NCBI GenBank assembly: GCA_029289235.1
Contig: JARFTZ010000046.1
Span: 62,001 to 126,000, forward strand
Source of the DNA: Gammaproteobacteria bacterium
GTDB lineage: Bacteria > Pseudomonadota > Gammaproteobacteria > Burkholderiales > Rhodocyclaceae
Direction of reading: 5' to 3'
DNA length: 64,000 nucleotides
In this document: positions 1 to 64,000 of the stretch, in pieces
Layout of the letters: every line of letters begins with the position of its first letter
Numbering within the stretch: position 1 is the stretch's first letter
The notes under the pieces: model-generated
The model's input: the letters and a program-made list of their open reading frames with translations, nothing else
Database searches by the model: none
Told to the model about the DNA's origin: nothing
Program-made: the position numbers and the translations under genes

Positions 1-251
1 TTGGTGCTGGTTTCGTAAATCCGCTTGCCGGCGAAGCGCGTCAGATCGACCGAGGTGTCGGCGGCGATCACGACGATATCCGCCGCCGCCACGTCGGCCT
101 CGTTAAGCTGATTCTGCGCGCCGACCGAGCCCTGGGTCTCGACCTTGATCGTGTGGCCGAGCTTGACTGCGGCCTGCTCCAGACCTTCTGCGGCCATGAA
201 GGTGTGCGCGATGCCGGTCGGGCACGAGGTAATCGCTACGATGGTTGCCAT
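1..251 (-). CDS. fruA: PTS fructose EIIB(C) component, N-terminal part, runs off the left edge
   Basis: The first 83 residues of a fructose-specific phosphotransferase EIIBC protein are visible; the rest lies outside the window. The start [20 protein letters not shown] carries the EIIB-fructose phosphocysteine motif, with the CPTGIAHT loop at residues 10-17. The Cys accepts phosphate from the EIIA domain of FruB and passes it to fructose taken up by the membrane EIIC domain. The ATG at 251 follows an AAGGAGGT ribosome site seven bases upstream. It is the third gene of fruB-fruK-fruA, 40 bases after fruK. The family identity is clear, but nothing can be said about the missing EIIC part. Confidence 0.93.
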
Positions 252-291
252 ATGAACCTCCTTGATAAAACTATTTAAGTTAACGTCACAA

Positions 292-1284
292 CTAACTAAT
301 TAAACAGTTATTTTTTAATTTAACCTGCTCAGACAGCGCGCGGACATCCGCTTGCACGGGCAGATGCGGGCCGAGACGCGTGAGCTTGCCGGCAGCGAAC
401 GCCGTCGCCAGCCGGGCGCAGCCATCGAGCGGCAGCCCGTCGATTTGTGCCGCGACAACGCCGGCGACCATCGCGTCGCCCGCCCCGACCGAACTGATCG
501 GCTCGACCGGCAGCGGTTCAGCGACAATCGCCTGCTCCAGCGAGACGAACACCGCGCCTTCGCTGCCCATCGACACCGCCACGGCCTGCATGCCGGGATG
601 CGCGGCGATCAGCGCACGGGCAGCCTCGACCACCTCGGCGAGAGAACCGAACCGGCGGCCCAGATGCTCGGCCAGTTCGTCGCGGTTCGGCTTGACGATC
701 TCCGGCCCCGCCTTGAGCGCCTCGGACAAAGCCGCGCCGCTGGTATCGAGCAACGCTTTGCAGCCGAGCGAACGGGCATGCCGGATCAGCGTCGCGTAGG
801 TGTCGGCCGGCCAGCCCGGCGGCAGGCTCCCCGAAAGGACGACCCAGCGCAGAGAGGCCGCAAGCGCCGTCATGACGTCCTTCAGCGCGGCGATCTGTGC
901 GGCGATTTCCGCGTCGGTCTGGCTCGGCCCGGGCAGATTGATGTCGGTCGTCTCGCCCTTGTCCGGATCGACGACCTTGGTATTCACCCGCGTATAGCCG
1001 TCGATATAGAGACAACGGTTGTCGATGCCCTTGGCCTCGAACAGCGCCTCGAACAGCGCCGGGTTCTCCTGCCCCAACTGCCCCGTGACGGCCACCGGCA
1101 CCGCGTAGTCCGCCAGACAGGAGGCCACGTTGATGCCTTTTCCGCCGGCGTCCTGCTGGGCGCGTTGGGCGCGGTTCACCTCGCCGATGCGCAGGTCGCT
1201 GACTTCGATGGTCAGGTCGATCGCCGGATTGAGGGCAACGCAGAGGACGGTCGCCGGTCCTGCGGCATGTTTGGTCGGGCTCAT
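292..1284 (-). CDS. fruK: 1-phosphofructokinase
   Basis: This 330-residue PfkB/ribokinase-fold kinase phosphorylates fructose 1-phosphate, the product of the fructose PTS, to fructose 1,6-bisphosphate. The N-terminal [11 protein letters not shown] and AGGKGINVA segments match FruK/LacC substrate-binding regions. [12 protein letters not shown] near residue 270 is the PfkB signature 2 with the catalytic Asp and anion hole. Length is normal for the family. Its ATG overlaps the fruB stop in an ATGA arrangement, so translation is probably coupled. The neighbours fruB and fruA make fructose 1-phosphate the expected substrate rather than tagatose 6-phosphate. Confidence 0.95.
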
Positions 1285-3758
1285 AGCGCACGCACCTCGG
1301 CAGCACTGCGGGCTGCCAGCGCGCGCTGCGCCAGCTGCTGCATTGCCGAATACGTTTCAGCGCGGATCACTGTTTTCACCGCGGCCACGTCTTGCGCGCT
1401 CATCGACAGTTCGGTCACCCCGAGCCCCGCCAGGATGCGCGCGCCGAGCGGATCGCCGGCCAGCCCGCCGCAGACGCCAACGTGGATGCCGGCTGCCTGC
1501 GCGGCCGTCGCCGTCGCACCGATCAGCGCCAGCACCGCCGGATTCAGCGGATCGGCCTGCGCCGCGAGTTGCGGATGCTGGCGGTCCATGGCCAGCACGT
1601 ACTGGGTCAGATCGTTGGTACCGATCGAGAAGAAATCGACCTCGCGGGCGAAACGGTCGGCCATCACCGCCACGGCCGGCACTTCGACCATGATGCCGAG
1701 CGGCACCTTCGGCGCATCCAGCGCACTGCGCACCTGTTCGCATTCGGCGCGCAGCGCCGCGACCTCGGCCAGATCGGTGACCATCGGGAACATGATCGAC
1801 ACCGGGCCGTGTTCGGCTGCGCGGTACAGCGCGCGCAACTGGGTGCGCAACAGATCCGGCCGGGCGAGCAGCAGGCGCGCGCCGCGCACGCCAAGGAAGG
1901 GGTTCTCCTCACGCGGCAGGTCGAGATACGGCACCTGCTTGTCGCCACCGATGTCGAGCGTACGGATGATCAGCGGACGCCCTTCGAGCGCGGCCAGCGT
2001 GTCGCGATAGACGGCGTACTGCTCGTCTTCGCTCGGCGCGGTTTCGCGTTCGAGGAAGAGAAACTCGGTCCGCATCAGCCCGACGCCTTCGGCGCCCGCC
2101 TCGACTGCGGCAGAGGCCTGCTTGGCGTTGGCCACGTTGGCGAAAACGCCGATCGTGTGTCCGTCGGCGGTCGTCGCCGATTGGTGACGGTCGGCACGCA
2201 TCGCTTCGTTGCGCACGGCCTGCGCCGCGATCGCCGCCCGTGCCGATTCGATGTCGGCGGCGCTGCAATCAAGGTACAGCCCCCCGGTGGTGCCGTCGAT
2301 CACCGCTTCCGCGCCGTTCTCGATTTGCAGGAGCGACGGGCCGGCGGCGACCAGCGCCGGCAGACCGAGCGTCCGGGCGAGGATCGCGGTGTGCGAGGTC
2401 GGGCCGCCGCTGCTGATCGCCAAACCCACCACGTAGCGCATGTCGAGCTGCAGCGTGTCCGACGGAGTCAGGTCCTCGGCGACGAGAATGGTCGGTTCGC
2501 GCAGGACCATCGCCCGGCGCTCGACACCGAGCAGCGCGGCGATCACCCGCTCGCCGGCATCCTTGAGGTCCAGCGCGCGGGCCGCGAGCAACGGATCGGG
2601 CAACTGGCGCTGCTGGTCGACGCGGGCGTCGAGCACCTTCTTCCACGCCCAGGCGGCACCATGACCGCGCATGATGTCGCCGATGGCCGAACGCAATAAA
2701 TCCGGATCGCTGACCAGCTCGCGCTGCGCGGAGAAGATGGCGGCTTCGCCCGCGCCCAGCCTCCGACGGGCTTCTGCCTCCATTTCGGTCAGTTCGGTCG
2801 CCACCCGGACCAGGGCCGCTTCCAGCGCCGTTCCCTCCTCGATCGCGCCGGCCGAGCGATCCTCTACGACTAGCGCCGTGTTCTCGTGACGCACGATCTT
2901 GCCGACCGCAAGGCCGGGGCTCGCCGCCACCCCCTGCTGCACACGCGCCGCGGCAGCGGGTTTCCAGACCGGCGCGTTGGCGCGCGCCTTGGCTGCGGCC
3001 GCGCGCGCGCGCTCGGCGTCGGCAATCTCCTCGGCCGATAGCCGGGTAATGGTTTCCGCCAGGTCACGGACCGCCGCATCGGCACCGTCGCCGCGTGCAG
3101 CCAGCGCCAGCGTGCTGCCGCGGACGATCCCCAGTCCGAGCAAACCGGTCAGCGCCTTGGCATCGGCATGCTCCCCGTCCTTGAGCACGCGGATCTCGCA
3201 AGCGTGCCGCCTGGCCGTCTCGACCCATTGCGCAGCCGGCCGGGCATGCAGCCCGTTCGGGTAATCGAGCACGATCTCCAGTTGCGCGTCAGCCGGCCAC
3301 GGCGCCGAGGGAACAACTGCCGGCGCATAGGGGGTATCGGTCAAAGCGGAGATGATGCGTTCCGGATCGGTGCAGGTACATAACTCCTCGATCGCACCGT
3401 CCTGCTGCATCAGCCGGGTGAGGCGGCGCAGGATGGCGATGTGCTCGTCGGACTGCGCGGCGATCGCCACGATCAGCCGCGCCAGCTTGCCTTCCTGCCA
3501 CTGCACGCCGGCCGGCACCTGCACGACGGCGATGCCGGTATGCAACACATGGTGCCGGTCCTCGATCATCCCGTGCGGAATCGCCACGCCGACGCCAAGG
3601 AACGTGTTGGACACCGCCTCGCGCTTCATCAGGCTTTCGACGTACGGCGGCGCGATGTAGCCGGCCTCAACCAGAAGGTTCCCGGCGAGGCGGATCGCCT
3701 CTTCCTTGGTCTGCACCGGCGCCTGAATGACCACGCATTGCTTTGTAATCGTTTCCAT
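1281..3758 (-). CDS. fruB: fused PTS phosphotransferase EIIA(Fru)-HPr-EI
   Basis: An 825-residue multiphosphoryl transfer protein that carries phosphate from PEP to FruA. Three domains follow in order. EIIA(Fru) has His62 in VAIPHGMIED. HPr has His171 in GLHARPA. Enzyme I starts near residue 275 and has His456 in GGPTSHTAIL, followed by the PEP-binding TIM barrel. This makes the fructose pathway independent of separate EI and HPr proteins, an arrangement common in proteobacteria. The start is the ATG at 3758 because METITKQCVV aligns with the EIIA beginning and GGGGG lies just upstream; an in-frame extension to 3830 would read through the operator. First gene of the operon, reading away from fruR. 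Confidence 0.95.
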   Translation of the reverse strand: METITKQCVVIQAPVQTKEEAIRLAGNLLVEAGYIAPPYVESLMKREAVSNTFLGVGVAIPHGMIEDRHHVLHTGIAVVQVPAGVQWQEGKLARLIVAIAAQSDEHIAILRRLTRLMQQDGAIEELCTCTDPERIISALTDTPYAPAVVPSAPWPADAQLEIVLDYPNGLHARPAAQWVETARRHACEIRVLKDGEHADAKALTGLLGLGIVRGSTLALAARGDGADAAVRDLAETITRLSAEEIADAERARAAAAKARANAPVWKPAAAARVQQGVAASPGLAVGKIVRHENTALVVEDRSAGAIEEGTALEAALVRVATELTEMEAEARRRLGAGEAAIFSAQRELVSDPDLLRSAIGDIMRGHGAAWAWKKVLDARVDQQRQLPDPLLAARALDLKDAGERVIAALLGVERRAMVLREPTILVAEDLTPSDTLQLDMRYVVGLAISSGGPTSHTAILARTLGLPALVAAGPSLLQIENGAEAVIDGTTGGLYLDCSAADIESARAAIAAQAVRNEAMRADRHQSATTADGHTIGVFANVANAKQASAAVEAGAEGVGLMRTEFLFLERETAPSEDEQYAVYRDTLAALEGRPLIIRTLDIGGDKQVPYLDLPREENPFLGVRGARLLLARPDLLRTQLRALYRAAEHGPVSIMFPMVTDLAEVAALRAECEQVRSALDAPKVPLGIMVEVPAVAVMADRFAREVDFFSIGTNDLTQYVLAMDRQHPQLAAQADPLNPAVLALIGATATAAQAAGIHVGVCGGLAGDPLGARILAGLGVTELSMSAQDVAAVKTVIRAETYSAMQQLAQRALAARSAAEVRAL

Positions 3759-3799
3759 TTGACCCCCAAAAGAAAACAACGTAATCGGACAGGCGTCTT

Positions 3800-3813
3800 T
3801 GTAATCGATTACA
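3800..3813. promoter_or_regulatory. Perfect palindromic FruR-type operator
   Basis: TGTAATCGATTACA is a perfect 14-bp palindrome, 41 bases upstream of the fruB start. It has the form of a LacI-family operator with a central CG and resembles the Cra/FruR half-site TGAATCG. The core GTAATCG recurs at 3745, 3781 and 3990. The lacI-type gene reads divergently from the other side, so FruR control of fruBKA is the natural reading. This is an inference from sequence form and position. Confidence 0.7.
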
Positions 3814-3988
3814 TATTTTCTGTCAAACATTTTTTCAAAACGTCACAACAAGCCTCTTGCAACACCGTCCGTAAACCCCGTTCAGCAAGGCTCTCAGCAC
3901 CATCCTGAGACCACCGAGCGGGAGAACAATTCAACGTAAATGCTTTTCCATTACGCCGGCAGTAAGGCATAATGCCGCGAAAACACTA

Positions 3989-4004
3989 CGTAATCGTTTT
4001 CACA
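3989..4004. promoter_or_regulatory. Imperfect FruR-type operator before the regulator gene
   Basis: CGTAATCGTTTTCACA shares the GTAATCG core with the perfect palindrome at 3800 and ends 11 bases before the regulator ATG. A site here would block transcription or early elongation of the regulator gene, which fits autoregulation. A possible -10 (CATAAT) lies at about 3968-3973. Confidence 0.5.
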
Positions 4005-4015
4005 GGACGCTCAAA

Positions 4016-5020
4016 ATGGTACGAATCCTCGATGTCGCGAAGCACGCCGGCCTCTCCGTCGCCTCGGTCTCCCGCGTCTTGTCCGGACAACCCGGCGTCA
4101 GCGAAAATGCCCGCAAGCGCGTGATGGCTTCGGTGGAAGCACTCGGCTACCGCCCCAACCTGGCGGCCCGGCGCCTCCGTTCGCAACGCACGGACACCCT
4201 CGGGCTGATCGTCTCGGATATCCGCAACCCGTACTTCATGGAAGTCAGCCGCGCAGTGGAAGATGTCGCATACGCCAACGGAATGCGGGTGATGCTGTGC
4301 AACGCCGATGAAGAACCGGAAAAGGAAAATTTCTACCTGGAGATGATGCGCGACGAGAACGTCGCCGGCGTCATCCTCTCGCCGACGCTCGACCTGCTCT
4401 CCCGCTATCATCCGACCGATTTCCCCTTCCCCGTCGTGCTTGTCGACCGCTGCGAGAGCGACACCGACGCCGACGCGGTCCTGCTCGACAACACCGACGC
4501 CGCGCAACGGCTGATCCGTCATCTCATCGACAGCGGCCATCGTCGCATCGCCTTCTTCTATGGTGCCGCCAGCGCCACCGGACGGCAGCGCCTGCAGGGC
4601 TACCAGGAGGCGCTGGCCGGTGCGGGGCTGACTCCGCTGACGCAGGCTCTCAAGCCGACCACCGACGAAGCCTTCGCCGCCATGCGCGAGTTCCTGCAGA
4701 AAAACACGCAACTGCCGGACGCCATCGTCGCCAGCAGCGGGCTGATCCTGCTCGGTCTGGTACAGGCGCTGCGCGAAGCCAACCTGCGCTTCCCCGAGGA
4801 CGTCGCCCTCGCCGGCTTCGACGACATGCCCTGGACGCGCGTCGTCACCCCTGCCATCACCGTCATGGCCCAGCCCACCTACGACATCGGCCGCTCGGCC
4901 ATCGAGCTCCTGCTCGCCCGCATCGCGCAGCCGGCACAGGCCGTGCGTCGCATCGTGCTGCGCGGCGAATTAAGGGTACGCAGGTCGAGCACCCGAAACC
5001 AACCACAGCAAGCGGTCTGA
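4016..5020 (+). CDS. fruR: LacI-family regulator of the fructose operon
   Basis: This 334-residue DNA-binding regulator has the N-terminal LacI helix-turn-helix MVRILDVAKHAGLSVASVSR. The hinge region follows (RPNLAARRLRSQRTDTLG). A periplasmic-binding-protein-like effector domain spans roughly residues 60-330 (LIVSDIRNPYFMEV, GVILSP, AGFDDMPWTR). It is divergent from fruBKA and shares its operators, so it probably represses them until fructose 1-phosphate or fructose 1,6-bisphosphate accumulates. The name fruR rests on position; the protein family alone would only say LacI/GalR. The ATG at 4016 places the HTH at the usual distance from the N terminus. Confidence 0.85.
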   Translation: MVRILDVAKHAGLSVASVSRVLSGQPGVSENARKRVMASVEALGYRPNLAARRLRSQRTDTLGLIVSDIRNPYFMEVSRAVEDVAYANGMRVMLCNADEEPEKENFYLEMMRDENVAGVILSPTLDLLSRYHPTDFPFPVVLVDRCESDTDADAVLLDNTDAAQRLIRHLIDSGHRRIAFFYGAASATGRQRLQGYQEALAGAGLTPLTQALKPTTDEAFAAMREFLQKNTQLPDAIVASSGLILLGLVQALREANLRFPEDVALAGFDDMPWTRVVTPAITVMAQPTYDIGRSAIELLLARIAQPAQAVRRIVLRGELRVRRSSTRNQPQQAV

Positions 5021-5060
5021 GAGCGGGTCTTCTACCGCCCCCCACATCCTGTAGCCGGGT

Positions 5061-5303
5061 TTATCCACCGGAACGCGTTGATCGCAACGCTTTGCGCACG
5101 AAATTGAGACACGGCTGACCGGATGCCTTGGCGACGACCAGCGCCGGCGACTGTGCCGATTTGAACCCCAGCTTTCGGCAGCCGTGGGGGAAGCGAACCT
5201 CGTGGGTGATGTAGTAGTGGATGCAATCAGTGCAGCGCGGCGAATCGCTCGAAAAATCGCGCGACTGATCGCACAAAAAGTCCTTTTCCAGCGGGTTTTT
5301 CAT
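5061..5303 (-). CDS. Small conserved cysteine-containing protein
   Basis: An 80-residue protein with a CTDCIHYYITHE segment and then FPHGCRKLGFKS and ASGQPCLNF. The pattern C-x2-C ... H-G-C ... P-C looks like a small metal or Fe-S binding fold. I recognise the layout (Cys-pair, HYxIT, PxGCxxLGFKS, ASGxxC) as a short conserved protein seen in beta- and gammaproteobacteria, but I know no function. The start has GAGGT nine bases upstream. It stands alone, convergent with fruR. The last 20 residues are basic. Function should be left open. Confidence 0.72.
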   Translation of the reverse strand: MKNPLEKDFLCDQSRDFSSDSPRCTDCIHYYITHEVRFPHGCRKLGFKSAQSPALVVAKASGQPCLNFVRKALRSTRSGG

Positions 5304-5328
5304 GGCCCCGACCTCAAAAACAAATCAC

Positions 5329-5429
5329 CTGCCCGCTTTTTACGCAAGCGGAAAAAGCCCTGCTCCGGCATTGACCTAGCACGCTTATCCAGTCCTTATC
5401 CACAGGGTTACCAAGGCCTTCTGGGGAAA
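5329..5429. repeat. Dispersed intergenic element, copy A
   Basis: About 100 bases that align over their full length, roughly two thirds identical by eye, with 36217-36318. Shared blocks include a CTGCC(C/T)G(C/T)TTTT start, GCAAGCG, GCAC(A/G)CTTA(T/C)CCA, a T(T/G)(A/G)TCCACAG(G/A)GTTACCA core and a GGGGAA end. This copy has TTATCCACA, a perfect DnaA box, at 5396-5404. It lies between the divergent small Cys gene and acnA. No gene explains the similarity. Confidence 0.6.
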
Positions 5430-5515
5430 GCGCAGCCAGCGGCCCGCGGGTATCCGAGAACGATTCTCGGCGAATGCAAGTCAAAAAGCTACAAATTGCC
5501 GCAACGGAGGCCATG

Positions 5516-8230
<2,715 letters not shown>

Positions 8231-8267
8231 CCACCGGTCGACCAGCGGCCATGACGTTCTGATGCTT

Positions 8268-8705
8268 TTAATTGAGTTCGTCTTTGTTGAGCACGGGGAA
8301 GTGCAACACTTCGATGCCTTCCTCGCGCAGGGAGTCGAACTCCTCCGTTGTCGCCTGGCCGCGAATCGAGCGGGCCGGCGCTTCCATGTAATGGATCTTC
8401 CGCGCCTCGCTGGCGAACTCCCTGCCCACGTCTTCGCTCCCGGCGACGAGCGCTGAGAGCAGTTTCTGATAGACCCCGAGCAGTTCCCCTTGCGGACTGA
8501 CGGCCGTTACACGTTCTCCGGCATTTTCCGCCGGTGTCGACGTCTTGCCAACATGCACGGCCGATGGCACGCGGCGAATCTCGACGGAGCCACAATACGG
8601 ACAGGAGACCAGCCCGGACAGGAGTTGTTGCTCAAAGCTCTCGGCGGACTGGAACCAGCCCTCGAAGCCGTGGTCGTTGTTGCAGGTCAGGTCAAAGATG
8701 ATCAT
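8268..8705 (-). CDS. DUF1178 family protein
   Basis: A 145-residue protein of unknown function. It begins MIIFDLTCNNDHGFEGWFQS and has SCPYCGSVEIRRVPSAVHV, a zinc-ribbon-like Cys pair typical of DUF1178. The C-terminal half (ARKIHYMEAPARSIRGQAT, LREEGIEVLHFPVLNKDELN) is also characteristic; the motif before the stop is well conserved in the family. The start at 8705 was chosen because it opens the family domain; an in-frame ATG at 8777 would add 24 unrelated residues. It is convergent with acnA and divergent from the ybaK-like gene. Confidence 0.85.
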   Translation of the reverse strand: MIIFDLTCNNDHGFEGWFQSAESFEQQLLSGLVSCPYCGSVEIRRVPSAVHVGKTSTPAENAGERVTAVSPQGELLGVYQKLLSALVAGSEDVGREFASEARKIHYMEAPARSIRGQATTEEFDSLREEGIEVLHFPVLNKDELN

Positions 8706-8819
8706 CAGGAGCAAGGCCGTTTCGGCCGGATTCAGCAAAAGGTCGGGCGGCAAGTGTATCAGATCGACAACGGCCATTTGGCGGTACGATTCTGCTTCCC
8801 GACATTAATGGAGAACAAC

Positions 8820-9293
8820 GTGTTCGACCGCCTCGAATCGCTGCTACGCGACGAAAATGCGCGCTTCCGGGTCATCCGGCATCCTGCCGAAGGCAATTCC
8901 GAGCGGGTGGCCGCCATCCGCGGGACGCAGGTCGGCCAGGGCGCGAAGGCCATGCTGTGCCGAGCCAAGGATCAACAGGGAGCGCTTATCCTGGCGGTGC
9001 TGCCGGGCGACCGGAAGGTGGATTTCAGGAAAGTGGCACAGGCGGTTGGCAGCAAAAAGGTGTCGCTGGCCTCGCCCGACGAGGCAACCGCGACGACGGG
9101 CTGCGTCATCGGGGCGATCCCGCCGTTTTCGTTCACGCCGGAAATCCGTCTGGTCGTCGATCCGCAACTCCTGGCCCGGCATGACGAGATCGCCTTCAAT
9201 GCCGGCCGGCTCGACACATCGATCGTCCTGAATGCGGCGGACTACGCGCGTATCGCCGCTCCGCTGCTCGCGGACATCAGTGCCGATGGCTGA
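8820..9293 (+). CDS. YbaK/EbsC-family aminoacyl-tRNA deacylase-like protein
   Basis: About 157 residues of the YbaK/ProX editing fold, which hydrolyses misacylated tRNAs such as Cys-tRNA(Pro). The family features are visible: FRVIRHPAEGNSERVAAIRG, QGAKAMLCRA, VDFRKVAQAVGSKKVSLASP and GCVIGAIPPFSF. The GTG at 8820 has GGAGA six bases upstream; the ATG at 8808 has no ribosome site and would add four residues (MENN). The exact substrate of this subgroup cannot be told from sequence. It ends 14 bases before the convergent rlmB. Confidence 0.82.
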   Translation: MFDRLESLLRDENARFRVIRHPAEGNSERVAAIRGTQVGQGAKAMLCRAKDQQGALILAVLPGDRKVDFRKVAQAVGSKKVSLASPDEATATTGCVIGAIPPFSFTPEIRLVVDPQLLARHDEIAFNAGRLDTSIVLNAADYARIAAPLLADISADG

Positions 9294-9307
9294 TTGATCG
9301 CGGATTT

Positions 9308-10045
9308 TCAGCCGCGCCGGCGGCGTGCTTCGTATAGGCAGACGCCCGCCGCCACCGAGACATTCAGGCTCTGCACCGAACCGAGCATCGGAATCGTCAC
9401 CAGCTGGTCGCAGGTTTCCTTCGTCAGGCGGCGCATCCCGTCACCCTCCGCTCCGAGCACCCAGGCTGTGGACTGTGGCCACTGGGCCGTATAAAGGCTG
9501 TCCTGCGCTTCGGCGTCAGTGCCGATCACCCAGATGTCGCGCTCCTTCAGTTCGCGCAGGGTGCGCGCGAGATTGGTGACGGTGATGTAGGGAACGGTTT
9601 CCGCCGCGCCGCTGGCGACCTTGATCGCCGTCTGCGTCAAGCCGACGGCGCGATCCTTCGGCGCCACGACGGCATGCGCCCCGACCGCGTCGGCCACGCG
9701 CAGACAGGCGCCGAGGTTGTGCGGATCCTGGATGCCGTCGAGGATCAGCAGGAACGCCGGTTCCTCCAGCGTATCGAGCACGTCGTCGAGAGAGACGTGA
9801 CGCACCTCCGCGGAGATCCGCGCCACCACGCCTTGGTGCCGCCGGCCGCCGCCCGCCATGCCGTCCAGCCTCCCGGTGTCGACGGGGACGACGCGCACCG
9901 AATGCAGTTCGGCGTGCTTGAGCAGATCCCGCGCCCGCGCATCATGGCGATCCGCGGCGATGAAGATTTCCAGCACCGCGTCCGGCTGATGCCGCAGCTT
10001 GGCGATGATGGCGTGGAAACCGTAAATGAAGGTGGTCTGGGACAT
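9308..10045 (-). CDS. rlmB: 23S rRNA (guanosine-2'-O-)-methyltransferase RlmB
   Basis: A 245-residue SPOUT (SpoU) methyltransferase that methylates the 2'-O of G2251 in the peptidyl-transferase loop. The N-terminal substrate-binding domain starts [16 protein letters not shown]. The three SpoU motifs follow: [34 protein letters not shown] and [22 protein letters not shown], together forming the trefoil knot that binds AdoMet. The start at 10045 (MSQTTFIYG) was chosen by family length; an in-frame ATG at 10165 would add 40 unlikely residues. In many betaproteobacteria rlmB follows rnr; here an ATPase gene lies between them. Confidence 0.92.
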
Positions 10046-10163
10046 GGCCGGGCTCGATTCGGGCGATTGGGGCGCGTATTTTACCTTGGCGTACTCCACC
10101 GTATGGTCTTGAATGGGACGAAGGAACGATCCCCGGCTCGCGGACTTGAAGAAAGACAACGCC

Positions 10164-13010
10164 ATGAACGCAGACGAACCGACCGTCGCTCCGCATGTGG
10201 AGCCCCCTCTTCGTCAGCCCTCGCCTCCATACCGGTGCGCTGTTGACGACCTGATTTCGCAACTGAACACCGACCGGGCACGCGGATTGAGCGCCGCCGA
10301 AGCGCAGCGGCGGTTGCGCCTGCACGGCCCGAACGAACTACCGGCGCCGCGCCCCGTGCCGGAGTGGATGAAGTTCCTCCGCCAGTTCGCCGACCCGTTG
10401 ATCATCCTGCTGCTGTTTGCGACAGTCATCTCGCTGACCGCCTGGCTGATCGAAGGCGCCCACGGCATTCCGTACGAGACGCTGACCATCGTGGCGATCG
10501 TCATCTTCAACTCCGTGCTTGGTTACCTGCAGGAACGCCACGCCGAAGAAGCCGTGGAGGCGCTCAAGGCTATGGCCGCACCGACGGCCCGCGTCCTGCG
10601 CGACGGCGAGCCGTGCCAGATTCCGGCCCGAGAGGTGGTTCCGGGCGACATCCTGCTGATCGAGGAAGGCGACACGCTGCCGGCCGACGCCCGGGTCATC
10701 GAGTCAATCGTCCTGCGTGTTGCCGAGGCTGCGCTGACCGGCGAGAGTTCGCCGGCGTCGAAGAATCCGGAGGTCATCGCCGCGGAGGCCGGCATCGGCG
10801 ATCAGGAGAACATGGTCTTCAGCGGCACCTCGGTGACCACCGGGCGCGGCTCGGCCGTCGTCGTGGCGACCGGCGCGAACAGCGAGATCGGCCGCATCGC
10901 CGGCAGCCTGCAGACGACGCAGGAAGCCCCCACGCCGCTGCAGAAGGAACTGGACCGGGTCGGCTATTTCCTCGGGCGGCTAGTCATCACGCTGGCCGTG
11001 ATCATGGGCGCAACCCTGCTGTGGCTCAACTGGGGCGAATACTCGCTCGGGCATTTCGTGGCGATCCTGATGTTCTCGGTCGCCCTCGCCGTGGCGGCGG
11101 TGCCGGCCGGGCTGGTGGTGATCAACACGATCACCCTGTCGATGGGCATGGCGCGGATGGCCAGGCGCAACGTGATCGTCCGCCGCCTGAGTTCGGTCGA
11201 GACGCTCGGCTCGACGACGGTGATTTGCTCCGACAAAACCGGGACGCTGACGCGCAACGAGATGACCGTCCGCCGTGTCGTCGTGCCGGACGGGACGGTC
11301 GACGTTTCCGGCATCGGCTATGCACCAGAAGGCAGTTTGTCGCACAACGGCTCGCCACTGAAGCGAGGAGCATTGCAGGCTGCGGTCGAACGCCTGCTCT
11401 ATTCGGCCGAACTCGCCAACAACGCCCGGCTGGTCAAGTCGGGCGAGCGCTGGATGATCCAGGGCGACCCGACCGAAGGGGCGCTGATCGTCGCCGCACG
11501 CAAGGCCGGGATTACCAAGGATTACCTCGACGAGCGCTTCATCCGCATCGGCGAGATGCCGTTCACTTCGGAACGCAAGATGATGAGCACGGCGCACCGC
11601 GACGCGATGAACGAGGAGTTCATCGGCATCACCGCCAAGGGCGCGCCTGACGTGCTGCTGGGATGCTGTACACACGAGCAGGTCGGCGACGAGCCTTGCC
11701 CGCTGACGGAGCAGCGGCGTGGCGAATGGGCAAGGACGATCGACGGGCTGGCCGCCGACGCCTTGCGCCCGCTCGGGGTCGCTTATCGCTTGCTGCCGCA
11801 CGAGTCACTGGAACCCGGTCTGAGCGAACAGCACGAGGAGGAGATGGTGTTTCTCGGCGTCGTCGGGATGATCGACCCGCCGCGTCCGGAGGCTGCCGTG
11901 GCGGTCGAGGCGGCACGCACGGCAGGTGTGCGCACGATCATGATCACCGGTGACCACCAGATCACCGCCGCCGCCATCGCCGCCGAGCTGGGAATCATCG
12001 AAAAAGGGACACGTGCAGTCTCCGGCGCCGAGTTGCAGAAGATGAACGACACCCAGCTGCGCGACGCCGTGCGCAACTGCTCGGTGTATGCGCGCGTCGC
12101 GCCCGAGCACAAGCTGCACATCGTTTCTGCCCTGCAGGACGAAGGCTATATTGCGGCGATGACCGGCGACGGGGTCAACGACGCGCCGGCGCTCAAGAAA
12201 GCCGACATCGGCATCGCCATGGGCATCACCGGCACCGATGTTTCCAAGGGCGCGGCGGACATGGTGCTGACCGACGACAACTTCGCCTCGATCGTCGCCG
12301 CCGTGGAAGAAGGTCGGACGATCTTCGCCAACATCCAGAAATGCCTTCGCTTCCTTCTCTCGTCGAACGCCGGCGAAGTGTTCTTCATGTTCTTCGGCGT
12401 CTTGCTGGCCGGCGTCATCGGCCTGCAGGGGGAGGCCGGCTCGACGATCACCGTGCCGATGCTGGCCGTCCAGATCCTCTGGGTCAACCTGCTGACCGAT
12501 TCCGCGCCGGCCTTGGCCCTGAGCGCCGACCCGGTCGACCACGACGTGATGCGCATTCCGCCACGTGACCCGACGAGCCATGTAATCGACGCGCCGATGT
12601 GGCGCGACATCTATTTCGTCGGCGCGATCATGGGGGTGGGAACGCTGGCGGCAACGGACTGGATCCTGCCTGGCGGCCTGATCCCCGGCGGCACCGGCGA
12701 TGCCTCGCGCGCGCAGACGATGGCGTTCACCACGCTGGTCTTTTTCCAGATCTTCAACGCCTTCAACGCGCGCTCACGCACGCGCAGCGCGTTTGCCGGC
12801 TTGTTCCGTAACACTTGGCTATGGGCGGCCGTTGTCGGCGTTAGCCTGGCGCAGGTCGCCGTTGTGCACGTTCCCTTCCTGCAAACGGCATTTCACACCG
12901 AGGCGCTCACCCCGTGCGAATGGTTGGTCAGCATCGCCGTCAGCAGCAGCGTGTTGTGGGCGGTAGAACTGCGAAAGCTCGCCCACCGCAGCAGACGGAA
13001 AAACGACTAG
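10164..13010 (+). CDS. P-type cation-transporting ATPase (P2, calcium-type) with altered M4 motif
   Basis: A 948-residue membrane pump of the P2 class. In order: N-terminal cation-ATPase domain; actuator loop with [13 protein letters not shown]; phosphorylation site CSDKTGTLT with Asp357; nucleotide domain with KGAPDVLL; hinge [20 protein letters not shown]; then M5 [12 protein letters not shown] and M6 [13 protein letters not shown], which keep the Asn, Glu, Asn, Thr and Asp used by SERCA for calcium. In M4 the usual PEGL reads PAGL, with Ala315 where a cation-binding Glu is expected. Ion specificity is therefore uncertain. The stop shares CTAG with the rnr stop. ATG 10164 was preferred over an in-frame start at 10113. 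Confidence 0.9.
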
Positions 13011-15364
13011 CGCCTGGACGTGGCCGGCTTCCGCGGCTTTGCCTTCGACGTGACTTTTGCCGATGCGCGCGAAGACTTTCCGGAAGCAGCCGGTGCCGCC
13101 TTGGCGCTCTTCGCCGGGGCTCGACCCGCAGTCACCCGCTTCTTGGTCACCGGCGCAGGCGGAATCGCCGGCATCGTGTCGAGCGAGGGAGTTCCCAGAA
13201 CGAAGTCGATGCGCCCGCTTTCCAGATCGGCCCTGACCAAACGGACGCGCAGACGGTCGCCCAGTCGGTAGCGCTGGCCGCTGCGCTCTCCGAGCATCTG
13301 ATGCTTTGTGGAATCGAACTGGAAGTAGTCCTCGCCGAGTTCGGACACATGCACCAGCCCCTCGACGTAGACCTCGTCGAGCGCAACGAACACGCCGAAC
13401 GGCACCACGGACGCGATTGTCCCGTCGAATTCCTCGCCGATCCGGTCACGCATGTAGTAGCACTTGAGCCAGTTCACCACATCGCGCGTTGCTTCGTCGG
13501 CCCGCCGCTCGGTCATCGAACAATGCAGACCGATCTGCTCCCAGTCTCCCGGCGAGTAATGTTTCTCCTTCAGCGCGGCCTTGATCGAGCGGTGAACCAG
13601 CAGGTCCGGGTAGCGCCGGATCGGCGAGGTGAAATGCGTGTAGTGCTCGTAGGAAAGACCGAAGTGACCGACGTTGTCCGGGCTGTACATCGCCTGGCGC
13701 AGCGAGCGCAGCATCACGGTCTGCAGCAACTGGGCATCCGGACGATTCTTCACCGCCTCAAGCAACGCCGCGTAATCCTTGGCCGTCGGATCGTCGCCGC
13801 CGGGCAGCGTCAAGCCGAACTCCTTGAGGAAGCTGTTCAGGCTTTCCAGCTTTTCAGGCGTCGGCCCTTCATGGACTCGGTAGAGACAGGTCTGCTTGTG
13901 CTTCTGCAGGAACGCCGACGCACAGACGTTGGCGGCAAGCATGCACTCCTCGATCACCCGGTGCGCATCGTTGCGCACCGTCGGCACGATGTTCTCGATC
14001 TTGCTCTGATCGTCGAACAGCATCATCGTCTCGATGGTTTCGAAGTCGATTGCGCCGCGCCGGTGTCTCGCGCGGAGCAACACCTTGAACAGCGCATAAA
14101 GGTCCTGCAACTGCGGCTGCAAGCCGAGGTAAAGAACGCCCTCGGGCTGCATGTCGCCCGACAGCCAGCCCCACACCTGCGTATAGGTCAGTCGCGCCCT
14201 GGAACGGAAAACCGCCGGGTAGAAGTGGAAATCCTTGATGGTGCCGCGCGTATTGATGTCCATATCGCAGACCATGGCCAGTCGGTCGACGTCAGGGTTG
14301 AGCGAACACAGGCCGTTGGACAGTTTTTCCGGCAACATCGGGATGACCCGGCGTGGAAAATAGACCGAGTTGCCGCGCTCCATGGCTTCAAGATCTAGCG
14401 CCATTCCAGGCTTCACGTAATGACTGACGTCGGCGATGGCCACCACCAGACGCCACCCCTTGCCCTTCTTCTCGGCGAAGACGGCGTCATCGAAATCGCG
14501 CGCCGTCTCGCCGTCGATCGTTACCAGCGGCACATCGCGCAGATCGACACGGTCCGACCATTCCGACTTGCGGATCTTCTCGGGGTACTTTTCCGCCTCG
14601 GCCATCGCGGCGGCGGAAAACTCGAACGGCAGATCGTGCTTGCGCAGGGCGATCTCGATCTCCATGCCCGGATCGGCATAGTTGCCGAGGATTTCGACAA
14701 TCTGCCCGATCGGCTGGGAATGCCGATCAGGCTGTTCGATGATCTCGACCACCACGACCTGCCCGGCCTTCACTTTCAGCCGCTTGTCGGCCTGCCGGTT
14801 GGGAACGACCAGGATATCCTGATTGATCCGCTTGTTCTCGGGCACGACCACAGTAATCCCGTGCTCGATCAACACACGCCCGACGACCTTGCTGTTCGCC
14901 CGCTCCAGCACTTCGACAATCGCTCCCTCGCGCCGCCCTTTGCGATCGAAGCCGATGACTCGCGCCAGCGCGCGATCGCGATGCAAGACCTTGGTCATCT
15001 GCTTCGCATCGAGGTAAAGATCATCGCCACCATCGTCGGGAACGAGGAAGCCATAGCCGTCAGCATGCCCCTCGACCCGACCGGCGATCAGGCTGGCGCG
15101 TTCGGGCAGGATGTAGGCGTTCTTGCGGTTGCGCATCAGCTGCCCTTCGCGCTCCATCGCCCCGAGACGCCGCTCAAACGAGGACTCTTCGCTCTTGTGG
15201 ATATCCAGCAAGTCGCACAGATACGCAAAACTCACCGGCTTGCCCTGCTGTTCCAGGATCGTGACGACGTACTCGCGCGACGGCAAGGGTTGCTCGTACT
15301 TGGCCGCTTCGCGATGGAAATGCGGGTCTTTTCTTCTGATCTTCGAAAGTTTCTTTATTGACAT
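13007..15364 (-). CDS. rnr: Ribonuclease R
   Basis: A 785-residue 3'-5' exoribonuclease that degrades structured RNA. Domains in order are an N-terminal helix-turn-helix (SREYVVTILEQQGKPVSF), two cold-shock domains, the RNB catalytic domain with the Asp cluster in DGETARDFDDAVF, and an S1 domain (FDGTIASVVPFGVFVALDEV). The C-terminal tail is rich in Lys, Ala and Ser (from about residue 735), as in RNase R but not RNase II. AAAGGA precedes the ATG. Its start codon lies inside the divergent tRNA-Leu promoter. The stop overlaps that of the convergent ATPase gene by four bases. Confidence 0.95.
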   Translation of the reverse strand: MSIKKLSKIRRKDPHFHREAAKYEQPLPSREYVVTILEQQGKPVSFAYLCDLLDIHKSEESSFERRLGAMEREGQLMRNRKNAYILPERASLIAGRVEGHADGYGFLVPDDGGDDLYLDAKQMTKVLHRDRALARVIGFDRKGRREGAIVEVLERANSKVVGRVLIEHGITVVVPENKRINQDILVVPNRQADKRLKVKAGQVVVVEIIEQPDRHSQPIGQIVEILGNYADPGMEIEIALRKHDLPFEFSAAAMAEAEKYPEKIRKSEWSDRVDLRDVPLVTIDGETARDFDDAVFAEKKGKGWRLVVAIADVSHYVKPGMALDLEAMERGNSVYFPRRVIPMLPEKLSNGLCSLNPDVDRLAMVCDMDINTRGTIKDFHFYPAVFRSRARLTYTQVWGWLSGDMQPEGVLYLGLQPQLQDLYALFKVLLRARHRRGAIDFETIETMMLFDDQSKIENIVPTVRNDAHRVIEECMLAANVCASAFLQKHKQTCLYRVHEGPTPEKLESLNSFLKEFGLTLPGGDDPTAKDYAALLEAVKNRPDAQLLQTVMLRSLRQAMYSPDNVGHFGLSYEHYTHFTSPIRRYPDLLVHRSIKAALKEKHYSPGDWEQIGLHCSMTERRADEATRDVVNWLKCYYMRDRIGEEFDGTIASVVPFGVFVALDEVYVEGLVHVSELGEDYFQFDSTKHQMLGERSGQRYRLGDRLRVRLVRADLESGRIDFVLGTPSLDTMPAIPPAPVTKKRVTAGRAPAKSAKAAPAASGKSSRASAKVTSKAKPRKPATSRR

Positions 15365-15385
15365 TTTTATCCGTTCCTTTAGAAT
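15358..15385 (+). promoter_or_regulatory. Promoter of tRNA-Leu
   Basis: TTGACA at 15358-15363 and TAGAAT at 15380-15385 with a 16-base spacer make a strong sigma-70 promoter ending 18 bases before the mature tRNA. The -35 box covers the first codon of the divergent rnr gene. Confidence 0.8.
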
Positions 15386-15403
15386 CCGCGCTTCTTCGGA
15401 ATC

Positions 15404-15490
15404 GCCCAGGTGGCGAAATTGGTAGACGCGCCAGGTTCAGGTCCTGGTGGTGGCAACACTGTGGAGGTTCGAGTCCTCTCCTGGGCACCA
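15404..15490 (+). tRNA. tRNA-Leu (CAG)
   Basis: An 87-base class II tRNA with encoded CCA. The acceptor arm pairs GCCCAGG with CCTGGGC. The anticodon stem CCAGG/CCTGG encloses TTCAGGT, giving anticodon CAG, which reads CUG. A long variable arm follows (GGTGGCAACACTG region), and the T arm GTTCGAGTC is standard. Confidence 0.96.
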
Positions 15491-15518
15491 AGCGATTCCG
15501 AGCATAGAGCAATTATCA

Positions 15519-15554
15519 GAAAGCCGCACGACCATCAGGTTAGGCGGCTTTTTT
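15519..15554 (+). terminator. Rho-independent terminator of tRNA-Leu
   Basis: AAGCCGC (15521-15527) pairs with GCGGCTT (15544-15550) and is followed directly by a T run. It sits 30 bases after the tRNA. Confidence 0.85.
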
Positions 15555-15599
15555 GTTGCCGCCTCATCAGGCACGAACTGCCCGTTCAGCAGAACACGA

Positions 15600-16622
15600 T
15601 TACAAAAAGCGTTCGGCATTCGCAATATCGAGCTTCAATGCAGGGAGTTCCGAACGCTTCATCCGCCCGATCACGAAGGCGCGCCGCACCTTGGGAGTGC
15701 CGGACAGGACAGCCATCGTAAACTCCACGTCCGAGGCAACATCGGTGCTCGACTCATCGACAACGACATTCAGCGTATTCAGGCGTAGCCGTCTGCGCTC
15801 GAAGGTGAGATAGCTCTGCGAATTCTCAAGCACCTTGCAGAGGGCGTCCAGCTCGCTTTCCAGGGCCTCCTGCGAACCACCAAGTTCTTCCAGCTGCCGC
15901 TCGTTTTCAAGAAGCCGGGACTCCAGCTTCAGTTGCTCCGGGCTGTCCGGAGCATCCCCGAACACGGACCCGAGCCCGGGCCCCTGCTGCTGTAGAAGGC
16001 GAAGCCGCGCGCGAATCAGGTTGCGGCTGTCCTCGAGTTCCTGACGCTCGGAACGAACCTCGGAAATCTCCGTCATCGCCTGCGCGACGAGATACTCGAA
16101 CGACTGCGTACCGAGAAGGCGCCTGACCTCCTGATCCGTGTGACCGCAGATGCGTACCCGTGGCACGGAGAAGTCGATGACCGTTTGCGTGGGATCCAGC
16201 CGGACATCATCGCCTCGCAACGACAAGCCCCGGGTATGCCGCTCGTTGTACGTCATTCCGAGAACAATGCAAGCTTGATCCAGTTCGGGGTATTTGCCGA
16301 AAAAAGTACGCAGATTGCGGGAGTGCCCCAAGGCACTGGACAACTCTTCCGGCCGGGCGAAGAACGCATGCAACACCGGCTCCGAAGACCAGTTGGCCAC
16401 GGACACTTCGATTTCGGCCGGGAGATCGGTCAGCGCCCTGCGCAGATAGTCGACACACTGTTTAACAGGCCCCCGCAACCGCTCCTGGTATCCGTCGACG
16501 AGTTTCAGGCGGGGATTGGTCAGGGTGATCGCCTTGTCGATTGCCTTCGCCACGACTTCGTCCGACAAGGCGTCGGGATCGAACTGCGCAGGCCGGTTAA
16601 TGAACCAGTCAAGCAACCCCAT
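15600..16622 (-). CDS. Conserved hypothetical protein with central coiled coil
   Basis: A 340-residue soluble protein without signal peptide or membrane segment; I do not recognise a named family. It begins MGLLDWFINRPAQFDPDALS. Residues around 180-275 are rich in Glu, Arg, Leu and Gln with heptad-like spacing (EISEVRSERQELEDSRNLIR, LESRLLENERQLEELGG), which suggests a coiled coil. The C-terminal part (LNTLNVVVDESSTDVASDVE) is mixed strand and helix. The ATG at 16622 is ten bases after GGAGGT; an in-frame start six codons earlier has none. It lies alone between a tRNA and purA, separated from purA by a terminator, so no functional hint comes from an operon. Confidence 0.75.
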   Translation of the reverse strand: MGLLDWFINRPAQFDPDALSDEVVAKAIDKAITLTNPRLKLVDGYQERLRGPVKQCVDYLRRALTDLPAEIEVSVANWSSEPVLHAFFARPEELSSALGHSRNLRTFFGKYPELDQACIVLGMTYNERHTRGLSLRGDDVRLDPTQTVIDFSVPRVRICGHTDQEVRRLLGTQSFEYLVAQAMTEISEVRSERQELEDSRNLIRARLRLLQQQGPGLGSVFGDAPDSPEQLKLESRLLENERQLEELGGSQEALESELDALCKVLENSQSYLTFERRRLRLNTLNVVVDESSTDVASDVEFTMAVLSGTPKVRRAFVIGRMKRSELPALKLDIANAERFL

Positions 16623-16655
16623 GGTTTGAACGACCTCCATTCACGCTCGACGAAA

Positions 16656-16682
16656 GCAAAAACCGGCATGGCGCCGGTTTTG
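16656..16682 (-). terminator. Terminator of the hfq-purA operon
   Basis: On the minus strand AAACCGG and CCGGTTT enclose a seven-base loop and are followed by further T residues, 31 bases after the purA stop. It separates purA from the coiled-coil gene. Confidence 0.75.
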
Positions 16683-16712
16683 CGGGAATCATGAACGCGC
16701 AGACATGCACGA

Positions 16713-19176
<2,464 letters not shown>

Positions 19177-19180
<4 letters not shown>

Positions 19181-19362
19181 TGAAAAACCATTAAAAGAAT
19201 TATCCCTGCCAGCATCGAAGCAAGGCCGACGAAACGAATCTGCCCGTCGGAAAACTGAATCAGGCGGCGAAATGTTTCACGCCAGACTGCTGGTGCCAGG
19301 AAGGGCACTACCCCTTCCAAAACCAGCATCAAGGCAAATGCCGTCAGCAGTACCCCGGTCAT
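19177..19362 (-). CDS. DUF2065 inner-membrane protein
   Basis: A 61-residue protein with two hydrophobic segments: [20 protein letters not shown] near the N terminus and [17 protein letters not shown] at the C terminus. This matches DUF2065 (E. coli YjeT), found beside hflC in many proteobacteria. Function is unknown; the neighbourhood suggests a link with the HflKC membrane complex. It overlaps both hflC and hisZ by ATGA junctions, so it is inside the translationally coupled operon. Confidence 0.88.
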
Positions 19363-20249
19363 TTACCCGCGTGGTCGCCCCCCCGGCCCATGCTCTTCAT
19401 ATACTTGAAGAAGTCCGAATTGGGCTCAACCACAATAACGTCCGACTTGCCCTTGAAACTGTTGCGATACGCTTCGAGACTCCGATAAAACGCGTAAAAC
19501 TCGGCGTTCTGGTTGAACGCCTGGGCGTAGAGAGCCGCCGCTTTCGCATCGCCCTCGCCTTTGATTTTCTGCGCATCACGGTAGGCTTCCGCCACGATCA
19601 CTTCACGTTGCTTGTCGGCATCGGCCCGGATCTTTTCGGCCTCCGCAGAGCCCTCAGAACGCAACTCGTTGGCAACGCGCTTCCGCTCGGCCTCCATACG
19701 CCGATAGACGGACTCGCTGACCTCCATGGGCAGGTCGACCCGTTTGACGCGGACATCGACGATCTGAACACCGATCTTCCGCGCATCCTGATCGGCCTTC
19801 TCCCGCATTTTCTCCATTACGTCGTCGCGCTCGCCGGACACAACATCATGCACCGTGCGTTTCCCGAATTCCTCACGAAGACCGGCATTGACAGTCTGCG
19901 ACAAGCGGGTTTGAGCGCGAGCCTCATCGCCAGCCACGGAAACGTAATAGAGCCGCGGATCGACGATACGCCACTTGACGAACGAATCGACGAGAACGTT
20001 CTTTTTCTCCGACGTGATATAACGCTCCGGCTCCGAAGTATCGAGCGTGAGGATACGTTTATCGAAATAACGAACGTTCTGAATCAGCGGCCATTTGAAA
20101 TAAAGGCCAGGTTCCGAAATCACCTCGCGCACGTCTCCGAGCTGGAAGACGATCGCGTACTGCCGCTGGTCGACGGTAAAAATCGACGTCCCGAGCACAG
20201 CGATGATCGCGGCCAGAATACCCACTGAAAAGTTCAGACCTGCTTTCAT
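19359..20249 (-). CDS. hflC: FtsH protease modulator HflC
   Basis: A 296-residue SPFH/band-7 membrane protein with one N-terminal transmembrane helix (FSVGILAAIIAVLGTSIFTV) and a large periplasmic domain. With HflK it forms the cage that surrounds FtsH and restrains its proteolysis of membrane proteins. The SPFH domain starts VDQRQYAIVFQLGDV. A charged helical stretch rich in Ala and Glu (residues about 165-230) forms the wall coiled coil. The ATG at 20249 overlaps the hflK stop; a TTG one codon earlier is less likely. Confidence 0.94.
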   Translation of the reverse strand: MKAGLNFSVGILAAIIAVLGTSIFTVDQRQYAIVFQLGDVREVISEPGLYFKWPLIQNVRYFDKRILTLDTSEPERYITSEKKNVLVDSFVKWRIVDPRLYYVSVAGDEARAQTRLSQTVNAGLREEFGKRTVHDVVSGERDDVMEKMREKADQDARKIGVQIVDVRVKRVDLPMEVSESVYRRMEAERKRVANELRSEGSAEAEKIRADADKQREVIVAEAYRDAQKIKGEGDAKAAALYAQAFNQNAEFYAFYRSLEAYRNSFKGKSDVIVVEPNSDFFKYMKSMGRGGDHAGK

Positions 20250-21493
20250 CAACGAGTCTCCCTGTCCCTGGAACGCAACGCATCGCGAGAGCGCGTATCG
20301 GTCCTGTCAAGCGGCTGAGACGAAAGCGCATCCCCGACCACTCCAGGCCTCAATGGAACGACACCTTCACCACTGATTTGCGGAGTAATGGAACCCGCCG
20401 CCTGCATCAGCTTGTCCAGAGGCAGATATAACAAATTGCCCTGTCCCTTGGCGTCAATCATGATCTTGCTGGTATTCGAATAAATCTGCTGCATCGTTTC
20501 GAGATACAGCCGATTCCGGGTCACTTCCGGAGCTTTCGCATACTCGGCATTCAACTGCCGGAAGCGACTTGCGTCGCCTTCCGCCATTGCAATCAGGCGC
20601 TGCCTGTATCCCTCAGCTTCTTCAAGCAAACGAGCAGCGGTTCCGCGCGCCTTCGGAATGACGTCATTGGCGTAAGCCTGACCTTCGTTCTTCTGTCGCT
20701 CCCGGTCCTGTCCGGCCTTGACCGCATCATCGAAGGCGGCCTGAACCTGCTCGGGAGGCTGGGCGTTCTGCATCGTCACTTTGGAAATCAAAATACCGGT
20801 CTTGTAACGGTCGAGAATCTCCTGCATGAGTTCGGCCGCCCTCACCGCGATCTGCTCCCGCCCTTCGTAGAGCACAAAATCCATCCGGCTCTTGCCAACG
20901 ATCTCGCGAATGGCCGTTTCGGCAACCTGCATCACCGCCTCGTCCGGCCCACGGTTGTTGAATATGTAATCGACCGGATCCTTCAGGATGTACTGGACAG
21001 CAAACTGGATGTTGATGATGTTCTCGTCATCCGTGAGCATCAGCGCTTCCTTGAGCACCTTGTTTCTCTCGCTGCCACGGTAGCCGACCTCAAGAGTTCG
21101 GACGCCAGAGATGTTCACCAGTTCATGCGATTGAATCGGATACGGCAAGCGCCAGCGCAAACCGGACTCGGTACTTTCCTTGTAGCGACCGAACTGGAGA
21201 ACGATCCCTCGCTGGGACGCATCGACAATGTAAAAACCGCTGGCGAGCCAGACCAGGATCACGAGGACCACCAGCAGCCCAATACCGCCACCAAGGAAAC
21301 GGGGGTTGATCTCGACAGGAGGCAGGCCATTGCCATCTCCACCACCACCAGAACGCTTGTTTCCAAACACACCGGAAAGCTTCTTGTTCAAATCCCGCCA
21401 CAACTCCTCAAGGTCAGGCGGTCCTTGATTGGGCCGCCTGCCCCCTCCGTTGTCATTGCCGCGATTTCCCCACTGCGGGTCGTTAAGCGACAT
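20249..21493 (-). CDS. hflK: FtsH protease modulator HflK
   Basis: A 414-residue partner of HflC. The cytoplasmic N terminus is Gly, Asn and Asp rich (MSLNDPQWGNRGNDNGGG), followed by a transmembrane helix (GIGLLVVLVILVWLASGFYI) and the SPFH domain (DASQRGIVLQFGRYKEST). A long Ala/Glu/Gln-rich helix and a Gly/Pro-rich C terminus come last. The start at 21493 has GTGGAG six bases upstream; an in-frame ATG at 21544 lies inside the end of hflX. The hfq-hflX-hflK-hflC order is the conserved one. Confidence 0.94.
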   Translation of the reverse strand: MSLNDPQWGNRGNDNGGGRRPNQGPPDLEELWRDLNKKLSGVFGNKRSGGGGDGNGLPPVEINPRFLGGGIGLLVVLVILVWLASGFYIVDASQRGIVLQFGRYKESTESGLRWRLPYPIQSHELVNISGVRTLEVGYRGSERNKVLKEALMLTDDENIINIQFAVQYILKDPVDYIFNNRGPDEAVMQVAETAIREIVGKSRMDFVLYEGREQIAVRAAELMQEILDRYKTGILISKVTMQNAQPPEQVQAAFDDAVKAGQDRERQKNEGQAYANDVIPKARGTAARLLEEAEGYRQRLIAMAEGDASRFRQLNAEYAKAPEVTRNRLYLETMQQIYSNTSKIMIDAKGQGNLLYLPLDKLMQAAGSITPQISGEGVVPLRPGVVGDALSSQPLDRTDTRSRDALRSRDRETR

Positions 21494-21540
21494 AAGCACT
21501 CCACTGATCAAATCATCGAGGGAAAAAACCTGACACCAAG

Positions 21541-22689
21541 TCAAGTCGCCAAGGACAAATCTGTACCGGCCTTGTCATACTGCTCACGGGAAGACCGAAG
21601 GTTTTCCAATGCAATCTCGGCCAACGCCTCCCGCAACAGAGGCACGCCATCACCTCGCTTTGCGCTCAGCCGAACCTGGGTGATTTTACCATACTCATCC
21701 CTCTCGACAGCCGGCGGAAGATCGGTCAGGTCAAGCTTGTTCATCACCAGCAACTGCGGCACCTGACTCGCACCTATTTCTGTCAGAACCTTATTGACCT
21801 CGGCAATCTGGCGCTCGCGCGAAGGACTCGCGGAATCGACCACATGAACAAGCAGATCAGCTTGCGCTGTAGCATCAAGAGTTGCATGAAATGCCTCAAC
21901 CAACTCGTGCGGCAAATCCCGGACAAAGCCGACCGTATCCGAAATCACGATGTTACCCGCCTCGCCGATCCAGAGCCGCCTTGAGGTTGTATCAAGCGTC
22001 GCAAACAACTGATTCGCGGCATAGGCGCCCGTATGAGTCAGCGCATTGAACAACGTGGATTTTCCGGCATTGGTATATCCGACAAGGGATACACCAAGCA
22101 CATCCCCCCGGGATCTTGCCCTGCGTTGCACTTTGCGCTGCCGCTGCACTCGGTCCAGCCGCTCGCGAAGCACCTTGACTCGCTTGCCGAGCAAACGCCG
22201 GTCCGTCTCAAGCTGAGTCTCGCCGGGGCCGCGCAAGCCGATACCACCTTTCTGGCGCTCCAGGTGAGTCCATCCACGCACAAGCCGCGTTGCAAGATGA
22301 TCAAGCTGTGCCAACTCGACCTGCAGCTTACCCTCCGAACTCTGTGCCCGCTGAGCAAAGATATCAAGGATCAGACTCGTTCGATCGACAACACGGCACT
22401 GCAAGGCTCGCTCGAGATTTCTCTCCTGCGCCGGAGACAACGCGTGGTTAAAGACGACCAACTCCGCCTGGTTTGCCGAGACTTCCGCTGCGATCTCCAA
22501 GACCTTCCCCTTACCCGCAAAAGTTGCGGGATCAGGGCTTTGCCGTCGTCCTGTAACCAGTCCGCAAACCTCGGCACCGGCAGATTCCACCAGCAAACGA
22601 ATCTCTTCAAGACGCTCGTCAAATTCCCCGGAACCCAAATCCAGCTGAACGACGACCACCCGCTCCCCACCCGCATGCCGGTCAAACAT
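21541..22689 (-). CDS. hflX: GTPase HflX
   Basis: A 382-residue Obg-like translation GTPase that splits stalled ribosomes under stress. The N-terminal HflX domain contains GKGKVLEIAA and a long linker helix (ERQKGGIGLRGPGETQLETD). The G domain has the P-loop GYTNAGKST, switch region TLDTTSRRLWI, DTVGFVRDLPHELV and MNKLDL for guanine. A short C-terminal extension follows (residues about 355-382). It is 47 bases upstream of hflK and 99 bases after hfq. Family length is usual. Confidence 0.95.
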   Translation of the reverse strand: MFDRHAGGERVVVVQLDLGSGEFDERLEEIRLLVESAGAEVCGLVTGRRQSPDPATFAGKGKVLEIAAEVSANQAELVVFNHALSPAQERNLERALQCRVVDRTSLILDIFAQRAQSSEGKLQVELAQLDHLATRLVRGWTHLERQKGGIGLRGPGETQLETDRRLLGKRVKVLRERLDRVQRQRKVQRRARSRGDVLGVSLVGYTNAGKSTLFNALTHTGAYAANQLFATLDTTSRRLWIGEAGNIVISDTVGFVRDLPHELVEAFHATLDATAQADLLVHVVDSASPSRERQIAEVNKVLTEIGASQVPQLLVMNKLDLTDLPPAVERDEYGKITQVRLSAKRGDGVPLLREALAEIALENLRSSREQYDKAGTDLSLAT

Positions 22690-22788
22690 AAGACCAACTC
22701 ACGAAATGAGCCCTACAAGAAAGACCGAGGAAAATATCGACGAGGGAAAGCCGTCCCAAAGACAGGCGAAGCAAAAAATACCCCGACA

Positions 22789-23031
22789 CTATTCAGGACT
22801 ATTGCCACTATCCTGCTGGATGCTGATCGGACGCGACGGCACCACAGTGGAGATGGCGTGCTTATAAACCATTTGCGTCACGGTGTTCTTCAAAAGAACC
22901 ACATACTGATCAAACGATTCCACCTGCCCTTGGAGCTTGATCCCATTAACCAAATAGATTGAGACAGGAACGTGCTCGCGACGCAGCACGTTGAGGAACG
23001 GGTCTTGTAGAAGTTGCCCTTTATTACTCAT
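22789..23031 (-). CDS. hfq: RNA chaperone Hfq
   Basis: An 80-residue hexameric Sm-like protein that pairs small RNAs with mRNAs. Sm1 ([20 protein letters not shown]) and Sm2 ([14 protein letters not shown]) are intact, including the QDPFLN N-terminal proximal-face residues. The disordered C terminus is short ([12 protein letters not shown]), as in other betaproteobacteria. GGAGT lies eight bases before the ATG. First gene of the operon; the 267 bases up to tRNA-Arg are AT-rich and must hold its promoter, but I cannot name the boxes with confidence. Confidence 0.96.
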
Positions 23032-23249
23032 GGTTCATACTCCATGTTTAATTGTTAGTACGGTGTTCAAGCTTAATTGATTTCACGGATGTTTGCCACA
23101 CAAAGGCCATGGCGTTACAAATCGGCAACACTAGCGCACAACCCCCGAGTCAAAACCCTCGGCGTCCTTAAAACCAGCGTTGCCAGACTCTGTAAATCGA
23201 CCCATCCAAACGCAAATAGTTTTACGAACCATAAAAAAACAAAAATAAC

Positions 23250-23277
23250 TTGAAAAATAAAAATTCATCTATATAAT
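23250..23277 (+). promoter_or_regulatory. Promoter of tRNA-Arg
   Basis: TTGAAA (23250-23255) and a consensus TATAAT (23272-23277) are separated by 16 bases of almost pure A/T, ending 21 bases before the mature tRNA. Confidence 0.82.
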
Positions 23278-23298
23278 ACGCGTCTTCGTTGCTGCAGC

Positions 23299-23375
23299 GC
23301 GCCCGTAGCTCAGTTGGATAGAGTACTTGGCTACGAACCAAGGGGTCGGGCGTTCGAATCGCTCCGGGCGCGCCA
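23299..23375 (+). tRNA. tRNA-Arg (ACG)
   Basis: A 77-base tRNA with encoded CCA. The acceptor arm pairs GCGCCCG with CGGGCGC. The anticodon arm CTTGG/CCAAG encloses CTACGAA, giving ACG, presumably deaminated to ICG to read CGU, CGC and CGA. The T arm is GTTCGAATC. Confidence 0.96.
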
Positions 23376-23394
23376 ATTCAACGAAAATGCAATC

Positions 23395-23420
23395 AAGCCA
23401 GTCTCGCGACTGGCTTTTTT
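23395..23420 (+). terminator. Rho-independent terminator of tRNA-Arg
   Basis: AGCCAGT and ACTGGCT enclose a CTCGCG loop and are followed by six T residues, starting 20 bases after the tRNA. Confidence 0.88.
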
Positions 23421-23571
23421 GTTTTATGCCCCCCCCCGCCTTGCGGTCGATCCGTAAGGGAACGTTACATACAAAACACACATAACCCGCAATAAAGCGA
23501 CATACAGCGGCCGCATCGAACAATAGACTCTCTCGCCTGGAAACCATATTTTCACGAGAAAGGAAATCAAC

Positions 23572-23682
23572 ATGTCTGCGATCGCTGAATTCGCCACGGT
23601 CACTGCCTTGGTGGCCATCGTTCTTGCTCCGCGCCTGATCGATCTGTACTTGAACACGAACGAAGATTCGACCCACGCTTGA
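23572..23682 (+). CDS. Predicted 36-residue single-span membrane peptide
   Basis: A short reading frame starting MSAIAEFATVTALVAIVLAP and ending LIDLYLNTNEDSTHA. It has one hydrophobic stretch (about residues 5-24) and a polar acidic C terminus, the build of a small inner-membrane protein. AAAGGA lies seven bases before the ATG, the best local ribosome site in the 300-base gap. I do not recognise the family. A run of nine C residues lies 134 bases upstream at 23429-23437. It converges on the sppA-like gene. Confidence 0.5.
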   Translation: MSAIAEFATVTALVAIVLAPRLIDLYLNTNEDSTHA

Positions 23683-23735
23683 CTCTGGCTGATTCGCGCT
23701 CGAGAGACGTACTCCAGTCAGTTCACCTGGAAGAC

Positions 23736-24689
23736 TCAACGAACAGCAAATCGATCAGTACCAAACAGGCGGAGAACAAGGCCTTGACTGACGTCAGCAC
23801 CAAGACGCTTTGCAAAGCGCTCTGCAATATTTTCCTTCACTGAGTAATCAAGGACATTCTCCTCCTTGATTACCTCTCGAGCGACCGAGTCGACTGTACC
23901 GAAGTCATCGGCCAACCCCATCTTCACGCTTTGCGCTCCGGTCCACATCAACCCCGAGAACATCTCAGGGGTTTCCTTGAGGCGTCCGCCCCGTCCTTTG
24001 CGGACAATGTCAATAAACTGCTGGTGAATCTCCTCCAGCAGAATCTGAGCATGCTGTTTCTGAGCGAGATCCTGCGGAGAGAACGGGTCGAGAAACCCCT
24101 TGTTTTGGCCGGCAGTCAAAAGGCGCCGCTCGACCCCCACTTTTTCCATCGCCTCGGTAAAGCCAAAACCATCCATCAACACTCCAATGGAACCAACGAT
24201 ACTGGCTTTGTCCACGTAGATTTTGTCAGCGGCTGAGGCGATGTAGTACCCGCCGGAGGCGCACATATCCTCGACCACGGCGTAGAGCGGGATATCCGGA
24301 TGCTTGGTACGCAATCGACGTATTTCGTCGTAAACAATTCCTGATTGCACAGGACTCCCGCCGGGGCTGTTGATACGCACGATGACTCCAGCGGTCCCCT
24401 TGCTTTCGAAAGCCGCCTGAAGCGCACCGTTGATTTTGTCGGCACTCACGTCGCCTTTGGCGACAATTGCCCCCTCGACGTTGATCAGCGCGGTATGTTT
24501 GTTCTCCACCAACTTTTCACCGCCCCCCCAGCCGACGGCAAGAACCAGAATGGCCACCAAATAGGCCAATCCGGCCAACTTGAAGAATATTCCCCATCGA
24601 CGCTTCGCACGAAGTTCCTTCAGTGACGCCAGCGCAAGCTTTTCGAGGACCCCCCGCTCCCAATTCGGCTCGTTGCCAGATGTATCCAC
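23736..24689 (-). CDS. Signal peptide peptidase SppA-like, S49 family
   Basis: A 317-residue inner-membrane serine protease with a single S49 domain, so it is the short SppA type. An N-terminal membrane helix (FKLAGLAYLVAILVLAVGWG) is followed by ALINVEGAI and INSPGGSPVQSG. The nucleophile region is DMCASGGYYIASAADKIYVD, with the Ser before GGYY. GSIGVLMDGFGF follows. It degrades signal-peptide remnants. The start is GTG at 24689; no better ATG exists. It follows the HAD and rluC genes on the same strand, separated by 78 bases. Confidence 0.9.
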   Translation of the reverse strand: MDTSGNEPNWERGVLEKLALASLKELRAKRRWGIFFKLAGLAYLVAILVLAVGWGGGEKLVENKHTALINVEGAIVAKGDVSADKINGALQAAFESKGTAGVIVRINSPGGSPVQSGIVYDEIRRLRTKHPDIPLYAVVEDMCASGGYYIASAADKIYVDKASIVGSIGVLMDGFGFTEAMEKVGVERRLLTAGQNKGFLDPFSPQDLAQKQHAQILLEEIHQQFIDIVRKGRGGRLKETPEMFSGLMWTGAQSVKMGLADDFGTVDSVAREVIKEENVLDYSVKENIAERFAKRLGADVSQGLVLRLFGTDRFAVR

Positions 24690-24767
24690 GTTATATCCAA
24701 TCCCGGTGCGTTTTTTTCCAAACCATCTGATTAAAAAAACAACTGTTGATTAACCAGCACGCTTTTC

Positions 24768-25424
24768 TCAAGCATTCGATTCAAGCCATTGACGAAGCCC
24801 CTCAACACTCCCAAGACACCCGAGAGGGTTGAGGCTCTGCAGAGACTCGCTGGAATGCGCCCCGTAACTTACCGCCAATCCGGGCACTTGTGCGTTGATA
24901 GCCATCTGCAAATCATGAGTTGTATCACCGATCATCAGCGTCCTCGCTTCTTCAACGCCGAACTCGGACATCAACTCTGCAAGCATCTGAGGATGCGGCT
25001 TCGAAAAGCACTCATCGGCACACCGCGAAGAAGAGAAGAAGCGCCCCAATCCGGAACTGGCAAGCGCCCGGTCCAGCCCCTTACGGCTTTTTCCGGTTGC
25101 AACGGCCAGGCAATAACCCGAGGCGTGCAGATCCTCGATCATATCCGCCACCCCATCGAACAACCTGATGTCCTGATCGCTGGAAAGATAATGATGCCGG
25201 TAACGATCGATCAACAATGGCAAACGCTCGTCCGCCAAGTCAGGGGCAACGTAACTCAGCGCCTCGGACAATCCCAGGCCGATCACGTGACCGGCCTGGC
25301 GATCCGACGGCTCTTCCAACCCCAAATCACGACATGCAGCCTGAATCGACCGGATGATCGAGGCCGTTGAGTCGAACAAGGTCCCGTCCCAATCGAATAC
25401 GAGCAAATCAAATTTTCTGACCAT
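24768..25424 (-). CDS. HAD-superfamily phosphatase, phosphoglycolate phosphatase-like
   Basis: A 218-residue HAD subfamily IA hydrolase. Motif I is FDWDGTLFDST with nucleophile Asp, motif II ATGKSRKGL, and motifs III/IV SKPHPQML and MIGDTTHDLQMA. The cap domain is helical. The gene follows rluC directly, a common betaproteobacterial pairing, but the substrate is not defined. The ATG at 25424 (MVRKFDLLVFDWDG) has AGGA just upstream and overlaps the rluC end by 17 bases; an ATG five codons earlier is the alternative. Confidence 0.87.
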   Translation of the reverse strand: MVRKFDLLVFDWDGTLFDSTASIIRSIQAACRDLGLEEPSDRQAGHVIGLGLSEALSYVAPDLADERLPLLIDRYRHHYLSSDQDIRLFDGVADMIEDLHASGYCLAVATGKSRKGLDRALASSGLGRFFSSSRCADECFSKPHPQMLAELMSEFGVEEARTLMIGDTTHDLQMAINAQVPGLAVSYGAHSSESLQSLNPLGCLGSVEGLRQWLESNA

Positions 25425-26394
25425 AATCCTGACACTCATTTTTGGACAACGCTTCCAGAAACTCGCACAACACCGCCGGCAATGGCGCCTCCAGCGCCAT
25501 TGCCGCGCCGCTCACCGGATGCGGAAGCGCCATTTTCCATGCATGCAGGAACATGCGCTTCAACCCTTCTTTCTGGATCGCTTTGTTCAATGCGAAATCA
25601 CCGTATTTGTCATCCCCGGCGATGGGAAAACCCAGATGCGCACAGTGCACCCTGATTTGATGCGTCCGCCCGGTCCTTAATTCGGCTTCCAAAAGACTGA
25701 AATGTTCCCAACGCGCAATCAGCCGAAAAATCGTATGGGACGGCTTACCCTCGTCCGACACCCGCACGCGGCGTTCGCCGGATTCCTGCAGGTACTTGAA
25801 CAGAGGCAACTTCACGTGGCGCACTGGATCCGCCCAGCGGCCCTTGACCAGCAGAAGATAGCGTTTATCCGCCCCACGGCCCCCAGTTCCTCCATCACGA
25901 AACATCTCGTGCAGTGCCTTGAGTGAAGAACGTTTCTTGCCGATCAACAGCAAGCCGGAGGTTTCGCGGTCGAGACGATGCGCCAACTCCAGGAAGCGTG
26001 CGAGCGGCCGCTGCCGACGGAGCGCTTCGATCACGCCGAAACTCACCCCGCTTCCACCATGAACGGCCACACCAGCCGGCTTGTTGACCACCAGCAGTGC
26101 CTCATCCTCGAAAAGGATCGGCAACTCGGTTTTCATTTCAGCGCCGGCAACGATATCTTCACGCTTTGCGGCAGTACGTATGGGAGGCACGCGCAGGATG
26201 TCGCCCTCGGCGACACGGCAGGACGCGTCGACACGCCGACCGTTCAAACGGACTTCGCCACTGCGGATAATCCGGTAGATATGGCTTTTGGGGACACCCT
26301 TGCAAAAGCGAAGCATGTAGTTATCAAGACGCTGCCCGCTTTCTTCTTCTGACACTACACGCTGAGTGACATTGTCTTTGCTTACTTCGGCCAA
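25408..26394 (-). CDS. rluC: 23S rRNA pseudouridine synthase RluC
   Basis: A pseudouridine synthase of about 328 residues that modifies U955, U2504 and U2580 (E. coli numbering) of 23S rRNA. An N-terminal S4 domain (SGQRLDNYML to EGDILRVPP) precedes the RluA-type catalytic domain with HRLDRETSG carrying the catalytic Asp. RTHQIRVHCAHLGFPIAGDDKYG is the closing motif. The start is uncertain: family alignment points to TTG at 26394 (LAEVSKDNVTQRVV), while ATGs at 26493 and 26526 would add up to 44 residues lying in the leader region shared with divergent rne. Divergent rluC/rne is conserved in proteobacteria. Confidence 0.9.
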   Translation of the reverse strand: MAEVSKDNVTQRVVSEEESGQRLDNYMLRFCKGVPKSHIYRIIRSGEVRLNGRRVDASCRVAEGDILRVPPIRTAAKREDIVAGAEMKTELPILFEDEALLVVNKPAGVAVHGGSGVSFGVIEALRRQRPLARFLELAHRLDRETSGLLLIGKKRSSLKALHEMFRDGGTGGRGADKRYLLLVKGRWADPVRHVKLPLFKYLQESGERRVRVSDEGKPSHTIFRLIARWEHFSLLEAELRTGRTHQIRVHCAHLGFPIAGDDKYGDFALNKAIQKEGLKRMFLHAWKMALPHPVSGAAMALEAPLPAVLCEFLEALSKNECQDYGQKI

Positions 26395-26791
26395 TTTGAA
26401 TATACTGTTTGCGATTTGCGTCTCGGGTTGAAAGAGGCGCTGACCCGTGAGACCTTCAAGCGGCGCCGATTCTCTTGTAATTGCGACGCACATTCCGGCA
26501 GGCTTCAGCAGCTTCTCTTGCACCACCTTGTGCAGGATCGATCTGCGCAGATCACCTGGTTAAGTACGCTCACCAAAAGTAGCGATACTACTTGATTTGC
26601 GTGCGCCAAGCACGTTAGGACCGCCCCGAGCAGATTCCAGGCACCTGTCAAACAGGCTCCTCAAAGAATTGACCCAGCGAAGCAGACTTGTTGATTACAA
26701 CAACGGAAAAACCAATGACCGGTAACAACAACTAATTCGTCGCTGCCTGCAAAAGGCGCTCCCCACGTAAACGCACGCGGGAGCCCCACTC
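26395..26791 (+). promoter_or_regulatory. Long structured 5' leader region of rne
   Basis: 397 bases separate the likely rluC start from rne. E. coli rne has a long leader through which RNase E controls its own mRNA, so a comparable role is likely. Visible structures: the palindrome GATCTGCGCAGATC near 26538-26551; a hairpin at 26577-26593 (AAGTAG, CGATA, CTACTT); and a stem at 26758-26763 paired with 26779-26784 (GCTCCC with GGGAGC). The last stem contains the GGAG ribosome site of rne. No promoter boxes can be named confidently. Confidence 0.55.
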
Positions 26792-29458
26792 ATGAAGCGA
26801 ATGCTTTTCAACGCGACACAGGCCGAAGAACTCCGTGTCGCCATTGTCGATGGTCAGAAACTGATCGACCTCGATATTGAATCGGCCGCCAAGGAACAAA
26901 AAAAGAGCAACATTTACAAGGCGGTAATCACCCGCATCGAACCCAGCCTCGAGGCTGCTTTCGTCGATTACGGCTCCGAACGGCATGGTTTTCTGCCTTT
27001 CAAGGAAATTTCGCGTTCGTACTTCCAGCCGGGCGTCGAAGCCGGGCGCGCCACGATCAAGGAAGCGCTGCGCGAAGGACAGGAACTGATCGTTCAGGTC
27101 GACAAGGACGAGCGCGGAAACAAGGGCGCCGCCCTGACGACGTTCATCAGCCTCGCAGGTCGCTATCTGGTCCTCATGCCGAACAATCCGCGCGGCGGCG
27201 GCGTATCCCGTCGTGTCGAAGGCGATGAGCGCGCCGAACTGCGTGAGGTCATGGATCAGCTCCAGGTTCCCCAGGGAATGAGTCTGATCGCCCGCACTGC
27301 CGCCATCGGTCGTAGCGCAGAGGAACTGCAGTGGGACCTCAACTACCTGCTGCAATTGTGGAAGGCCATTGATGGCGCGGCCAGCCAGCAGAGCGGCGCT
27401 TTCCTGATCTATCAGGAAGGCAGCCTGGTCATTCGTGCCATCCGGGATTATTTCCAGCCGGATATCGGCGAAATCCTGATCGACACCGACGACATCCACG
27501 AGCAGGCGTGCCAGTTCATGGCGCACGTCATGCCAACGACGGTTAACCGCATCAAGCGCTACCGGGACGACGTTCCTCTGTTCTCGCGGTTCCAGATCGA
27601 ACACCAGATCGAGTCGGCGTATTCACGGCAAGTCAACCTGCCATCGGGCGGAGCAATCGTCATCGATCATACCGAGGCGCTGGTATCGATCGACGTCAAC
27701 TCAGGCCGCGCCACTCGTGGCTCGGACATCGAGGAGACGGCTCTCAAGACCAATCTCGAAGCCGCCGAAGAAATCTCCCGCCAGTTGCGGCTGCGCGACC
27801 TCGGCGGCCTGATCATCATCGACTTCATCGACATGGAGAGCCAGCGCAACCAGCGCGAAGTCGAAAGCCGTCTGCGCGAAGGATTGCGCCACGATCGCGC
27901 CCGCGTTCAAACCGGGAAGATCAGCCGTTTCGGCCTGATGGAACTGTCGCGCCAGCGCCTGCGCCCTGCGCTCGCAGAGACGAGCTACATCCCCTGCCCC
28001 CGCTGCTCCGGAACCGGGCACATCCGCAGCGCCGAATCCGCCGCTTTGCACATCCTGCGCATCCTCGAAGAGGAAGCGATGAAGGACAACACGGCCGCCG
28101 TACACAGTCAGGTTCCGGTCGACGTCGCAACCTTCCTGCTCAACGAGAAGCGTGCGGACGTCCAGGCCATCGAACTGCGCCACAAGGTCACCATTCTCAT
28201 CATCCCGAACATTCACCTCGAAACGCCGCAGCACAGCATCGTTCGCCTACGCCATGAGGAATTGAATCAGGACGACTTGCAGCAACCCTCGTACAAAATG
28301 GTCGACATGCCGGCGGAAGAAACCGAACGGCAAGCCAAGGCCAATGGCGAAGCCAAGGCCCCGCGCCAGGAAGCCGCGATCAAGGGCATCACGCCCGACC
28401 AACCGGCGCCGGTGGTCAGCGAGCGTCCCAGAAAAAATACGGAAAAGGCATCCGAAAGCTTTATTTCCCGGATCATCTCCTGGTTCCGGGGCACTCCGGA
28501 ACCCGTACAGGAAACCAAACCGGAGCGCAAGCCGCGCAATGGGGGGCAGCGAGACGGCCGCCGCGGAGGACGCAACAATCGCCGCGACGACGACCGCGAA
28601 GTACGCGAACCGCGCGAGCCACGGCAGCCAAGAGAAACGCGCGAACCTCGTGAACCCAAGCCGGCGCAGACCCAGCCGGTAATGCGCGAAGAAGGCCAGA
28701 AGACCCGCGAGCCACGCCGCCAACGCGGCGAACCGCGTCCGGAACGCAAGGAAAAGGACATGCAGGCAGCATCACCGGTGATCGAACCCAATGCCCCCTC
28801 CTCGGCAGCAGCCGGCGAGAAAACGACGGAAGAAAACAGCAGCGGCAACGCCCGCCGTCGCGGACGTCGCGGAGGTCGTCGCGATCGCGGGGAACGCATC
28901 GAAAACGTTGCAGCCGACACGCCAACCAGCGAATCAATCGCAGCACAGGCGGATCAGGCCACCATCGTCGCTGCGGTAGCCGGAGTGGTTGCAGCAGAAG
29001 TCACGGAGGCACCAGCCGTTGCAGAACCGTCCGCCGACTCGACCACTCTGATCGTCGAAACAGCCCCGGAACCGGCAAGCATCGCCACAGAACCGGTGGC
29101 TATCGAGCCCGCTCCAGCACCTACCGAACCGGTCAGTTCCCCGGCCGCGTTCGAGCCTGTGGAGGACGTTCAGGTTCTGGACGTCTCAACTGCTCCGGTC
29201 CTCGAAGCTGAAACACAGCCGGCAGAAGCCAACGCCCCCGTAGCGGAACCGCTTGCCGTCGCGCCGAAAGAAGCGCCGTCACTCAGCGCGGATCTCGAAG
29301 CGAGCGGTCTGGTCATGGTCGAAACCAGCGGCGAAAAGATCCAGTCCTGGCAACCGGAACTCGTCGAAGAGGAGGCGCCGCGTCCACGTCGCCGCCGGCC
29401 GGCTCCGGTCGCCGCAGCCGAAGAACCGCTGGTAATGGTCGAAACCAGGCAACCGTAA
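26792..29458 (+). CDS. rne: Ribonuclease E
   Basis: An 888-residue endoribonuclease and degradosome scaffold. The catalytic half contains the S1 domain (SNIYKAVITRIEPSLEAAFV), the 5' sensor, and the DNase I-like domain with Mg-binding aspartates in VSIDVNSGRATRG and LIIIDFIDM. The Zn-link CPRCSGTG joins the dimers. From about residue 500 the protein is disordered and rich in Arg, Pro, Glu and Ala, with Arg-rich RNA-binding patches. ASESFISRIISWFRG at about residues 552-566 looks like the amphipathic membrane-anchor helix. The start MKRMLFNATQ is canonical. Confidence 0.96.
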   Translation: MKRMLFNATQAEELRVAIVDGQKLIDLDIESAAKEQKKSNIYKAVITRIEPSLEAAFVDYGSERHGFLPFKEISRSYFQPGVEAGRATIKEALREGQELIVQVDKDERGNKGAALTTFISLAGRYLVLMPNNPRGGGVSRRVEGDERAELREVMDQLQVPQGMSLIARTAAIGRSAEELQWDLNYLLQLWKAIDGAASQQSGAFLIYQEGSLVIRAIRDYFQPDIGEILIDTDDIHEQACQFMAHVMPTTVNRIKRYRDDVPLFSRFQIEHQIESAYSRQVNLPSGGAIVIDHTEALVSIDVNSGRATRGSDIEETALKTNLEAAEEISRQLRLRDLGGLIIIDFIDMESQRNQREVESRLREGLRHDRARVQTGKISRFGLMELSRQRLRPALAETSYIPCPRCSGTGHIRSAESAALHILRILEEEAMKDNTAAVHSQVPVDVATFLLNEKRADVQAIELRHKVTILIIPNIHLETPQHSIVRLRHEELNQDDLQQPSYKMVDMPAEETERQAKANGEAKAPRQEAAIKGITPDQPAPVVSERPRKNTEKASESFISRIISWFRGTPEPVQETKPERKPRNGGQRDGRRGGRNNRRDDDREVREPREPRQPRETREPREPKPAQTQPVMREEGQKTREPRRQRGEPRPERKEKDMQAASPVIEPNAPSSAAAGEKTTEENSSGNARRRGRRGGRRDRGERIENVAADTPTSESIAAQADQATIVAAVAGVVAAEVTEAPAVAEPSADSTTLIVETAPEPASIATEPVAIEPAPAPTEPVSSPAAFEPVEDVQVLDVSTAPVLEAETQPAEANAPVAEPLAVAPKEAPSLSADLEASGLVMVETSGEKIQSWQPELVEEEAPRPRRRRPAPVAAAEEPLVMVETRQP

Positions 29459-29482
29459 TCGACTTTGCTTGCAAAGAATCGA

Positions 29483-29507
29483 CGGGGCGCTTGCGCCCCG
29501 TTTTTTC
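29483..29507. terminator. Terminator between convergent rne and uvrB
   Basis: CGGGGCG and CGCCCCG form a tight stem with a CTTG loop followed by six T residues on the plus strand, 24 bases after the rne stop. The minus side lacks a strong T run, so it serves mainly rne. Confidence 0.88.
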
Positions 29508-29518
29508 TGGATCGAACC

Positions 29519-31618
29519 TTATTCCCGGGCAACGTCCTCGTCGTGCTTGGTCGCGCCAAAGAGCAACTCCTTGAGACGGAACAACTCGTCACGTGCCGCG
29601 GCCGCTTTCTCGAACTCCAGGTTCTTCGCGTAGTCACCCATCTCCTTCTCCAGCCGTTTAACCTCGCGCGTGAGCTGCTTTTCGTTCATGGCCGTATAGC
29701 TGGCCTGCTGCTGCGCCGCCTTGAGTTCTTTCTGACTGGTTTCCGCATCATAGACGCCGTCAATGATGTCCTTGATCCGCTTCGACACACCTTTCGGCGT
29801 AATCCCGTGCTCCGCGTTGAATTGCAGTTGCTTGTTTCGCCGGCGTTCGGTTTCCTCCATGGCTCGGCGCATCGAATCCGTGACCTTGTCAGCGTAGAGA
29901 ATGGCGGTGCCGTTGATGTGGCGCGCTGCCCGCCCGATGGTCTGAATCAGCGAACGCTCGGAACGCAGGAAACCTTCCTTGTCGGCGTCGAGAATGGCAA
30001 CCAGCGACACTTCCGGGATGTCCAGCCCTTCACGCAGGAGGTTGATCCCGACAAGCACGTCGAATTCACCCAGGCGCAGGTCGCGGATAATCTCGACCCG
30101 CTCGACGGTATCGATGTCCGAGTGGAGATAACGGACACGGACGCCGTTCTCGCCGAGAAAATCGGTCAGTTCCTCGGACATGCGCTTGGTCAAGGTGGTT
30201 ACCAGCACCCGTTCCTCGCGCTCCACCCGCAAGCGGATCTCCGAGAGCAGATCGTCGACCTGGGTCATCGCCGGTTTGACGACGATCGTCGGATCGACCA
30301 GACCGGTGGGGCGAACGACCTGCTCGACCACCTGCCCCTGATGCGTCCGCTCGTACTCCGCCGGGGTCGCCGAAACGAAGATCGTCTGCCGTGCAAACGC
30401 CTCGTACTCCTCGAACTTCAAGGGCCGATTATCGAGCGCGGAAGGCAGGCGGAAACCATAGTTGACCAGATTTTCCTTGCGCGAGCGGTCCCCCTTGTAC
30501 ATCGACCCGATCTGCGAGATCGCCACGTGCGATTCGTCGATGAAAACAAGGGCGTCGGACGGCAGATAGTCGAGCAGCGTCGGCGGGGGTTCCCCGGCCT
30601 TGCGCCCGGAAAGATGTCGCGAATAGTTCTCGATTCCCTTGCAGAAACCGAGTTGATCGAGCATTTCAAGATCGAAACGGGTGCGCTGCTCGATACGCTG
30701 CGACTCGACCAGCCGCCCCTCGCGGTTGAAAAAGGCCACGCGATCGCGCAGTTCCTCCTTGATCGCCTCGATGGCGCGCAGCACCGTCGCCCGTGGCGTC
30801 ACGTAGTGGGACGAGGGAAACACGGTGAATCGCGCCAGTTTCCCCTGCAGATGCCCGGTAAGCGGATCGAAAAGCTGCAGGCCGTCGATTTCATCGTCGA
30901 AAAGGGAGATACGGATCGCATGCTCCGCATGTTCGGCAGGAAAGACGTCTATGACGTCCCCGCGCACGCGGAATGTTCCGCGATGAAAATCTAGTTCGTT
31001 GCGCTCGTACTGCATCTCGGCAAGACGCTTGATGATGTCCCGCTGCCCCATCCGATCACCGACCCGCATGGTCAGGATCATCTTGTGGTACTCGTCCCGG
31101 TCGCCGATGCCGTAAATGCACGACACCGTCGCGACGATCACGCAGTCCCGTCGTTCAAGCAGGCTCTTGGTCGCGGAGAGCCGCATCTGCTCGATGTGCT
31201 CGTTGATCGCCGAATCCTTCTCGATGAACAGGTCGCGCGCCGGAACGTAGGCCTCGGGTTGGTAATAGTCGTAATAGGAAACGAAGTACTCGACCGCATT
31301 TTCCGGCAAGAATTCGCGAAACTCGGAATACAACTGTGCCGCCAGCGTCTTGTTCGGCGCCAGCACCAGCGCCGGCCGGCCGGAACGGGCGATCACGTTG
31401 GCCATCGTGTACGTTTTGCCTGAGCCGGTAACTCCCAGCAGGGTCTGAAACGCCAGACCGTCATCGAGGCCCTCGATGAGCAGGCGGATTGCTTCCGGTT
31501 GGTCGCCTGCCGGAGTGAACGGCTGGAAGAGGCGAAACGGCGACCCTTCGAAAACTGAAAATCTTCTGTTTTCAGAACGAGTTGCGCTGGTATCCGAACG
31601 ATTTGAGTTGGTCATCAT
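29519..31618 (-). CDS. uvrB: Excinuclease ABC subunit B
   Basis: A 699-residue helicase-like subunit of nucleotide excision repair that verifies damage delivered by UvrA and loads UvrC. Walker A is [15 protein letters not shown]. The beta-hairpin region has [16 protein letters not shown]-like DESHVAISQ and motif [11 protein letters not shown] are present. The C-terminal UVR domain ([20 protein letters not shown]) binds UvrC. Two ATGs (31618, 31615) are possible starts. The first 20 residues are Ser/Asn/Arg rich and not part of the fold. I see no CTG-N10-CAG LexA box upstream. Confidence 0.96.
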
Positions 31619-31755
31619 GCTAGAATTTTACGTCTATAAGTTTCCATCCCACGCGCGCGACACATGATTCTTCTTGAGACCGTTTTGTAGGAGAATCCCG
31701 CGGCCCAAGATTTTCCCGCTTTTTCTTTTTTCCTTTACCAACTTGAGTGATCCGT

Positions 31756-32958
31756 ATGACTTCTTCGATCTTCTCTGCCGTTGAAATGGCACCCCGCGAT
31801 CCGATTCTCGGACTTAACGAAGCATTCAATGCCGACGCCCGCACCACCAAGGTCAATCTCGGTGTCGGCGTCTACTTTGACGACAACGGCAAAATCCCGT
31901 TGCTGGAGGCCGTCAAAGTTGCCGAAAAAGCCCGTCTCGAAAGCATGCCCAGCCGCGGCTACCAGCCGATCGATGGTCTGGCTGCCTACAATCAGGCCGT
32001 GCAGGCGATGCTTTTCGGCAAGGAATCGCCACTTCTTGCCGAAGGCAAGGTAATCACCGCCCAGGCGCTCGGCGGTACCGGCGCGTTGAAGGTCGGCGCC
32101 GACTACCTCAAGCGTCTGCTCCCCGAAGCAACCGTATACATCAGCGACCCCAGCTGGGAGAACCATCGCGCCATCTTCGAAACCGCCGGTTTCACGGTTG
32201 ACGTCTACCCCTATTACGACACAGCGACTCGCGGCGTCGATTTCGCCGCGATGAAGACCTGCCTGAAGGCCTTGCCGGCGCGCTCCATCGTGGTATTGCA
32301 CGCCTGCTGCCACAACCCGACCGGCGCCGACCTCAACGAAGCGCAGTGGAAGGAAATCATCGATGTCATGCAGGAACGCGAACTGGTCCCGTTCATCGAC
32401 ATGGCCTACCAGGGCTTTGCCGACGGCATCAAGGAGGACGCCCTCGCGCTGAACTTGTTCGTCGCTTCCGGCATGCAGTTTTTTGTCTCGACCTCGTACT
32501 CGAAGTCGTTTTCGCTGTACGGCGAGCGCGTTGGCGCACTGTCGGTGGTCACTGCCTCCAAGGACGAATCGGCACGCGTTCTCTCGCAGATCAAGCGGAT
32601 GATCCGCTCCAACTATTCCAACCCGCCGACCCACGGCGGTGCCGTTGTGGCCGCCGTCCTGGCCAGCGCCGAACTGCGCCAGATGTGGGAAGCCGAACTG
32701 CTCGGGATGCGTGAACGGATCAAGACCATGCGCTCGAGTCTCGTCGAGAGCCTGAAAGCCAACGGCGTCAGCCAGGACTTTTCTTTCGTGATCAAGCAGC
32801 GCGGCATGTTCTCCTATACGGGGCTGTCTGCCGAGCAGGTGTCGCGCATGCAGAGCGAATTCGGCGTCTACGCGGTCAACACCGGCCGGGTCTGTATCGC
32901 CGCCTTGAACTCAAAGAACATCGACTACGTCGCCAAGGCCATCGCGGCCGTGCTCTAA
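31756..32958 (+). CDS. Aromatic/aspartate aminotransferase, class I
   Basis: A 400-residue PLP enzyme of the AspC/TyrB subgroup. It transfers amino groups between glutamate and aspartate or aromatic 2-oxoacids. The PLP lysine lies in TSYSKSFSLYGERVGALS. HNPTGADLNEAQW and the late RVCIAALNSKNIDYVAKAI are family marks. The N terminus (FSAVEMAPRDPILGLNEAFN) is the usual AspC/TyrB beginning, so ATG 31756 was chosen over an ATG three codons upstream. Substrate choice between aspartate and tyrosine cannot be settled by eye. A terminator follows 30 bases downstream. Confidence 0.93.
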   Translation: MTSSIFSAVEMAPRDPILGLNEAFNADARTTKVNLGVGVYFDDNGKIPLLEAVKVAEKARLESMPSRGYQPIDGLAAYNQAVQAMLFGKESPLLAEGKVITAQALGGTGALKVGADYLKRLLPEATVYISDPSWENHRAIFETAGFTVDVYPYYDTATRGVDFAAMKTCLKALPARSIVVLHACCHNPTGADLNEAQWKEIIDVMQERELVPFIDMAYQGFADGIKEDALALNLFVASGMQFFVSTSYSKSFSLYGERVGALSVVTASKDESARVLSQIKRMIRSNYSNPPTHGGAVVAAVLASAELRQMWEAELLGMRERIKTMRSSLVESLKANGVSQDFSFVIKQRGMFSYTGLSAEQVSRMQSEFGVYAVNTGRVCIAALNSKNIDYVAKAIAAVL

Positions 32959-32987
32959 GCGATCACAGTCGGGGCAATTCCTGCAAT

Positions 32988-33024
32988 GCGCCGCCTCCTC
33001 ACCGGGGCGGCGCTTTCTTTTTTT
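32988..33024 (+). terminator. Terminator of the aminotransferase gene
   Basis: GCGCCGCC (32988-32995) pairs with GGCGGCGC (33006-33013), followed by a T-rich tract. It also separates the gene from the convergent AsmA-like gene. Confidence 0.85.
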
Positions 33025-33029
33025 GACTG

Positions 33030-34934
33030 TCAGTTTGTCGCTTGTGCCGACGGCGATGCGAGCGTTCCGGAAATCGAAACAGGAACCCGTGTCTGATTCA
33101 CGCTTCCTTGCATCTGCAACTCAAGCCTACCGTTGAGATTACCTGCTTTCGAAATACTGACCTGACCGGTCGACTGCATCAACCCGGAACTCATCACCAG
33201 CCCGAAGAATCGGGACCTGTCCGCCTCAAGCTTCATCCGGCCGGTCAATTGCTCGAACGCGGTTACCCCTCCCTGCACCGGCGCGCCGGAAACGCGGCGA
33301 ACAGCCTCGACCAGATCAACCCCGGTCATTTTCCCGCGTTGTACAGAGAACTCGCCCTCGGCGTCAACAGAAGCCAGAAGCGTTTCCCAGGCATCCGATC
33401 TCGCCGAAAAACGCACTTTCCCGGCAATATCACCCTCAAGCCGTTTTCCTGCGCCCAACGCTTCGAACAGCCGGATCGCATTCACTCGCTCGAAACCGAT
33501 CTCGCCTTCGATATTGGGTTTTTCTCCGGAACGAATCAGCGCGCTCCCCTTCACCACCCCGTCTAAGACCCGCAAATCCGCGCCGCTAATGGCCAGTTCG
33601 CCGTTTTCCAGCCGTGCCTTCATGCTCGCCGACTCAAAGACGATCCGGGCGTTTTCAAACGGCTGCCAGGCGTAGGCTTCAACGTCGAGATCAAGCGCTT
33701 TGCCGACCGGTCGCGCAACAACAGAAAGGCTACCGTCAGCGGAGCGAATGAGCAGCGACTCGCCCCCCCCCCCTTGATCACGCAACACCTCGGACTCAAC
33801 GTTCTTGAGAACGATTCCGTCGAAAGAGATCGTGGCTTTCTCGAAACGAATCTGCTCCACGTCGACCCGGCTCGACGGGCCAGCAAGTGATGAAAACATT
33901 CCGGGCAACCCGATTACCGCACCAAGAGGCAGCGAAAGATCGCTCAGGACGGCACGCTTGAAGTTCAGGCGTTCAGCAAAAAGCGTCGCAACTTCGGGAA
34001 GAAGCCGAATCTCACGAACGCTGAGTTCATCCGTCTCGCCATCCCCAGCCCCGATTCGCACGCGCTCCAGGATCAGCCCCTGGGCAGGGTAAAACTCGAC
34101 GCGCAGCGCCCCCACACTTACCGGCCGACCTATCGAGCGAGCAAATGCGGCCTCGACATCGGAGAGGAATATGCTGAAGGGAAACAGGAGACTGGCAACA
34201 AATACAATGCCGAGGGTTCCGACGATCGACAGCAGAACGCCTACCGGCCAGGTGATGCGTGTCCGCACGCCACGACGCACGGGTTTAAGCCGTATCGGCT
34301 CCTCCTCGAGTTCGTGCTTCCCGCCAGCCCAAAGTGACCGGATCTGGGAGAAAAAAGACGGCTTAGTGGCCCGTTGCGGCTTTTTGACGCGCCGATCGCT
34401 CCCCGATGCCGGCTCCGACACTGCCATTTCCGGCAACTGCGCTGCCGCTTTCTGAATCTCCGGATTATCCGGAGCCAGGGAAAACTGCGATGAAGAAAAA
34501 TCGATGGCGCTCGGCGTCGCATCGAATATCGAATGCAGCGAAATAGGCATGTCCGATGCCTGTGCCGCGCGCTCGGTCGACGCGACAGGACGCGAAGGCT
34601 GGAAATCGGGGTAACCACCGCTCTTTTCGCGTGACAGAAATTGCTCGGCTTTTTCCTGCGCCGCTGCGCGAATCACCTGCGCCACGCGTTGGCTTTCCTG
34701 CCAGAGCGAGTCCTCCTGTTCCACTTTGGCGGTGATGAACCCACCTTTTTCAAGCTCGGCAAGTGCGTTTTCCGTCAGCTGCGGATTTCCTGTTTTCCGG
34801 CAGAGATCACCAACGGTTGATTGCCCATCAACCAGTATCAACACCATCCGCACATTGCGCTGGATGACTCGTGTTCGTTGCTGAATCGCATCTTCACCCG
34901 CAGACGTCTTGAGGTAAATAAGGTTTGAATCCAT
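33030..34934 (-). CDS. AsmA-like membrane protein with N-terminal winged-helix-like domain
   Basis: A 634-residue protein with an unusual layout. Residues about 1-75 resemble a small winged-helix/PqqD-like domain (GQSTVGDLCRKTGNPQLTEN then LEKGGFITAKV). A disordered linker runs to about 225. A single membrane helix lies at about 228-252 (ITWPVGVLLSIVGTLGIVFV). The periplasmic part is AsmA-like (RSIGRPVSVGALRVEFYPAQ; MTGVDLVEAVRRV), the fold of long envelope lipid-transport proteins. Codons 385-388 contain an 11-base G tract (33763-33773 on the plus strand as C) encoding GGGG. Start ATG 34934; the codon upstream at 34943 is TTG. Function unknown. Confidence 0.8.
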   Translation of the reverse strand: MDSNLIYLKTSAGEDAIQQRTRVIQRNVRMVLILVDGQSTVGDLCRKTGNPQLTENALAELEKGGFITAKVEQEDSLWQESQRVAQVIRAAAQEKAEQFLSREKSGGYPDFQPSRPVASTERAAQASDMPISLHSIFDATPSAIDFSSSQFSLAPDNPEIQKAAAQLPEMAVSEPASGSDRRVKKPQRATKPSFFSQIRSLWAGGKHELEEEPIRLKPVRRGVRTRITWPVGVLLSIVGTLGIVFVASLLFPFSIFLSDVEAAFARSIGRPVSVGALRVEFYPAQGLILERVRIGAGDGETDELSVREIRLLPEVATLFAERLNFKRAVLSDLSLPLGAVIGLPGMFSSLAGPSSRVDVEQIRFEKATISFDGIVLKNVESEVLRDQGGGGESLLIRSADGSLSVVARPVGKALDLDVEAYAWQPFENARIVFESASMKARLENGELAISGADLRVLDGVVKGSALIRSGEKPNIEGEIGFERVNAIRLFEALGAGKRLEGDIAGKVRFSARSDAWETLLASVDAEGEFSVQRGKMTGVDLVEAVRRVSGAPVQGGVTAFEQLTGRMKLEADRSRFFGLVMSSGLMQSTGQVSISKAGNLNGRLELQMQGSVNQTRVPVSISGTLASPSAQATN

Positions 34935-34949
34935 TTTTTCCAATAAAGG

Positions 34950-34978
34950 TTGACGACGAGGGGGGAAATGTCTATTAT
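34950..34978 (+). promoter_or_regulatory. Promoter of tRNA-Asn
   Basis: TTGACG (34950-34955) and TATTAT (34973-34978) with a 17-base spacer, followed by a GC-rich discriminator (GCGCGC) typical of stringently controlled stable-RNA promoters. Confidence 0.82.
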
Positions 34979-34992
34979 GCGCGCTTCGCTGT

Positions 34993-35068
34993 TCCCCGAT
35001 AGCTCAGTCGGTAGAGCGCCGGACTGTTAATCCGTAGGTCCCTGGTTCGAGCCCAGGTCGGGGAGCCA
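34993..35068 (+). tRNA. tRNA-Asn (GTT)
   Basis: A 76-base tRNA with encoded CCA. The acceptor arm pairs TCCCCGA with TCGGGGA. The anticodon loop CTGTTAA gives GTT. The T arm GGTTCGAGCC is standard. Confidence 0.96.
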
Positions 35069-35076
35069 AGAAACAC

Positions 35077-35110
35077 AAGGGGTTGCAAACAATTGCAGCC
35101 CCTTTTTTCT
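35077..35110 (+). terminator. Rho-independent terminator of tRNA-Asn
   Basis: AAGGGG-TTGCAA pairs with TTGCAG-CCCCTT around a short ACAA loop, followed by TTTT-rich sequence, starting nine bases after the tRNA. Confidence 0.88.
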
Positions 35111-35418
35111 TTTGTCTTTTTGGTGTCGAGGTCATTCGGCCCGCCCTTGAAAATCGATCCGCGCATCATATATCAATCAGTTACATTTTCCTCCCCGAAG
35201 GCAACTTCGTGTTTGCTTTCTTCTGCCGACACCTGTTGTTCGTGCCATCACGGGCTTCGGCATCACGGTTCGTCGATGTTTCCGCCAAAACCACTTGAAT
35301 AGATGTTTGCACGGGACGATGATACCGGTTATCTCCCGAAACGTATCGGTTGTTATGCAGTTGAAATCTTGATGGTTCGTCCAGAAGGGCTTGTTCTCAA
35401 TTTTTGAAAGGGTTCGGC
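35111..35418. other. Gene-free stretch
   Basis: About 310 bases with no convincing reading frame, no repeat and no strong hairpin. The short frames that cross it lack ribosome sites and family similarity. It must contain the promoter of the following small gene, and GAAAGG just before that gene is its ribosome site. Confidence 0.5.
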
Positions 35419-35664
35419 ATGCCTTCCAATGTAGTCCTCCAGCATCTCAAAAAACACGGCCAGTTGCTCGACAGCGAAATTGCGGCATCGACGAAGCTGT
35501 CGATCGAGCAGGTCCGCCTGGCGATCGAGGAACTGTCCCGCCTCGGCGAAATTTCGCAGTGCGCCGTCACCCGCTACAAGAACGGCAAGCCCGTCGAAGG
35601 CGTGCAGTGCCGCATCTCCGGCTACTACCCGCCTGCCGCGCCCGGCCGCAAACCGTCCCATTGA
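35419..35664 (+). CDS. Small winged-helix DNA-binding-like protein
   Basis: An 81-residue protein built almost entirely of one helix-turn-helix: MPSNVVLQHLKKHGQLLDSE, then IAASTKLSIEQVRLAIEELS and the wing LGEISQCAVTRYKNGKPVEG. The design (helix, HTH, beta wing) resembles ArsR- or FeoC-like winged helices, without metal-binding cysteines arranged as a site; the two Cys (in SQCAV and VQCRI) are far apart. The ATG at 35419 has GAAAGG seven bases upstream. It stands alone, so target and effector are unknown. Confidence 0.68.
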   Translation: MPSNVVLQHLKKHGQLLDSEIAASTKLSIEQVRLAIEELSRLGEISQCAVTRYKNGKPVEGVQCRISGYYPPAAPGRKPSH

Positions 35665-35673
35665 TCAAACGCC

Positions 35674-35701
35674 CCCTCTCGGCGAAATCGCCAAGAGAGG
35701 G
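35674..35701. terminator. Hairpin between convergent small genes
   Basis: CCCTCTC and GAGAGGG with an inner GGCG/CGCC stem form a strong hairpin ten bases after the winged-helix gene. No T run follows on either strand, so it may be a processing or weak bidirectional termination structure. Confidence 0.45.
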
Positions 35702-35732
35702 CATCACGGCAGTAGCGCGACAGTGACAGGCG

Positions 35733-36104
35733 CTATTGCCGGCAAACGAAATCCAGCGCATCCGCGGCAAAAGTCCCCGGCTCAACAGAACCCCATTCCG
35801 AAGGAACCTGGCTGTCGGAAACGATCTGGCCGCGCGCCAGCGGTCCGGCGTAATGCGTGAATGTGAGGGTCCGGAGGCGCTTGTCCTGACAGTCGTACTC
35901 CATCGCGCCCTGTATTGAACGCGCTCCGTTCGACAAAGGCTCGCTGTACGCAACCAGCGCCATTACGTTGCGCGTGTTGCCACTGACCTTGATCGTCTGG
36001 GGATCGAGAAATAGAGAGATTCCCCCGCGACTCACCATTTCCTCCCACCCCGCAAATGCCGGGGCCGCGATGATGATTCCGAGAAGGGCAATAATCCTTC
36101 GCAT
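35733..36104 (-). CDS. Secreted small protein, surface-adhesin protein E-like
   Basis: A 123-residue exported protein. Residues 1-18 are a signal peptide (MRRIIALLGIIIAAPAFA) with a typical Ala-x-Ala cleavage site. The mature part (LFLDPQTIKVSGNTRNVMAL, GARSIQGAMEYDCQDKRLRT, then FVCRQ at the end) has two Cys that could form a disulfide. The pattern of YDC...R and GxW-like residues matches the protein E-like beta fold found in many betaproteobacterial secreted proteins. AAGGAG lies eight bases before the ATG; the GTG three codons earlier overlaps that site. Role unknown. Confidence 0.7.
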   Translation of the reverse strand: MRRIIALLGIIIAAPAFAGWEEMVSRGGISLFLDPQTIKVSGNTRNVMALVAYSEPLSNGARSIQGAMEYDCQDKRLRTLTFTHYAGPLARGQIVSDSQVPSEWGSVEPGTFAADALDFVCRQ

Positions 36105-36216
36105 CTGACACACTCCTTGTGATTGAAAACGACCATCCGGCTTGCACTCGCCAGATAGCCTCGTTTTGGACCATCATGCACCGCACGGAGTTGCGTTATC
36201 CTTGATCAAACGTGCT

Positions 36217-36318
36217 CTGCCTGTTTTTCAGGCAAGCGAAAATAACCCAGTCGGGACAATGTGTTGGCACACTTACCCAAAGCTTGTCCACAGAGTTACC
36301 ACGGGGATTTGTGGGGAA
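36217..36318. repeat. Dispersed intergenic element, copy B
   Basis: Partner of 5329-5429, in the same orientation. Here the core reads TTGTCCACAGAGTTACCA. It lies in the 421-base gap between the secreted-protein gene and modE, which otherwise contains only the modE promoter region. The matching blocks and their spacing are kept over the full length. Confidence 0.6.
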
Positions 36319-36470
36319 CTCAGCCCCTCGACCCAAGGCATCGGCTGGCAGCAACGCGTTGAACTCCTCCCGCTTCGACCGACGGGACGACGGATCTGTT
36401 TCGCAGCGGAGTCCGCCTGAACAACGCATTCACCAATGACTTTCGTTTTGTCGGGCATTCATCTTGCTGG

Positions 36471-36495
36471 CGTTATGTAGTGTGTGGTAATAACG
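36471..36495 (+). promoter_or_regulatory. ModE operator overlapping the modE promoter
   Basis: CGTTATGTA (36471-36479) and TAATAACG (36488-36495) form an inverted repeat with outer CGTTAT/ATAACG arms, very close to the known ModE box (CGTTATATA-like half-sites). A -35 TTGCTG (36464-36469) and a -10 TAATAA (36488-36493), 18 bases apart, would be covered by bound ModE. Molybdate-loaded ModE should repress the operon. Confidence 0.75.
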
Positions 36496-36525
36496 ACAAA
36501 CCGCACGAACAGGAAGATGACAACC

Positions 36526-38080
<1,555 letters not shown>

Positions 38081-38094
38081 GCAGGGCAGCCGTC

Positions 38095-38772
38095 ATGCTT
38101 ACCGACAGCGAACTGCAGGCGATCTGGCTGACCGTGCGGCTGGCGTCGATCGTCACGCTCATCCTGCTGCTCATCGGCACGCCGATTGCGTGGTGGCTGG
38201 CACGCACCAAATCCTGCTGGAAAGGCCCTGTCGGCGCCGTCGTCGCCCTGCCGCTGGTCCTGCCGCCGTCGGTCCTCGGCTTCTACCTGCTGCTGGCGAT
38301 GGGGCCGTACGGCCCGGTCGGGCAACTGACGGAGGCACTGGGACTCGGACGCCTTCCCTTCACCTTCTGGGGGCTGGTCGTCGCGTCGGTGTTCTATTCG
38401 CTGCCGTTCATGGTGCAGCCGCTGCAATCGGCGTTCGAGGGTATCGGCGAGCGGCCGCTGGAAGTCGCCGCGACGCTGCGTGCCTCGCCCATCGACGCGT
38501 TCTTTACCGTCGCCATGCCATTGGCCGCGCCCGGCTTCCTGACCGCGGCAATCCTGACATTCGCCCACACCGTCGGCGAGTTCGGCGTCGTGCTGATGAT
38601 CGGCGGCAACCTGCCGGGCGTCACGCGCGTCGCCTCGGTGCAGATCTACGACCACGTCGAGGCGATGGAATACGCCTCAGCGCACCGCCTCTCGGCGGTG
38701 ATGCTGGTCTTCTCGTTCTTCGTGCTGCTGGTGCTCTACGCCTGGCGGCCGGGCGCGAAGAAGGGAGCTTGA
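38095..38772 (+). CDS. modB: Molybdate ABC transporter, permease
   Basis: A 225-residue inner-membrane protein with about five to six hydrophobic helices ([55 protein letters not shown]). The EAA-type coupling loop is [20 protein letters not shown], where the ATPase ModC docks. [14 protein letters not shown] is typical of ModB. It starts 14 bases after modA and is followed by modC after one base. Confidence 0.94.
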
Positions 38773-38773
38773 G

Positions 38774-39844
38774 ATGACTGGCATCGACGCACGTTTCCGA
38801 CTCGACTGGCCCGGCTTCACCCTCGACGTGGATCTGGCACTGCCCGGCCGCGGCGTCACCGCGCTGTTCGGCCACTCCGGCTCAGGCAAGACCACGTTGC
38901 TGCGCTGCATCGCCGGACTGGAACGCGCCCGCGAGGGGCGGCTGACGGTCAACGGCGAGGTCTGGCAGGACGAGCGGCACTGGCTACCGACGCATAAGCG
39001 CCCGATCGGCTACGTTTTCCAGGAAGCCAGCCTGTTCCCGCACCTCTCGGTGCTCGGCAACCTGCGCTACGGGATGAAACGCATGTTCGACCCGCAGCGG
39101 GTCAGTCTCGATCACGCGATCGAACTGCTCGGCATCGGCCATCTGCTCGACCGCAAGCCCGACCGCCTCTCGGGCGGCGAACGCCAGCGCGTCGGCATCG
39201 CCCGCGCCTTGTCGGTCAGCCCGCGCCTGCTGCTGATGGATGAGCCGCTGGCGGCGCTCGACCTGAAGCGCAAGCAGGAAATCCTGCCCTACCTCGAACG
39301 TCTGCACGACGAACTGGATATCCCGGTGCTCTACGTCAGCCATTCGCCTGACGAAGTTGCACGCCTCGCCGACCACCTCGTGGCGATGGAAGACGGCAAG
39401 GTACTGGCCGACGGCCCGCTGGGCAACACGCTGGCGCGGCTCGACCTGCCCATCCGGCTGGGTGAGGATGCCGGGGTAGTCATCGAGGCCATGGTCGCCG
39501 AACGCGACGCGAACTGGCATCTCATCCGCGTCGACTTCGCCGGCGGGCAGCTGTGGGTCCGCGACAACAACATGCCGCTCGGCCATCACGCACGTGTGCG
39601 CATTCTGGCCCGTGACGTCAGCCTCTCGCACGACAAGGGCGAGGACACCAGCATTCTCAACGCGCTCCCCGCCCGCGTCACGGCCATCGCCGACGACTCG
39701 CATCCGGCGCTGGCGCTGGTCCGGCTCGATACCGGCGACACGCCGCTGATCGCCCGCCTGACCAAACGCTCAGCCAATCACCTCGCGTTGCGGCCGGGAA
39801 TGGAGGTATGGGCACACATCAAGGCCGTCGCGCTGATTGGATAG
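38774..39844 (+). CDS. modC: Molybdate ABC transporter, ATP-binding protein
   Basis: A 356-residue ATPase. Walker A is [16 protein letters not shown], signature [15 protein letters not shown] and Walker [16 protein letters not shown], all intact. The last third is a ModC-type TOBE domain ([20 protein letters not shown]). It powers molybdate uptake through ModB. It is the final gene of the operon, convergent with the LysR gene; the 92-base gap holds a small GGGACGTCCC palindrome but no clear terminator. Confidence 0.94.
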
Positions 39845-39936
39845 ACGGGATAGACATGAACGCCGCCATCATTTTCGCCATCGCAATCGACCGGAAGCCG
39901 ATGGGCGACTTGACGGGACGTCCCTGCAGACCATCT

Positions 39937-40812
39937 CTATTCCCAACTCCTCTTGAGCACCGAGATCATGCCGAGCGTCGACGGACTCGACTCCTCGCTG
40001 GCGCGATAGACGAACACCAGCTGATTGCTCTGGCTGACGTGCGGCCAGATGAAAAACTCGCCCTCGGCGGCCATCTCCGTCGCCACATCCTCGCGCATCA
40101 GGGCCAGTCCGAGTCCTGACCGCACCATGCCCTCGATCGCCGCGAGATGATCGCACTCGATGACCACATTCGGCGCCACCCCCTGGCTGGCGAACATCGC
40201 GTTCTGAATGGCGCGCACATGACTCCGGCCGGGCGGCGAAATCCAAGGCAGCGCAGCAATGTCGCGCCAGCCGGCCTTGCCGAGCGAATCGCGCAAGGCG
40301 GCTGGCGCCAGCACCACATAGTTGACCGTCTTCAGCCGGATCGCTCCGAGTTCGGGTGGAACGGCATCGACAATGCAGAATCCGGCGTCGCATTTACCGC
40401 CGATGACCCGCTCGATGACTTCGTCGGACGAACAATTGCTGGTGCGCAGTTGCAACAGCGGGAACGCGGCGCGCAGTCCGCGCAGGAAGTTGCCGATCCG
40501 CTGGAATTCGATGTCGTCGACCAGCGCAAAGTTGAGGCTTCCGGTCACCTCGCCCTTGATCGACTTGGCATGGCTCAGCAGGAGATTGAAGTCGGACAGC
40601 ACCTTCTCCGCGTCCGGCAGGAGCGCGTCACCGGCCTTGGTCAGTTCGATGCGGTTCGCCGTGCGCTGGAACAGCGCCACACCGAGCTCCTGTTCCATGG
40701 TCCGTAGGTGTCCGGTCACCGCCGGTTGCGTGAGATGCAGCGCCTCCGCGGCCCGGGTCACGTTGCCGAGGCGTGCCACGGTGACGAACGAGCGAATCCT
40801 CAGTATGTCCAC
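39937..40812 (-). CDS. LysR-family transcriptional regulator
   Basis: A 291-residue regulator with an N-terminal HTH (RIRSFVTVARLGNVTRAAEA, LTQPAVTGHLRTMEQELG) and a LysR effector domain from about residue 90. The start codon is GTG at 40812. Unlike most LysR genes it is not divergent; it is the last gene of the minus-strand block with the two ABC importers, 21 bases after an ATPase gene. It therefore probably regulates that block or a linked catabolic pathway, and its level rises with the operon. Effector unknown. Confidence 0.88.
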   Translation of the reverse strand: MDILRIRSFVTVARLGNVTRAAEALHLTQPAVTGHLRTMEQELGVALFQRTANRIELTKAGDALLPDAEKVLSDFNLLLSHAKSIKGEVTGSLNFALVDDIEFQRIGNFLRGLRAAFPLLQLRTSNCSSDEVIERVIGGKCDAGFCIVDAVPPELGAIRLKTVNYVVLAPAALRDSLGKAGWRDIAALPWISPPGRSHVRAIQNAMFASQGVAPNVVIECDHLAAIEGMVRSGLGLALMREDVATEMAAEGEFFIWPHVSQSNQLVFVYRASEESSPSTLGMISVLKRSWE

Positions 40813-40833
40813 CCGGCACCCCTGATTTGCCCT

Positions 40834-41931
40834 TCAGACATTGATGAACCTTATCTGGCTTGTTTCGACGCCGACCAGAATCTCGCTTCCTGCCGGCAGC
40901 GCCAGGGTAGCCTTGCGGTGCGGCAGGTCGCACACCACCGTTTCTTCCCCCACGCTGACACTGTAGCGCAGATAGCCGCCGCGAAACTCGCTGCGCATGA
41001 TCCTCCCCTGCATCCAGACTGCATCGGCGGCATCCATCAGCGCATCGTACGGCGCAAAACGCACCGACGTCGGCCGGAAGCACGCCACGGCAGAACCGAC
41101 GGACGGGCGATGCAGGCGTTCAAAGAGAGGCACATCGCCCAGCACTTCGGAGTTGAAAAACAACTGACCCGTTTCATCTTCGATCACCTTTCCCGCCAGA
41201 AGATTGGCCGTCCCCACCGAGCCGGCGACAAACGAATCCGTCGGATAGTCGTAAAGTGCCGCCGGCGAACCGGTCTGCCGGATCGTGCCTTCGCGGATCA
41301 CGGCCACCCGGTCCGCCACGCTCAGTGCCTCCTCCGGCTCGTGGGTCACCATCACCGTAGTGATCCCGAGTTCCCGCTGCAAGGCATGGATATCGCCCAG
41401 CAACTGGGTTCGAAAGGCAAGATCCAGCGCTGACATCGGCTGGTCGAGGAGGAGGACGCGCGGCTCGACCGCCAGCGCCCGCGCCAGCGCCACCTTTTGC
41501 TGCTGACCGCCGGAGAGCTCCCCGGGGTATTTGTCGGCCAAGTCGATGAGACCGACGATTTCGAGCATTGCGCCAACCTTGCTGCGTATCGTTTCGTCCG
41601 GCAGACGTTGCCGCGCCAGACCGTAGCCGACGGTCTCGGACACCGTCATGTGGGGCCACAACCCGAGGCCCTGGAAAACCATGCCCACGCCGCGTTTCTG
41701 CGGCGGCCTCGCGGTGACGCGCTCGCCATCGATCAGCAATTCGCCCGCCTCCGGCATCGCCAGCCCGGCGATCACCCGCAGGAAAGACGTTTTTCCCGCC
41801 CCCGACGGGCCGAGCAGACAGAAGAATTCGCCCGCTTCGATCCGCAGGTCAATGTCCGTGAGAACGCGCCTGTCGCCGAGCGAAAGCGAAACCTTTCTGG
41901 CTTCGATCGAAACCCCGTGAAACGCTGCCAT
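40834..41931 (-). CDS. ABC importer ATPase (Fbp/Afu-type) with Gln in Walker B
   Basis: A 365-residue ATPase of the CUT/Fbp group. Walker A is GPSGAGKTSFLRVIAG, Q-loop GMVFQGLGLWPH, signature LSGGQQQKVALARAL and H-loop MVTHEPEEAL. Walker B reads VLLLDQPMSALD, with Gln164 where the catalytic Glu is expected. The C-terminal TOBE-like domain spans about residues 240-360. It pairs with the 751-class permease upstream and the AfuA-like binding protein. With Gln at this site ATP hydrolysis should be slow, so the call as a functional motor is provisional. Confidence 0.88.
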   Translation of the reverse strand: MAAFHGVSIEARKVSLSLGDRRVLTDIDLRIEAGEFFCLLGPSGAGKTSFLRVIAGLAMPEAGELLIDGERVTARPPQKRGVGMVFQGLGLWPHMTVSETVGYGLARQRLPDETIRSKVGAMLEIVGLIDLADKYPGELSGGQQQKVALARALAVEPRVLLLDQPMSALDLAFRTQLLGDIHALQRELGITTVMVTHEPEEALSVADRVAVIREGTIRQTGSPAALYDYPTDSFVAGSVGTANLLAGKVIEDETGQLFFNSEVLGDVPLFERLHRPSVGSAVACFRPTSVRFAPYDALMDAADAVWMQGRIMRSEFRGGYLRYSVSVGEETVVCDLPHRKATLALPAGSEILVGVETSQIRFINV

Positions 41932-41986
41932 CAGCCGACTCCCGCCGCCAGCGAGCCCGTCACTCCGGGCCGGATATCCCTGCGAA

Positions 41987-44212
41987 TCATCTTGCCACTC
42001 CCCGCACCCCGTTTTTCTCCGCCAACACGATCGCCGCCTTCAGGTCCGCCACGACGTGCCCCCAGCCCGGCAGGTGCCGATGCGCCGACATCAACAGCCA
42101 TCCGCCCAGCAGCACTGCCCCGACGCACCCGGCGAGCACCACGCCGTACGCCATGCCGACACCGAACTCGCCGATGCCTATACGATCGATCATGAAGGTC
42201 GTAGCCACCTGATTCTCCGCCGACGATAACAGGAGAACCGACCCGAGTGTCGTCATCGAGCGAATGAAGCCGTAAGCGACGCAGACGACGAAAACCGGAC
42301 GCAGGGTCGGTGTCGCCACGCGCAGAAAGGTCGTGACCGAGCCGGCCCCGAGCAAGCCGGACATTTCGAGTTGCGACGGATCCAGGCGGCTCATGGCGAT
42401 GTCGCCAAAACGCAGGCAAATCGCCAGGTTACGGATCAGGATGGCCAGCACGATCATCAGCCAGGCACCCGGATCGGAGAGCCCGAGACTGCCGAAGGCC
42501 AGCATGAAGCCGGCTCCGATCACCACACTCGGGACCGAGAAGAAATACGAGGAAAGATTCCCGACGAAGCGGGCAGAAGGCTTGCCGACGCGCTGGAGAG
42601 TCCAGATCATGACAAGACCCACCACGCCCCCCACCGGCGCCACCAACAGCGCGCACCAAAGACTGGCCAACAGGGAATCCCACGCCGAGCCGGTCAGTTC
42701 GAGGCCGCCCGCCGCCAGCGAGAAGCCGAATCCCCGCGAGAAGTTGTCGAGAGTCAACGGCGCGAACACCTTCCCTCCCTCGGAAAAGGCACCAATCCCA
42801 ATCGCCGCGTAGACGCCGGTCAACAACAGCGTCGTCACCACGAGCACGGTACCGGACGACCACGACAACACCGGCGGCAAATCGCATTGCCCGGGCTCGC
42901 CAGATGAGGTTGCCGTTTCCGGAAGCGCCGGCCGGCCCGCCACGTAGTCCTTCAACGCAGTCATCGCCAGGGCGATGGCCACCAACAGCAGTGCCGGGAC
43001 CCCGGTCATCGCATTGGCGGCCAGTTCGCTGCTGCTGCTGTAGAAAAGCTCGGAGGGAAGCACCCGCAGCTTGCCGCCGATAACCAGCGGATTGCCGACG
43101 TCGGACAGCGATTCCACGAAAATCACAAGCATGGCCACGGCGAGAGGATCGCGCAGCACCGGGAACACGACAGTACGCAGGACATCCGCACTCGACGCGC
43201 CGAGGTACTTTGCCGCGTCGATTTGCGCACGACCGAGAGAATCCAGCGCGTGCAGCGCCATGAAATAGGCCAGCGGGAAGAAGACGAGAACCTGCGCCAT
43301 CGCCACGCCATACGCACCGAAGAACCAGCGCGTGCTCGTCACGCCGAAGAGCGCTTCGAGCACCGAACTGACCAGCCCGGCCTTGCCGAACAGTTGCGCC
43401 AGTCCGAATCCGACCAGAAACGGCGGCGTGATCATCGGCAGGCAGGCCAGCACCGCGACGGAACGCCGCACCGACACCCCGGCGCGATGGACGAAGAGCG
43501 CCAGGGTCACGCCGAGAACGCCCGCGAGCGTTGCGACGAGCGTTCCGAGAACGATGGAATTGACGGCCGATCCACACGCCCCGTCGCCGCCAAGACAGCC
43601 GAGACTCCAGTAACGTACGCTGGTCAGGCTCTCCAGGCCGGTAAACAATCCGCTCCACCCGCTCCCGCTGCGATTCCAGACGAGGCTCCAGGCACAGGCG
43701 ATCGGCACCGCGACGAGAACGACGAGGAAAGCGATCCATCCGCTTGCGACCAACGCAAACCCCGTGTCGGTCCTGAACGCGTCAGCATACCGCTGATGCC
43801 CGCCCCTGCGATTCATGGCAAGAAACAGGACGAACACCGCGAGGAAGAAAAGGAGGGAAGGCACGCCATGCACCGCCATGCTCATGGCTGCGGCGCTTTG
43901 CATCGCCGGAATTGCGGCGAAGAACAACGCCGCTGCCCCGAACAGCCAGAAAACCGCCGCGAACCGATGCCAGACGAGCCGGTCCGCGCCGCGCCAGCGC
44001 GGCAATGTCGACATGGCCGCCACGAGCAAACCGATGACCAGAGCAACCTCACCCAGGCTGCCCAAGGCGCGAAACATGGCCTGGACCTCCGGAGTAACGT
44101 CGAAGACCGCCTGATGCAATCCGGCAACGGCATGCGCCGGAAGCGAAACGGCAAACCACCCGGCCAGAATGCCCAGGAGCCGGAAGGAGACCAGAAGCCA
44201 ATGCCTGACCAT
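41987..44212 (-). CDS. ABC importer fused permease (Fbp/Afu-type)
   Basis: A 741-residue inner-membrane protein containing two permease domains in one chain, the FbpB/AfuB design. EAA-type loops are AAKYLGASSADVLRTVVFPV in the first half and EMSGLLGAGSVTTFLRVATP in the second. Extra N-terminal helices (first about 170 residues, VALVIGLLVAAMSTLP and FFLAVFVLFLAMNR) precede the first domain. Start ATG 44212 has GAGG nine bases upstream; an ATG at 44242 overlaps the preceding gene. Substrate is set by the linked binding protein. Confidence 0.88.
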   Translation of the reverse strand: MVRHWLLVSFRLLGILAGWFAVSLPAHAVAGLHQAVFDVTPEVQAMFRALGSLGEVALVIGLLVAAMSTLPRWRGADRLVWHRFAAVFWLFGAAALFFAAIPAMQSAAAMSMAVHGVPSLLFFLAVFVLFLAMNRRGGHQRYADAFRTDTGFALVASGWIAFLVVLVAVPIACAWSLVWNRSGSGWSGLFTGLESLTSVRYWSLGCLGGDGACGSAVNSIVLGTLVATLAGVLGVTLALFVHRAGVSVRRSVAVLACLPMITPPFLVGFGLAQLFGKAGLVSSVLEALFGVTSTRWFFGAYGVAMAQVLVFFPLAYFMALHALDSLGRAQIDAAKYLGASSADVLRTVVFPVLRDPLAVAMLVIFVESLSDVGNPLVIGGKLRVLPSELFYSSSSELAANAMTGVPALLLVAIALAMTALKDYVAGRPALPETATSSGEPGQCDLPPVLSWSSGTVLVVTTLLLTGVYAAIGIGAFSEGGKVFAPLTLDNFSRGFGFSLAAGGLELTGSAWDSLLASLWCALLVAPVGGVVGLVMIWTLQRVGKPSARFVGNLSSYFFSVPSVVIGAGFMLAFGSLGLSDPGAWLMIVLAILIRNLAICLRFGDIAMSRLDPSQLEMSGLLGAGSVTTFLRVATPTLRPVFVVCVAYGFIRSMTTLGSVLLLSSAENQVATTFMIDRIGIGEFGVGMAYGVVLAGCVGAVLLGGWLLMSAHRHLPGWGHVVADLKAAIVLAEKNGVRGVAR

Positions 44213-44222
44213 GACTGATGCC

Positions 44223-45284
44223 TCACTCGTTGCCGGGTGCATTCACTTCGTTGACCCAGCGGGTCAGCAACCGCTTTCTTACCTCGGACGAGCCGAAGCG
44301 GCGGTGATCGTACTCGATGATTCCCGCCAGATCAGCTGTCGGCAGCCCCGCGACGGCGGCGACCCGCGCGTTGGACGACCACTGGAAGGCGCTCGCTTGC
44401 CGGGCCAGCGTCTGGGCATCGGGACTCAGCGCCCATTCGTAGAACTCGCGGGCCTCGACCGGATTGGCGCTGCCCGCGACCAGGGAGAGCGATCCGATCT
44501 CCGCCGGAGCCCCCTCGCACGGCAGGGTAAACTCCAACCGGGCACCACGCTCCTGTGCGGTGATCGCGTCGTGCATGAACCCGATCGCCACGCTGGCCTC
44601 ACCGCGCACGACGTTCTCGATGCTTCCCCGCCCGCCATGCGTGTACTGCGCGACGTTGCGATGCAGCTTCTTCATGTAGGCGAAGGCGCCGTCTTCACCG
44701 AGCAGTTGGGTCAGTGCGGAGAGGATCAGGTAGCCGGTTCCGGACGATGTCGGATTGCCCATCATGACCTGGCGTTCGAATTCCGGGCGGACGAGATCCG
44801 ACCAACAGCGCGGCGGCTCGACGCCAAGGCGGCGAATCTGCTCCGGGTTGTAGGCGATGCCAAGCGCTCCCGAGTACAACCCGACGGTCCGGAATCCGCC
44901 GCGCTTTGCCTGGGCCTGTGCCCAGGGCTGCAGGTCGTCGAACTGGCGCGAGCGATATTCTTCGGTCAGCCGCTGCTCTGCCGCCTGCAGATGCGGATCG
45001 CCGGTGCCGCCGAACCAGACGTCGGTGCGCGGATTCTTGCGCTCCGACATCAGTAAGGCCAGCGCCTCGATGCTGCTGCGATGGATCACCGCCATGCGGA
45101 CACCCGTGGCCTGCTGGTACGTCTTCCTGACGAGCTCGCACCACTCGATCTGCACCGAACAGACCACGTTGAGCCGTCGCGTCTGCGCACTGACCGGGCC
45201 AATTCCGGACAGCCACGCAAAAAACACGGCAGAAACCAGAAGAAAGGTTCGCTTTCCGTGCATGGCGAAGGGCGTCAGGCGCAT
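44223..45284 (-). CDS. ABC importer binding protein, AfuA-like
   Basis: A 353-residue exported solute-binding protein. The N terminus holds a signal peptide (LLVSAVFFAWLSGIGPVSAQ). The mature protein opens LNVVCSVQIEWCELVRKTYQ. It has TDVWFGGTGDPHLQAA, AIGFMHDAITAQ and PCEGAPAEIGSLSLVAGSAN, which resemble AfuA, a sugar-phosphate binder, more than FbpA. The consecutive Tyr pair that binds iron in FbpA is not present. The ATG at 45284 overlaps the preceding phosphatase gene; ATG 45263 is possible. Iron transport is the usual automatic name but is not supported here. Confidence 0.85.
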   Translation of the reverse strand: MRLTPFAMHGKRTFLLVSAVFFAWLSGIGPVSAQTRRLNVVCSVQIEWCELVRKTYQQATGVRMAVIHRSSIEALALLMSERKNPRTDVWFGGTGDPHLQAAEQRLTEEYRSRQFDDLQPWAQAQAKRGGFRTVGLYSGALGIAYNPEQIRRLGVEPPRCWSDLVRPEFERQVMMGNPTSSGTGYLILSALTQLLGEDGAFAYMKKLHRNVAQYTHGGRGSIENVVRGEASVAIGFMHDAITAQERGARLEFTLPCEGAPAEIGSLSLVAGSANPVEAREFYEWALSPDAQTLARQASAFQWSSNARVAAVAGLPTADLAGIIEYDHRRFGSSEVRKRLLTRWVNEVNAPGNE

Positions 45285-46093
45285 TCGGCGCCGAGTATCC
45301 GGATCAGATCGGCGATGGCGCTGCGTGAATGGCAGGCCGTGATGATCTTCGCGTGCTGCTTGACCTCGCCGAGCGCACTCTCGGGTGCCGCGGGGATGTC
45401 GGACTCCTGCAGCATCTCGATGTCGTTGTTGTAGTCGCCGATCGCCACCACCCGCCTCGGTGCCGGATCAAGAAGCTTCTTCAGGTGAGCCAGCGCCGTT
45501 CCCTTGTTCACGCCCTGCGCGGTCACCTCGAAGTAGCGCGGCCCCGAGCGCATGCTGTGTGCTACGCCGCGCAACGGATCGTTCTTGAACAGCACCTCGA
45601 TTCCGTCAAGATGCTCCGGAACGTCGCTGCAGAACAGCACCTTCAGCCAGTCGTCGGTGATCGCCGCGGCAGGCTTGTCCTCGAAGCTCTGCTGTTCACG
45701 AACCGCAATCGCATCCGGCTGCCCGTCGGGATTGACCTGGCAGAACGGCCCGCCGGCATAGACCTGGACATTGACCAGACGGAAACGATCGATCACGCGG
45801 CACACGAACGCCTCCGCCAGCGAACGCGGCAGCGGTGCCTTGTAAATGAACGAGGCGCTCTCCCAGTCGTAGATCGCCGCGCCGTTGTACAGGATCCACG
45901 GCGACGACAACGGGATCCCTGTGGTATATGGCCGCACGTTGAGTTCGGTACGTCCGGTCGCTCCGAGAAAACGCCCTCCCTCGGCAACGAACTCGCGAAT
46001 GGCCGCGACGTTCTCGTCCGATACGCTGTGATCACGCCCGATCAGCGTTCCATCGAGATCCGAAACGAGAAGGTAGCCATCAAACTTGCCCAT
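45275..46093 (-). CDS. HAD-IIB (Cof-like) sugar-phosphatase-like protein
   Basis: A 272-residue HAD phosphatase of subfamily IIB. Motif I is LLVSDLDGTLIGRDHSVSDE, motif II LGATGRTE, and motifs III/IV GVNKGTALAHLKKLL and VVAIGDYNNDIEMLQESDIP. Cof-type enzymes dephosphorylate sugar phosphates and small organophosphates. Its position between two complete importers, 19 bases after one permease and overlapping the next binding protein, suggests it acts on the imported substrate. No signal peptide, so it is cytoplasmic. Confidence 0.88.
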   Translation of the reverse strand: MGKFDGYLLVSDLDGTLIGRDHSVSDENVAAIREFVAEGGRFLGATGRTELNVRPYTTGIPLSSPWILYNGAAIYDWESASFIYKAPLPRSLAEAFVCRVIDRFRLVNVQVYAGGPFCQVNPDGQPDAIAVREQQSFEDKPAAAITDDWLKVLFCSDVPEHLDGIEVLFKNDPLRGVAHSMRSGPRYFEVTAQGVNKGTALAHLKKLLDPAPRRVVAIGDYNNDIEMLQESDIPAAPESALGEVKQHAKIITACHSRSAIADLIRILGAECA

Positions 46094-46112
46094 TTTTTCT
46101 CCGAAAATCCGT

Positions 46113-47777
46113 CTACAGCGCCAGTTCCTTGCCGCCGGTCAGTTTGAAGAAGATCATCAGCGAAACGATGGTCGTCAAGGTGAGGATCGACGACAACGCC
46201 GCAGCCGTGCCATAGCTTGCCCGGATGACCTCGGTGTAGATCGACACCGACATCGTCCGCGTTCCCCCCGTATACAGGATCACCGATGCGGAAAGTTCGT
46301 TGATCACCGTGATCCAGCTCAGGATCGCGCCGGCCATCACCCCCGGAAGCATCATTATGGCCGTGACCTTGAAGAAGGTCTTCATCGGCGAGCAGCCGAG
46401 ACTGATCGATGCTTCCTCCACGCTCGGGCTGATCTGGTACAGGATCGCCGCGCTGGACCGCAGGGTATACGGCAGGCGCCGGACCACGAAGGCCAGGATG
46501 ATGATCATCGCCGTGCCGCTCAATACGATCGGCGGCTTGTTGAAGGCGAGCAGCAGCGTGATGCCGAGCACCGAACCGGGAATGATGTACGGGAACATGG
46601 TGAAGGTGTCGATCAGCGAGGTGATCAGGTTCCGCCGCCGTGTCGCAAGATAGGCGATGAACATGCCGAGCAGGACGATGATGACGATGGCCGCCAGCCC
46701 GTACACATAGGTGTTGGTGATCGCCGTGCCCAGCTTGTCGAAAATGATGCGATAGCTGTCGAGCGAATAGCCGGACGTAAACACAACGCCGTTGACCTTC
46801 ATGAACGAGGTGTAGATCACCGTGAGCTGCGGGATGATCGACAGGAACACCAGCAGGTAAATGAAGAGGTGCGCGAACGCGCTGGGCACCGGCGCCAGCG
46901 TATTCGGCTTCATCGGGCGCAGCGCGCTCATGGTGAACGACTTCTTGTTTACGACGTACTTCTGGCCGAGAAAGATCAGGCAGGTCAGCACGACCATCAG
47001 CGCGGCGAGCGCGGCGGCGAAATTGGCCTCCCCGCCCATCTCGCTGACGAACTCGGAGTAGATGAGCACCGGCATGACCACGAAGCCTTCGCCGATCAGC
47101 ATTGGCGTGCCGAAATCGGCCAGCGCGTTCATGAACACCAGCAGACCGCCCGCCAGCACGGTGGGCGTCACCAGCGGCAGGATGATCGTGAACACTTTCT
47201 TGATCGGATCGCAGCCCAGGCTTTCCGCCGCTTCGCTGAGCGAGACGTCGATGCTCTTCAACGCGCCGGAGACGTACAGGTACACGAACGGGTAGAGCTT
47301 CAAGGTCAGCACCAGCAGGATGCCGGTGAATCCGTAGATCGTCGGCATCTTCAGGCCGAGGTATTCGGAGACGAAGGTGGTGATCACCCCGCTGCGGCCG
47401 CCGAGCAGAATCCATGAGTAGGCGCCGATGAACGGGGGCGACAGCATCGAGATGATGATCAGCACATCGACAAAGCGCTTGCCGCGAATCTGGAACGCAG
47501 ACGTCAGGTAGGCCATCGGCGCGCCGATGAGCACAGCCAGCACGGTGACGCAGGCGGTCACGCTCATGCTGTTGAGCAGCGCCCGGTAGTAGTAGCGCTT
47601 CTTGAAGAACTGGGCGTAATGCGCTAGCGTGAAGCCGCCGGTCTCGGGATCGACAAAGCTGCTGGCGAACAGCGAGAACAGCGGATAGACAAGAAAGACG
47701 AGGAACAGCGCGGCGATGCCCAGCGTGGTCCAGAACCAGAAATCGCGTGGCGACGACGAAAGCCTGGCGATCTTCAT
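46113..47777 (-). CDS. ABC importer fused permease (Fbp/Afu-type), second system
   Basis: A 554-residue permease of the FbpB type with two six-helix domains. EAA loops are AAESLGCDPIKKVFTIILPL and ASISLGCSPMKTFFKVTAIM, each meeting one ATPase subunit. Typical helices include FWTTLGIAALFLVFLVYPLF at the N terminus. It overlaps the ATPase gene upstream by four bases (ATGA). Shorter than the other fused permease because it lacks the extra N-terminal helices. Confidence 0.9.
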   Translation of the reverse strand: MKIARLSSSPRDFWFWTTLGIAALFLVFLVYPLFSLFASSFVDPETGGFTLAHYAQFFKKRYYYRALLNSMSVTACVTVLAVLIGAPMAYLTSAFQIRGKRFVDVLIIISMLSPPFIGAYSWILLGGRSGVITTFVSEYLGLKMPTIYGFTGILLVLTLKLYPFVYLYVSGALKSIDVSLSEAAESLGCDPIKKVFTIILPLVTPTVLAGGLLVFMNALADFGTPMLIGEGFVVMPVLIYSEFVSEMGGEANFAAALAALMVVLTCLIFLGQKYVVNKKSFTMSALRPMKPNTLAPVPSAFAHLFIYLLVFLSIIPQLTVIYTSFMKVNGVVFTSGYSLDSYRIIFDKLGTAITNTYVYGLAAIVIIVLLGMFIAYLATRRRNLITSLIDTFTMFPYIIPGSVLGITLLLAFNKPPIVLSGTAMIIILAFVVRRLPYTLRSSAAILYQISPSVEEASISLGCSPMKTFFKVTAIMMLPGVMAGAILSWITVINELSASVILYTGGTRTMSVSIYTEVIRASYGTAAALSSILTLTTIVSLMIFFKLTGGKELAL

Positions 47778-48877
47778 GACGCCACTCCCCGCATCATGCT
47801 CCTGCCGTCCGCCGAAAAAACGTTGATCTTTTCCGGATTCACGCCGAGGTGGATGGTTTCACCGGGTTCGAACACCTTCTTCGCCGTACCGACGTCCTGC
47901 GAGAATTCGATCGCCGCCTGGTCGGGCAGCAGCGAGGCGTCGGTAAACGCCAGTTCGTAATTCACGTAGCGGCCGAGGAACGTCGTTTTCACGACGCGCG
48001 CAGGCAGTCCCTCGCCCGGTGCCGACAGGTGGAACTCCTCCGGCCGCACCCCTGCCACGACAGCTCCCCCCTGCGCGTCGGCCCGGACGTGATCGCCCAT
48101 ATTGCAGGCGTATCCCGGGGCGAAGCGCAACGCCCCGCCGGAGAGCGTCGCATTGAACAGGTTGGAATGCCCGATGAAGGTCGCCACGAAAGTATTGGCC
48201 GGCCGCGCGTAGATCGCCTGCGGCGCCCCGATCTGCTGGATCACGCCCTCGCGCATCACCGCGATGCGGTCCGAAATGCACAGCGCCTCTTCCTGGTCGT
48301 GCGTCACGTAGACCGTGGTGATCCCCACCTTTTTCTGGATGTCGCGGATCGCGCCGCGCATCTCCACACGGAGCTTGGCGTCGAGGTTCGAGAGCGGCTC
48401 GTCCATCAGCAACACGCTCGGGTGAACGACGATCGCCCGCGCCAGCGCCACGCGCTGCTGCTGTCCGCCCGACAAGCGCTCGGGCAGGCGGTCCTGGTAC
48501 TCCTCGATGCGAACGGTCTTCAGGATGTCATCGACCCGGGTGGCAATCTCGGTCTTGGCGATGTCGCGGAACTGCAGGCCGTACTCGACATTCTTTCTCA
48601 CCGTCAGATGCGGGAAGATCGCATAGTTCTGAAACACCATGCCGATATTGCGCTTGTGCGCCGGGATGGCATTGATCACCTGGTCGCCGAAACGGATCGT
48701 CCCGCCCTCGATGCTGTTGAACCCGGCGATCATGCGCAGCAGGGTCGTCTTGCCGCAACCGGAGGGCCCCAGCAGCGTGAAGAACTCCCCGTTATCGATA
48801 TCGACCGAGAGGTCCGGAATGATCGTCACCGGACCATACTGCTTGACCACATTGGCTACATGGATTGAAACGCTCAC
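47774..48877 (-). CDS. ABC importer ATPase (Fbp/Afu-type), second system
   Basis: A 367-residue ATPase. Walker A is GPSGCGKTTLLRMIAG, signature LSGGQQQRVALARAI, and Walker B LLMDEPLSNLDAKLR with the catalytic Glu intact, unlike the second ATPase of the block. A C-terminal TOBE domain follows from about residue 240. The start is GTG at 48877 with AGGGGTC six bases upstream, giving MSVSIHVANVVKQYG; a longer frame to 48985 would read through two hairpins and is rejected. It serves the permease and binding protein on either side. Confidence 0.9.
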   Translation of the reverse strand: MSVSIHVANVVKQYGPVTIIPDLSVDIDNGEFFTLLGPSGCGKTTLLRMIAGFNSIEGGTIRFGDQVINAIPAHKRNIGMVFQNYAIFPHLTVRKNVEYGLQFRDIAKTEIATRVDDILKTVRIEEYQDRLPERLSGGQQQRVALARAIVVHPSVLLMDEPLSNLDAKLRVEMRGAIRDIQKKVGITTVYVTHDQEEALCISDRIAVMREGVIQQIGAPQAIYARPANTFVATFIGHSNLFNATLSGGALRFAPGYACNMGDHVRADAQGGAVVAGVRPEEFHLSAPGEGLPARVVKTTFLGRYVNYELAFTDASLLPDQAAIEFSQDVGTAKKVFEPGETIHLGVNPEKINVFSADGRSMMRGVAS

Positions 48878-48945
48878 GGATTGACCCCTGTCGACTGGCC
48901 ACGGCGCATCGCGCGGCTCTTCTGCTGATTCGGAAGAAACGATTC

Positions 48946-48998
48946 CCGGGCCCCTGTGCCCGGAAAATGCAATGTGGCCGAGCACATGGCCCGGCCAC
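48946..48998 (-). terminator. Two hairpins between binding-protein and ATPase genes
   Basis: In the 129-base gap CCGGGC/GCCCGG (48946-48963) and GTGGCCG/CGGCCAC (48974-48998) form two stems without T runs. Such structures behind the binding-protein gene usually stabilise its mRNA or attenuate the downstream genes, giving an excess of binding protein. Confidence 0.5.
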
Positions 48999-49006
48999 TG
49001 GCTGTG

Positions 49007-50011
49007 TTACAGGCTGGTGTAGATATCCTTGAATTTTTCCAGCCACTGACGCTTGCTCTTGTTGACCACCTCGGTGTTGTCCTTGATCAACTTGATCTGG
49101 GGCAGAGGCATCAGGCCTTCTCCAGGCGGCACGTCCTTGCGCACCGAGCGGCGATTGAGTTGCGCCGCGATCATCGTCTGCGTCTCCTTGCTGGAAACGA
49201 AATCGACGAACTTCTTGGCGTTTTCGAGGTTCTTCGCGCCCTTGACGATCGCCGTTCCGTCGGCCTTGGAAATGACGCCCTCGTTCATATACACGATCTT
49301 CACCGGCGCCTTCGACTTCACATAGGTCGCGGCACCTTCCTCGAAGGTCAGGCCCACCGTGTATTCACCATCGGCAACACCCTTGTAAACCGCAGAGGAA
49401 CCCGAGAGCAGCTTGCCATCGAGATTCTTGGCCAGTTCCTGCACAAAGGCCCAGCCTTTCTCCGGATCCCCCTTGCCCATCGCATAAAGCATGTTGACCA
49501 CGTGCTCGAACGACGAGGATGACTTTGACGGATCGGCGAAGGCGATCTTGCCCTTCAGCGCCGGGTTGAGCAGATCCTGATAGCCCTCGACCTTGATGTT
49601 GCCGATCAGCTTGGTGTTGACCATCAGCACGCTGGGAACCAGCGTGAAACCGGTGATCTTGCCGTCCGGGTCCTTGGCCTCGTCAACGAAGGAAGCCGCC
49701 TCGGGCGACTGATACGATTCAAAAAACTTTTTCGACGGTTCGAGCACCGACAGGGTCCCGCCCCACATGACATCGGTAAGCGGATTGGCCGCCTCGGCCT
49801 CGACGCGCTTCAGCAACTCGCCCGTTCCCGCGGCAACCACTTCGGTCTGGATACCGGTGACGGCTTCAAATTTCTTGACGATCGGCTCGATGAAGACCAG
49901 CGGATGCGGACAATAGACCACCAGTTTCTTGGAAGCCGTTTGCGCTTGCGACACGCCCGCAAAGCCTGCTGCAACCAATACGGCACACAACGTCCTGACG
50001 ACTTTTTTCAT
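49007..50011 (-). CDS. ABC importer binding protein (Fbp/Afu-type), second system
   Basis: A 334-residue exported binding protein with signal peptide MKKVVRTLCAVLVAAGFAGV...SQAQ. The mature part opens KKLVVYCPHPLVFIEPIVKK and has TDVMWGGTLSVLEPSKKFFE, FADPSKSSSSFEHVVNML and VGLTFEEGAATYVKSKAPVK. The region where FbpA has its iron-binding Tyr pair reads VYMNEGVISKADGTAIV, without adjacent tyrosines. It is the promoter-proximal gene of the eight-gene block. Substrate is unknown; an anionic organophosphate is a reasonable guess from the linked phosphatase. Confidence 0.88.
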   Translation of the reverse strand: MKKVVRTLCAVLVAAGFAGVSQAQTASKKLVVYCPHPLVFIEPIVKKFEAVTGIQTEVVAAGTGELLKRVEAEAANPLTDVMWGGTLSVLEPSKKFFESYQSPEAASFVDEAKDPDGKITGFTLVPSVLMVNTKLIGNIKVEGYQDLLNPALKGKIAFADPSKSSSSFEHVVNMLYAMGKGDPEKGWAFVQELAKNLDGKLLSGSSAVYKGVADGEYTVGLTFEEGAATYVKSKAPVKIVYMNEGVISKADGTAIVKGAKNLENAKKFVDFVSSKETQTMIAAQLNRRSVRKDVPPGEGLMPLPQIKLIKDNTEVVNKSKRQWLEKFKDIYTSL

Positions 50012-50138
50012 GGATTCCCCTCCGGTAGTTTTTCAAGACAACAAAAGAACGTACTGGATGGTAGGAAGCCGAAACAGGGCTGTCCAATTACATATTCTGA
50101 TACCGACCATCAACCCGCCGGAACAGCTCAAGCCGCGA

Positions 50139-50651
50139 TCATTTCGCTTCCCTGGCGAGAAAATCGCGCTTGCCGATCTCCACGCCGTTTTCACGCAGGA
50201 TGTTGTACGCGGTCACCATGTGGAAATAGAAGTTCGGCAGTGCAAAGCCGACGAGGTAGTCCATGCCCTTGAACGCAAGGTCGTAGCTGCCAAGCGTGAA
50301 GGCGATGTCGCTCTCTTCGGTGCCGTCGATCTGATCGGGCGTGAACGACTCGACGAAGGCGATCGTCCGGGCGATGCGTGCCTTGAGATCCTCGATCGTC
50401 TGCTCGTTGTCCTCGTACTTCGGCACCTCGACGCCGGCCAGGCGGGCGACGCAGCCCTTGGCGTGGTCGGTGGCGATCTGCACCTGCCTGCTCAGCGGGA
50501 ACATGTCGGCGATCAGGCGCAGTCCGGGCAGGACGCCGGGGGCAATTTTCCGCGCCTCGGCATGTGCCAGCCCCTTGTCCAGAATCGCCGAGAGATTGCG
50601 CAGCATGCGCACGAAAACCGGAACGCTGGCTTGATACATCGAGATGGTCAT
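50139..50651 (-). CDS. DUF1993 family protein
   Basis: A 170-residue helical protein beginning MTISMYQASVPVFVRMLRNL. It has LPGLRLIADMFPLSRQVQIA, CVARLAGVEVP and DLAFKGMDYLVGFALPNFYF, the DUF1993 pattern, probably a DinB-like four-helix bundle. AGGAGG lies seven bases before ATG 50651; an in-frame ATG at 50690 precedes that site. Function is unknown. It lies upstream of the ABC block on the same strand, 127 bases away, and may have its own promoter. Confidence 0.85.
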   Translation of the reverse strand: MTISMYQASVPVFVRMLRNLSAILDKGLAHAEARKIAPGVLPGLRLIADMFPLSRQVQIATDHAKGCVARLAGVEVPKYEDNEQTIEDLKARIARTIAFVESFTPDQIDGTEESDIAFTLGSYDLAFKGMDYLVGFALPNFYFHMVTAYNILRENGVEIGKRDFLAREAK

Positions 50652-50759
50652 GATCTTCCTCCTGTCCAGGAATGATGAAAGCGAAGGCACTATAGGCCGA
50701 GCAAGACGAATCGGCCAGTGCTGGGACAGTAGAGGCGGCGACGCAACGAAGCGCGCGGA

Positions 50760-51155
50760 CTACCAGCGGAAAACGAATTCCCTCGCCCTTCCCGGCTGCA
50801 CCACGAAATCCTGCTGCTGCATCTGGTCGCCGTAGGTCACGGAAATCCGGTAATTGCCTTCCGGCAATTTCGCCAGCAGGTACGGCCCGGCGCTTTCGAC
50901 CTCGAGCACTTTCGTGCCGTTTGACTCGCTGACTACGACGCGAACGCCGGCCACATACGTCCCTGCCTTCTCGGCCAGCAGAACGCGCACGTTGAACCCG
51001 CTTCGGGCGGCATTTATTTCAGCCAGTTCATCCTCGCCAATGCCCCCGGTGACATAGATGATGCCCTTGTAATCTTGCCATGCGAGTACAGCCTCATCTG
51101 CCAGCGGCGACGAACAGAGAAGTGCCAGGCAAATGGCCGCGACCCTACGATGCAT
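50760..51155 (-). CDS. Exported protein with carboxypeptidase-regulatory-like beta fold
   Basis: A 131-residue exported protein with signal peptide MHRRVAAICLALLCSSPLA. The mature part (YKGIIYVTGGIGEDELAEIN, VRVVVSESNGTKVLEVESAG, LPEGNYRISVTYGDQMQQQD) has the strand pattern and the LPxGxYxIxVxY loop of small Ig-like carboxypeptidase-regulatory domains. ATG 51155 has AGGA six bases upstream. It follows hoxU by 23 bases on the same strand, so it may be co-transcribed with the hydrogenase, but hydrogenases of this type are cytoplasmic and the link may be accidental. Confidence 0.68.
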   Translation of the reverse strand: MHRRVAAICLALLCSSPLADEAVLAWQDYKGIIYVTGGIGEDELAEINAARSGFNVRVLLAEKAGTYVAGVRVVVSESNGTKVLEVESAGPYLLAKLPEGNYRISVTYGDQMQQQDFVVQPGRAREFVFRW

Positions 51156-51178
51156 GATGCGTCCTTTCATCCTCCAAT

Positions 51179-51889
51179 TCACCGCCCACTGTAGCGCATC
51201 GACTTCAGGTAGGTGAACACGTTTTCGCGCGGCACCATCTCGCCGACCGCGCAGCCTTTTTCGCTGAGTGCGCCGGTCGGGCAGACGTGCACGCACTTGC
51301 TGCACGAGGTGCACGACGGTGATTCGCCCCACGGCTGGTGCAGGTCGGTGACCATCACCGAGTTGATGCCGCGTCCCATGACGTTCCACGTCCTAGCCCC
51401 CTCCACTTCCTCGCACGCCCGCATGCAGCGGGTGCACAGCACACAGCGGTTCGGGTCGTAGTTGAAGCGCACGTGCGACGCATCGACCTTCAGGCGCGGA
51501 TAACGATACGGATAGCGCGTGTGATGCACACCCAGTCGCTGCGCCAGCGCCTGCAGTTCGCAATGCCCGTTCGAAACGCAGGCCGCGCAAATGTGGTTTC
51601 GCTCGGCCAACAGCAGTTCGACGATCATCTTGCGGTACTTGCCTACCTTCGGCGAATCGACGGTGACGTCCATTCCCTCGACGATCGTCGTCGCGCAGGC
51701 TGGCAGCAGGCGCGGCACACCCCGAACCTCGACCATGCAGAGGCGGCAGGCACCGACGTTCGAGAGTCCCTTGAAGCTGCAAAGAGTCGGAATGAAGATG
51801 TCGTTGGTCCGTGCCACGTCGAGGATCGTGCTGCCCTCGTCGGCCTTGATCTCCGTGCCGGCAATCTTCAGCGTGATGATTTTCGGCAT
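51179..51889 (-). CDS. hoxU: Bidirectional hydrogenase diaphorase subunit HoxU
   Basis: A 236-residue electron-transfer subunit related to the N-terminal part of NuoG. A plant-type [2Fe-2S] domain comes first (CSFKGLSNVGACRLCMVEV, then ACATTI). A His/Cys [4Fe-4S] site follows (HICAACVSNGHCELQ). Two ferredoxin-like [4Fe-4S] motifs are CVLCTRCMRACEE and CTSCSKCVHVCPTGAL. It passes electrons between HoxF and the HoxY cluster. GAGG precedes the ATG, four bases after hoxF. Last subunit gene of the operon. Confidence 0.93.
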   Translation of the reverse strand: MPKIITLKIAGTEIKADEGSTILDVARTNDIFIPTLCSFKGLSNVGACRLCMVEVRGVPRLLPACATTIVEGMDVTVDSPKVGKYRKMIVELLLAERNHICAACVSNGHCELQALAQRLGVHHTRYPYRYPRLKVDASHVRFNYDPNRCVLCTRCMRACEEVEGARTWNVMGRGINSVMVTDLHQPWGESPSCTSCSKCVHVCPTGALSEKGCAVGEMVPRENVFTYLKSMRYSGR

Positions 51890-51893
51890 GACC

Positions 51894-54800
51894 TCACTCC
51901 TTCGCCGAACAGGTTTCGCGAACGTCGCAGCGCAGGCAGCGGCCGCTTTCCGCGGCGGCCTGGGCTTGCGTCAGGCCGCGCATGACCTCCGCGAAATTGG
52001 CGCGGCGCTGCGCTGCGGGCATTTCTTCGGAAACGTTGCGTGCGCCGCCCTCCGGCTCGGGCGGAACGGCCTGAGCCACATCAAACGTGCCGAGCAAGGC
52101 CGGCAGGCGGTCCTGCCCGGTCAGGATGTGGTCGATCGCCCGCGCGGCGGCCTTGCCCGTTGCCATCGTCGAGGAGACATTCGAGGCTCCGGTTACAAGG
52201 TCGCCGCCGGCGAAAACCCGCGGCCGATTGGTTTCGTACGTCACCCAGTCGGCCGCCGCCGTGTCGTTCTCGCGCACATGGATGCCGAAGCGGCGCAGCG
52301 GCTCGGCGTCCGGCCGCTCGCCGATGGCCAGGATGATGTTATCGCACGGCACGACGATCTTCTCGCTGGTCGACATCGGCCGCCGCCGCCCGTCGAGCGT
52401 GTAGTCGCCGAGCTTGGTGCGCATCAGCTCGATGCCGGTGACGCGGCCGCGCTTGTCGGTGACCACCCGCTGCGGCGCGACGAGGAATTGCAGCCTGACG
52501 CCTTCGGCTTCGGCGTCAGTGACTTCCTCGGCGATCGCCGGCATCTCCTGCCGCTCGCGGCGATAGGCGATGGTCACTTCACAGCCGAGGCGCAGCGCGG
52601 TGCGCGCCGAATCGACCGCCGCGTTGCCACCGCCGATGACAACGACCTTCTGGCCGATCTGCGTCGGCTCGCCGCGCGCCACCTGTTCGAGAAAGTGGAT
52701 CGCGTGCCAGACGCTCGGCGATTCCTCGCCGGTGATCCCGGCTCTCGCCGCCTTCCACGTGCCGGTGGCGAGAAACACCGCGTCGTTCTCGGCTTCGAGC
52801 ACATCGAGCGACACGCCGGCGCCGAGCTTCTGGCCGAAGCGGAAGGTCACGCCGAGACCGGCGATGATTTCCAGTTCTTTGCTCAGCATGTCCTTGGGCA
52901 AGCGGTACTGCGGCAGCGAGTAGCGCAGCATGCCGCCGGCTTCCTCGCGCGCCTCGTGGATCGTCACGTCGTGACCGAGCAGCGCCAGATAGAATCCCGC
53001 CGCCAGCCCGGAAGGACCGGCGCCGACGATGGCGATCTTCTTCCCGGTCGCCGCCATGCGCCGACCGGCGAGCCGCGTCCGCACTTCATCGAGCAGCGGC
53101 CCGCCGAAAACCTGGTCGGAGATGAAGCGATGCACTTCGCGCATATTGAGCGGTGCATCCACCGTCTTGCGCCGGCACTGGCTCTCGCACGGATGCTGGC
53201 AGATGCGCCCGGTCGAGCCGGGCAGCGGATTGTCGAGCCAGATCATCTCGGCGGCATCGGCGATGCGCCCCTCCTTCGTCAGTTCCAGGAATTGCGGGAT
53301 GCGCATGTGCAGCGGGCACGAGTTCTCGCACGGCGAGAGGAACAGGTCCTCGCAGACGCCGGCCCGGCAGCGGCGGGCGCGCAGATGCTCCTCGTACTCG
53401 TGGCGGAAGTAGCGCAGCGTGGTCAGCACCGGGTTCGGCGCCGTCTGGCCGAGACCGCACAGCGACATCTCCTTGATCATCTGGCCGAGTTCCTCGAGAT
53501 CCTGGATATCGGATTCCTCTGCCTGCCCGCCGGTGATCTTCTTGAGAATGCGCAGCGCCTGGTCGAGCCCGGCGCGGCAGGGAATGCACTTGCCGCAGGA
53601 CTCGGAATGCGTGAATTCGACGAAGTAGCGGGCGACGTCGACCATGCAGTTGTCTTCGTCCATCACCACCATGCCGCCCGAACCCATGATCGCGCCGATC
53701 TGCGCCAATGACTCGTAGTCGATCGTCACGTCGAAGTTGTCAGCCGGAATGCAACCGCCCGACGGCCCGCCCGACTGCAGCGCCTTTACGCGCTTGCCGC
53801 CCGGGCTACCCTGGCCAATGTCGTAGATGACGTTCTTCAGCGGCGTGCCCAGCGGCAGTTCGACGAGACCGGTGTTCCTGATCTTGCCGACCAGCGAAAA
53901 AACCTTGGTGCCAGTACTTTGCGCCGTGCCGATCTCGCTGAACCAGGCGCCGCCGCGTGCGACGATGACCGGGACGTTGCACCAGGTCTCGACGTTGTTG
54001 ATGTTTGTCGGTTTGCCCCACAACCCTTTCTGCGCCGGGAACGGCGGACGCGGGCGCGGACGTCCGGCGCGGCCTTCGAGCGATTCGATCATCGCGGTTT
54101 CCTCGCCGCAAACGAAGGCGCCGGCGCCTTCGACCAGCTTGATGTCGAAGCAAAAGCTGGTGCCCAGCACGTTGTCGCCAATCAGCCCGAATTCACGCGC
54201 CTCGGCGACGGCGCGCTTCAGGCGCTGCACGGCCAGCGGATACTCGGCGCGCAGGTAGACGATTCCCTCGCTCGCCCCCGTGGCGAAAGCGCCGATCAGC
54301 ATGCCCTCGATGAGCATGTGCGGGTCGCTCTCGATCTCGTTGCGGTTCATGTACGCGCCGGGGTCGCCCTCGTCGGCGTTGCAGATGATGTACTTCTGGT
54401 CGGCCACGGTCTTGCTCAGCAGGTCCCATTTCACCCCGGTCGGGTAGCCCGCGCCGCCGCGTCCGCGCAGCTTCGACTTCTTCACTTCCTCGATGATCTC
54501 GGTGACGTTCGGCTTCTGCGTCGCCTGATAGAAGGCGTGGTAGCCGCCGACGGCGATGTACTCCTCGATGTCTTCGGGATTGATCAACCCGCAATTGCGC
54601 AGGACGATCTTCTTCTGTCCCTTGAAGAACGGGATTTCGTTCCAGTGCGGCAACTCGGGAAGGCCGCGCCCGTACATCACGTGGCCGGTCAGGTGGTCCC
54701 ACTCCTCGATCTTGCAGATGGCCTTTTCTAGCGGCGGCTGGCGCAAGGCGATGGCCTGGACGATGGCGGCGGCATCGTCGGGCTTGACCTCGCCGAGTAC

Positions 54801-55055
54801 GGCAAGCGGCAAGCCGGGGATATGCACATTGACCAGCGGCTCGGCGGCGCAGAAGCCGAAGCAGCCGACCGGCGTCAGTTGCGCATCCACCCCTTGCCTT
54901 TCAAGTTCCCGCTCCAACGCCTGGAACACCTCGCGCGCCCCGTTGCCCATGCCGCACGTCCCCATGCCGACGCCGATGCGCGGCTTGCCCGGCAGGAGCT
55001 TCATCAACCCCGTGCGACGGATGTCGTGCAGGCCGTCGAGATCGTGGATTCTCAT
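51894..55055 (-). CDS. HoxF/NuoF-like NADH module fused to GltD/NfnB-like NADPH module
   Basis: A 1053-residue fusion. Residues 1-110: thioredoxin-like [2Fe-2S] domain with only three of four Cys seen (C34, C65, C69). Residues 145-550: NuoF domain with FMN/NADH loops (RGRGGAGYPTGVKW at 197-210, CNADEGDPGAYMNR) and the [4Fe-4S] site SCGKCIPC plus SLCGLG. Residues 565-1053: complete GltD-type flavoprotein with N-terminal Fe-S Cys (CENSC, RICQHPCESQC), FAD motif IAIVGAGPSGLAAGF and second Rossmann motif VVVIGGGNAAVDSARTA followed by YRRERQEMP, the NADPH type. It overlaps hoxE by ATGA. No stop or frameshift at the junction. Ordinary HoxF is about half this length. Confidence 0.92.
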   Translation of the reverse strand: MRIHDLDGLHDIRRTGLMKLLPGKPRIGVGMGTCGMGNGAREVFQALERELERQGVDAQLTPVGCFGFCAAEPLVNVHIPGLPLAVLGEVKPDDAAAIVQAIALRQPPLEKAICKIEEWDHLTGHVMYGRGLPELPHWNEIPFFKGQKKIVLRNCGLINPEDIEEYIAVGGYHAFYQATQKPNVTEIIEEVKKSKLRGRGGAGYPTGVKWDLLSKTVADQKYIICNADEGDPGAYMNRNEIESDPHMLIEGMLIGAFATGASEGIVYLRAEYPLAVQRLKRAVAEAREFGLIGDNVLGTSFCFDIKLVEGAGAFVCGEETAMIESLEGRAGRPRPRPPFPAQKGLWGKPTNINNVETWCNVPVIVARGGAWFSEIGTAQSTGTKVFSLVGKIRNTGLVELPLGTPLKNVIYDIGQGSPGGKRVKALQSGGPSGGCIPADNFDVTIDYESLAQIGAIMGSGGMVVMDEDNCMVDVARYFVEFTHSESCGKCIPCRAGLDQALRILKKITGGQAEESDIQDLEELGQMIKEMSLCGLGQTAPNPVLTTLRYFRHEYEEHLRARRCRAGVCEDLFLSPCENSCPLHMRIPQFLELTKEGRIADAAEMIWLDNPLPGSTGRICQHPCESQCRRKTVDAPLNMREVHRFISDQVFGGPLLDEVRTRLAGRRMAATGKKIAIVGAGPSGLAAGFYLALLGHDVTIHEAREEAGGMLRYSLPQYRLPKDMLSKELEIIAGLGVTFRFGQKLGAGVSLDVLEAENDAVFLATGTWKAARAGITGEESPSVWHAIHFLEQVARGEPTQIGQKVVVIGGGNAAVDSARTALRLGCEVTIAYRRERQEMPAIAEEVTDAEAEGVRLQFLVAPQRVVTDKRGRVTGIELMRTKLGDYTLDGRRRPMSTSEKIVVPCDNIILAIGERPDAEPLRRFGIHVRENDTAAADWVTYETNRPRVFAGGDLVTGASNVSSTMATGKAAARAIDHILTGQDRLPALLGTFDVAQAVPPEPEGGARNVSEEMPAAQRRANFAEVMRGLTQAQAAAESGRCLRCDVRETCSAKE

Positions 55056-55573
55056 GATGCGGTCCCTTTATCAATGGCCGATACGAGCTTCTTCAGCTTG
55101 AAGTCGCTGACGTGCCCGTAGATCTCGTGGTCGATCGCCGCGACCGGCGCCAGCGCGCACTGGCCGAAGCAGGCGACGGTGCGAATGGTCATCCCGAAAT
55201 CGGGGGTGGTGAAGGACGTTGCGCTTCCGGCTTCGTCATCCTCGTGGAAGCCGGCACTGGCCTTCAGCGCATCGAGCAATTGCTTCGAGCCGCGCGTGTG
55301 GCAGGCGGTGCCCCGGCAGACGGTCACGGTGTGCCGTCCCTGCGGCGCGAGGTTGAAGAACGAATAGAAGGTGGCGACGCTGAGCACCTGCGAGCGCGAC
55401 ACGCCCATGCGGCACGCCACGTAATCGAGGGTCTCGCGCGGCAGGTACTTCAACGGATGCGCCTGCTGGATTTCCTCCAGCACGCTCAGCACGTCGCCCG
55501 TCTTGTCCGGGTGCCGGGCAATGATGTCGTTGATGATCTCGTTCGGGAGAGGCGTGTTGTCAGGCGCAAGCAT
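55052..55573 (-). CDS. hoxE: Bidirectional hydrogenase diaphorase subunit HoxE
   Basis: A 173-residue NuoE-like subunit. The four [2Fe-2S] cysteines are in VCRGTACHTRGS and VACFGQCALAPVAAI. The N-terminal helical part has LPRETLDYVACRMGVSRSQV and SVATFYSFFNLAP. It docks on HoxF beside the FMN. ATG 55573 has AGGGA upstream; a longer frame would enter the palindromic repeat. The upstream neighbour is the maturation protease gene, with an inverted repeat between them. Confidence 0.93.
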   Translation of the reverse strand: MLAPDNTPLPNEIINDIIARHPDKTGDVLSVLEEIQQAHPLKYLPRETLDYVACRMGVSRSQVLSVATFYSFFNLAPQGRHTVTVCRGTACHTRGSKQLLDALKASAGFHEDDEAGSATSFTTPDFGMTIRTVACFGQCALAPVAAIDHEIYGHVSDFKLKKLVSAIDKGTAS

Positions 55574-55625
55574 TTTCGGTCCCTTTTCCCTTTCCTTCTC
55601 ATCCTTCGAAAGCCCCTGGCTCTTT

Positions 55626-55703
55626 GTCACCCCGGCGAAGACGGGAGTCCAGTTCATTCCGCTTCCGCGCGCTTTTCTGGATTCCGGCCTTCGCCGGAAT
55701 GAC
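55626..55703. repeat. Palindromic REP-like element
   Basis: Two 27-base arms at 55626-55652 and 55677-55703 are imperfect inverted copies around a 24-base spacer. Each arm has the GTCA(T/C)(T/C)CCGGCGAAG core and a GGA(A/G)TCCAG end that are familiar from dispersed palindromes in many proteobacteria. It sits between hoxE and the protease gene and supplies the last codons of the latter. Confidence 0.8.
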
Positions 55704-56205
55704 GGCCCCGGGGCAATTTGCCTTTCTTTCGCAGCCCGCTGAAAAACGCGCTTCCCTCAATCAACCCCACGGCTTCATCGATCCAGTGCGACGTCGCGGA
55801 TGACGTCGTCTCGCCGACGTCGAAGCTGAACGCCGGGATGCCGACCACCCAGGCTTCCGGTGCCGTGCCGAACAGATAGCGGGACAGACGAAGGAGGCTG
55901 GCCGGGTCGCAATGATGGGCAAGTGCCGACTCGTGCGCTTCGCCATCCTCGCGAACCCGTTCTACGCGCAGCGAAGCGCCGTCCTTTTCCGCCGGGTAGG
56001 CATCGAGGAACACCACGCGGTCAGCCATAGCGACGTCAGCGGCCAACTCTAGCGTGAGCTGCCGCACGACAATGGTGCGGTGTTCCGGGTGATGCTCGGC
56101 AAGCAGTCCGGCCGCCCGCACTCCGGCCGCGTCGTCGCTGCGCAGATCGTTGCCGTAACCGATGACCAGGGTCATCGGCAGCACCGTGGATAGTCGCTGG
56201 CCCAT
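55654..56205 (-). CDS. hoxW: Hydrogenase maturation protease (HoxW type)
   Basis: A 183-residue endopeptidase of the HycI/HyaD family that removes the C-terminal peptide of HoxH after nickel insertion. LVIGYGNDLRSDDAAGVRAA carries the first metal-binding acidic residue; VVFLDAYPAEKDG the second; and the His region is ALAHHCDPASLLRLSRYLFG. The last 16 or so residues (RHSGEGRNPEKRAEAE) are encoded by the palindromic repeat and are unlike the family. ATG 56205 is two bases after the hoxH stop; ATG 56175 is an alternative. Confidence 0.9.
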   Translation of the reverse strand: MGQRLSTVLPMTLVIGYGNDLRSDDAAGVRAAGLLAEHHPEHRTIVVRQLTLELAADVAMADRVVFLDAYPAEKDGASLRVERVREDGEAHESALAHHCDPASLLRLSRYLFGTAPEAWVVGIPAFSFDVGETTSSATSHWIDEAVGLIEGSAFFSGLRKKGKLPRGRHSGEGRNPEKRAEAE

Positions 56206-56207
56206 GC

Positions 56208-57635
56208 TCAGCCCCGTTCGCAGGTGTCAATCAACGCACCAGATGCATCAAACAGCTCGATGCGCAGCGGCATCTCGCCGAGCGCGTGCGTCGAACAGCT
56301 CAGGCACGGGTCGTAGCAGCGGATCACCGCCTCGACGCGGTTGAGCGCGCCCTCGGCGAGTTGCTTGCCGTCGACAAAACGCTTTGCGACCTGAGTGATG
56401 CCCTGATTCATTGCGAGGTTGTTGTGCCCGGTGGCGATGATCAGGTTGGCCCAGATGATCAGGCCGTCGGCATCGATGCGGTAATTGTGGATCAGCGTGC
56501 CGCGCGGCGCCTCGGAGATGCCGACACCTTCCCGCCTGTTCGGTCCGGCGGTCGCGCGCACATCCCGGCTCAGGATTTCCGGCGACGCCAGCAGTTCGGC
56601 AACACGCTCCAGCGCATAGACGATTTCGACGAGCCGCGCATAATGGAAGTGGAACGAGCTGAGCACCGCTCCCTCGGGCTGCAAGGCGCGGAAGTCCGCG
56701 AGCTCCTGCTCAGCCAGCGGCGTCCCCATGCGCTCGCAGACGTTGAGGCGCGCCAGCGGCCCGACGCGGTACAGGCCCGCGGGGTAGCCGACCGGTTTGA
56801 AATACGGCGATTTCAGGTAGCTGTCCGGCTCGACCGCCTCGCCGATGTACGTCGCGTAGTCCCTGGCCTCGATCTTGTCGACAACAATCTTCCGTTGCGC
56901 ATCGACGACACGCAGATGGCCGTCGTAGTGCTCGATCGCTCCGTCCGGACCGACGAGCCCGAGGAACATGCTCGGGAAGTTGGCGAAGCTGTCGATCTCG
57001 GCCTGGAAGTTGCCGATGACCGGCTTGAACCAGTCGAGCGTCTTGCGTGCAATAGCCAGTGCCTGCGGCAGTTCGGCCAGAATTTGGTCACGCACCGCCT
57101 CGCTCAGCGGGCTGGCGACGCCGCCCGGGACGATCCACGCCGGGTGGATGCGCTTGCTGCTCAGGCGTTCGATCATCTGTTGGCCGAACTTGCGCAGCCA
57201 GATGCCGTCCCTCGCCAGCTCCGGAAACTTTGCCGCCACACCGAGGATGTGCCGGTTCGCCGGATCGGAATCCATGCCCAGCAGCAGGTCCGGCGAACTG
57301 AGGTGGAAAAAGCTCAGGGCGTGCGACTGGATCAATTGCCCGAAGTTGATGACCCGGCGCAGCATCGCCGCTGCCGCGGGAATCGCGACCGCCATCAGGT
57401 CGTCGCACGCCTTGGCCGAAGCCAGCAGGTGGCTGATCGGGCAAATGCCGCAGGTGCGGGCAGTCAGCGACGGCATCTCCTGATAGGGACGTCCCTCGGT
57501 AAACTTCTCGAAACCGCGGAACTGGGTGATGTGCAGGCGGGCAACGTCGACCTGGCCATCATCGTCCAGTTTGATGGTGATCTTCGAGTGCCCTTCGATG
57601 CGCGTGACGGGATCGATGGTGATGGTCTGGGTCAT
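56208..57635 (-). CDS. hoxH: [NiFe]-hydrogenase large subunit HoxH
   Basis: A 475-residue catalytic subunit binding the Ni-Fe(CN)2CO site. L1 motif RTCGICPISH has C62 and C65; L2 motif DPCLSCSTH has C444 and C447. Beyond His450 there are 25 residues, the peptide expected to be cut off by the protease next door. The N terminus (ITIDPVTRIEGHSKITIKLD, FRGFEKFTEGRP) resembles the HoxH of cyanobacteria, placing it in group 3d. GGAGG precedes ATG 57635. No signal: it is cytoplasmic. Confidence 0.95.
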   Translation of the reverse strand: MTQTITIDPVTRIEGHSKITIKLDDDGQVDVARLHITQFRGFEKFTEGRPYQEMPSLTARTCGICPISHLLASAKACDDLMAVAIPAAAAMLRRVINFGQLIQSHALSFFHLSSPDLLLGMDSDPANRHILGVAAKFPELARDGIWLRKFGQQMIERLSSKRIHPAWIVPGGVASPLSEAVRDQILAELPQALAIARKTLDWFKPVIGNFQAEIDSFANFPSMFLGLVGPDGAIEHYDGHLRVVDAQRKIVVDKIEARDYATYIGEAVEPDSYLKSPYFKPVGYPAGLYRVGPLARLNVCERMGTPLAEQELADFRALQPEGAVLSSFHFHYARLVEIVYALERVAELLASPEILSRDVRATAGPNRREGVGISEAPRGTLIHNYRIDADGLIIWANLIIATGHNNLAMNQGITQVAKRFVDGKQLAEGALNRVEAVIRCYDPCLSCSTHALGEMPLRIELFDASGALIDTCERG

Positions 57636-57648
57636 GGGACCTCCGGAT

Positions 57649-58179
57649 TCAGCCAAAGCGTGCGCGGGGTTCCAGTTCCGGCATGCGCCCTTCGAGCAGT
57701 GCCGCAACCGCGCTGAAGATGATCTCCGCGTGCGGCGGGCAACCCGGAACGAAGATGTCGACCTTGACATGCTCGTGGACCGGCTTCGACTTCGGCAACA
57801 GGGGTGGAATCACCTCGTTCGGGATACCTTGGTTCGCCGAGGCGTTCTCTACGTAGGCCCGGCGCAGCAGTTCGTCGCGCTTGAAGTAGTTGCGCATGCC
57901 GGGCACGTTGCTGGTCACCGCACAGTCGCCAAGCGCCATCAGCAGCTTGGTGCGTGAACGGACCAGCTTGATCTTGTGCAGGTCGTCCTCGCTGCTGACC
58001 GCCCCTTCGACGATCGTCAGATCGACGTTCTCCGGAAACTCCTTGGCATCGACGAGCGGGCTGTAGACGAGATCGATCCTGTCGGCCACGGCGAGCAGTC
58101 GTTCGTCCATGTCGAGAAACGACATGTGGCACCCCGAGCAGCCGTCCAGCCAGACGGTGGCAATGCGTATCTTGCTCAT
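57649..58179 (-). CDS. hoxY: [NiFe]-hydrogenase small subunit HoxY
   Basis: A 176-residue short small subunit with one proximal [4Fe-4S] cluster. Ligand regions are VWLDGCSGCHMSFLDMDERL (C14, C17), LMALGDCAV and VPGCPPHAEI. The C-terminal cluster domain and Tat signal of uptake hydrogenases are absent, as in soluble group 3 enzymes. GGGGAGGGG precedes ATG 58179. It lies 13 bases before hoxH. The 125 bases upstream, after hypE, contain no gene and could hold a promoter. Confidence 0.94.
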   Translation of the reverse strand: MSKIRIATVWLDGCSGCHMSFLDMDERLLAVADRIDLVYSPLVDAKEFPENVDLTIVEGAVSSEDDLHKIKLVRSRTKLLMALGDCAVTSNVPGMRNYFKRDELLRRAYVENASANQGIPNEVIPPLLPKSKPVHEHVKVDIFVPGCPPHAEIIFSAVAALLEGRMPELEPRARFG

Positions 58180-58304
58180 GCTCCCCTCCCCGTGCTTCTC
58201 TCGGCCTGGCGGCTCTTCGCCTATCTCGTTGTTTTCACGGCCGGCCGCAGTTCGCAATCCATCTCCAGCATAGGAAAACGCACTACCAAATACAAAGCCC
58301 GAAA

Positions 58305-59327
58305 TCAGCAGATGCGCGGCAACGGCTCGCCCGAAAGCCAGTCGAGGATGCGCCGCCCGCCCAGCCGGGTGGTCATCTGCACGAAACCGTGCCGATCCTC
58401 GACGACCTCGCCGATGATCGCCGCCTTTTTCCCGAGCGGCTGCGCTCGCATCGCGGCCAGCAAGCGATCGGCGTCCTGCGGCGCGCAGAGGGCAACGAGC
58501 TTGCCCTCGTTGGCGATGTAGAACGGATCGAGGCCGAGAAACTCGCAGGCGGCCACCACCACCGGCTCGACCGGCACAGCCGCCTCCTCGATCCGCATGC
58601 CGACGCCGGATTGCTTCGCCAGTTCGTTGAGCGTCGTCGCCAGGCCGCCGCGCGTGGGATCACGCAGCGCGCGCAGTTCCGCGCCCGTGTCCAGCATCGC
58701 CTCGACCAGCCCGTTGAGCGGGGCGGAATCGGAGACGATCGGCGAGTCGAAATTCAGCCCCTCGCGCCGCGAGAGGATCGCCATGCCGTGCTCGCCTATG
58801 GAGCCGGAGAGCAACACGACGTCACCCGGCCCGGCGCGGTTGCCGGACAGTTCGAGCCCCTCGCGAAGCACGCCGACGCCGGTGGTGGTAATGAACACCC
58901 CGTCGCCCTTGCCCTTCTCCACCACCTTGGTGTCGCCGGTGACGATCAGCACGCCGGCGTCGGCCGCCGCACGCGCCATCGATTCGACGATGCGCAGCAG
59001 GTCGGCCAGCGGCAAACCTTCCTCCAGGATGAACGCCGCCGAGAGGTAGAGCGGCTTCGCGCCCATCACCGCCACGTCGTTGACCGTGCCATGCACCGCC
59101 AGGCTGCCGATATCGCCGCCAGGAAAAAACAGCGGCGAGACGACATGGCTGTCGGTCGACATCACCAGCCGGCCCGACGGCGGCGGCAGCACGGCGCCGT
59201 CGTCGCCCTGCGCCAGATACGCGTTTCCGAGCGCCTTGGCGAACAACCCCTCGATCAGGTTTGCCATGGCGCGACCACCGCTGCCGTGAGCCATTTCGAC
59301 GCGTCCGTGAAGCAGATCGAGCTTCAT
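58305..59327 (-). CDS. hypE: Hydrogenase maturation factor HypE
   Basis: A 340-residue PurM-like ATPase that dehydrates the thiocarbamate on its own C-terminal Cys to thiocyanate, the source of the cyanide ligands. The sequence ends PRIC, the conserved tail with the active Cys. AHGSGGRAMANLI, GTVNDVAVMGAKPLYLS, TGDTKVVEKGKGDGVF and RDPTRGGLATTLNELA are signatures. ATG 59327 overlaps the hypD stop (ATGA). Confidence 0.95.
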   Translation of the reverse strand: MKLDLLHGRVEMAHGSGGRAMANLIEGLFAKALGNAYLAQGDDGAVLPPPSGRLVMSTDSHVVSPLFFPGGDIGSLAVHGTVNDVAVMGAKPLYLSAAFILEEGLPLADLLRIVESMARAAADAGVLIVTGDTKVVEKGKGDGVFITTTGVGVLREGLELSGNRAGPGDVVLLSGSIGEHGMAILSRREGLNFDSPIVSDSAPLNGLVEAMLDTGAELRALRDPTRGGLATTLNELAKQSGVGMRIEEAAVPVEPVVVAACEFLGLDPFYIANEGKLVALCAPQDADRLLAAMRAQPLGKKAAIIGEVVEDRHGFVQMTTRLGGRRILDWLSGEPLPRIC

Positions 59328-60463
59328 CGCTCGCCTCCCTGGGAAGCGTGTCGCGCCACGTCCTTGAAGCGCCCGTATTGATAGTGCGCCGCACAGGCGC
59401 CTTCCGCCGACACCATGCAGGAACCCACCGGCCGTTCCGGCGTGCATGCCGTGCCGAAGATCCGGCACTCCTGCGGCCGCTTCTCGCCGCGCAGGATCGC
59501 GCCGCATTCACAGGCCTTGTTGTCCGGAACCGGCACGTAGCCGAGACCGAATCGCGCCTCCGCGTCGAAGGCGGCATACTCCGGACGCACTTTCAGCGCG
59601 CTGTGCGGCAGCGTGCCGAGACCGCGCCACTCGAAAGCGTCGCGCAACGCGAACACCTCGTTCATCAGCGCCTGCGCCTTGCGGTTCCCCTCCGGCGTCA
59701 CAGCCCGGGTGAATTCGTTTTCCACTTCCGCACGGCCGGCGTTGATCTGGCGCACCAGCATCAGGATCGCCTGCAGTACGTCCAACGGCTCGAAGCCGGC
59801 GATGACCACTGGCTTGCCGTAAACGTTGGCGAACGGCTCGTACGGACGGCTGCCGATCACCGTCGACACATGCGCCGGGCCGACGAAGCCGTCGAGTTGC
59901 ACACCTGCCGGGTTGTCCAGGATCGCCCGCATGGCCGCCGGCGTCAGCACGTGGTTGCAGAGCACGAAGAAATTCGCAAGCCCCAGCGCTTCGGCCTGCC
60001 GGATCGCGACCGCCGTCGGCGGCGTTGTCGTCTCGAAACCGATGGCGAGAAACGCCACTTGCTTATCGGGATTCTGCCGCGCCAGTTCGAGCGCGTCGGT
60101 AATCGCGTAAACCATGCGTACGTCGGCCCCCTGCGCCCTGGCCTTCTGCAACGAAAGACCGTGCGACGCCGGTACGCGCAGGCAGTCGCCATAACTGCAG
60201 AGCGTCACCTCGTGTTCCAGCGCCAACCGGATCGCCTGGTCGATGCGACCGACCGGCAGCACGCAGACCGGGCAGCCCGGCCCGTGGATCATCCTGACCC
60301 GCGGCGGCAGCAGGTCGGCCAGGCCATAGCGCGAAATGGCATGGGTGTGGCCGCCGCAGAACTCCATCAGGTGGTAGCGCCGCCCGTCCCGCACTTCACC
60401 GGCGATGGCCTCCGCCAGACCACGGGCCAGTTTGCCGTTGCGGAATTCCTCGATGTACTTCAT
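59324..60463 (-). CDS. hypD: Hydrogenase maturation factor HypD
   Basis: A 379-residue Fe-S scaffold where, with HypC, the Fe(CN)2CO unit is built. FCGGHTHAI carries the active Cys; [21 protein letters not shown] and [10 protein letters not shown] are the other motifs. The C-terminal cluster cysteines are in [20 protein letters not shown] and [13 protein letters not shown]. It overlaps hypC and hypE by four bases each. Confidence 0.95.
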
Positions 60464-60699
60464 CCCGACATTCCTGCCGCCTGCCCCATCCCCATTTCCG
60501 CGAAAAGCGCCAGCGTGCGCTCGGCCTCCTCGACATCGAGTTTTTGCAGGGCGAACCCGACATGCACGATGACGTAGTCGCCAACTGCCACGTCATCGAC
60601 AAGCGCCAGCGATACTGCCTTTCTCACGCCGCCAAGGTCGACGATGGCGTTCCCGTCGTCCTGAAGTTGTTCAACGCGCGCCGGAATAGCTAAGCACAT
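60460..60699 (-). CDS. hypC: Hydrogenase maturation chaperone HypC
   Basis: A 79-residue chaperone starting [12 protein letters not shown]. The Cys after the initiator Met (processed to the N terminus) binds the iron complex and later the large subunit. [20 protein letters not shown] is the conserved OB-fold end. It overlaps hypF by ten bases and hypD by four. Confidence 0.95.
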
Positions 60700-61799
60700 A
60701 ACGCCAGCTTCTGAAGATGCCGCGCACCGACCCAGGCCTGCCCAAGCGACAAACCGGCGTCCCCCGGGGAAAGGCGTTGTGCCGTCAGTACCTCGATCCG
60801 GTCCTGTTGCAGCAATTCCGACAACCTGCGCACGAGCAAGCGATTCTGGAAACAGCCGCCACCGCAGGCGACCCGACGTATCCCGTTCTGCTCCACGGCA
60901 TCACGTACCCAGGCGGCCAGCCCCTCCGCTACGGTCGCATGGAACAGCGCCGCACCGTAGCCAGCCTCCATTCCATCAGCCAGCGCGGCAAGGAGCGGGC
61001 GAAAATCCAGCGAGCGTGCGATTTCATACCCCCCGGTCAGCGCAGCCGTCTCGCCGTGCCGCTCTGCCAGTTTTTCCAGCGCCATTGCCGCTTCCCCCTC
61101 GAACGATTGTTGCGGACAGAGGCCAAGCAGCCCTGCCGCCGCGTCGAAGAGGCGGCCAAGACTGCTGGTCGACGGGCAATTTACGTCACGTTCAAGCATC
61201 GTCGCGATGGTTGCGGCCCCGGGCCGGTCAGCAAAACGTTCAACGATCTGATCCTGGCGCCCAATGCCAGCCAGCGCCGACGCCCCCATCCGCCAGGCTT
61301 CGCGCGCGGCGCGGTCGCCGCCGGGCAAACGCAGAGAAAACAGGTGACCAAGACGCTGAAAGTCAGCACCGTCACATCGCAGCAACTCGCCGCCCCAGGC
61401 CTGGCCGTCGCTACCCAGCCCGACGCCATCCATCGCCAGCCCCAGCACCCGCTCGATCACGCCATGCTCGGCGCACACCGCCGCCACATGCGCATGATGG
61501 TGCTGCACGGGCAGTGCGGGAATCCCCTGTCGTTCGGCAAGTTGCACCGCCAGGCGGGTACTGAAGAAATCCGGATGCAGGTCATGCACGACCAACGCCG
61601 GACGAATCGAACGTTCCGCGCAAAGCTGGTCGGCCGCCCGTTCCAGCGCATTGCACGCATCCGCATCGACGAGATCGCCGATCGTTTTGGAAACCAAGGC
61701 TGTCCGCCCGTGCATGGCACAAACGGAAGCCTTCAACCAGCCGCCAACCGCCAGCACCGACGGGGTGTCGAACGGCAGAGTGAAGGAAAGAAACGTCAT
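60690..61799 (-). CDS. hypF: Short HypF, Kae1-like domain only
   Basis: A 369-residue protein that matches only the C-terminal half of HypF. Motifs of the Kae1-like carbamoyltransferase domain are present: [16 protein letters not shown] (iron-binding histidines), [36 protein letters not shown] and [12 protein letters not shown]. The acylphosphatase, zinc-finger and YrdC domains of full HypF (about 750 residues) are absent and are not encoded next to it. As I recall, Ralstonia eutropha HypF1 is similarly short. It should complete carbamoyl transfer to HypE but may need another source of carbamoyl adenylate. Confidence 0.9.
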
Positions 61800-62689
61800 T
61801 CAGCCAGCGACGCCCGCAGCGACAGAAGTTGTGTTTCCAGTTCCGCGACGCGCTTCTTCAACGCGGTTACGCTTTCCTCCCGTCGGGAGACCGCAGAGGC
61901 CAGCTCACCGTGAAGCCAGTCGAGCCAGGCGTCCATTCCCTCGCCGGTTTCGGCCGAAACCTGCAGGACCGCGATGTCCGGATTGACGCGACGCGCATTG
62001 GCGATCACCTGCGCCACGTCGAAACGCAGATGGGGCAAGAGATCGCATTTATTGAGCAGCATCAGGCGCGCGGCACGGAACATGTCCGGATACTTGAGCG
62101 GCTTGTCCTCGCCCTCGGTCACCGAAAGGATGACGACCTTGGCAGCCTCCCCAAGATCGAACCCCGCCGGGCAGACAAGATTGCCGACATTCTCGATGAA
62201 CAGCAGCGAGGCGGGCGCCGGCGCCAGTTCATCCAGCGCCTGCTGCACGCGCAGGGCGTCAAGGTGGCAGCCCTTGCCGGTGTTGATCTGCTCCGCCCGC
62301 GCTCCGGTTTCCCGGATGCGCTCGGCGTCGAGGCTGGTCTGCTGATCGCCTTCGATCACCGCCAGCGGCACGCTGCCCTGTAACGCGGCGATAGTCCGCA
62401 CCAGGAGGGACGTCTTGCCGGAACCCGGGCTCGATACGAGATTCAGCGCCAGCACGCCATCCTGTTCGAAACGCAGCCTGTTCGCCGCGGCGAACGCATC
62501 GTTCTTCGCCAGGATGTCGCGTTCGACCTGCACCTGGCGCAGCACTATCGACTCTCCACCTCCGGGGTCATGAGTGTGTGAGTGGGAGTGTGTGTGAGGA
62601 TGAGCATGACGATAACGCAGACCGTTCGGCCCGAGATGCTCATGAGGAACACCAGCAGCTTCATCGCCACAACCACAGGTTGAACACAT
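61796..62689 (-). CDS. hypB: Hydrogenase nickel-incorporation GTPase HypB
   Basis: A 297-residue GTPase for nickel insertion. The N terminus has the high-affinity CSTCGCG motif and a His-rich stretch ([14 protein letters not shown]) for nickel storage. G1 is [30 protein letters not shown] and LLNKCDLLP follow. The C-terminal 35 residues ([20 protein letters not shown]...) look like an added coiled-coil tail not needed for the family fold. It is three bases after hypA. Confidence 0.95.
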
Positions 62690-62692
62690 GGC

Positions 62693-63034
62693 TCACTCCA
62701 CCTCCAGCGCTTTCAGTCTCAACTCCCGGCCGCTCCGGAGTTCCACATCACGACCGCCACACGCCGGGCAGTCATCGAAGACCTCAGAAAGAACCACGGT
62801 CCGGCGGCATTCCCGGCACCACCCCGTTCCAGGAATCCCGATGATCTCCAGAGCAGCCTCCGCTGCAATCGTCTCGCGCGCGACGACATCAAAACAGAAG
62901 CGCATTGCCTCCGCCTCGACTGCGGCAAACGCACCTATTTCGAGGACGACTTTCCGTACACGATGAAATCCCTCCGCCTCTGCCGTCTCCTCGATGAGGC
63001 CGAGCACATGCTCGGCCAGCGACAGTTCGTGCAT
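62693..63034 (-). CDS. hypA: Hydrogenase nickel-incorporation protein HypA
   Basis: A 113-residue nickel carrier. MHELSLAEHVLGLIEETA contains the His2 nickel site; the zinc site is formed by WCRECRR and DCPACGGRDVE. It works with HypB to load nickel into HoxH. First gene of the hyp-hox run, 15 bases after the dodecin gene on the same strand. Confidence 0.95.
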   Translation of the reverse strand: MHELSLAEHVLGLIEETAEAEGFHRVRKVVLEIGAFAAVEAEAMRFCFDVVARETIAAEAALEIIGIPGTGWCRECRRTVVLSEVFDDCPACGGRDVELRSGRELRLKALEVE

Positions 63035-63049
63035 CTCAGGCGTAGCGCC

Positions 63050-63262
63050 TTACTCGTCTTCGATACGGAAACCGACCTTCAACGTCACCTGGAAATGCGC
63101 CACCTTGCCATCAACCACATGCCCGGTGGTCTTCACCACCTCGAACCAGGAAATATGGCGAATGCTCTTCGCGCTGGTTTCGATTGCATTGCGAATGGCG
63201 TCATCAATCCCCTCTTTTGACGACCCGACGATTTCGACCATCTTGTAAACATGATCCGACAT
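63050..63262 (-). CDS. Dodecin family flavin-binding protein
   Basis: A 70-residue dodecin: SDHVYKMVEIVGSSKEGIDD, then ISWFEVVKTTGHVVDGKVAH and FQVTLKVGFRIEDE. Dodecins form hollow dodecamers that store or buffer flavins, with the Trp stacking on the ring. GGGGAGGTG precedes the ATG. Placement just upstream of the hydrogenase genes, which need FMN and FAD, may be meaningful but could be chance. Confidence 0.92.
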   Translation of the reverse strand: MSDHVYKMVEIVGSSKEGIDDAIRNAIETSAKSIRHISWFEVVKTTGHVVDGKVAHFQVTLKVGFRIEDE

Positions 63263-63294
63263 GAACACCTCCCCATTTTCATCGCTATCGATTC

Positions 63295-63320
63295 GAAGGC
63301 CGGCGTACCTGCCGGCCTTC
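63295..63320. terminator. Strong hairpin upstream of dodecin
   Basis: GAAGGCCGGC (63295-63304) and GCCGGCCTTC (63311-63320) form a perfect ten-base stem with a six-base loop, between the 44-residue gene and dodecin. No T run follows on the minus strand, so it may be an attenuator or stabilising structure rather than a full terminator. Confidence 0.6.
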
Positions 63321-63329
63321 ACCTGAAAA

Positions 63330-63464
63330 TCAGATTTTTCCGGGGGCAATAACCGGAACAGTACCGACCGGGTGCTTCTTCTCGTGCTTGATCGCCTTCT
63401 TTTCCTTGGGAGTCTTCTCCGCCTGCTTTTTCGGTTCCTTGATGCTTTCCTGAGGTTTGCCCAT
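63330..63464 (-). CDS. Small Lys-rich protein, 44 residues
   Basis: A short reading frame beginning MGKPQESIKEPKKQAEKTPK and ending PVGTVPVIAPGKI. Lysine makes up about 30 percent of it, and the PKKxAEKTPKEKKAIKHEKK core looks disordered and nucleic-acid binding. AAGGAG lies nine bases before the ATG. Similar short Lys-rich proteins occur in betaproteobacteria, but I know no function. It is followed by a strong hairpin and the dodecin gene. Confidence 0.65.
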   Translation of the reverse strand: MGKPQESIKEPKKQAEKTPKEKKAIKHEKKHPVGTVPVIAPGKI

Positions 63465-63585
63465 GATCCGAACTCTCCTTTGAACATTTAAAGAACGGCA
63501 CTACCGCCTGTTCAGTATAGGACGACAGAGGAAGAGCGGAAACACGAGGAGAAATCGGCATAGGGGGCGACCAATATCGGCCGCG

Positions 63586-63629
63586 CCCCTGCCACACCAC
63601 CCGGCATGCGGGTCCGCACCGGGCGGCTC
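63586..63629 (-). ncRNA. Group II intron domain V
   Basis: Read on the minus strand, GAGCCGCCCGGTGCGGACCC continues into GCATGCCGGGTGGTGTGGCA. The paired GCCCGG/CCGGGT arms with a GCGGACCCGC tip have the form of domain V in bacterial group II introns, the catalytic hairpin. Confidence 0.75.
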
Positions 63630-63641
63630 GGGAAGTTGAGG

Positions 63642-64000
63642 TTATGAGAGACGAGGTACTCCAAGTCGATCAAAGTAGGCAATGGTCAGTACCGTTTTCA
63701 GTAGCCGATCAGCGTTTCGCCAGTAGCTACGCGCATTTCCAGCCACCCTACACGCCACAACTTCCGGCGCACCGAGGGCTTTCAATTCCCGATACATTGT
63801 CGTGCCGCGCTTCCAGTGCTTGAGTTGGATCGCCCGCAACCGATGTCGCATCCACTCGTCCAGCGTTCGCCAGACTTTCGGCGTTTGCGATAACCGGAAA
63901 TAGGCTTTCCAGCCCAATACATAGGGGCGCAGCTTTTCGACAACTTCCGCCATACTGCGACCGCCTGAGCGCCGGGTCAGTTGCCTGATCCGCTGCCTGT
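63642..64000 (-). CDS. ltrA: Group II intron reverse transcriptase/maturase, C-terminal part
   Basis: The frame is open to the window edge, so only the last 119 or so residues are seen. The maturase (GIIM) domain is clear: VVEKLRPYVLGWKAYFRLSQ, then LDEWMRHRLRAIQLKHWKRG and YWRNADRLLKTVLTIAYFDR with LGVP near the end. The reverse-transcriptase domain lies outside. No endonuclease domain follows the maturase domain, as in group IIC-type proteins. Confidence 0.9.
   Translation of the reverse strand, partial: RQRIRQLTRRSGGRSMAEVVEKLRPYVLGWKAYFRLSQTPKVWRTLDEWMRHRLRAIQLKHWKRGTTMYRELKALGAPEVVACRVAGNARSYWRNADRLLKTVLTIAYFDRLGVPRLS

Follow-up and report, generated by a model that had tools for sequence, protein, structure and literature searches.

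A HydB/BfuB-type subunit fused to a GltD-type module in a [NiFe] hydrogenase operon: a candidate for bifurcation between NAD(H) and NADP(H)

The window (the whole stretch of 64,000 nucleotides that was analysed) carries a hydrogenase operon in which genes for E, U, Y and H subunits flank a fusion gene, bearing out the HoxEFUYH-like context proposed in an earlier note on this DNA. No 16S gene for taxonomic placement was found. The genes are as follows.

51179..51889, minus strand: HoxU/BfuA-type subunit, 236 aa, with A1-A4 Cys ligands (PRK07569, 355 bits; cut-off 333)
51894..55055, minus strand: F-GltD fusion, 1053 aa, HydB/BfuB-like N-terminal half and GltD/NfnB-like C-terminal half (ORF, Pfam, alignment, AlphaFold2, fold match)
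55052..55657, minus strand: HoxE/HydC-type subunit, C1 [2Fe-2S] ligands C114, C119, C163, C167 (Pfam, alignment)
55654..56205, minus strand: hydrogenase maturation protease (TIGR00072, 63 bits; cut-off 47)
56208..57770, minus strand: [NiFe] large subunit HoxH/HydL (Pfam, alignment, cluster residues)
57649..58257, minus strand: HoxY/HydS, the [NiFe] small subunit, four cluster Cys present; ORF begins about 26 codons too early
58305..59507, minus strand: hypE; ORF start early
59324..60463, minus strand: hypD (profile match)
60460..60699, minus strand: hypC
60690..61799, minus strand: hypF, C-terminal part only (profile positions 390-738 of 741)
61796..62689, minus strand: hypB (profile match)
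62693..63034, minus strand: hypA

The true start of HoxE probably lies further in than that of its ORF, and the HoxH frame opens about 45 codons early, MTQTIT near 57635 being the likely start. HoxH has both NiFe Cys pairs (C107/C110 and C489/C492) and HoxY the proximal-cluster Cys (C40/C43/C112/C173), while the cluster Cys of HoxE are kept in 38 of 38 aligned rows and the A1-A2 Cys of HoxU in 39 of 39.

The fusion is a single uninterrupted frame spanning exactly 51894-55055 on the minus strand; the earlier note named no strand. A Pfam search of the full protein finds NuoF-type domains (Complex1_51K at residues 191-362, NADH_4Fe-4S at 473-557) and then GltD-type domains (Fer4_20 at 557-649, Pyr_redox_2 at 673-960), and SCGKCIPC, two Rossmann motifs and YRRERQEMP are all present; ORF, domains and motifs therefore agree with the earlier description of NuoF motifs followed by a full GltD-type module. 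An SLBB domain reaches 19.8 bits, below the Pfam cut-off of 27. The parts of the protein, backed by residue counts in addition to the evidence in brackets, are these.

54747..54980, minus strand: thioredoxin-like N-terminal domain of BfuB type, residues 26-103 (alignment with StnB/HydB)
53970..54485, minus strand: FMN/NAD(H) domain (Complex1_51K), residues 191-362, with GDPGAYM and GAGAFVCGEE (Pfam)
53385..53639, minus strand: helical bundle, residues 473-557, B1 [4Fe-4S] ligands C487, C490, C493, C533 (Pfam)
53352..53369, minus strand: CRAGVC, residues 563-568, final ligands of 'B2' (Zn or [2Fe-2S]), a site to which C470 and H557 also belong (alignment)
53106..53342, minus strand: GltD N-terminal [4Fe-4S] domain, residues 572-650, C576/C580/C619/C623/C627 (Pfam, alignment)
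52176..53039, minus strand: FAD and NADP(H) Rossmann domains, residues 673-960 (Pfam, alignment)
51927..51941, minus strand: RCLRC tail, residues 1039-1043, counterpart of RCLQC at the N terminus of NfnB (alignment)

A sequencing error, which the earlier note named as a possible refutation, or an assembly error might have created the fusion, and the GltD half might also have decayed; in one same-genus copy (G018) the frame breaks between residues 778 and 799, and in L030 it is lost within the GltD half. A survey of relatives speaks against both. At least 589 were confirmed by search and the 80 best kept for comparison, 37 of which are fused; a separate search supplied six more fused loci. Leaving out L085 (the window itself) and L088 (length and identities as in L005) reduced these 43 loci to 41, which with the window form a set of 42 fused rows. 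Five of the 41 are partial, owing to contig ends (L006, L019, L064) or a frame lost in the GltD half (L030, L089), and the other 36 have no such cut. FAD/NADP(H) and cluster residues of both modules are kept across the alignment, dN/dS between the window and three relatives is low (0.06-0.17 in the F half, 0.12-0.20 in the GltD half), and AlphaFold2 predicts a confident fold (mean pLDDT 88.6, pTM 0.81). On the fused relatives, intact ligands and dN/dS we reject a sequencing error as the source of the fusion, and an artefactual origin is, on these sequences, already refuted for the family; on conserved ligand residues and dN/dS we likewise reject a decayed GltD in the window. We consider either explanation scarcely credible.

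The N-terminal half, previously called HoxF, was found to be closer to HydB. Among solved structures its sequence comes closest to HydB of the electron-bifurcating NiFe-HydABCSL from Acetomicrobium mobile (7t2r), which together with bifurcation-type motifs rules out an ordinary HoxF and identifies this half, on sequence grounds, as a HydB/BfuB-type bifurcation subunit. By fold, the best match is the StnB-type chain 9bov_B, with 7t2r_B at rank 20. The motifs by which bifurcating and non-bifurcating beta subunits are told apart (A/E-x-M, Phe and GGPSG; PMC7311640) occur as A234, M236, F314 and GGPSG at 429-433. GGPSG, Phe314, the B1 Cys and each of Cys470, His557, Cys563 and Cys568 are kept in 42 of 42 fused rows, and Met236 in all 41 non-gap rows. 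All nine NuoF-type rows have Tyr at Phe314, Lys or Ser at Met236 and a gap at Cys568; as aligned, they carry Cys470 in 5/9, His557 in 4/9 and Cys563 in 4/9. The B2 positions read C470/T508/H557/C563/C568 in the window, and the metal of this site is disputed between Zn and [2Fe-2S] (PMC8880783, PMC9499530). The Bfu signatures are retained up to the junction, save in two places: the AFM motif of PMC8880783 reads AYM (middle residue Tyr, not Phe), and the N-terminal [2Fe-2S] (B5) site has three Cys only (C34, C65, C69), an incomplete ligand set. In StnB, too, Gly stands in place of two of the four Cys at this site (PMC7483475).

CRAGVC immediately precedes the fusion point; in the alignment, homology to HydB stops at residue 572-573, and Fer4_20 and Pyr_redox come next. 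The C-terminal 4Fe-4S ferredoxin domain of Bfu proteins (IPR017896, clusters B3 and B4) is absent from the fusion protein according to Pfam and the HydB alignment, and this ferredoxin-exit domain is, by the same alignment, replaced by a GltD/NfnB-type FAD-NADP(H) module. The five Cys of the GltD half are kept in 42/42 fused rows, Arg718 (equivalent to NfnB R201) in 41/41 and the NADP residues Arg832/Arg833 in 40/40 non-gap rows, and the fold of this half matches NfnL (5jca_L; TMt 0.83, rmsd 1.7). The non-Cys ligand of the FAD-proximal cluster is likely H642, where Stn has Lys (StnC K170) and Nfn has Glu. Position 642 is His in 34 and Lys in 8 of the 42 rows, with His in the window and 16/16 other NiFe rows, and with five His and six Lys among FeFe fused rows.

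For the four subunits searched, the best solved sequence match was the A. mobile HydABCSL complex, HoxU (P0002) pairing with 7t2r chain A, F (P0001) with B, E (P0003) with C and H (P0009) with D; HoxH scored 533 bits with HydL, 429 with HoxH and 382 with MvhA. This enzyme (NiFe-Bfu, Type 3) and the window share five subunit kinds, FMN-core motifs, B1, junction-site ligands and C1. The window differs in having GltD instead of the C-terminal ferredoxin domain (B3/B4), AYM for AFM, and a HoxU of 236 aa, rather than 692 aa, with no A5 domain. Features by which PMC9304861 describes the Bfu family are also found: FMN, SLBB (below its Pfam cut-off) and NADH_4Fe-4S domains and B1/B2 ligands in F, the C1 [2Fe-2S] of BfuC in HoxE and the A1-A2 clusters of BfuA in HoxU. 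The subunit set is common to group 3d HoxEFUYH, whose HoxU model the window protein passes (355 vs 333 bits); unlike group 3d, the window has an F with bifurcation-type motifs and GltD, and a HoxE below its model cut-off (107 vs 224 bits).

A BfuBC core with a GltD-type NADP(H) module is also found in Stn/Nfn-Bfu (Sporomusa-type Nfn; 8oh5, 9bov, 9n5u). There, however, the NuoG-like BfuA carries the GltD fusion (entry side, mid potential) and the exit domain of StnB still belongs to ferredoxin, whereas in the window GltD occupies the exit slot on F and HoxU is a separate protein. The GltD module of StnABC has been judged non-bifurcating; the GltD half of the fusion protein aligns with it along its length. 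A single record at ≥80% coverage came from each of the plasmid and phage collections, both in two pieces; in the plasmid record (H1, L108) F and GltD are separate matches and HoxU matches flank GltD, as in Stn.

The replacement itself is already in print for [FeFe] enzymes. In group A3 sub-type I BfuABC(D) of Hydrogenedentota, B3/B4 of BfuB give way to DPD_II and FAD/NAD(P) domains (PMC11406978, Zheng & Huang 2024), as in the window, which has [NiFe] YH and a short HoxU as opposed to an [FeFe] BfuA with H-cluster. FeFe-type fused copies, 10 of 37 named loci here, are probably of this sub-type I kind. That paper proposes FAD bifurcation, and 'NADP' is absent from its text. Among the literature matches listed, this paper was the only one to describe the replacement, and none described the [NiFe] form, gave NADP(H) as a third partner or mentioned the His ligand. 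The architecture, put forward in the earlier note as the best candidate for an undescribed system, is thus already described.

Among relatives, the E-F(GltD)-U module is accompanied by [NiFe], [FeFe] or molybdopterin subunits, or by none nearby. The argument from such 'orphan' loci to a stand-alone transhydrogenase is weakened because eight of nine of these genomes have a strong HoxH match (there is none in G043); in the four inspected, YH belongs to a separate cluster that carries E, F and U of its own. Three of the F proteins in those clusters, which are acidobacterial [NiFe] clusters, stop 10, 15 and 16 residues past the junction motif, and the reading frame of the fourth (L112) is interrupted by an ambiguous base. 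Compared in this way, the exit slot appears swappable, filled by a ferredoxin domain in HydB, by GltD here and by 10-16 residues in the three acidobacterial proteins.

Our main reading, to which we assign a probability of roughly 0.45, is a cytoplasmic [NiFe] hydrogenase resembling HydABCSL in which GltD has taken the place of the ferredoxin-exit domain and which would bifurcate between NAD(H) and NADP(H). The subunits presumably assemble as one complex, with H as the catalyst, Y and U as an Fe-S wire, and F and E as an FMN/NAD(H) core with its gate. Electrons from H2 would pass through Y, U and B1 to FMN, from which a hydride would go to NAD+; a second branch would lead over the [2Fe-2S] of E and the conserved junction site to the [4Fe-4S] pair of GltD, FAD and NADP+, the last taking the place of ferredoxin as low-potential acceptor. 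The net reaction, reversible, would be 2 H2 + NAD+ + NADP+ -> NADH + NADPH + 2 H+. Computed with the E' values of PMC9304861 (Table 1), bifurcation would bring the H2 requirement of NADP+ reduction down from 0.071 to 0.0015 bar.

The components of this reading differ in strength. Coupling of H2 to both NAD(H) and NADP(H), as the earlier note suggested, is the best reading of two intact modules, and both cofactors are likely substrates. Its idea of bifurcation becomes more concrete because the F half is HydB/BfuB-like, although we would put bifurcation itself at even odds. Rather doubtful is the generalisation that a single FMN sends H2 electrons to NAD+ at high potential and, without ferredoxin, to NADP+ at low potential through the GltD FAD and a His-ligated [4Fe-4S], with the same E-F(GltD)-U module serving [NiFe], [FeFe] and molybdopterin units. 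B3/B4, which bifurcation in HydABC is held to require (PMC9499530, PMC11406978), are absent from the fusion protein, and conservation of the junction motif is no proof of its use, since the three readable F proteins lacking an exit domain keep it. Also counting against this reading are the single junction ligands carried by some NuoF-type rows, the three-Cys N-terminal [2Fe-2S] site, AYM in place of AFM, and the fold ranking headed by 9bov_B.

A close rival, tentative in its turn, is a dual-cofactor hydrogenase in which GltD forms a second, independent outlet from B1 or the FMN core, H2 reducing NAD+ or NADP+ separately and plain NADH/NADPH transhydrogenation also occurring. PRK12771-type GltD proteins beside [FeFe] hydrogenases (HydDB group A2, glutamate synthase-linked) have a B1-type bundle joined to GltD, like the fusion protein. 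In the same genome, P0016, a 671-aa GltD protein adjoining an [FeFe] hydrogenase and below the PRK12771 cut-off (395 vs 516 bits), joins its B1 bundle directly to GltD, lacks the thioredoxin-like and FMN domains as well as the junction motif, and has a proximal Lys; GltD could therefore be wired from B1 without bifurcation. In S. wolfei Hyd1, moreover, B3/B4 loss goes with loss of bifurcation (PMC11406978), and additional transhydrogenation would not be odd because the genome encodes PntB. Bifurcation is favoured, on the other hand, by the Bfu signature residues that fused rows keep at the FMN site, B1 and junction, and the difference in potential between the NADH and NADPH pools would be wasted by an uncoupled short circuit.

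Ferredoxin might still dock, on HoxU or on HoxE, which would make the enzyme a four-way one (H2, NAD, NADP, Fd): HoxU retains the Cys of both [4Fe-4S] ferredoxin-like clusters, and a reaction of HoxEFU with ferredoxin has been reported from Synechocystis (PMC7363133, PMC11647496). We think this unlikely, as the ferredoxin-binding domain assigned in HydB/StnB (PMC8880783, PMC10482914) is replaced by GltD in fused rows. With GltD in that slot, NADP(H) more probably stands in for ferredoxin than acts alongside it and NAD+, the combination considered in the earlier note. Less probable still is a second bifurcating centre at the GltD FAD, as in NfnAB and as suggested for the [FeFe] version (Zheng & Huang 2024, PMC11406978). 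The NfnB-type half does keep Arg718, but StnC, whose FAD is judged non-bifurcating (PMC10482914), has the same Arg; the proximal ligand is His instead of the Glu of NfnB, and the neighbouring genes that were read include no NfnA (PyrK-like) partner.

If bifurcation between NAD(H) and NADP(H) is correct, the exit arm of Bfu-type enzymes would be a swappable module in which NADP+ can replace ferredoxin, and NADPH formation could be driven at about 47-fold lower H2 pressure. Natural versions with a ferredoxin domain, with GltD and with neither exist, and so offer a clean test of the role of B3/B4 in bifurcation. A PRK13475-type RuBisCO encoded in the same genome could serve as a sink for NADPH, and one enzyme would give CO2-fixing bacteria both NADH for respiration and NADPH for biosynthesis.

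The fused gene is a single frame of 1053 residues, as the earlier note had it. It lies on the minus strand, and the overlapping plus-strand ORFs at 51894-55055 are taken as shadows. It belongs to a co-directional run comprising hypA, hypB, hypF (C-terminal part), hypC, hypD, hypE, small subunit, large subunit, maturation protease, E, F-GltD and U, in a genome of 3.81 Mb (63 contigs, 95.1% complete) that yielded no 16S. The gene and its surroundings include the following:

50760-51389, minus: ORF downstream of U, with a weak CarboxypepD_reg match (25 bits, under cut-off)
51894-55055, minus: F-GltD fusion, 1053 aa
60690-61799, minus: hypF, C-terminal part only (profile positions 390-738 of 741)
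63050-63487, minus: dodecin (Pfam, PF07311), a flavin-binding protein, immediately upstream of hypA
63642-63998, minus, reaching the window edge: group II intron maturase domain (Pfam, GIIM), adjoining the hydrogenase cluster

If translated from a likely internal start, the ORF at 50760-51389 would encode a short protein whose N-terminus is signal-like. Two zf-HYPF motifs lie on a different contig (G000:C62).

The front half, which the earlier note called HoxF, is better described as BfuB-type, akin to the beta subunits of bifurcating enzymes. In a PDB sequence search, residues 26-573 matched bifurcating beta subunits at 659 (7t2r_B), 648 (9n5u_B), 630 (9bov_B) and 611 bits (8oh5_B); complex I NuoF scored about 370. 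The three other subunits searched, HoxU, HoxE and HoxH, found 7t2r chains A, C and D, respectively, as first match. Residues were compared across 42 fused rows (the window and 41 relatives, five partial), 43 unfused HydB-like rows and nine NuoF-type controls, with diagnostic positions taken from PMC7311640 and PMC8880783. Fused rows retain Phe314 and GGPSG (42/42 each), Met236 (41/41 non-gap) and Ala234 (40/41 non-gap); as residue 235 is Tyr in 30 of 41 and Phe in 11, the published AFM motif often reads AYM, including in the window. The cysteines of the B1 [4Fe-4S] cluster and the junction ligands Cys470, His557, Cys563 and Cys568 occur in all 42, while the controls, as aligned, hold the latter in 5/9, 4/9, 4/9 and 0/9. 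At the N-terminal [2Fe-2S] site the ligand set is incomplete, with C34, C65 and C69 present.

The back half begins at Cys576, eight residues past Cys568, and is the complete GltD/NfnB module previously proposed. Loss of its FAD or NADPH residues would have undermined that proposal; on alignment they are present. The five cysteines of its [4Fe-4S] domain are found in 42/42 fused rows, Gly678/680/683 in 41/41 non-gap rows, the NADP residues Arg832/Arg833 in 40/40 non-gap rows (the third, Arg835, is variable, with 31 Arg), Arg718 (StnC R239, NfnB R201) in 41/41, and the cysteines of the C-terminal RCLRC in 38/38 non-gap rows. An AlphaFold2 model from a 34-row alignment (mean pLDDT 88.6, pTM 0.81; FMN/NAD loop 230-241 below 50) ranked 9bov_B first in Foldseek (TMt 0.94) and 7t2r_B twentieth, and its GltD half matched 9bov_A, 8oh5_C and 5jca_L (the last at TMt 0.83, rmsd 1.7). 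Against L086, L087 and L005, three related loci, dN/dS was 0.06, 0.17 and 0.15 for the F half and 0.12, 0.20 and 0.19 for the GltD half, the L086 values resting on synonymous sites close to saturation (dS 1.17 and 1.00).

In HydB and StnB, the junction site is followed by a domain with two [4Fe-4S] clusters, to which PMC8880783 and PMC10482914 assign the reduction of ferredoxin; the GltD module of the fusion stands in its place. A Stn-type module is thus found at the opposite place in the circuit: Stn carries GltD on the NuoG-like subunit, at the entry side, whereas here it occupies the exit slot of F. The Stn arrangement itself is seen in one relative (L061, 8007-11476), where an unfused HydB is followed by an ORF with a HoxU-like start and GltD. 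The architecture that the earlier note took as a candidate for an undescribed system has a published counterpart. Replacement of the B3/B4 clusters by DPD_II and FAD/NAD(P) domains is already published for [FeFe] sub-type I BfuB (Zheng & Huang 2024, PMC11406978), with FAD proposed as a second bifurcating centre; that text has neither "NADPH" nor any word starting "NADP". Among the open-licence papers listed, none had the [NiFe] version or suggested that NADP(H) takes the ferredoxin slot. The Bfu census (PMC9304861) chose BfuB by a domain set including the ferredoxin domain, and thus probably missed the GltD-fused architecture.

Partner counts rest on the best 80 of at least 589 confirmed relatives, and so lean to close ones; 37 are fused and 43 unfused. 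The survey suggested earlier, for NuoF-GltD fusions beside hoxYH, found [NiFe] Y and H nearby on the same strand at 13 of these 37 fused loci. Ten carry a HoxU-like protein of 572-624 aa in which two or all three of the H-cluster patterns are present (that of L021 is an [FeFe] hydrogenase by Pfam), two a 903-905-aa HoxU-like stretch with molybdopterin domains, and nine F(GltD)-U without Y/H nearby, eight of them with E, although L030 begins at a contig edge and L011 shows just 4.5 kb past F; at three the contig ends leave the partner undecided. Genomes of the F(GltD)-U-only loci gave a strong HoxH match in 8/9, and the four HoxH-bearing clusters fetched from them are all E-F-U-Y-H. In three of them, the acidobacterial [NiFe] clusters L110, L111 and L113, F can be followed to its stop codon 10, 15 and 16 residues past the junction motif and lacks both a ferredoxin domain and GltD; in the fourth, L112, F is interrupted, and its match likewise ends at residue 568. 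At about 49-50% identity to the window's F, the three readable proteins are not recent trimmed copies. Related cores thus bear three exit arrangements: ferredoxin domain, GltD, or neither.

Within the genus, the [NiFe]-type fusion occurs beside a HoxH end in 4 of 23 other genomes sampled, one copy being broken (L115, G018:C64:860-3968, where the frame is interrupted somewhere from residue 778 to 799), and an [FeFe]-type fusion, 47% identical, occurs in one of the 23. L005 ("Proteobacteria bacterium CTSoil_124") has the same operon with a fusion 80% identical, and is apparently one sequence with the same-genus L088. No full-length match appeared among those listed for 16 genomes from other families of the order, and of 369 genomes drawn evenly from the class, just one, that of the window itself, passed E 1e-200.

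A tree of the F half (68 rows: 40/42 fused, 19/43 HydB and nine NuoF, leaving out L036 and L064) places 34 fused rows, the window's among them, in one group (support 100/100), within which 29 [NiFe], E-F-U-only and undecided rows cluster (100/98). These 34 coincide with the rows having His at the StnC K170 position by the FAD-proximal [4Fe-4S] cluster (window 53106-53342; His 34/42, Lys 8/42), a residue that is Glu in NfnB (PMC10482914). The other six (four [FeFe], two molybdopterin) all have Lys and branch within HydB at a weakly supported fork (93/53), so the fusion may have had several origins or undergone loss. The closest row outside the genus, from a Kiritimatiellae MAG, and the mainly Acidobacteriota make-up of the larger group suggest transfer between phyla.

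Electrons from H2 would pass through Y, U and B1 to FMN, which would deliver hydride to NAD+; a second branch would run from C1 and the junction through the GltD [4Fe-4S] clusters and FAD to NADP+. Because both nucleotide sites are intact, we infer use of both NAD(H) and NADP(H), and the retained BfuB signatures suggest coupling by electron bifurcation. A plain, non-bifurcating NAD/NADP hydrogenase is nearly as likely, since the junction motif persists in the F proteins of L110, L111 and L113, which have no exit domain, and since a GltD protein of the same genome links GltD and the B1 bundle while lacking both the FMN domain and the junction motif. It is encoded on the window's contig:

L114 (own-genome locus, G000:C46:366000-384000), 2227-11404, minus: [FeFe] hydrogenase (601 aa), HydE, HydG and B1-bundle/GltD protein (671 aa)

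This gene set has the HydDB group A2 arrangement and constitutes a second GltD-linked hydrogenase within one genome. Were bifurcation to operate, the H2 needed for NADP+ reduction would fall from >0.071 bar alone to >0.0015 bar when NAD+-coupled, computed from E' values of -280 (NAD), -380 (NADP) and -414 mV (H2) in Table 1 of PMC9304861.

No second [NiFe] large subunit was found in the genome, both matches falling within the window's HoxH. The genome also encodes one PntB, two RnfC-type proteins and RuBisCO (883 bits on PRK13475, cut-off 489), and an H2-linked supply of NADPH for CO2 fixation is plausible.
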